DNA from: a virus
Direction: 5' to 3' (one strand)
Length of the DNA: 26,634 nt
Virus record (IMG/VR): IMGVR_UViG_3300043438_002022
Coordinates: 1-26,634 of that record
The notes under the pieces are model-generated. The model made no database searches. It was not told where the DNA came from and saw nothing but the letters and a program-made list of their open reading frames with translations. Positions 1 to 26,634 of this stretch are shown here, piece by piece (position 1 is the stretch's first letter; every line of letters begins with the position of its first letter). The translations under genes and the position numbers were made by a program.

Positions 1-24
1 GATGCCATATGTTATATAAGTATA

Positions 25-3012
25 TCATCGACCGTTTCCTGCCGCCATAACCGAACTAACATTTTTTCCATCTAAATAAACTCTTACAGCGCCGCCTGTG
101 AGTAGATTGGTTAGTGTATCAAGTTTTCCTTCTATACCGGATGTGTTTATAGTTGTATTGGTTGATGGTGCATTTTTTTCTGGCGTATTTGTACTAGCAG
201 CAAGTTGTGACAACTTAGAAAGTTCATCGCTCTTAATTGCGCCAAGTTGATCATTTAATTTGCCCAATGAATCTGCCAACTTAGATATTGAATCGGCAAA
301 TGCATTTATAGAAACAAATGATGCAGCAGCCATAGAAATATCTTTCATAGCTTCGGCAGACATTTTTAGTCGCTCACTTAAATCTGCTAATTTTTGAAAT
401 TTCTCAAAAGGATCACCTGTAAAAAATGAAAGAAGTTTTCCACCGACCGACGCTCCTGCAAATAGAGCAAGTGAAATACTAAGTGCAGAAATAGCACCCG
501 CTGCGGCGTATAGTAATGGAGAAATCAAAGCAAACTTGATAAATGGACCGATTGCATTTGGTATAACTTTTGCAATCGACGTGAATGCGTTGGCTGCAAG
601 TTTTCCGGCATATGCAAATCCAACGAACGCCGCGCTAACTCCCATAAGTATTAGTACACCAAGACCAACCTTTGGATTTCCTAAAGCAGAAAGTCCCAGC
701 GATAATCCAATTAAACCAGCACCAACCGCTTTTCCACCGACTGCAACCGCAATGAATCCAAGTATACCGGCGGTCATTGCCAAAAATGCGACACCCGTTG
801 CGCCAAGGTTAAATGCACCTGCAAAAACTTTACCAGTTCCCATCTTTGTTAGACCCGTTGCCAAATTAGAAAGAAAATCTTTAATTCCGGTTCCACTTTT
901 AACATCCTTAGTTGTTTTTGAAATTTTTCCAACTTCGTCAACAGAACTTGGTAATTTGGGTCCAATAAAATCTCCCACCAATCCTTTTTTTGTGGCATTT
1001 GTAAAAATATTTTTTGCCATAGAAACGACTGCTTTAAATGGTTTTCCAATCGCAGTCACCAGTGAACTAAATCCACCTTTTCCAAAAAATAAATAACCCA
1101 AAATTCCGGCGGTACCGAGAGTTCCGAATATTGCTTTAGCGAGATCGCTTGTTAAAGCTTTTGAAAGTCCTTCGGACTCGTCCATAATTTTTGTTATTTC
1201 ATCTGCAACTTTTCCAAGCAGTCCTGCCAAAAATTCTATTGGTAACAACAGTCCTTTAAATATCGGAGATAGAATCTTGGCAATTGATGCTATAAATTTA
1301 AAAATTGGAACAACCGTTGTTGCAAGTGCTGTAATTATCGGTTCAAGAATATCTCCAAGTGAGACTACGATGGACTCCATTGTATTTTTCAACTTGGTCA
1401 TAATTCCTTGCATTTTTTGTTGGCGAATAGCACGGTCTCCCTCTGCAAGCAATCCTTCTTTACTCAAGTCGTTTTCTTGTTTTAATTTTTCCAACGCTTC
1501 TGTTTGCATCTTGAGTTTAGCTTTTTGCTCGTCAGTTCCACGAAGTTCAATTTCGCTGCGTTGTGCTTCAACCGCCATCATCTTGGTCAAATCTTTTAAT
1601 TCCATTCCAGACGCTTTAGCCAACGCCTCGCGTTGGTATACATTCATCGCGTTAAAATCTCCAGCGGCTTTCACACTATCAAGAGTTGCTTTTGCCGCAC
1701 CTTCTATATCACCATCATATGCTAATTGACGCGCTTTTTGGAATGATATACTTCTACCTAATAATGCACTCGCTTCTAGTTCTTCATTAATACTTGAACT
1801 AAAATCTAAAAGCTTTCTTTGTGAAGATACAATTTTATTTAAATCAGTTCCAAGTGCTCTTGCTGCAATCGCAGACTTCATGAGTTTGCTTGGATTTGCT
1901 CCTAACAAAGCAGTTGTTTGCTCAGACGCATTAGCAATGTCTTTCATTACTAAACTAAAAGGTATACCAGCTTTTTCAGAAAAACTTGCACCAACCTTCA
2001 TCACATTCATTGCTGCTTCTTGAGTTACTTTACCAAGACCTTGGAATGTAGCAAGTACATTAGCAGAGTCTTCGGCTGCAACACCTAGATTTACAGACAT
2101 CAATGAAACATTTTGCATTGCTTCTCTTGAAACCAATGAAGTTCTACCAAATACATCAGTTAATGCTTTTGCGGATGTATATACTTCATTTATACCAACA
2201 CCCATATCTTGAAACTCGACGTTAATAGATTCTGCATTTTTACGCAATTCTACCATTTGAGTATTACTAAATCCAGTTTGTTTTCTAAAATCTTCGGCAG
2301 CTTTGTCTAATGCAATGAAACGATCAACACCAGCTTTAATCAGCGTGTTAAATAACATGAATCGCAATGGAATTACTTTTATGTTTTCGCTAAATTGTTT
2401 AGCTTTTGACGCCATCTCTCCAAAAGGTCCGAGAGCAGCATAATTTGAATCTTCTAGATGTGCCATATAACCGGCTTGCGATCTTATGTTTTTTAACAAT
2501 TCTTGATTAGCTTTTAACTCTTCTTCTGCCGCTTTAACATTTGTATCACTTCTATTTTTTATACCTACCATAGCCGACTCTCTTAATTGTATATCACGGA
2601 TTGCTTTTTTGTTAATGTCTTCAATAAGATCCCACCGCCCTTCGGCCTGTGCCGCAGTCACGTCGTCATTTTGTTTTTTCTTTAAATTAATAATCTCTTG
2701 TTCTAAACGGGTTTGAGCACGCAGGCCGGCCATTTTTAAATAAATAATTTTTTGTTGAGATTTTCCTATATCAGACGCCATTTGACTCTCTATCGTAGCA
2801 CGTGCTTTTGTATCTGATAAAATTTGCTTATTGAAACTGTTAGAAAGTTTTGACGCATTTTGATTCTTTTCCATTTCAACATTCAACTTTTTAAAAGTAC
2901 CAACCATTTTTGATGCAAGATCGGCGCTTTCGGCCATGTTTTCTTTTTGTTGTCGTGTTAACTCGACAATTGCTTTTTCCTCCTTAGTAAGTTTTTCCTT
3001 TTCGTCAGCCAT
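25..3012 (-). CDS. Tape-measure-like tail protein
   Basis: 995 residues, ATG start. The N-terminal fifth is rich in Lys, Glu and Gln and looks coiled-coil. The middle is helical. Roughly residues 625-865 hold several long Ala/Gly/Leu/Ile-rich hydrophobic stretches, and the protein ends in a short polar tail with the segment VRVYLDGKNVSSVMA. Long helical proteins with a hydrophobic centre are typical of tape-measure proteins, which set tail length and enter the cell envelope on ejection. The position just downstream of two gp26-type baseplate hub genes fits this. T4's own tape measure, gp29, is shorter (about 590 residues), and I see no clear gp29 signature, so the family is inferred from architecture and context. 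There is no Shine-Dalgarno sequence, only an A/T-rich leader with a TATTTATA box 28 nt upstream. A large hub or virion-internal protein is the alternative. Confidence 0.7.
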   Translation of the reverse strand: MADEKEKLTKEEKAIVELTRQQKENMAESADLASKMVGTFKKLNVEMEKNQNASKLSNSFNKQILSDTKARATIESQMASDIGKSQQKIIYLKMAGLRAQTRLEQEIINLKKKQNDDVTAAQAEGRWDLIEDINKKAIRDIQLRESAMVGIKNRSDTNVKAAEEELKANQELLKNIRSQAGYMAHLEDSNYAALGPFGEMASKAKQFSENIKVIPLRFMLFNTLIKAGVDRFIALDKAAEDFRKQTGFSNTQMVELRKNAESINVEFQDMGVGINEVYTSAKALTDVFGRTSLVSREAMQNVSLMSVNLGVAAEDSANVLATFQGLGKVTQEAAMNVMKVGASFSEKAGIPFSLVMKDIANASEQTTALLGANPSKLMKSAIAARALGTDLNKIVSSQRKLLDFSSSINEELEASALLGRSISFQKARQLAYDGDIEGAAKATLDSVKAAGDFNAMNVYQREALAKASGMELKDLTKMMAVEAQRSEIELRGTDEQKAKLKMQTEALEKLKQENDLSKEGLLAEGDRAIRQQKMQGIMTKLKNTMESIVVSLGDILEPIITALATTVVPIFKFIASIAKILSPIFKGLLLPIEFLAGLLGKVADEITKIMDESEGLSKALTSDLAKAIFGTLGTAGILGYLFFGKGGFSSLVTAIGKPFKAVVSMAKNIFTNATKKGLVGDFIGPKLPSSVDEVGKISKTTKDVKSGTGIKDFLSNLATGLTKMGTGKVFAGAFNLGATGVAFLAMTAGILGFIAVAVGGKAVGAGLIGLSLGLSALGNPKVGLGVLILMGVSAAFVGFAYAGKLAANAFTSIAKVIPNAIGPFIKFALISPLLYAAAGAISALSISLALFAGASVGGKLLSFFTGDPFEKFQKLADLSERLKMSAEAMKDISMAAASFVSINAFADSISKLADSLGKLNDQLGAIKSDELSKLSQLAASTNTPEKNAPSTNTTINTSGIEGKLDTLTNLLTGGAVRVYLDGKNVSSVMAAGNGR

Positions 3013-3039
3013 TTATTATAAAAATGTTAGTTGTTATAT

Positions 3040-3047
3040 TATAAATA
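3040..3047 (-). promoter_or_regulatory. TATTTATA box upstream of tape-measure gene
   Basis: On the coding (minus) strand the gap before the 3012 start carries GATATTTATAATAT. The octamer TATTTATA is an exact copy of an element repeated before many genes of this window in the same orientation. It is the reverse complement of the T4 late-promoter octamer. Its function is inferred only. Confidence 0.4.
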
Positions 3048-3057
3048 TCAAGTAATC

Positions 3058-3975
3058 TTAGCTTTTTACCTTTGGAGGACGTGCTATTTCACTGCGTTTA
3101 CCACCGCCTTCACTAGCCGATTTGTTAGCATCTGCTTCTGCTTTTTTAGCATCTACTAGCTTTTTTATATAAAAACTGCGTAAATTGGTTGGCATCTTGT
3201 ACACAATATCTTGAGTAAATGCACCATTACTATAATAACAAAGGTCAAATATCTCACTGTGTATGTTCATCTTACTTTCTGGTCGTATAGCAAATATATC
3301 TGTGTTTACATCCATTTTGCTGGTTCTAACACTATTACAAGCTGGACAAGTTACTGATATATCATTGATATAGCCTGGTGTATGCTCATCATAAAACTTT
3401 CTAAATAGCTTACTGTCTGTTGCACTTAGCTCATATTCATAAAAGTTGTTTATGTCTGTTACATCATCTATTTCTAATGTTATAACTTTAGCAAATGCAA
3501 GCCAACCTTGTTTTATATATATATCATATTCGGTGCATGTAGCTAATCTAAAATACACATTCTTTTTACACTTTGAGAATGTATAAGATAATCTATTGTT
3601 GCCGCGTATATATTTAGAGCATTTAAACGACTTGGGCTTAAAACCAAAAGATATATCATGCTCAAATTCTTTATCACAATCGCCGCACGTTGTTTTCATG
3701 GTTGTATGAGCACCATAATTAGCAATACGAAGATTGAGTAGTATAGACTGCTTGTCGCAGAATAATAACTCATTTGAATTTATGCCACCTTCTACTACAC
3801 TATTAAGAAATTCTGTTTCTAATAAGCCACGACGAGCAAGGTTGGTGCTTGCTAATAGTTCTTCATGTTCTGCTGTTATAGGCAGAATACTTACCTCACC
3901 CGATGACAATTTTGAACTACTTGGATAAAAATATCCTTCTGATGCCAAATCAATGATTTCAGAATGTAAGTTCAC
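3058..3975 (-). CDS. T4 gp26-type baseplate hub protein, copy 2
   Basis: 305 residues, GTG start 8 nt after the stop of the upstream paralogue. The two proteins align along most of their length: an N-terminal E(I/V)(I/V)(D/E)LxSxGYFYP motif (here residues 7-18), then ITAxHE, and a Cys pair near residue 100 (C97, C100) with a second near 210 (C210, C213) that could bind one zinc. A C-terminal extension of about 70 residues is absent from the other copy. It contains the segment IVYKMPTNLRSFYIKKL and a Lys/Ala-rich tail. Proteins of this family (T4 gp26 type) take part in baseplate hub and wedge assembly. No ATG is available in frame near the 5' end, which supports GTG. Confidence 0.72.
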   Translation of the reverse strand: MNLHSEIIDLASEGYFYPSSSKLSSGEVSILPITAEHEELLASTNLARRGLLETEFLNSVVEGGINSNELLFCDKQSILLNLRIANYGAHTTMKTTCGDCDKEFEHDISFGFKPKSFKCSKYIRGNNRLSYTFSKCKKNVYFRLATCTEYDIYIKQGWLAFAKVITLEIDDVTDINNFYEYELSATDSKLFRKFYDEHTPGYINDISVTCPACNSVRTSKMDVNTDIFAIRPESKMNIHSEIFDLCYYSNGAFTQDIVYKMPTNLRSFYIKKLVDAKKAEADANKSASEGGGKRSEIARPPKVKS

Positions 3976-3983
3976 ACTTCATC

Positions 3984-4829
3984 TTAGTTCTCGCTGATAT
4001 TTGGCCAGAAGAAGTTTGCTCCTAGTGGAACAGTCATCTTTGTTTGATGGCCACATGCTGGACAATTAAACTCAAAGTTCATATCCATGTCTGGTGTATT
4101 TTCGCGAACAAATTTGCGAAGAGCTAGGCTGTCTTTAGCAGTCAATTGACCATCAACAAAATTCTTGATACGAAGACGATCAGAGTCACCGTCGATACTA
4201 CGAATTGTGTATTTTAGGCGGGTTGTGATTTCTGGAGCATTGGTGTTGTTGGCTCCGCCAAACTTAGCAAGTGCCTTGAGTTCAGCATCAATGTCAGATT
4301 CATCTTTATGGGTTAATAGACTAACAGCAACAGTTTTACCAGAATTTGGTAGTTTGAACGTTAGTTTGTTTTCACCCCGTGTTGCTCCAACATACTCAAT
4401 ATTTTTAGCAACAAGCTTAGTCAAATCAATATCAATATTAGATTCAACACCACATTCTGGACACTTGACTTTGGTGTTATAAATTTCTCCATATGCACTC
4501 TTGCGAGCAGCAATAAACAACGCATTCTTGTCACCAATAAGAAGATCGCTAATAGATACATTTGGTGTAGCAATCAAAGCCTTTAGAAACTCGTCAAGAA
4601 CTGTGCCCTTCTTGAGCAAGTTTGTGTTGCTAAGAATGTCTTCATGACGTGCTGTAACTTGATAGATTTCAATCTTGCCAGAACTTAATGGATGAGCTTC
4701 TGGATAGAAATAACCATTGGATGGTAGTTCTACAACTTCAATTGGCTGATTAACTTTAGGTGCCTCTGGTGTTGATGTAGCCTTGTTAACAGCGGATGGT
4801 TTTGATACAGGAATAGTTGTGTCTGTCAT
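3984..4829 (-). CDS. T4 gp26-type baseplate hub protein, copy 1
   Basis: 281 residues, ATG start. A Pro/Thr/Lys-rich N-terminal 28 residues precedes the family motif PSNGYFYP (36-43). Further on come the ITAxHE-like TARHEDIL, a first Cys pair in CPEC (123-126) and a second in CPAC (256-259), and the ending PLGANFFWPN. The paired CxxC knuckles and overall plan match the phage T4 base-plate protein family that includes gp26. The gene runs almost directly into its paralogue (8 nt gap), so the two are probably co-translated and may form a heteromer. The gap upstream has TATATATAAAAAC-like A/T runs but no exact TATTTATA box and no Shine-Dalgarno sequence. Confidence 0.75.
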   Translation of the reverse strand: MTDTTIPVSKPSAVNKATSTPEAPKVNQPIEVVELPSNGYFYPEAHPLSSGKIEIYQVTARHEDILSNTNLLKKGTVLDEFLKALIATPNVSISDLLIGDKNALFIAARKSAYGEIYNTKVKCPECGVESNIDIDLTKLVAKNIEYVGATRGENKLTFKLPNSGKTVAVSLLTHKDESDIDAELKALAKFGGANNTNAPEITTRLKYTIRSIDGDSDRLRIKNFVDGQLTAKDSLALRKFVRENTPDMDMNFEFNCPACGHQTKMTVPLGANFFWPNISEN

Positions 4830-4894
4830 AATTGTAACGGTTGTTTATCATATATATGAACTATAACAAGTTTTACATATATATAAAAACAATT

Positions 4895-5896
4895 TTATTT
4901 AGATTTTGAGAATTTAGATTTTGATGCAACTTTTACTTCTTCGGCTTCTTTGGCAGCTTTCTTTTTGTTTTTAACAATAATTTGAATAATACCCATCAAA
5001 ATAATTGAGCCACCTGCGATTGCTCCAACAATCCATATAGGAGTACTTGTAGCAAGATATGCAAGACCAAGAAAGGTAACGCCAGAGAAGATTATATTAA
5101 AGCTCTTGAACAATACACCAATGATTATGAACAGTATACCAATACCACCGAGCAATCTAACTAACCATACCATGAGTTCTTGTTGTTGTGCTTCTTTGAG
5201 CAAACGAACTTGGTCTGCGGCATCTGCACGAACGCGATCAATTTCAATTTTCTTATCAGCTTCAATCTTTTCAATCTGCAAACGATTAGCTTCTTTAATA
5301 GCGGCTTTTTCTTTTTCTTTTGTAACAATTAAAGCTTCGGCGTCATCTAATTGTGATTTTTGGTTTACAGCAAGATCTATTGTTTGTTTGTATTTGATAT
5401 ACAATTGATCAATGGTCTTTTGTTTTTCATCAGCAACTTCTTTTTGTATCTCTGCCTTTTCAGCGTCAGTTAACTTGTCTGTGCGCATCATTATCTCTTT
5501 ACTACGAAGATGTGCAATAGTTGTGTTTATATCAATCTTTTTCTTTTCTTGAGTGACATGGTATATTCCGTAGTTGAGTTCTCCTATCTTATAGAAGTTC
5601 TCAAGGTCTTTGTTTCTTAGGTCTTGATATGCTTTTTGCATTTCTGCTTTTGTTTTAGCATATTCTTCTTCCATCTTCTTTTTATCTTCTATTGCTTTTT
5701 GCTCAACGGCAACAGTTTTTTCCATTGCATCTCTGGTTGCTTGTGCTGCAACAACTGCGGCCACATTAGCTTCTACATCTTTAGATGCTGTCATTTCGGA
5801 TTTTTTTCCAAAACTTGGTATAGTTGGAATTTTTGGTACCAAACTACAACCTGTGATCAATGATGTTAGAAGTAATAATGTGACTAGTTTTTTCAT
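4895..5896 (-). CDS. Coiled-coil lipoprotein with C-terminal membrane helices (possible unimolecular spanin)
   Basis: 333 residues. The N-terminus has a Lys-Lys charge, a hydrophobic core and the lipobox LITGC (Cys17), a textbook lipoprotein signal. Residues about 50-240 are almost wholly charged heptad-like helix. Three hydrophobic segments follow at about 242-263, 266-284 and 285-308, then a Lys-rich tail of 25 residues. A lipid anchor at one end, a long rigid coil and membrane helices at the other is the plan of unimolecular spanins such as phage T1 gp11, which link outer and inner membranes during lysis. T1 gp11 is far shorter and has one membrane helix, so the role is inferred. Alternatives are a superinfection-exclusion or other envelope lipoprotein. 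It lies between the leader-tagged genes and the hub genes, 9 nt after the former. Confidence 0.6.
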   Translation of the reverse strand: MKKLVTLLLLTSLITGCSLVPKIPTIPSFGKKSEMTASKDVEANVAAVVAAQATRDAMEKTVAVEQKAIEDKKKMEEEYAKTKAEMQKAYQDLRNKDLENFYKIGELNYGIYHVTQEKKKIDINTTIAHLRSKEIMMRTDKLTDAEKAEIQKEVADEKQKTIDQLYIKYKQTIDLAVNQKSQLDDAEALIVTKEKEKAAIKEANRLQIEKIEADKKIEIDRVRADAADQVRLLKEAQQQELMVWLVRLLGGIGILFIIIGVLFKSFNIIFSGVTFLGLAYLATSTPIWIVGAIAGGSIILMGIIQIIVKNKKKAAKEAEEVKVASKSKFSKSK

Positions 5897-5905
5897 AATA
5901 TTTTT

Positions 5906-6697
5906 TTATTTTGCGATCAATTGTTTTGAAGCTTTATCAAAACTTAATGTAATCTTGTTATTGGATTGATTTAGTTTGCCGTCAATTTCTAATTCTTTAG
6001 CAGACTCAATCTTGTCGTATACAGATTGACCAATCTTTACATTTGGATCAAGAGCGTCTGGCAATTCAGACATAACTTCTTGTTCAATATATTTCTTGGC
6101 TGCTGGCCATGTGTTGTTGATAAAATCATAATCTAATTCAATAGCTTTGCCGTCTGGCATAACTGCTGAAACAATCAATGGAACAGAAGTGGCTGTTGCT
6201 TGGCCGGGTGCTGCTGGTTCTGCACCTTTCTTTGGACGACCCATTCCTGCAATGCCCTTTGGAACATATGGTCCCTTTGGAGCTTCTGTTGGCGTGCCGT
6301 CTGGAATAGATGGATGGCCAGATACTACCCATTTACCCGGTGCAACTTCTTTCTTAAATTTTGACGATATTGCTCCAGCAGTGCGAGGCATTTCATTTAT
6401 GCGAGATTGCTCAAGAGCTTCACGAACCATACTAAGGATTTCTTCTTTTAGTGAAGCACCTGTGGATGGAGTTGCTGGCTTTTTAACTACTGGCAATTTC
6501 TTACCTTCTGCTTTTTCTTTTGGTTCTGAATTTGGAGTCAAACTCTTGGAAGTAGCAATGTCTTCTGTGTGTTCAGATTTGTCTGAGGTCTTCTTAAAAC
6601 CAGACAAACCTTTGGTTTCAGCTAGACGCTGTGCTTTTACTTCGTGAAGTTCTGTCACGATTGCTTTGATTAGTTGCTTTAGTTCTGATTTTTTCAT
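5906..6697 (-). CDS. Leader-tagged protein A (possible internal head protein)
   Basis: 263 residues, unrecognised function. It begins MKKSELKQLIKAIVTELHE, the leader shared with the next three genes upstream. Residues about 25-175 are low-complexity (Lys, Pro, Ser, Thr, Ala) and probably disordered, with a GMGRPKKG stretch near residue 150 resembling an AT-hook core. About 175-263 look like a compact alpha/beta domain ending in KQLIAK. L17-H18-E19 fits the L/I-x-E site cut by the T4 prohead protease gp21. Its first 48 bases match those of the gene at 7942-8577 at 42 positions. No Shine-Dalgarno sequence is seen. It is last of the four tandem leader genes. Confidence 0.6.
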   Translation of the reverse strand: MKKSELKQLIKAIVTELHEVKAQRLAETKGLSGFKKTSDKSEHTEDIATSKSLTPNSEPKEKAEGKKLPVVKKPATPSTGASLKEEILSMVREALEQSRINEMPRTAGAISSKFKKEVAPGKWVVSGHPSIPDGTPTEAPKGPYVPKGIAGMGRPKKGAEPAAPGQATATSVPLIVSAVMPDGKAIELDYDFINNTWPAAKKYIEQEVMSELPDALDPNVKIGQSVYDKIESAKELEIDGKLNQSNNKITLSFDKASKQLIAK

Positions 6698-6719
6698 ATT
6701 ATTAGTTTTTAAAATTATA

Positions 6720-7607
6720 TTACCATGCTCTACATGACCAGTATCTTGCTTTGTGTCTTGGACCTGGATTTGCGCAATTGTGTCTAGCTCTAAAACTCTT
6801 GCGACGTTTTGGAATACTTTTTTTAATTCTCATTTTCTTGTCGCCAAAATTAACTTTTACAACATTGCCTTTTGGGTTCTTGACATAAACTTTTGATTTT
6901 TTTACATCGCCCTTCATTGGAACGCCAAGTTTAACTTTACGACCTTGATATTCTGCTTCTTCAATTTTAGCATCTGCATTAAAATCTCCATACATTTCAT
7001 AAAATTCATCACCTTCACATGTGTGTTCATCGCCTTCTGGAATCATGTCCCATTTTGGTGACTCGTAGTATTCTTCCAAATCTTGTTCTTCCATATTAAA
7101 CTTAGATTTTGGGTTGGTATGGCACCACTCACATTGTTCTTGAGCAGGTTCACCAGTATATTTGTCGCTGACTGCATACCATCCTTGATTATTGCAATGA
7201 GGACAATCTTCTCCTTCAGTTTCGTTGATTTTTGTTTTCGGCATTCCACTCTCAATCCATTTTTTTACTTTTTCAATGTTTTCTGGACTGTATGGATTAT
7301 ATTCATAAGGGTTCATATCAACATCATGCACTTTACCGTCTGGACCCTTTACGTAAAAAAATAGTTTCATATTGTCTGGTTCTCTATCTTCTTCCATCCA
7401 ATATTTAAATACACCTTTTGAGGTTTGAATATCTTTGGCATATTCTTCTCCGGCCATTCCTTCCTTTACCGGTACACAGTTTGGTACTTCTTTACCACCC
7501 TTGTTCTTGGTGCCATATGCTTTGTATCCTTTCCAGCATGGATTTTCCATCTTGGATACTTCTTCAACAACTTCAATAATCAATTTTTTTAGTTCCGATT
7601 TCTTCAT
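6720..7607 (-). CDS. Leader-tagged protein B, cysteine-rich
   Basis: 295 residues, unrecognised function. It starts with the shared leader MKKSELKKLIIEVVEE. Directly after comes NPCWKGYKAYGTK...VPNCVP (C24, C44), a short module I recall from many marine phage proteins of unknown role. A four-cysteine knuckle follows at CPHC (135-138) and CEWC (159-162), resembling half of a DnaJ-type zinc finger. The C-terminus is very basic and ends RHNC...YWSCRAW. IIE at 10-12 fits a gp21-type L/I-x-E site. Translation probably starts from AGAGGA overlapping the stop of the upstream gene (6 nt gap), one of the few Shine-Dalgarno-like sites here. Confidence 0.6.
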   Translation of the reverse strand: MKKSELKKLIIEVVEEVSKMENPCWKGYKAYGTKNKGGKEVPNCVPVKEGMAGEEYAKDIQTSKGVFKYWMEEDREPDNMKLFFYVKGPDGKVHDVDMNPYEYNPYSPENIEKVKKWIESGMPKTKINETEGEDCPHCNNQGWYAVSDKYTGEPAQEQCEWCHTNPKSKFNMEEQDLEEYYESPKWDMIPEGDEHTCEGDEFYEMYGDFNADAKIEEAEYQGRKVKLGVPMKGDVKKSKVYVKNPKGNVVKVNFGDKKMRIKKSIPKRRKSFRARHNCANPGPRHKARYWSCRAW

Positions 7608-7612
7608 AGTAT

Positions 7613-7936
7613 TTATCCTCTACCTTTGATGCCACTGATCTTGTCTATAATCTGACCTTGCTTCTTTGAGTATACCGCTTTCTTTCTTTCTAATGCTTCT
7701 ATCTTTCTTTGAACCGGCGCATGTAATTTAGTAATATCCGAATCAATCTTGGCAATATCATTTTTCATTTTATCTAAAGCGGACTGATAAACAACCAATG
7801 ACTTTTTGTCTGCATCACTCAACCCATCGTTCGAGGCTTGTGTATCTGCAATAGCATTTGCTCCAATTTCTCCAATCTCTTGGAGTTTCTTTTTAACAAT
7901 AGACTGAACAATTTCTCTTAGTTCGGAGCGTTTCAT
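7613..7936 (-). CDS. Leader-tagged protein C, small coiled coil
   Basis: 107 residues, unrecognised. It opens with MKRSELREIVQSIVKKKLQE, the most diverged copy of the shared leader. The rest is a charged helix (about 45-95) likely to form a coiled coil, ending SGIKGRG. LQE (18-20) and IGE (21-23) are L/I-x-E type sites. It is 5 nt from gene D upstream and 5 nt from gene B downstream, so the three are surely one transcript. Its small size and helical character would suit a minor head-core or scaffold-like protein, but nothing in the sequence proves that. Confidence 0.55.
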   Translation of the reverse strand: MKRSELREIVQSIVKKKLQEIGEIGANAIADTQASNDGLSDADKKSLVVYQSALDKMKNDIAKIDSDITKLHAPVQRKIEALERKKAVYSKKQGQIIDKISGIKGRG

Positions 7937-7941
7937 AAATT

Positions 7942-8577
7942 TTATTTACCGTGCATCTTTAGAATAGCATCAGCAGCTTCTTTGGCTTTTTTAGCTAATT
8001 CAACTTCACGCTTTTCTTCTGGATTTTTCATATCTGTTTCGTCGTGAGATTCTCCTAATTTTGCAGTTGGCACAAAATCAATACCGTTTTCTTGTGATAG
8101 TTCATCTACTAATGAATCAACTTCACCCGTTGGACCTGAAATCTTAAATTCATAATACTTGGTTCTTTCATCATCCCAAACTTTACCAAACTTGGCATCT
8201 CCCATCCATTTCATTTTAACACCATGTTTTTGAATAATTGCAGCAATTTCATCGCCGGTCATTGGATAAACTGTGTTATCAACGTGAGCAATATAAGCAA
8301 CATTCTGACCAGATACATCTTCATTCATTCCTTTAGCTTCCCAAGCAGCCCACATTTCATTTACTTTAGCATGACCTTCGTTCTTAGCATTATGCATCTT
8401 CCACATAGTAGCATAAGCTTTTTGTGGTACATCTTTATACTGTGCCAATAGTTTCTTTTTTAATGCAGACGGGAAATCAGGTGGAGTTCCTTCTTGTAGG
8501 TTGGTTTCAGCAACTCCAAGTCCGATAGCTTCTGTGACAATTTGTTTGATTAGTTTCTTTAGTTCTGATTTCTTCAT
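7942..8577 (-). CDS. Leader-tagged protein D
   Basis: 211 residues, unrecognised function; first gene of the leader-tagged series. The leader reads MKKSELKKLIKQIVTEA, with LQE at 27-29 as a possible prohead-protease site. Residues about 32-80 contain FPSALKKKLLAQY...KAYATMWKMHN, a helical module I recall from other marine phage proteins. A compact alpha/beta stretch (about 90-165) follows, then a charged helical tail ending ILKMHGK. A TATTTATA box lies 29 nt upstream and a sigma70-like promoter about 120 nt upstream, so this gene probably opens the operon running down to 5906 or beyond. Confidence 0.6.
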   Translation of the reverse strand: MKKSELKKLIKQIVTEAIGLGVAETNLQEGTPPDFPSALKKKLLAQYKDVPQKAYATMWKMHNAKNEGHAKVNEMWAAWEAKGMNEDVSGQNVAYIAHVDNTVYPMTGDEIAAIIQKHGVKMKWMGDAKFGKVWDDERTKYYEFKISGPTGEVDSLVDELSQENGIDFVPTAKLGESHDETDMKNPEEKREVELAKKAKEAADAILKMHGK

Positions 8578-8605
8578 GGTGTTTTTATATTTTTTATTAT
8601 GTATA

Positions 8606-8613
8606 TATAAATA
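8606..8613 (-). promoter_or_regulatory. TATTTATA box upstream of leader-gene operon
   Basis: The coding strand reads TTTATATTTATATATACAT, an exact copy of the recurring octamer, 29 nt before the ATG at 8577. A second promoter-like site lies further upstream, so this operon may have two start sites. Confidence 0.4.
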
Positions 8614-8693
8614 TAAACTACTATATAAAAAACTTATAACTTATAAACAATGTTAACTTTGTTTGTTTAGGTTGTTTTCAGGAAAGTCCGGGG

Positions 8694-8723
8694 ATTGTAA
8701 CCACAAAGTTGTATAGCTGTCAA
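8694..8723 (-). promoter_or_regulatory. Sigma70-like promoter for leader-gene operon
   Basis: On the minus strand TTGACA (8718-8723) is followed after 18 nt by TACAAT (8694-8699), a perfect -35 and five of six -10 bases. The site lies in the 170-nt gap after the endonuclease stop and points at the 8577 start, giving a leader RNA of roughly 110 nt. It differs from the TATTTATA boxes, suggesting host-sigma (early or middle) expression. Confidence 0.5.
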
Positions 8724-8747
8724 GCCATAATAACAAAAAAGTGTGTA

Positions 8748-10454
8748 TTATATCAAATCCATCTCATATTTTAGATTTCCACAATCCCAAATACGATTGT
8801 ATCCATTATTTTGCATATTCTGCCATTCGGTTAAAATAGCATCAAATTTAGGTAATTTTGATTTTAATACTTGTTTTCTGAAACCAAATCTATGGTATTT
8901 ATTATAATATCCATTTTTAAAATACCAATAATTTGGAGGAGATATATGCGACAGTTTCATTCCTATTGAACTGTATATATTTTTGTGTATATATGTAAAT
9001 CTGCGATCTGCATAACTTATTATTTTTTTAGGACAATGTTCAGATATAAACACTTTTAAAAACTTTGAAACAATTCCAACTATAGGAATTGAAGTTGCAA
9101 ATCTAACTAACTCATATGTATCTTGGTTTGATTTCTTGATGCCAAGCGCAGCTCGTTCTTTTCCGAATGTAATAACTGATACCAATTCTTTATTGTAAAA
9201 TGCACCATATCGTATAGACGATATATCTTTTCCTTGTATGTGATATGTATCAAGAAACTTATCCTTTTCAACATTTGATATTTTAGATATAACCAATTCT
9301 CGCGCACCTATTCTTTTTTCGGATATAAAACGAGAACGTAATTTTTGTTTTACTATTTCTTTTTTATTTTTCCATTCATCTTCAAATATATGAATTAGAT
9401 GTATATTATTTGCCTCACACTCTGTGGTTTTGAGTAAATGATATTTTTTTGATTTTCCTGCCATCTCTGAGTGCCAGTATAGTCCATTAAATTCAATAGC
9501 AATTTTCTTTGATGGAATGTATATATCAAGCTCTAAACCGGACGGTAAAATATCTTTACTATTTTCAACTATAGATTCACTGGTAATAGATTTTATATAA
9601 TCTACTATTTCTTTTTCCGCGATAGATGTTTTTTCGTATTCTATTGGATTGCACTTTAGGCAGCGAGGAAGATGTCCGCCGTCTATATGATCTGAAAATA
9701 TGTCACTGCACGATTTGCATTCAAATTTGTATAAATTGATTCTATCTGTGTTGATATATTCTTCTTTTGTGAATAAAGGAATATATCCAACATTCAGCTT
9801 GTGTTCATTTAATAATTTATCGTAAAAAGAATCAATAAATTTTTTACGCTTTGTTTCTTTAACGTGCAACATTTTGCTTGGATGTTCTGCACCGTATTTA
9901 TCAAGATTTGTTTGCTTTATTTTTTTCCTGATATCACTGGATTGAAATGGATTTTCCACACCATTATTAAGCAAGCAAGTTTTTTTCTTTTTATCTTTTA
10001 TATCATCGCGTTGAGATACATGTTTTACTCCATACAATTTAATATTATGCAATTTTGTTTTTTCTATCATTTCTTCGGATTGGAATACCCAATCTACGCC
10101 AAACTTTTTTTGATTTGTATCTTGTATCTTTTTTAAGACTTCTTGACTTTTTGACGCATTGTCTACTCCGTATTTACTTAAACAAGTAAGTTTAGCTTTT
10201 TCTGAGTTTACATATGTTTCGCTTCCATACTTTTCTAGCTTTGTCTTTTTAATCTTGGCAATTCTTTCTGGATTTCTTGCCACATATATTCCGCTGCATT
10301 TTGCCGAACAAGTTTTTTGTTCACGTTTTATCAATGACCAAAACGGGGTATTACAAATTTTACAATTTGTTTCGTGCCAAAATTTTAAATTTTTTTGCAT
10401 ACCAACATTATGATCATTTTTGCTTATGTTGTCAATTTCTATATTTTTGAGCAT
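8748..10454 (-). CDS. Homing-endonuclease-like protein, Vsr-type nuclease with GNAT/Mom-like C-terminus (copy 1)
   Basis: 568 residues, ATG start. In order: a zinc knuckle (C31, C34, C49, C53); five or more repeats around (K/L)(Y/F)GVxxxSQ at about 72-195, a pattern seen in large phage homing endonucleases; a second CxxC pair (C246/C249, C265/C268); and a nuclease core LELDIYIPSKKIAIEFNG-LYWHSE (D310, E321, H328) followed by IHIFEDEW, resembling the Vsr/EDxHD fold. Residues about 385-515 resemble GNAT-fold proteins of the Mom type (VITFGKER, then IISYADRRF, then an aromatic PPNYWYF). The paralogue at 14290-16278 shares the whole plan. The ATG sits immediately after the tube-gene terminator, so expression needs readthrough or its own promoter. 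Such genes are usually selfish and cut genomes lacking them. The site it targets is unknown. Confidence 0.78.
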   Translation of the reverse strand: MLKNIEIDNISKNDHNVGMQKNLKFWHETNCKICNTPFWSLIKREQKTCSAKCSGIYVARNPERIAKIKKTKLEKYGSETYVNSEKAKLTCLSKYGVDNASKSQEVLKKIQDTNQKKFGVDWVFQSEEMIEKTKLHNIKLYGVKHVSQRDDIKDKKKKTCLLNNGVENPFQSSDIRKKIKQTNLDKYGAEHPSKMLHVKETKRKKFIDSFYDKLLNEHKLNVGYIPLFTKEEYINTDRINLYKFECKSCSDIFSDHIDGGHLPRCLKCNPIEYEKTSIAEKEIVDYIKSITSESIVENSKDILPSGLELDIYIPSKKIAIEFNGLYWHSEMAGKSKKYHLLKTTECEANNIHLIHIFEDEWKNKKEIVKQKLRSRFISEKRIGARELVISKISNVEKDKFLDTYHIQGKDISSIRYGAFYNKELVSVITFGKERAALGIKKSNQDTYELVRFATSIPIVGIVSKFLKVFISEHCPKKIISYADRRFTYIHKNIYSSIGMKLSHISPPNYWYFKNGYYNKYHRFGFRKQVLKSKLPKFDAILTEWQNMQNNGYNRIWDCGNLKYEMDLI

Positions 10455-10490
10455 AAAAAAACTCTATGCATATAAATAGCATAGAGTTTT
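10455..10490 (-). terminator. Intrinsic terminator after tail tube gene
   Basis: A perfect 12-bp stem (10458-10469 with 10479-10490) closes a 9-nt loop and runs into six T residues on the minus strand. It follows the tube stop at 10520 and ends exactly at the endonuclease ATG (10454). Confidence 0.85.
10471..10478 (-). promoter_or_regulatory. TATTTATA box inside terminator loop
   Basis: The loop of the tube-gene terminator reads TATTTATAT on the minus strand, matching the recurring box. It lies 17 nt before the endonuclease start. If it is a promoter, transcripts would begin inside the hairpin and escape both termination and folding. Confidence 0.35.
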
Positions 10491-10519
10491 GAGAAAGCGT
10501 GACCGCTTGAGATATTACA

Positions 10520-11014
10520 TCAAAATTGTAGGATGCAATAATCTACCGTGAGCGTTACGTTAATAAGCAACGCTTCTTGAGAACTCCAGTCAAGACCAGA
10601 GCCATTGAAATCAACAGCCGATGGAAATGCGCCTTTTAATTGCCATTCTTCTACTACGTCACCGACCGGACCAAGAACTTGGATAGTAACGTCTTTTTTG
10701 TAGAAATCTGCATACCCGTTACGACCAGTAACAGATTCGTGAGCCAAACGTACCCACTCCATACAAGCTTGTGCAGCAGATGGAACGATTGGGTCATATA
10801 GTGTGATAGCAACATCACCCCATTCACTCTTACCTTTTAGCTTGCGCTTTAAGTTGATGTGATCTAGCGTAATTACACCGTTATTGATAGAAGGACGAGC
10901 AGCAGCTTTGATTAAGTAAGCTGGAATTCCGTCGATGTTCATGATAAAACGGTTTTGAACTTTTGGTTCATAAGCCGTAAAGAATATTTGATTTGCTTCT
11001 AGTAGTTCTGCCAT
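10520..11014 (-). CDS. gp19: Tail tube protein, T4 gp19-like
   Basis: 164 residues against 163 for T4 gp19. It shows the expected plan: a helix-poor protein with QNRFIMNIDGIPAYLIKAAARPS near the start, DITLYDP-like AITLYDPIVPSA in the middle, and a C-terminal beta hairpin (LINVTLTVDYCILQF). Tube subunits stack as hexameric rings inside the contractile sheath and form the DNA channel. ATG start without a Shine-Dalgarno sequence; a TATTTATA box lies 33 nt upstream, and the gene ends at a strong intrinsic terminator, so it is probably transcribed alone. In T4 it directly follows the sheath gene; here about 5.4 kb of other genes separate them. Confidence 0.9.
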   Translation of the reverse strand: MAELLEANQIFFTAYEPKVQNRFIMNIDGIPAYLIKAAARPSINNGVITLDHINLKRKLKGKSEWGDVAITLYDPIVPSAAQACMEWVRLAHESVTGRNGYADFYKKDVTIQVLGPVGDVVEEWQLKGAFPSAVDFNGSGLDWSSQEALLINVTLTVDYCILQF

Positions 11015-11046
11015 AATATTGGGTGTTTAATTGTTTGTTCTTTCAT

Positions 11047-11054
11047 TATAAATA
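11047..11054 (-). promoter_or_regulatory. TATTTATA box upstream of tail tube gene
   Basis: The coding strand reads TTTATATTTATAATGAAAG, 33 nt before the tube ATG. Because the tube gene is followed by its own terminator and must be made in bulk, this is the best candidate for a working late promoter of this type. Confidence 0.45.
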
Positions 11055-11140
11055 TAAAAGAAAATATAAAATAGTTTATTTATTATCAAAATTCTTTGTC
11101 TTTATAATAAGTAGGTCTATTCGTAATTTTGCGAATAATA

Positions 11141-11146
11141 TTGACA
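11141..11146 (+). promoter_or_regulatory. Orphan -35-like TTGACA on plus strand
   Basis: TTGACA occurs in the 219-nt gap, just after a 6-bp inverted repeat (TATTCG at 11118-11123 with CGAATA at 11132-11137) and 30 nt before a 15-codon plus-strand reading frame. No good -10 hexamer is found at 16-18 nt spacing, so promoter activity is doubtful. Confidence 0.25.
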
Positions 11147-11175
11147 TAATAATAAATAGTATGCAATGTGAGATT

Positions 11176-11223
11176 ATGAACGTATTTAACCTTGAAAAAG
11201 AATTAAAACGAATTGGGGAATGA
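11176..11223 (+). CDS. Possible 15-codon plus-strand ORF (gene remnant?)
   Basis: ATG followed by 15 sense codons (MNVFNLEKELKRIGE) and TGA, in the only sizeable gap of the window and against the direction of all other genes. The peptide is helix-like and charged. It could be the surviving 5' end of a gene cut off when the neighbouring cargo genes arrived, a very small peptide, or chance. Nothing else is seen in 11015-11233 apart from the tube promoter box and the inverted repeat. Confidence 0.2.
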   Translation: MNVFNLEKELKRIGE

Positions 11224-11233
11224 AAAGAGTAAT

Positions 11234-11923
11234 CTAAAGTTTCTCAATAAAACATTCTAGTTCATCTTTTCCACTAAAACGAAACGCTGATTTTTGTGAC
11301 ATAACATTTTTGTTGTTTTTGTCAAACATATGAGACATTGTAAATTTCCTGCTTTCGTGCATTTCTTTTTCTAATGCTGTACGATAATCTTGAACAGTTG
11401 ATTTATACCACCGCCCTTTAGTAGCTAGTATTTGATGCTGTTTTAAGTGTTCACCTAGATGGTGCCATAGTTCTTTATCATATGTAAAAATGCGTGGAGA
11501 TGGTTTTGTTACTAACACAAATTTGGGTAAGTTTAGCAATTTCCATTTAGCATCAAACTTGTCACAATCAAGATCTTCGTTTTTAACTAAAAACTCATTA
11601 TACTCACTGGTGTTTATTGACCAATATTTGTTTCTGTCACAATAAACAGATTCATATTCAGAATGTAAATCAGTAACAATGTTATTTTTATTGTCGCGAA
11701 CATACATAAACTTTGCGCCAGTCACTTTTGGATTTTTTGTCCAATCTGCTCCAAGTAAAAACATTTCATAGTGTGGCCACACAAAGCAATAAAATCCACG
11801 TGTTGCTGGTGGAGAATGAAAGGTTTCCGGAATACACTTGTAACCACGTTGATTTACAGAACTTAATCCACCAAATCGTGCAAATTTAAGCTTGCTTGTT
11901 TTGCTTATGTCGTATTTTGCCAT
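11234..11923 (-). CDS. Hypothetical protein
   Basis: 229 residues from the ATG at 11923; a TTG two codons upstream (11929) is possible but less likely. I do not recognise the family. The protein is rich in aromatic residues and Lys, with no signal peptide or membrane segment. Distinct stretches are ATRGFYCFVWPHYEMFLLG near residue 42, KFMYVRD, and LWHHLGEHLKQHQIL near 155. The conserved look (Trp, His, Tyr clusters) suggests a soluble enzyme or nucleic-acid-handling protein. It is last of the non-structural block, 47 nt after the flavodoxin-fold gene. No Shine-Dalgarno sequence is present. Confidence 0.6.
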   Translation of the reverse strand: MAKYDISKTSKLKFARFGGLSSVNQRGYKCIPETFHSPPATRGFYCFVWPHYEMFLLGADWTKNPKVTGAKFMYVRDNKNNIVTDLHSEYESVYCDRNKYWSINTSEYNEFLVKNEDLDCDKFDAKWKLLNLPKFVLVTKPSPRIFTYDKELWHHLGEHLKQHQILATKGRWYKSTVQDYRTALEKEMHESRKFTMSHMFDKNNKNVMSQKSAFRFSGKDELECFIEKL

Positions 11924-11970
11924 ACACAAGCAGAGTTACACAAATATTATAAAATGTCAAGCAAATCGCT

Positions 11971-12741
11971 TTAATCTTTTATTTTTACACCAAAATCTTT
12001 TTCAAATTGTTTTGGTGCTGCTTTATAACTATCCGCCGTTTCATCTTTTGCATCTTGTGTATATTGCCAGTTGAAACTTAATACGTCAGGTACTTTAAAT
12101 CCAAAAAATTTCAATACTTGCTTTTGAATATCAACAACCGAAGAGCCATTCCAGTTTTGTCCAATCAAAACTAGTCCTGCTTCTTTATCTGCTATGATAT
12201 TATCTTCTTTAAGAGTACTATGACGGTTTTCCAACCAAGTAAGACGCTCGATTAATTTTTGATAAATGCCATTAGTTTGTCCCCAACGAGTACTAACAAA
12301 AAATACAATTGCATCTGCTTCAAACAAAGGTTTGGTTATTTCCCACAACTCATCATCTTTGTTATTAAAACTGCACCAACATCTATGATTTCCAGTTGGA
12401 TTTTTCTTATCATCTTTTAATTTAGAAGCCTTTACGCCACAGTTATTTCCTTCGTGCTTACTTACATTACCTTCGCAATCATATATTTTTAATTTACTGG
12501 CGTCTATTACTGTAGTATTGCCCAATTGTTCTGAGATATATTCAGCTAAAATTGTGCTTTTTGCTGTTTGTTTATCTCCAACCCAACGGTTGCTAGTTGT
12601 AACAAATAACACTTTATTTTTATTCTTTAAATGGTTTATTAATTTATCAACCTCGGAAACCATGTTCTCTGATTCATTTAAATTAAAATGTTCAAACAAT
12701 AGTTTTTTATGTTTTAAAAGTGTATCTTCAAATGTATTCAT
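11971..12741 (-). CDS. Flavodoxin-fold NAD(P)H-dependent oxidoreductase
   Basis: 256 residues. After a 40-residue helical N-terminus comes KVLFVTTSNRWVGDKQTAKST (about 43-63), the phosphate-binding first strand-loop of flavodoxin-like FMN reductases. Next is EADAIVFFVSTRWGQTNGIYQKLIERLTWL (about 141-170), the typical second flavin-contacting segment with its PVYWG-like turn replaced by STRWG. Between them lie four cysteines (C89, C101, C121, C123), recalling iron-sulfur flavoproteins though not in their usual spacing. The protein probably binds FMN and passes electrons in the cytoplasm; the partner is unknown. It starts 4 nt after the nucleotidyltransferase stop, so the two are translationally coupled. 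It is an auxiliary metabolic gene rather than a tail gene. Confidence 0.7.
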   Translation of the reverse strand: MNTFEDTLLKHKKLLFEHFNLNESENMVSEVDKLINHLKNKNKVLFVTTSNRWVGDKQTAKSTILAEYISEQLGNTTVIDASKLKIYDCEGNVSKHEGNNCGVKASKLKDDKKNPTGNHRCWCSFNNKDDELWEITKPLFEADAIVFFVSTRWGQTNGIYQKLIERLTWLENRHSTLKEDNIIADKEAGLVLIGQNWNGSSVVDIQKQVLKFFGFKVPDVLSFNWQYTQDAKDETADSYKAAPKQFEKDFGVKIKD

Positions 12742-12745
12742 TTTA

Positions 12746-13687
12746 TCAGAATCTCCAAGTAAATTTTATCTTGTTATGTTCGCGTGGATCTTCAATGAAG
12801 TAAACTTTGGATCTGCCGCTCATGAAACTACCAGATTGTCCTTTGAGAAATTTCATTTGAGCGGGCGATGGAGTTACATACATTGTCATTGTATTTCCAT
12901 TTCTATCTGGATGTTGAAATGAGTTTACCGCGTTTATAAAAACAGTATATGCAATATTACTAGCACCTTCGTCTAATGTATTTTCTTTCACGCTCATCTT
13001 CTTATCATATATAGTTGATATACTATCTTTAATTTTATCAAGATAGCCATATGCACGTAATATCTTAAATACTATATTTTCTTCACTAAGTTCGCCGCCT
13101 TTATCTAAACCAGATTGACGATATTTATAAAGTTTCTCAAGTAGTTTCTTTAACGCAGCTTCGTCGTGCTTTTTAACAAGCGCACTTATTTTGTTTTTAT
13201 ACTCATTATACTTCTTTTTTATAAGCTCTTTATTAAACTTTGGGCTTTCTTTGACCGGTTCTTTTAGCCATTTGTCATTTAACACACTATACTCGCTTGC
13301 TGATGTGGGTATATGTGCTTTGTCTTGAACATATATTTCAACATCATGACCTTTCATAGTAATGTTGTGTTTATTGTTCCAACCTACTTTAATCGCATCA
13401 AAAAGGGTTTGAGCATCTTCTGCTGACATATCTAACTTTTTATAATCTGTAACAACATGCAAGTCTATATCTGAATAGTTTGTCCAATTATAATTAGTAG
13501 CACTGCCAATGATAACAATGTCATCTACCTCTATAGATATGTTGTTGCTTTCTTTAAGTTCTTTTACAAAATCTTGCGCAACTTTTAATAATCCATTTCG
13601 CACTTCATTGTTTAGCTTTGCTCCATCTTCATTTACAACCCAAAGTTTTGGGCAAAGTGTATTATGATATAATGGATAACTTTTCAT
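12746..13687 (-). CDS. Pol-beta-superfamily nucleotidyltransferase
   Basis: 313 residues. Residues 59-76 read IIGSATNYNWTNYSDIDL: the GS motif (61-62) and the two metal-binding aspartates (D73, D75). DVEIYVQD supplies a third acidic position (near E117). This is the signature of Pol-beta-type nucleotidyltransferases, which transfer NMP to a protein, RNA or small molecule. A Lys-rich helical region follows (about 145-225). A C-terminal section of about 75 residues (ASNIAYTVFINAVNSFQHPD...KFTWRF) looks like a separate small domain. The start is 2 nt after the HAD gene stop (TAAATATG), so the two are coupled. Substrate unknown. Confidence 0.75.
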   Translation of the reverse strand: MKSYPLYHNTLCPKLWVVNEDGAKLNNEVRNGLLKVAQDFVKELKESNNISIEVDDIVIIGSATNYNWTNYSDIDLHVVTDYKKLDMSAEDAQTLFDAIKVGWNNKHNITMKGHDVEIYVQDKAHIPTSASEYSVLNDKWLKEPVKESPKFNKELIKKKYNEYKNKISALVKKHDEAALKKLLEKLYKYRQSGLDKGGELSEENIVFKILRAYGYLDKIKDSISTIYDKKMSVKENTLDEGASNIAYTVFINAVNSFQHPDRNGNTMTMYVTPSPAQMKFLKGQSGSFMSGRSKVYFIEDPREHNKIKFTWRF

Positions 13688-13689
13688 AT

Positions 13690-14274
13690 TTATTCTGGCA
13701 AGAATTTCTTTAGTTGAGATATAGAACTAGCTGCACCTGTATGCAATATAGCAACGCGATGTAATGCAGTATTATCCCAAGCATCAATATTTTTTTGCAT
13801 ATCATCAATAAGCACATGAGTAACACGACCTGGTATATCTAAGATATATTCTGGTTTTCTTGGACCAGAGCGAGCAATAATCACTTTTACATTTGGATCA
13901 ATATGCTTACGAATCCAAGCAGTCTTTTGTTCTGTGATAGTAGTGCCTTGACCAGCACTCAAAATAACAGGAGCTGGATTTTTGAAATTGTCTCTGATAA
14001 AATCCCAAAGAATTCTAGCATCTGGATTTGGTTCAAGATTAATCCAAAAGTTTGGAACAGCGTTAATAAGTTGCCAGAACCTCTTTTGACCAGCTTTCTT
14101 GTCACCTTTAAATTCTGGAAGATCATAAATTTCTTCTGGTAATAGACCACCGGAAATTTCTTTGAATCCTTTATCCATATTTACGAGGACTCCATCCATG
14201 TCCACGTAGCACTGTATTTTTAATGGGTTCTTTTCTTCAATCTCTTTTAATAAGTTCTTTAGTAAAATTTGCAT
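13690..14274 (-). CDS. HAD-superfamily 5'(3')-nucleotidase-like phosphatase
   Basis: 194 residues. HAD motif I is VDMDGVLVN (D25, D27), motif II is VILSAGQ (S106), a basic motif III is near K140, and motif IV is VLIDD (D157, D158). Size and motif layout suit deoxyribonucleotidase-like HAD phosphatases, which dephosphorylate nucleoside monophosphates; the substrate is not provable here. The first 15 residues (MQILLKNLLKEIEEK) form an amphipathic helix before the first strand and recall the leader of the genes at 5906-8577. It heads a tightly coupled trio with the nucleotidyltransferase and the flavodoxin-fold gene. A TATTTATA box lies only 6 nt before the ATG. Confidence 0.78.
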   Translation of the reverse strand: MQILLKNLLKEIEEKNPLKIQCYVDMDGVLVNMDKGFKEISGGLLPEEIYDLPEFKGDKKAGQKRFWQLINAVPNFWINLEPNPDARILWDFIRDNFKNPAPVILSAGQGTTITEQKTAWIRKHIDPNVKVIIARSGPRKPEYILDIPGRVTHVLIDDMQKNIDAWDNTALHRVAILHTGAASSISQLKKFLPE

Positions 14275-14279
14275 ATAAT

Positions 14280-14287
14280 TATAAATA
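14280..14287 (-). promoter_or_regulatory. TATTTATA box just before HAD gene
   Basis: Coding strand GATATATTTATAATTATATG: an exact octamer 6 nt before the annotated ATG. If it is a -10 element the mRNA would be nearly leaderless, or translation begins at a later Met. Either way this copy tests the promoter reading of the motif. Confidence 0.35.
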
Positions 14288-14289
14288 TA

Positions 14290-16278
14290 TCACAGTTTGG
14301 GATTAGTCCATATATATTTCAAGTTCCCGCAATCCCAAATGCGATCAAATCCATTGTTTTTCATATTTTCCCATTCTGTGATAGATGCGTCAAATATAGG
14401 CAGTTTCTTGTGCAATACGCCTTTTTGAAACCCAAATCTATGAACTAATTTATATGGATCGGACATGTTAAAATACCAATAATTTGGAGAAGTTATACCC
14501 ACAAATGAAAATCCAATTTTTTCATAAAAAGCCCGCATTCCTGAGTATCTTATATCCGCGAACGTTGTTATTTTTTTTGGTTTATAGTTTTCTATAAAAT
14601 AAGTTAGTAATTTTCCACCAATACCAATAACAGGTGTTTCACCTACCGCAAAACGATACATTTCATATTCATCTTGCTTTGAGTGTTTTGTACCTAATGC
14701 AACTCTACCTTTTCCAAAAGTCATAACTGCAACAAGTGTGTTTTCAAAAAAAGCACCCAATTTTACTGTTGAGCGATCTGTTCCTTGGATATGATATGTT
14801 TGTAAGAACTTCGAGCAAACATCAGATTCTATTTCTAAAATTTTACATTTTCTAGCAAAAATAGATTTATTGATTGTACTGTGTGATTCGCTAATTATTT
14901 TATTAGATCCGATAAGATTAAGTATTTTACGTTTTACGATATTTTTTGATACTGCCCATTCATTTTCAAATATATGAATTAGTTTTACACCTTTATCTGC
15001 GGCCATTTTTGTTTTGTGTATATGATACTTTTTTTCTTTTTCACCAAAAAATTCACTATGCCACACAATTCCGTCAAATTCAATAGCTACACTCTTGCTT
15101 GGAATATAAAAGTCTAATTCAAGCGGTGATATAAGCTGGCGGTCATTTTGTTTAATCTCACAGTCGATTGGAAGATGTTCTTTTAAAAATTCTAATATTT
15201 CCAACTCCGGACGAGATCTTACTGACGGATAGCATCGCTGGCATTTTGGAACTTTACCATCTTCAAGCACCGCATCAAAACAAACATCACACGACGTGCA
15301 TTTAAATTTATAAAATAACTGCTCATCATTTATTCCCCGTGTACCCTTATATTCTTCACGTGTAAATAATGGAACTGCTTGACCATCCAATCTGCTACCA
15401 GATACAATTGAATAATAAAATTTGTCAATATTGGTGGATGAAATTTGAGCAGCAACATTTTTATTTTGAGACACATGTTCTACTCCATACTTTTCGCGTA
15501 TAGTTTGTTTTGCTGCCGCTGATTGATATCCCAATGTTCCATTTTGCAATCTTTCCATTATGCTTTTGATTGCAAAATCGCTTGTCATCTGTTCACCAAA
15601 GTGAGCAAATTTAGTGTCATTTGATTTTTTAACAAACTCTTCTAGCTTTGAAATATTTTCCACTCCATATTTTTCTAACAATGTAGATTTAAGTTTTTCT
15701 AGATTGTTATAATTTTTATTACCATACTTTTCTAGTTTTGTTTGAGAAGCTTTTTCTGGATTAACAAAATTTTCATCTCCATACTTTGCTTTTTTTGTTG
15801 CTTTTAATTTTAACGCAAAACCTGGAATTTGACTTGAATGAGATACGCCATATTTTTCTTTTATAGTTTTCTTTAAACTAGATTGTACTTTAGATTTAAA
15901 TTCTGGAAGGTTTGTATACTCATTCTGACATGCGGTCGAACATGTAACTCTGTTGTGTCGTTTATCCGTTTCAAACAACTCGCGACAAATAGGACAAGAT
16001 TTAATAATGGGCGCTATAATTTTTTTTGAGTTCAAACATTTATATGAACATGTTTTTCTGTATCCTTTATAATAACTATTAAATATTGTTGGGCCGTTGC
16101 ATACTTCACATATACCTGTACCCGTTCCATTTATGTGCTGATACATTTTTTCACCAAATGTGCTGCCTTGGTATATAGAATTTATTTCATTATATACATT
16201 TGGGTATAGTCGTTTTAATTGAACACCAAAATTCTCTCTGTTATTTTCTATAAAATGTAACAATTCTTCTTTATTCAT
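14290..16278 (-). CDS. Homing-endonuclease-like protein, Vsr-type nuclease with GNAT/Mom-like C-terminus (copy 2)
   Basis: 662 residues from the ATG at 16278; a TTG nine codons upstream (16305) is less likely. It has more zinc knuckles than copy 1: C57/C60 with C77/C81, C95/C98 with C113/C117, and C327/C330 with C346/C349. KYG-type repeats span about 138-275. The nuclease core is LELDFYIPSKSVAIEFDG then WHSE (D389, E400, H407), followed by LIHIFENEW. The GNAT/Mom-like section covers about 476-605 (VMTFGKGR, ITTFADIRY, SPNYWYF), and the tail FDASITEWENMKNNG...WDCGNLKY nearly equals that of copy 1. It stands directly downstream of the sheath gene and its terminator and upstream of the metabolic trio. 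It probably acts as a selfish nuclease; the target is unknown. Confidence 0.78.
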   Translation of the reverse strand: MNKEELLHFIENNRENFGVQLKRLYPNVYNEINSIYQGSTFGEKMYQHINGTGTGICEVCNGPTIFNSYYKGYRKTCSYKCLNSKKIIAPIIKSCPICRELFETDKRHNRVTCSTACQNEYTNLPEFKSKVQSSLKKTIKEKYGVSHSSQIPGFALKLKATKKAKYGDENFVNPEKASQTKLEKYGNKNYNNLEKLKSTLLEKYGVENISKLEEFVKKSNDTKFAHFGEQMTSDFAIKSIMERLQNGTLGYQSAAAKQTIREKYGVEHVSQNKNVAAQISSTNIDKFYYSIVSGSRLDGQAVPLFTREEYKGTRGINDEQLFYKFKCTSCDVCFDAVLEDGKVPKCQRCYPSVRSRPELEILEFLKEHLPIDCEIKQNDRQLISPLELDFYIPSKSVAIEFDGIVWHSEFFGEKEKKYHIHKTKMAADKGVKLIHIFENEWAVSKNIVKRKILNLIGSNKIISESHSTINKSIFARKCKILEIESDVCSKFLQTYHIQGTDRSTVKLGAFFENTLVAVMTFGKGRVALGTKHSKQDEYEMYRFAVGETPVIGIGGKLLTYFIENYKPKKITTFADIRYSGMRAFYEKIGFSFVGITSPNYWYFNMSDPYKLVHRFGFQKGVLHKKLPIFDASITEWENMKNNGFDRIWDCGNLKYIWTNPKL

Positions 16279-16281
16279 ATG

Positions 16282-16289
16282 GATAAATA
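16282..16289 (-). promoter_or_regulatory. Near-match TATTTATC box before endonuclease copy 2
   Basis: Coding strand CTTATATTTATCCATATG, seven of eight bases of the recurring octamer, 4 nt before the ATG. Like the copy before the HAD gene it lies unusually close to the start. Confidence 0.3.
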
Positions 16290-16334
16290 TAAGAGAACCC
16301 CACAAAAACGCAAGACGTTTTTTCTTATGGGTAC

Positions 16335-16368
16335 AAAAAAAGAACCCACCAATTTCTCGGTGGGTTCT
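16335..16368 (-). terminator. Intrinsic terminator after tail sheath gene
   Basis: A perfect 10-bp G+C-rich stem (AGAACCCACC at 16341-16350 with its complement at 16359-16368), 8-nt loop, then seven T residues on the minus strand. It lies 21 nt past the sheath stop and should end sheath transcripts before the endonuclease gene. Confidence 0.9.
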
Positions 16369-16388
16369 GTAGAGGAGGATTTTATCTA

Positions 16389-19367
16389 TTACGCGGTTGG
16401 GAACGAAGCACCCGTTGGCATGACGTTAAAATCGAGTACGATGAATTCCGCCGTGCGAGTTGGTTGAATATAGATTTGACCGTACAAGATGCCACGATCA
16501 ACTAGATCCGGAGTATTGTTGGTTTCATCCATAACAACTTTGAACGAGTAGATACCGCTGCGTTGTTGTACGCTCTCCAAGTATGGATTAACGATGTTCA
16601 AGAAACGTTGGCGAGTTGTTGACACATTCTGCTCAAACACTAGGAATCTTGAAGAAGAAGCAATGAACTTCTTTAGAGCAATCAGCAAGCGACGAACGTT
16701 AATACGATCCAATGCGGAAGGATTACGTTGTAGTGTCTTTTGACCCCATGCTACTACACCTTGACCTGGGAAAGCAGCGATTGGGTTGATATGGTTTTCA
16801 TATAGACTATCACGTTCGGTGTGTGTTAAGCGGTCGGCGACTTGTACTGCGGTTGGAATGCCACCACGGTTTAGACCGGCTGGAGCAAACCATTCTGCGG
16901 ATACTTTGTCGTTAGCAGCAAACACACTCATCATCACAACGGATGGTGGAACTGGCATAATCTTGTTGCTGTTTGTTTCTTGAATCTTGACCCATGGGTA
17001 ATAGGTAGCAGCATAGTTTGTGTCAAACTGAGCAGCTAGATCAATTACGGTTTGGATACTTTCAGCACCAGCCATTTGGTTGTGAGCAATGTCCATAATA
17101 TAGAAAGCATCGCCACGATTTTCACAAACTTCGATTACTAGCGATGCAACATATGGATGATCGTTGTAATTGATGCCAGGAACTGTGATTAGATTAAAGT
17201 CAAACTCATCAGCGTTACTTAAAGCAGCCAAGGATTGCTTGTATGCATAAGAACCATTTGATTTGTTTGTGGAGCAATCTAGACCTTGTTGATTGGTTGG
17301 CAAGATTTCATTGCCGATTAGGATTGGAAGAGACGGACTTTGACCATCAAATCCACCTTGGAAGCCAAGAACAAAGCGACGTTTCTTAACGTTGATGCTT
17401 TCATCATTTAGAACATAAGCTGCGGTGATTCCGCAATCTGTTTCTAGACTGAATGCTTTGTTTGATGCTGCACTTGAGCCAAGTGGGATTGGAGCAAAGT
17501 ATTGCTTGTTGTCTAACTCTGGACCAACGGACGAACCATTTGGATATAGAGCGGCCAAATCAGCGTCGGCTTGTGACGGAGCTGGTTGGAATACAACACC
17601 AGAGCAGTAACGGCCTGGTTGCATCAAGTAAGCAGATGCACTTGTGTATTGCATTGCTGGTAGTTTAGCAAGACGAGCATAGTCGCCACCGATTGGTGAG
17701 GCATATGGTCCAAATCCGAATGGAATTGAATCTGCTGGCCATGGAGATGCTGCCATCTCAACACGAATGCGCTTGCTCTTGTTTACGAAATCACCAAACT
17801 CAACGATCTTGCCGTTGAAGTCAATATAGTTATAAACATCGCCGATACGACGAGCAACATAGTTGCTGCTGTTTACATCTAGATTTACGTTGTCGTAGCG
17901 TTCTAGAACTAGTGCTCTTGCGTCTGTGTCCGCGTAATCTCTTACGATTAGAGAGAACGAGCCGTAACTTGTACCAGGAATTGAACCAGCGGATTTAACA
18001 TTGCTGATTTCAATCTTGTACATCTTGTTGGCAGCTGTGCCGTCAGACAAGGTATGAACCTTGAACAAGTCATATGCAGAAGATGTTGCGGTGTTAAAAC
18101 CAGCAACCAATTGCGATTGAATGAATGGTGTTTCAGCTTGGCGCAGGTCAAAAGTAGATGTACCAACATCTGGAGTAATGCCATCAGCAAATTCCATATT
18201 GTTACGATTACTGATTTGAATCTTCCAACTACCAGAAGCAACCAACTCATTAATAATTTCTTTTGTTCTGTTTTTGAAGTTTGCATATGTATAAGCAGCT
18301 TCAATCTTTTGGCCAGAGGCTACTGGATAATAACCAGCTTTTGGATCTGTTCCGAATACATTTGTCAAATATGCTGACGATTCTTCTGCTAGAGAGAATT
18401 GATATGTGCCATAAGAGCCACTTGCATATTGATTGGTGTCTGTGTCGAAGTATGTTTTGTTTAGTTCTAATACAAAGTCAGAACCAACAACAGTTGCATC
18501 TTTTGGAGTTAATACAGAACCGCTGAAACCGTATAGGTTTTGTCCACGGTCATAAGCAGTGTTAGCCAAGATAGCTAATACAACTTCATCACGACCAGTA
18601 ACCATCGAAGCAGTTCCGCAATCATCTTCACTAGATACTGTAACTGGTGTCCAATTATTTGGATTTAGAGCACCATAACTTCCACTCAATATACCAGTGA
18701 TTTGTAGCTCATCGTTGCAATGATTGATTTCAGCGAGCGAGATAGACGAACTATACAAGAAAGCAGTACTTGGTAAGTTTGATGTAGCGAGTTGTTGCGA
18801 TGATACATTTGTAGAAACGAATGTACTACCGGTTGAATTTGTACTACCGGCAGAGGTAGAGAAGGCAATATCACCAACAACAACGGTTGAACCGGCATAA
18901 ATGCCAGAAGAGAATTCTAAGCTCAATGAGCCAGAAATAACGAATACGCCAGTTGTTCCTGTGTATGTATATGTTGCACCAAGAATGACACCACTGAAAG
19001 AACCGGATTCTGTGAAACGGCCATATGCACCAGGTATTGCACTGATGATAAGAGCGTCATTTTGAACATAGCCACCAAGACCACCAACGCGGCAAACGGT
19101 CACTTGACCTTGCTGACGTAGGTATTGTTGAGCGGTAATTGGACCGTATAGTGTTCCGTCTGGATCACCGAAGATGCTTGATAAGTCACCTTCACTGGTT
19201 ATTACCGTAGGAGAAAAGCCCGGTCCCTTGTTGAAAGGGGCGACTACTACTCCGCCGATTGCTGCTACGCCCTGTGCTAGAAACGACTGGTCGATTTCGC
19301 GGGTGAATACACCTGGTGAAACGATGCGCTCTGACGGGCTGTAATTTCCATTTTGTTCTATTGCCAT
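16389..19367 (-). CDS. gp18: Contractile tail sheath protein, T4 gp18-like
   Basis: 992 residues, much longer than T4 gp18 (659). The N-terminus has SPSERIVSPGVFTREIDQS and GVVVAPFNKGPG, and the C-terminal third has WFAPAGLNRGGIPTA, INPIAAFPGQGVVAWGQKT, NVRRLLIALKK and FIVLDFNVMPTGASF. These are the conserved core elements that interlock neighbouring sheath subunits. The extra length lies in the Ser/Thr/Gly-rich middle (about 100-500), likely surface-exposed domains. Sheath contraction drives the tube through the envelope. This start has the window's clearest Shine-Dalgarno sequence (AGGAG, 10 nt upstream) plus a TATTTATA box 42 nt upstream, and the gene ends at a strong terminator. All of this fits heavy late expression as a single-gene transcript. 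Confidence 0.93.
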   Translation of the reverse strand: MAIEQNGNYSPSERIVSPGVFTREIDQSFLAQGVAAIGGVVVAPFNKGPGFSPTVITSEGDLSSIFGDPDGTLYGPITAQQYLRQQGQVTVCRVGGLGGYVQNDALIISAIPGAYGRFTESGSFSGVILGATYTYTGTTGVFVISGSLSLEFSSGIYAGSTVVVGDIAFSTSAGSTNSTGSTFVSTNVSSQQLATSNLPSTAFLYSSSISLAEINHCNDELQITGILSGSYGALNPNNWTPVTVSSEDDCGTASMVTGRDEVVLAILANTAYDRGQNLYGFSGSVLTPKDATVVGSDFVLELNKTYFDTDTNQYASGSYGTYQFSLAEESSAYLTNVFGTDPKAGYYPVASGQKIEAAYTYANFKNRTKEIINELVASGSWKIQISNRNNMEFADGITPDVGTSTFDLRQAETPFIQSQLVAGFNTATSSAYDLFKVHTLSDGTAANKMYKIEISNVKSAGSIPGTSYGSFSLIVRDYADTDARALVLERYDNVNLDVNSSNYVARRIGDVYNYIDFNGKIVEFGDFVNKSKRIRVEMAASPWPADSIPFGFGPYASPIGGDYARLAKLPAMQYTSASAYLMQPGRYCSGVVFQPAPSQADADLAALYPNGSSVGPELDNKQYFAPIPLGSSAASNKAFSLETDCGITAAYVLNDESINVKKRRFVLGFQGGFDGQSPSLPILIGNEILPTNQQGLDCSTNKSNGSYAYKQSLAALSNADEFDFNLITVPGINYNDHPYVASLVIEVCENRGDAFYIMDIAHNQMAGAESIQTVIDLAAQFDTNYAATYYPWVKIQETNSNKIMPVPPSVVMMSVFAANDKVSAEWFAPAGLNRGGIPTAVQVADRLTHTERDSLYENHINPIAAFPGQGVVAWGQKTLQRNPSALDRINVRRLLIALKKFIASSSRFLVFEQNVSTTRQRFLNIVNPYLESVQQRSGIYSFKVVMDETNNTPDLVDRGILYGQIYIQPTRTAEFIVLDFNVMPTGASFPTA

Positions 19368-19377
19368 ATGTTATTTT

Positions 19378-19382
19378 CTCCT
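19378..19382 (-). promoter_or_regulatory. Shine-Dalgarno site of sheath gene
   Basis: Minus strand AACAGGAGAAAATAACATATG: AGGAG with 10 nt to the ATG. It is notable because nearly all other genes in the window have only A/T-rich leaders. Confidence 0.75.
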
Positions 19383-19408
19383 GTTAAATTGTGGATAAAA
19401 GGTCTATA

Positions 19409-19416
19409 TATAAATA
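19409..19416 (-). promoter_or_regulatory. TATTTATA box upstream of sheath gene
   Basis: Coding strand CAACATATTTATATATAGACC, an exact octamer 42 nt before the sheath ATG and just downstream of an inverted repeat that may end the preceding transcript. Confidence 0.45.
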
Positions 19417-19418
19417 TG

Positions 19419-19470
19419 TTGGAAAAACTCAAAACTATTAAAATATAAAGAGAAGTGAGTTTTTCTCCAA
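19419..19470 (-). terminator. Inverted repeat, possible weak terminator
   Basis: TTGGAAAAACTCA (19419-19431) pairs with TGAGTTTTTCTCCAA (19456-19470) apart from a 2-nt bulge, with a 24-nt loop. It lies after the stop at 19481. The long loop and the lack of a clean T-run past the stem make it a weak candidate. Confidence 0.4.
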
Positions 19471-19480
19471 CTATTTTGTA

Positions 19481-19771
19481 TTATAGTTTTTTTGGAGTAA
19501 ATAAACCGGTGGATATGTCAAATGAACCTTCGCCATATTTTGCTACGATCTTATCAAGAAACAATTTTTCTTGAGCTTCAACCGCGATCAATTTTTCTTC
19601 GATCTTGGTTTCGTTCTTTTTTACTTCGCGCTTTTGTAGTTCAAGCTGACCAAGTGCTAGTGTAGTTTGGTCGTATGCTTGACGAATTTCAGTCAACTCA
19701 GCAATTTCAGCTTCGTTGAATTTGATTGGTTGATTAGCCAATGGTGATGTATTAGTATTATTTAGTTCCAT
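19481..19771 (-). CDS. Small coiled-coil protein
   Basis: 96 residues, unrecognised. A polar N-terminus (Asn/Thr/Pro) is followed by one long charged helix (about 19-75; AEIAELTEIRQAYDQTT onward) with heptad spacing, then a short ending KYGEGSFDISTGLFTPKKL. Its position just before the sheath gene and among tail genes suggests a structural or assembly role, such as a chaperone, but there is no direct evidence. ATG start, no Shine-Dalgarno sequence, with a near-match box 33 nt upstream. Confidence 0.6.
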   Translation of the reverse strand: MELNNTNTSPLANQPIKFNEAEIAELTEIRQAYDQTTLALGQLELQKREVKKNETKIEEKLIAVEAQEKLFLDKIVAKYGEGSFDISTGLFTPKKL

Positions 19772-19803
19772 ATATAACTATTGTTAGGTTTTCGTTCTAT
19801 ATA

Positions 19804-19811
19804 TATGAATA
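19804..19811 (-). promoter_or_regulatory. Near-match TATTCATA box
   Basis: Seven of eight bases of the recurring octamer, coding strand TATATATTCATATATATAG, 33 nt before the ATG at 19771, a spacing like that of the exact copies. Confidence 0.3.
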
Positions 19812-19851
19812 TATAAAACCAAACGTATTATATAAAAACTATATACTATGT

Positions 19852-20361
19852 TTATGCAAATAATGAACCTAGACTGCTGTTTCCTGAACGAAATCCAGAA
19901 TCATATCCATTGGCACCAGGTTGAAAATATTCTGAAACGTCTGTGCTACCTCTTATAAATCCAATGTCTGCTCTTTTACTAGTATCACCGCGACGAGCGC
20001 CGTAAGAATTGCGAATGTCGGTGCTATTTCTATAAAATCCTGATGGATCTGGTACAATAACATTAACTGACAGATATACTGTTGGCGAGGTATGAACTTG
20101 CTGACTTCTAGGAGCATCTCCGGTATAACCATAACCGTAAATACCATAATAACCAACATTTGCTACAGTTAAAGCTCCATCAACCGAATAGCATTGTTGA
20201 TAATAATAATTAACAAATGTTGACCAGACTATACCTAAATCGCCTGTTGCAAAAATCATGAACCATCCGTCACCATCATCAGCACAGCCATCAACATGCA
20301 CCGTGATTGTATCACCGGCGCTGATGCTGTTTGAACTTATACTACAATTGACGTATGCCAT
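19852..20361 (-). CDS. Hypothetical beta-rich protein
   Basis: 169 residues, unrecognised. The first half is beta-type with alternating hydrophobic and Gly/Tyr residues (SISAGDTITVHVDGCADDGDGW, then YYGIYGYGYTGD) and resembles an immunoglobulin-like or carbohydrate-binding sandwich. The second half is polar with Arg/Asp/Ser/Gly (DIRNSYGARRGDTSKR, an RGD by chance or not) and ends SSLGSLFA. No signal peptide or membrane helix. It begins 2 nt after the stop of the 83-residue gene upstream, so the two are coupled. An accessory tail or virion-surface protein is plausible from the fold type and neighbourhood. Confidence 0.6.
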   Translation of the reverse strand: MAYVNCSISSNSISAGDTITVHVDGCADDGDGWFMIFATGDLGIVWSTFVNYYYQQCYSVDGALTVANVGYYGIYGYGYTGDAPRSQQVHTSPTVYLSVNVIVPDPSGFYRNSTDIRNSYGARRGDTSKRADIGFIRGSTDVSEYFQPGANGYDSGFRSGNSSLGSLFA

Positions 20362-20363
20362 TA

Positions 20364-20615
20364 TTATGAGACTTTAATAAGTCCGGTTTTTGAAAGTGTT
20401 AGTTCTGTAATATAATCGTCGTTGTTTGTCCAACCGTTATATTCTTCTTCGGTAATTACCATATTTACGCCTTTGATCATTTTCATATCTGCGTCAACTA
20501 ATGTATATGCAATTATCTTTGGTCCTTTTAGACGCACCATTACTACAATGATATCTAAATATTTTACGGTTTTGCCGTCTACTTCTATAGGTAATACTTC
20601 GATCATGCTATTCAT
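20364..20615 (-). CDS. Hypothetical small protein
   Basis: 83 residues, unrecognised. Pattern of short beta strands (MIEVLPIEVDGKTVKYLDIIVVMVRLKGPKIIAYTLVD, cut here for length by domain sense) with acidic turns, ending LTLSKTGLIKVS. It leads a two-gene unit with the beta-rich protein and has a TATTTATA box 16 nt upstream, right after the terminator of the preceding gene. It may form a complex with its coupled neighbour. Confidence 0.55.
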   Translation of the reverse strand: MNSMIEVLPIEVDGKTVKYLDIIVVMVRLKGPKIIAYTLVDADMKMIKGVNMVITEEEYNGWTNNDDYITELTLSKTGLIKVS

Positions 20616-20630
20616 AATTGCTTTAGTTTA

Positions 20631-20638
20631 TATAAATA
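20631..20638 (-). promoter_or_regulatory. TATTTATA box between terminator and small-gene pair
   Basis: Coding strand AGTATATTTATATAAACTAAAG, an exact octamer 16 nt before the ATG at 20615. It sits just downstream of an intrinsic terminator, where a new promoter is needed. Confidence 0.45.
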
Positions 20639-20660
20639 TACTACTGGTGTTCTATTATAT

Positions 20661-20694
20661 CATAAAAAAAGAGTGACTTTTTTAAGATCACTCT
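20661..20694 (-). terminator. Intrinsic terminator after 138-residue gene
   Basis: AGAGTGA (20670-20676) pairs with TCACTCT (20688-20694), with further CTT/AAG pairing inside, followed on the minus strand by a run of eight T residues. It lies 32 nt past the stop at 20726. Confidence 0.8.
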
Positions 20695-20725
20695 GTTGTG
20701 TAAGAATTATGAATTTATTTCTATC

Positions 20726-21142
20726 TTAATTTTCGCCGTCGATATAATCGGCTAGATCTGCTAGTAGACCAGGTTGAATTGGATTCTTGTCTAAGTTCAA
20801 ACCAGACAATTTAATCTTTAGTACGCCGTTTACTTCTACTTTCTTTGATAGCAGAGTATTTAGTTCAGCTACAAACTTTTTGTATTTTTCAGGATCAGTT
20901 GTATATGTGTTATCGTCAACACCCATACTAGCTACAAGTAGCTTTTGAGCATCTTCATAGTCAGCTGTAACTTTGCGTAGTACATTAATGTTTTTAGCAA
21001 TGTTCCAACAGGTAGAAGAGTTGAATTGAAACGGAATAAAAATGGTTTTTGATGCACCGTCAATTTCTACGACTTTATCATATCCATTTAGTAATTTGAA
21101 GCGATTGAACGCTGTAACAGCGGCATTAATTGATATTTCCAT
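20726..21142 (-). CDS. Hypothetical protein
   Basis: 138 residues, unrecognised. It is mainly helical with a short beta section (KVVEIDGASKTIFIPFQF, about 23-40), then a long helical stretch with KNINVLRKVTADYEDAQKLLVASM and a second helix around FVAELNTLLSKKVEV. It ends acidic (LADLADYIDGEN). The plan is reminiscent of small phage tail-region proteins annotated as DUF1617-like, but I cannot confirm that. It stands alone between the fibre genes and a terminator, with a TATTTATA box 44 nt upstream. Confidence 0.55.
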   Translation of the reverse strand: MEISINAAVTAFNRFKLLNGYDKVVEIDGASKTIFIPFQFNSSTCWNIAKNINVLRKVTADYEDAQKLLVASMGVDDNTYTTDPEKYKKFVAELNTLLSKKVEVNGVLKIKLSGLNLDKNPIQPGLLADLADYIDGEN

Positions 21143-21185
21143 ATAGTTTATAACAGTTGAGAGTTTTACTTGTATATATATGGAT

Positions 21186-21193
21186 TATAAATA
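21186..21193 (-). promoter_or_regulatory. TATTTATA box upstream of 138-residue gene
   Basis: Coding strand TTTTTTATTTATAATCCATA, an exact octamer 44 nt before the ATG at 21142, in the A/T-rich gap following the fibre stop. Confidence 0.4.
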
Positions 21194-21227
21194 AAAAACG
21201 ATTAAAAATTTATTTTATTTTATTTTT

Positions 21228-21247
21228 TATATATATTTGCCGAGATT
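21228..21247. repeat. Seam repeat, copy at end of fibre 1
   Basis: TATATATATTTGCCGAGATT matches 17 of 20 bases of 24449-24468. Both copies mark the point where very A/T-rich gap DNA turns into G+C-rich fibre DNA. Confidence 0.5.
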
Positions 21248-24200
21248 ATTTGGCTTCTAGTGCGGCGAGGCGGGTGCGGAGGGACTTGAGTTCAGCGATA
21301 GCCAGCGGCATGAACTTGGAGGCGTCCATTGCCCACTGTTGCGTGACTGTCTCCGGGTCGTCGTCGCCCTTGGTCACGGCCTGCGGGAAGATGGAATAGA
21401 CCTCTTGAGCGATGAAGCCGTAGGTGTCTTTGACGCCGGATTTCCAGTCGTGGAGGACGGGCCGCAGGGAGTCGATGATGCTACCGGAATTGGTCAGCGG
21501 GCGGATGTTGGTTTTTAGCCGCGCATCCGATGACGTGTTGTATGCCGTCGCGGTGGTGGTGACGGAAATGGTTCCCACTTGGGTTGTGTCGCGCCGGAAA
21601 ACAACTACCGCGCCATCGTCGGTGCGGCGGCGAATGTTGACCGAGGCATTGCTTGCGCGTGACACGTTTAACTCCGCGCCGTTGCTCATCGTCACGCCGT
21701 CCGTGGTGCCCGATGAGGTGTCGCTCACGTTGTTGCCCGACCAAACAGACCCCGTCGCCCCCAACGCCCCAGTCACGGCGACAGTACCAGAACCTGTGAT
21801 ACGCAGGCGTTCAGTGGAAGAAGCGCCTGTTAGGAAAACAATATGGGCGTTGTCAAACCCCTCTTGCCGCCCTTGAAAAATTAGGTCGCCGTAATTAAAG
21901 CCACTTAGCGATTGTGCCGCATAGATTACGGGTAGCTGAGAATTCGTAGGTTTGGAATTAGCAAACTGGCCAAATGCAAGAGCGCCGTTCACTTCAAGTT
22001 TATATCCCGGCGTCGTCGTCCCAATGCCGACGTTACCGCTGCTGTCGATACGCATACGCTCGGTAGAAACCGTAGCAAATTTCATGTTGCTAGATGTGTC
22101 TACAGTAAACCAACCTTTTTCAACGGTGTTTGCATTATTGACCCACTGAATAAATGAACCTTCCGCATCCGCTGCGGCTTGACGAAGAATAATTGCTCCT
22201 GTTGTCGCGGCGGCGTTTTGGATAAAACGCCCGTTTCCGTTTACGTCCAATTTTGTACTGGGACTTGTCGTTCCAATTCCGACGTTGCCGGTCGTAGAAG
22301 CAATCGTCATCCGCTCGTCTGTTCCCGTTCGGAACCGCAAATCTAAACCACCGGTTTCGGCGTTATTCGTGCTTGAGATAAAAGAATACTGTCCGACGCC
22401 GCCCTCAAAATATGAGCCGAGAACAAGCCGCTGATCTGCGTTATCGACAACAACTTTTGCGATAGTCCCAGAAGTTCCACTGAAGAATCCGTTACCGGCT
22501 ACATGAAGCTTGAAGCCGGATTCTATCGAGGTCGTCCCAATACCGACGTTACCGCTGCTGTCGATACGCATCCGCTCCGTGCCAAAAGCAACATTGGCCG
22601 TACCTAATGATTGGCCTGTGGCTCCAGTAAAAAATGCCAACCCTGTAGAAGCTGCGCTGGTAGAAGTCCAATTTGCTTCTGCAATTGCACTGATACTGGC
22701 TGGGTAAGTGAATGTGGGTGTGGTGTTGTAATTTCCACCAAAATAAATTGTTCCAAGTGCGTTGCCACTAACAATACCGGTTGAGCCGTTAGACATGTAA
22801 CGTTCTAAGACAAGACCACCACTAAAACCTTGAGAAGAATTAGTATCAACGCGATTTCCTTGAACTCTAATGACGGGCGAAGCATTGGCAGCATCCGTAT
22901 CTTGAACAAAGATACCACCAGTTACATTGTTAGCAGAAATTGAAAGTTTATAAGAAGGACTCGTCGTGCCGATGCCGACGTTGCCGCCTTTGGCTAATAC
23001 CAGTCCAGAACCCCACGAGTCTCCAAATATATTTAATGCCATATAACTATTGGAATAACTTGCAGCAGATGTTCCTTTGTAAAAACCAATTAATGCTTCT
23101 TTTCCTGAAACCGCCGACTGTCCAATCGAAATACTCATCAATTGAGAATCGGGTTGGGATGGTTGAAAAAAGTTGGCGACGTTTTGATAGTTTGTAGTTC
23201 CGGATGTGTTTACATCTAAAGTTGCCAAAGGACTCGATGTGCCAATACCGACGTTGCCGTTAGAAATTATACGAACAGCTTCATTAGTTGTACTTAATGC
23301 CAAATAATTTGTTGAATTGTTAGTAATGCCACTAGCAACAATAGAATTTTTATATGCACCTTGCTGTAATACCTGTAGTTGATAACCACCACCTTCAGCG
23401 GCGGCAACATTGAATTCAACATTAGCAAACATTTTAACATAATCTGCTTTTGTAGATGTTGAATTTAATCCACTGAATATAAGTCCAGATAATGCTCCAG
23501 CAGAGGCGGTGCTACCTATATCAAGTTTAGCACTTGGACTGCTCGTGCCAATACCAACACTACCATTATCAAAAATACTGCTACTACCAATTGTATTAGC
23601 ACCTGTAAATTTAGTTACATAGTTTGTTGTGCCATTTGATACACCAGCAAAATAACTCGCAGTTGATGCTAAACTAGATGTTCCTGTGATCGGACCATTT
23701 ACACTTAAACTACCACTTATACTTACACTACCTGTAAATTCTTGTTTATCATTACTAGCATCGCCAAACTTGTTGCTGCCTGTAATGACCATAACACTAC
23801 TTGTAACATACTCTACAGTTAAGTTTGTAATTTTAGCAAAACTTGCTGTAACTTGATTAACTGTAATATTACTATTAGTATCAAATGCAACGCCGCCGCC
23901 GTTACTTAATTGAGCAGAAGATGAAACAACATTATTTGGAAGAACATAAATGTTTGGAGCATATGATGCACTAAGTGCTGCTAGTGCATATGAAGCTGTA
24001 GATATATAACTTGCAGTTTGAGCTAATAAGACATACGATGCTGTTTGTGCTGTTGTTACAAAACTTGCTGTTTGTGATTGTATTGAAAAGCTTGATGTTA
24101 ATGAATATGAAGCACTGACTGCATTTAATACATAACTAGCACTAAGAGCATACGAAGCACTAAATGCCTGTTCTGAAAAACTTGCTGTACCAAAAATACT

Positions 24201-24428
24201 GCCAGTAATTTTAGCAAAACTTGCTGTAACTTGACCAAAGGTTACATTACTAGTAGTATCAAAAGCAGCACTATTGCCGTTTGTAAATTGAGCACTACCA
24301 CTAACTAGATTGCTTGTTACTAAAATACTTGTGCCGTTGTTCCAACTTTTTCCATTCCAGATCCATGAAAGAGAGCCAGTAGAAAAAATTTGATTTAGCG
24401 TTGGGTTTGATGGAAATATTAGTGCCAT
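21246..24428 (-). CDS. Tail fibre-type protein with S74 intramolecular chaperone (fibre 1)
   Basis: 1060 residues. The N-terminal part (to about 170) has many ASYxL/SASYA repeats and PNNVVSSSAQLSNGGG. Then comes the module FTGSVSISGSLSVNGPITG and six copies of a G(N/S)VGIGT(S/T)(S/T)P-type repeat, a beta-structured shaft motif common in phage fibres. The last 94 residues (from S967, SDARLKTNIRPL...) form a peptidase S74 chaperone, which trimerises the fibre and then cuts itself off before that Ser. Likely role: receptor-binding fibre or fibre-like appendage. DNA near the 3' end is G+C-rich while the 5' end is A/T-rich, a sign of mosaic origin. Fibre 2 upstream shares the N-terminal module. 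No box or Shine-Dalgarno sequence precedes the ATG. Confidence 0.85.
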   Translation of the reverse strand: MALIFPSNPTLNQIFSTGSLSWIWNGKSWNNGTSILVTSNLVSGSAQFTNGNSAAFDTTSNVTFGQVTASFAKITGSIFGTASFSEQAFSASYALSASYVLNAVSASYSLTSSFSIQSQTASFVTTAQTASYVLLAQTASYISTASYALAALSASYAPNIYVLPNNVVSSSAQLSNGGGVAFDTNSNITVNQVTASFAKITNLTVEYVTSSVMVITGSNKFGDASNDKQEFTGSVSISGSLSVNGPITGTSSLASTASYFAGVSNGTTNYVTKFTGANTIGSSSIFDNGSVGIGTSSPSAKLDIGSTASAGALSGLIFSGLNSTSTKADYVKMFANVEFNVAAAEGGGYQLQVLQQGAYKNSIVASGITNNSTNYLALSTTNEAVRIISNGNVGIGTSSPLATLDVNTSGTTNYQNVANFFQPSQPDSQLMSISIGQSAVSGKEALIGFYKGTSAASYSNSYMALNIFGDSWGSGLVLAKGGNVGIGTTSPSYKLSISANNVTGGIFVQDTDAANASPVIRVQGNRVDTNSSQGFSGGLVLERYMSNGSTGIVSGNALGTIYFGGNYNTTPTFTYPASISAIAEANWTSTSAASTGLAFFTGATGQSLGTANVAFGTERMRIDSSGNVGIGTTSIESGFKLHVAGNGFFSGTSGTIAKVVVDNADQRLVLGSYFEGGVGQYSFISSTNNAETGGLDLRFRTGTDERMTIASTTGNVGIGTTSPSTKLDVNGNGRFIQNAAATTGAIILRQAAADAEGSFIQWVNNANTVEKGWFTVDTSSNMKFATVSTERMRIDSSGNVGIGTTTPGYKLEVNGALAFGQFANSKPTNSQLPVIYAAQSLSGFNYGDLIFQGRQEGFDNAHIVFLTGASSTERLRITGSGTVAVTGALGATGSVWSGNNVSDTSSGTTDGVTMSNGAELNVSRASNASVNIRRRTDDGAVVVFRRDTTQVGTISVTTTATAYNTSSDARLKTNIRPLTNSGSIIDSLRPVLHDWKSGVKDTYGFIAQEVYSIFPQAVTKGDDDPETVTQQWAMDASKFMPLAIAELKSLRTRLAALEAK
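22015..22064. repeat. 50-bp direct repeat in fibre 1, copy 1
   Basis: Matches 22531-22580 at 47 of 50 positions. It encodes the ERMRIDSSGNVGIGTT stretch on the minus strand. Shorter, more diverged copies of the same shaft repeat lie at about 22266, 22963, 23238 and 23543. Confidence 0.85.
22531..22580. repeat. 50-bp direct repeat in fibre 1, copy 2
   Basis: Second copy of the repeat at 22015-22064, differing at three positions. Such near-identical copies allow loss or gain of the intervening 516 bp by recombination, which keeps the reading frame (516 is a multiple of three). Confidence 0.85.
23900..24000. repeat. Fibre N-terminal module, copy in fibre 1
   Basis: About 100 bp closely similar to 26211-26310, encoding SASYAPNIYVLPNNVVSSSAQL on the minus strand. 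It shows that the two fibre genes share their proximal part through duplication or gene conversion. Confidence 0.75.
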
Positions 24429-24448
24429 AAGAAAATTAGTTTAGATTG

Positions 24449-24468
24449 TATATATTTTTGCCGCGAAT
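24449..24468. repeat. Seam repeat, copy after fibre 2
   Basis: TATATATTTTTGCCGCGAAT, 17 of 20 bases as at 21228-21247, again at an A/T-rich to G+C-rich boundary following a fibre gene. Confidence 0.5.
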
Positions 24469-24473
24469 GTTTT

Positions 24474-24536
24474 TTAAGATAGTGAATAACCAGCGGCTGT
24501 GTATAGATTCTGGAGTGCTACTTGGTCGGTGGACAT
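24474..24536 (-). CDS. 20-codon ORF after fibre 2
   Basis: ATG one base after the fibre 2 stop (TAACATG), 20 sense codons (MSTDQVALQNLYTAAGYSLS), then TAA. It keeps the G+C-rich composition of the fibre 3' end and stops where the DNA becomes A/T-rich. The DQVALQNLYTAAG stretch resembles the beginning of larger proteins, so it is more likely the cut-off start of a gene that came with the fibre segment than a working peptide, though coupling to the fibre stop could allow translation. Confidence 0.35.
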   Translation of the reverse strand: MSTDQVALQNLYTAAGYSLS

Positions 24537-24537
24537 G

Positions 24538-26634
24538 TTAGTCGTTGGTCGTTTTTGCTGCGAGATAGTAGGTTGTGCCGCCGATTACGATAGTCACGGT
24601 GCGGTTGGGCGAGGTCGGGCTGACGGTGTTGACGGTGTTTCCGATGGCAAGTGCTCCCGTGCTGCTCAACGCCCCAGTCACGGCGAGGCCGGTCGCGGAG
24701 ATGGTGAGGACACTTGTAACGCCATCCGCGCCAAGAGTCATTACCTTGCCGGGTGCGGCGCTATACAAGTTAAAGTTACCGTTGCCCGCACCAAAACCAA
24801 CATATGCTCGTTCGGCGTAGCTGCCAGTGGAATTGTCTCGGTAGCTGATATAACCATAGCCTGTCGTGTCCAAATCAGCGGACGAGTTTATGCGAATCAA
24901 TCCAATCGTTGAGGTTACATCTAACGCACCGGTCACGGCTAGGCCGGTCGTTGTGAACAATCCAACCGTTGAACCCGCAGGATTGATGGCGATGGATGAA
25001 GCAACCAATGACAACGTCGCTCGCGTGCCTACATCGTCCGAGAAGGCTCCGATGATACCACCTCCAGAATAATAATTGTAGAGACCGCCAGAAGCCGATG
25101 CAAAAGCGGCCAAGGCACCTGTGCTGACAGAGTAAGAGTTTTTTGACAACCCCGTGCTCGACAACGCCCCGGTCACGGCCAAGCCGGTGGAGGAGACTCG
25201 CGCATACGAGGTTCCCGCTACGCCGAGATTAACGCCATAAGATGCGGCAACATTTAACCATACCTCTCCGGTTGAAGCTCGGCCAACGTAGTTATTCGCG
25301 GACTGAAATTGCCAAAACACGTCGCCACCGCCAAAGTTTAATAGAGAATTTCCTGTGCCGGTGATACTGCCATCAACGGTTAAATTCCCCGCATCAGTAA
25401 GCTGAAGCCGAGCATTAGTTGCCGCCATATTAAGAATACGGACGGTGCTGCCATCCATGTCCATGATGCGCGTGCCCGATGTAGTTTGAAAATTTATGTT
25501 CGGTGAGTTGGCGGAGCCGTCGTTTAGGGTGAGGCCGGTAGTTGCCGACAACGCACCAGTCACAGCGAGTCCGGTGGAGGAGAGGGTGGCCCGATAAGTT
25601 CCAGCGATTGCAAGGTTGAGTTCGTCGCCGTTGTTGTTGTCGAGAACCGTGTTGTTTACGCCCTGCAAAATTCGGAAGTCCGCGTTTTGTCCCGTGCGCT
25701 TAGCGCGAAATTGAGTGGATGTGCCGGTCGAGGTGATCGTGCCGGTAGAATCCACACTCGTAAAAGCGCCCGTGCTCGGCGTCGCCGCTCCCACGGTGCC
25801 GTTGTATCCGCCCGTCGCACTCAACGCTCCCGTCACACTTAATCCGGTTGAGCTTATGTCCAACACTTTTGCGGCACTAATACTTATTCCAATATTATTT
25901 GCACCAATTCTATACATTCCACTCGTTGTATCAGTTGCCAAGATTAATGATGGTAACAGTACGGTTCCGGCAGCTAATGATAATACATTATTTGATGTTA
26001 TATTACCTACCACACCCAACGACCCTGTAATATTTACACTACCAGTAAACAATTGTGTGTCTGTTGACTTTGTACCAAAAATATTACTACCACTTGCATA
26101 AGCAATACTGCTTGTAATTGTTACTACACTTAGTGCAGTTACTGAAATAGCTGATGCTGTAATTTGACCAACTGTAATATTATTAGAATTTGTGAATGCT
26201 GTTCCACCACCGTTGCTTAATTGAGCAGATGCTGAAACAACATTATTTGGTAATACATAAATGTTTGGAGCATACGAAGCACTAACTGCATTTAATGCGT
26301 ATGAAGCTGTTGTTGAATAAGAGGCACTAACTGCATTTAATGCGTATGAAGCTGTAACAGCCCAACTGCTTGTGATGCTATATAATGAACCTGTAATAAA
26401 GTTGCCATTGGTACCACTTGTACCTGCTGTGCCAGACACAGCTGAACTTGCTGCTACCCAGCTGCCTGTTCCGTTAAAGTAATATACTTTTAAGTCACCT
26501 GTGGTTGTATCCCACCATAATGAACCTGTGTATGGATCAACTGGCGCTGTGTCAGATGTTGTTACAGAAACGCTGTTGCCGCTTGAGCCAGCTGTGCCAC
26601 TTGTACCCGACGAACCGTTTGCGCCACTGCTACC
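24538..26634 (-). CDS. Tail fibre-type protein, partial (fibre 2)
   Basis: The frame is open to the window edge, so the true start is outside; an internal GTG at 26439 is not the start. The visible 698 residues begin with collagen-like Gly-x-y triplets (GSSGANGSSGTSGTAGSSG), then a SLWWDTTTGDLKVYYFNGTGSW motif frequent in phage fibres. ASYALNAVSASY repeats and the same proximal module as fibre 1 (SGSNIFG...LFTGSVNITGSL) follow. The distal half contains five TGL(A/S)VTGAL repeats. It ends TIVIGGTTYYLAAKTTND with no S74 chaperone. From the 3' end to about 25860 the DNA is G+C-rich. Likely a receptor-contacting fibre or a proximal fibre partner of fibre 1. Confidence 0.8.
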   Translation of the reverse strand, partial: GSSGANGSSGTSGTAGSSGNSVSVTTSDTAPVDPYTGSLWWDTTTGDLKVYYFNGTGSWVAASSAVSGTAGTSGTNGNFITGSLYSITSSWAVTASYALNAVSASYSTTASYALNAVSASYAPNIYVLPNNVVSASAQLSNGGGTAFTNSNNITVGQITASAISVTALSVVTITSSIAYASGSNIFGTKSTDTQLFTGSVNITGSLGVVGNITSNNVLSLAAGTVLLPSLILATDTTSGMYRIGANNIGISISAAKVLDISSTGLSVTGALSATGGYNGTVGAATPSTGAFTSVDSTGTITSTGTSTQFRAKRTGQNADFRILQGVNNTVLDNNNGDELNLAIAGTYRATLSSTGLAVTGALSATTGLTLNDGSANSPNINFQTTSGTRIMDMDGSTVRILNMAATNARLQLTDAGNLTVDGSITGTGNSLLNFGGGDVFWQFQSANNYVGRASTGEVWLNVAASYGVNLGVAGTSYARVSSTGLAVTGALSSTGLSKNSYSVSTGALAAFASASGGLYNYYSGGGIIGAFSDDVGTRATLSLVASSIAINPAGSTVGLFTTTGLAVTGALDVTSTIGLIRINSSADLDTTGYGYISYRDNSTGSYAERAYVGFGAGNGNFNLYSAAPGKVMTLGADGVTSVLTISATGLAVTGALSSTGALAIGNTVNTVSPTSPNRTVTIVIGGTTYYLAAKTTND
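24659..25851. repeat. Five dispersed VTGAL-coding repeats in fibre 2
   Basis: About 30-bp units beginning AACGCxCCxGTCACxG occur near 24667, 24923, 25163, 25550 and 25823; each encodes TGLAVTGAL or TGLSVTGAL on the minus strand. A related unit lies in fibre 1 at 21763. Between them the sequence differs, so each repeat marks the edge of a separate shaft module. Confidence 0.8.
26211..26310. repeat. Fibre N-terminal module, copy in fibre 2
   Basis: Partner of 23900-24000; encodes SASYAPNIYVLPNNVVSASAQL. Diverged at scattered third positions, so this is not a recent exact copy. Confidence 0.75.
26279..26355. repeat. 32-bp tandem repeat, period 45
   Basis: 26279-26310 and 26324-26355 are identical. 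On the minus strand they encode TASYALNAVSA twice; the 45-bp period keeps the frame, so copy-number change would lengthen or shorten the fibre by 15 residues. Confidence 0.85.

Follow-up and report, generated by a model that had tools for sequence, protein, structure and literature searches.

In phage T4, the first 10 residues of the internal protein IPIII suffice for head targeting, the prohead protease gp21 cuts after L/I-X-E, and a conserved capsid-targeting sequence (CTS) of about 10 residues is carried by internal proteins that are otherwise diverse anti-restriction and takeover proteins (PMC9026906, PMC5694885, PMC3012670). In phage P1, the capsid-targeting signal of DarB consists of its N-terminal 30 residues and was reported to work on a reporter (PMC9024508). 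Phages phiKZ and SPN3US have a Glu-specific prohead protease related to gp21 and head proteins that are packaged and partly ejected (PMC9026906, PMC5694885). The leader described here is like the T4 CTSs (IPI/II/III, Alt, and gp67/68/22) in being short, N-terminal, followed by L/I-x-E, and attached to diverse bodies, and it is like that of DarB in that it would send cargo into the head of a myovirus, which here is a prediction from sequence. Dar proteins have no common N-terminal consensus, whereas one clear consensus runs across all the cargo here; likewise, the propeptides of phiKZ and SPN3US are long and cut at (S/A)-x-E, unlike those proposed here (PMC9026906, PMC5694885). No earlier description of this leader was found in the open-access literature searched.

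The window, i.e., the whole stretch analyzed (26,634 nt, positions 1 to 26,634 of IMGVR_UViG_3300043438_002022), is a fragment from an uncultivated T4-like myovirus of bacteria. It covers a tail region without any head gene, and its main genes all lie on the minus strand. In reading order, these are fibers, the sheath (16389-19367), a homing endonuclease, a nucleotidase, a nucleotidyltransferase, the tail tube (10520-11014), a second homing endonuclease, four leader genes, a lipoprotein, two gp26-like baseplate-hub proteins, and a probable tape measure (25-3012). The two putative homing endonucleases (8748-10454 and 14290-16305) are large and related to each other (Zn-ribbon and repeated KYG motifs) and split the tail module. 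A near-complete 297-kb relative (G053), whose sheath, tail tube, and gene 7942 orthologue are 70%, 82%, and 73% identical to those of the window, lacks the endonuclease corresponding to 8748-10454 between the tube and the leader cassette.

The earlier note had claimed that four consecutive genes encode different bodies behind one N-terminal leader, and all four ORFs were found on the minus strand: gene 7942 (7942-8577, 211 aa), gene 7613 (7613-7936, 107 aa), gene 6720 (6720-7607, 295 aa), and gene 5906 (5906-6697, 263 aa). The consensus is M-(K/N)-K-S-E-L-K-x-(L/I)-I-x-E-x-(I/V)-..., and the tag, including the cut site, spans 20-29 residues. Over residues 2-20, identity was 13/19 for genes 7942 and 5906, 11/19 for 7942 and 6720, 10/19 for 6720 and 5906, and 5-6/19 for pairs with 7613. 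In 20,000 composition-preserving shuffles, no pair scored above 9/19, so three genes are significant individually and gene 7613 is a diverged member; in its orthologues the leader is clear (MTRSQLK.IIQE.V.RKLSE). When the N-termini of the window and twelve related contigs were compared all against all, the leader was the main block common to non-homologous ORFs. The other pairs exceeding the control were fiber ORFs, signal peptides, and short M.. pairs in four contigs (G026, G002, G023, and G024); for the comparison within G053, the control was inflated by repetitive fiber ORFs. Pfam, NCBIfam, and PADLOC searches with the four leader proteins assigned no function, and their only PHROGs matches were of unknown function and fell on modules of gene 6720. 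The tblastn searches of annotated phages with the leader, gene 7942, and the head-core leader family gave no useful match.

For gene 7942, 46 related loci were found in IMG/VR. Its leader (8491-8577, residues 1-29) is predicted to be cut after LQE 27-29 (8491-8499), directly ahead of a body starting with xxPPxFP. In 22 unique orthologues, the body starts with xxPPxFP or xxPPGM and is directly preceded by [LI]xE in 20 and by MxE in two; the junction [LI]xE is kept while the length of the linker varies by up to approximately 15 residues. The leader of gene 7613 (7877-7936, residues 1-20) has its predicted cut after LQE 18-20 (7877-7885), ahead of a Lys/Ile/Asp-rich body that is probably helical. 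LxE occupies 18-20 in all nine unique orthologues having a leader of the window type, and four further orthologues carry another leader, M..(S/N)SVFN.AVNMM...DL[NRK]E, which likewise ends in LxE.

Gene 5906 contains a long conserved disordered linker (EGKKLPVVKKPATP). Its leader (6617-6697, residues 1-27) is predicted to be cut after LAE 25-27 (6617-6625), and [LI]xE directly precedes the body start, [T/S/G/N]KGLSG, in 22 of 24 unique orthologues; a linker deletion in one orthologue shifts the junction [LI]xE to 20-22, and the orthologue in G003 has no [LI]xE. The earlier note had named one L/I-x-E triplet in each of the four proteins. All four are present, but LHE 17-19, named for gene 5906, was rejected as its conserved site, as it occurs in only 3/24 orthologues versus 22/24 for [LI]xE directly ahead of the body. 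A second candidate [LI]xE of gene 5906, INE 100-102 (6392-6400), follows a predicted leader-like helix (residues 83-101); E102 is invariant in eight orthologues, with mostly I and otherwise V or T at the -2 residue. LAE 25-27 and INE 100-102 flank a conserved disordered segment (6392-6617, residues 28-102) that might be releasable as a peptide. The AlphaFold models of genes 7942 (pLDDT 58; helix 3-19, disordered 16-28) and 5906 (pLDDT 54), both of low confidence, suggest a helix, a disordered linker, and a body, and Foldseek with one of them returned no significant match. In several relatives, including G053 and G013, the gene 5906 leader lies inside a longer ORF with LQE just ahead of it. At G053 24101-25156 (L582) and in G013, L052, L058, and L060, an in-frame fusion is seen, leader-body-LQE-NKTT-MKKSEL..., with a second leader within one ORF.

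Gene 6720 comprises the leader (7548-7607, residues 1-20), a PCWKGY...VPNC module, an acidic Cys region, and a C-terminal basic YWSC module. The only candidate site is IIE 10-12 (7572-7580); its orthologues have I-x-E there (IRE) and none at the leader/body junction, and this is the weakest of the four predicted cut sites. The PCWKGY...VPNC module (7463-7547, approximately residues 21-48) is also found in hypothetical proteins of many cyanophages. The C-terminal module (6723-6962, 80 aa, EEAEYQG...HNCANPGP...YWSCRAW) has at least 597 related IMG/VR stretches, in myo- and siphophages, where it is usually C-terminal with varied N-termini ahead. In the Kyanoviridae phage C48C1 it is preceded by a T4-style leader (MKKFKQYIDE), in the Pelagibacter siphophage Kolga it has none, and elsewhere leaders of several other types stand ahead of it (e.g., starts MKTLKEYITEAE and MKSFKEYLLE). 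Conversely, at two loci (L011 and L023), the gene 6720 slot holds a different 118-aa body behind the same leader. Leader swaps are seen on both the gene 6720 module and the gene 7613 body.

The earlier note had counted the lack of a gp21-type protease in the genome as refuting its reading; when this was checked on G053, a Peptidase_S77 protease was found (E = 5e-26). It conserves T4 H85, S140, and D168, the catalytic triad of gp21. The head module of G053 runs terminase, portal, leader gene (274,387), two genes, protease (275,753), scaffold, and gp23-type capsid protein, which places a leader gene three genes upstream of the protease; G053 also has the leader cassette between tube and hub. In relatives, the 43 members of one leader family sit immediately downstream of the gp21-like protease; terL, portal, scaffold, and the major capsid protein (MCP) also have leader genes beside them, nearly all on the same strand. 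In G022 (170 kb), the gap between protease and scaffold is occupied by three leader genes, two of them clear and the third diverged (gene starts MKKSELKKLIEDVI, MNKQQIKNLVQKQI, and MKITRTELKKIIKEVI). Most of the 25 leader-selected contigs that reach 60 kb are fragments, yet 19 contain the protease; as leader genes cluster near head genes, this count does not test the association cleanly. [LI]xE is also conserved in the MCP propeptides of this lineage (27-28 of approximately 28 MCPs). No protease was found in the 40-90-kb contigs of the window clade, because these contigs end before the head module. Following a small holin-like gene toward the head module led to contigs with accessory genes only. 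Two side observations concern the head genes: in G024 (L025/L138), the protease frame at 35552-35974 has three TGA codons, perhaps the mark of a recoded phage, yet leader genes are present; and G004 contains an isolated gp23-type capsid-protein fragment (69856-70005) within a short ORF far from tail genes.

A rival possibility is that the leader is a docking helix that brings proteins to the tail tube, tape measure, or hub, with [LI]xE being incidental. In its favor, the window and its relatives have the cassette flanked by tail-tube genes on one side and baseplate-hub/tape-measure genes on the other; this neighborhood is weak evidence, because late genes are expressed from long common transcripts. 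Contractile injection particles also use N-terminal leaders to load cargo, and the present leader resembles those loading tags, although their cargo lies in the tail lumen and no prohead protease takes part. Tail docking does not account for the same leader on proteins adjoining prohead protease, portal, and terminase, nor for [LI]xE being kept at the leader/body junction, and we consider it unlikely.

In IMG/VR, two scans with DNA patterns and one based on the sheath together recovered 214 proteins with the leader, and grouping their bodies gave 118 mutually unrelated sets. In most of these 118, the patterns had constrained residues 1-12 and left later residues free; I-x-E at 10-12 is therefore not independent evidence there. 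At residues 13-24, [LI]xE was found in 87/118 bodies, compared with 41 expected from per-protein shuffles (maximum 59 in 2,000 runs) and 51 from column permutation between proteins (maximum 63); the frequency in non-leader ORFs of G053 was 11%. E peaks at residues 16, 19, and 20, the end of the conserved part.

This enrichment is not predicted if the leader is a generic, never-cleaved interaction helix for some other phage assembly (core scaffold, membrane, or phage-coded complex), and neither is the persistence of [LI]xE before the body as the linker changes length. A helix is predicted for the leader, and a few leader genes do lie away from structural modules (G053 95,738; G053 139,632-140,448; G027 at approximately 54,000), both of which a generic helix would accommodate; we nevertheless regard this explanation as improbable. 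The G053 genes at 139632-140448 are three consecutive small genes (76, 95, and 101 aa) with nearly identical MKKSELKALIKEV leaders, possibly a second cargo cassette.

At the DNA level, the earlier note had reported that the leaders of genes 7942 and 5906 agree at 42 of 48 bases and that the rest of the genes do not align. The first value was exact. Over bases 61-108 only 11/48 positions are identical, and the 25 bases that precede the two ATGs did not match. The 42/48 identity and the exchange of bodies behind the leader could reflect a translation-initiation site or a recombination seam for gene swapping, with no role for the peptide. Against this, 2-6 codons differ synonymously between the window leaders, orthologous leaders keep the peptide while their DNA differs widely, and the upstream DNA is not common to leader genes, which makes a DNA-level feature very unlikely. 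Tandem genes with a shared start could also be relics of a gene duplication whose copies diverged extremely, with no tag function, but the 118 unrelated bodies with different modules and the replacement of the leader on one and the same body leave this explanation hardly any credence.

A second, shorter, T4-style leader, M..LK.(I/L)L.E, was observed on enzymes in the window (13690-14274) and in relatives (G027 43578; G028 38785; G053 89998 and 100571; G026 11282 and 13062). These include an NT5C-like nucleotidase (MQILLKNLLKE), a DnaQ-like exonuclease (MIKLKDILKEA), and a Nudix-like protein (MIKLKDLLPES). The strict pattern occurred nine times, against 0.8 in shuffles (maximum 4). The window example is an NT5C/HAD-type 5'-nucleotidase on the minus strand (PF06941, E = 3e-5, just under its cut-off), and its orthologues have L[KR]E ahead of a variable linker; it is possibly a fifth tagged protein of the window.

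We consider it probable, with good confidence, that the MKKSEL-type leader is a capsid-targeting sequence that is cut at L/I-x-E by a gp21-type protease, freeing the body in the head. The earlier note had read the four proteins as internal head proteins, and comparison across hundreds of environmental contigs supports this reading through the protease, the junction [LI]xE, and the leader genes of the head core; it needed correction for gene 5906, whose site is 25-27, and for gene 6720, which has no conserved junction site. Points against capsid targeting are the position of the cassette among tail genes, the lack of a conserved junction site in gene 6720, the G003 orthologue of gene 5906 without [LI]xE, a window that contains no head gene, the dissimilarity of the leader to the N-termini of T4 head-core proteins, and the few leader genes outside structural modules. 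The tag would consist of an amphipathic N-terminal helix, a short flexible linker, and the L/I-x-E site. During prohead assembly, the helix would dock each tagged protein onto the scaffold core, and the protease would then cut after the E of L/I-x-E, so that the body is set free inside the head alongside the DNA. Ejection of the bodies into the host is a more speculative step. The four window genes would form an exchangeable cargo cassette inserted between tail-tube and baseplate-hub genes, and their products would be present in the head, cut, and released; by analogy with T4, we would guess at a counter-defence role for the four bodies.

The best explanation appears to be that the leader is a kind of capsid-targeting sequence not previously described, analogous to that of the T4 internal proteins. 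As in T4, a gp21-type serine protease is encoded in relatives, and the leader is also found on proteins adjoining the protease. Unlike the T4 CTSs, the leader has a different sequence and is longer (approximately 20-29 residues versus 6-20), the cassette lies between tail tube and hub, many more unrelated bodies are tagged, and the system is known here from genes alone. The T4 proteins compared by sequence were gp67, gp68, gp21, gp22, gp23, and gp24, and none has a leader-like N-terminus. We propose that the leader works like those of T4 and do not claim homology.

More broadly, and with slightly less than even confidence, it may be that a large uncultivated T4-like lineage with genomes of up to approximately 300 kb relies on a single undescribed capsid address code for packing, maturing, and ejecting more than 100 fast-changing, unrelated protein families, beside a shorter T4-style code on enzymes. 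Identifying the proteins carried within phage heads normally requires mass spectrometry of purified virions, and a tag with a cut motif would let the cargo of uncultivated phages be read from their sequences. The cargo genes would be strong candidates for early host-takeover or counter-defence proteins, and the leader swaps may serve as natural experiments on head targeting. If the proposed function is true, the proteins that phages pack and inject could be predicted from the leader even for phages that have never been grown.
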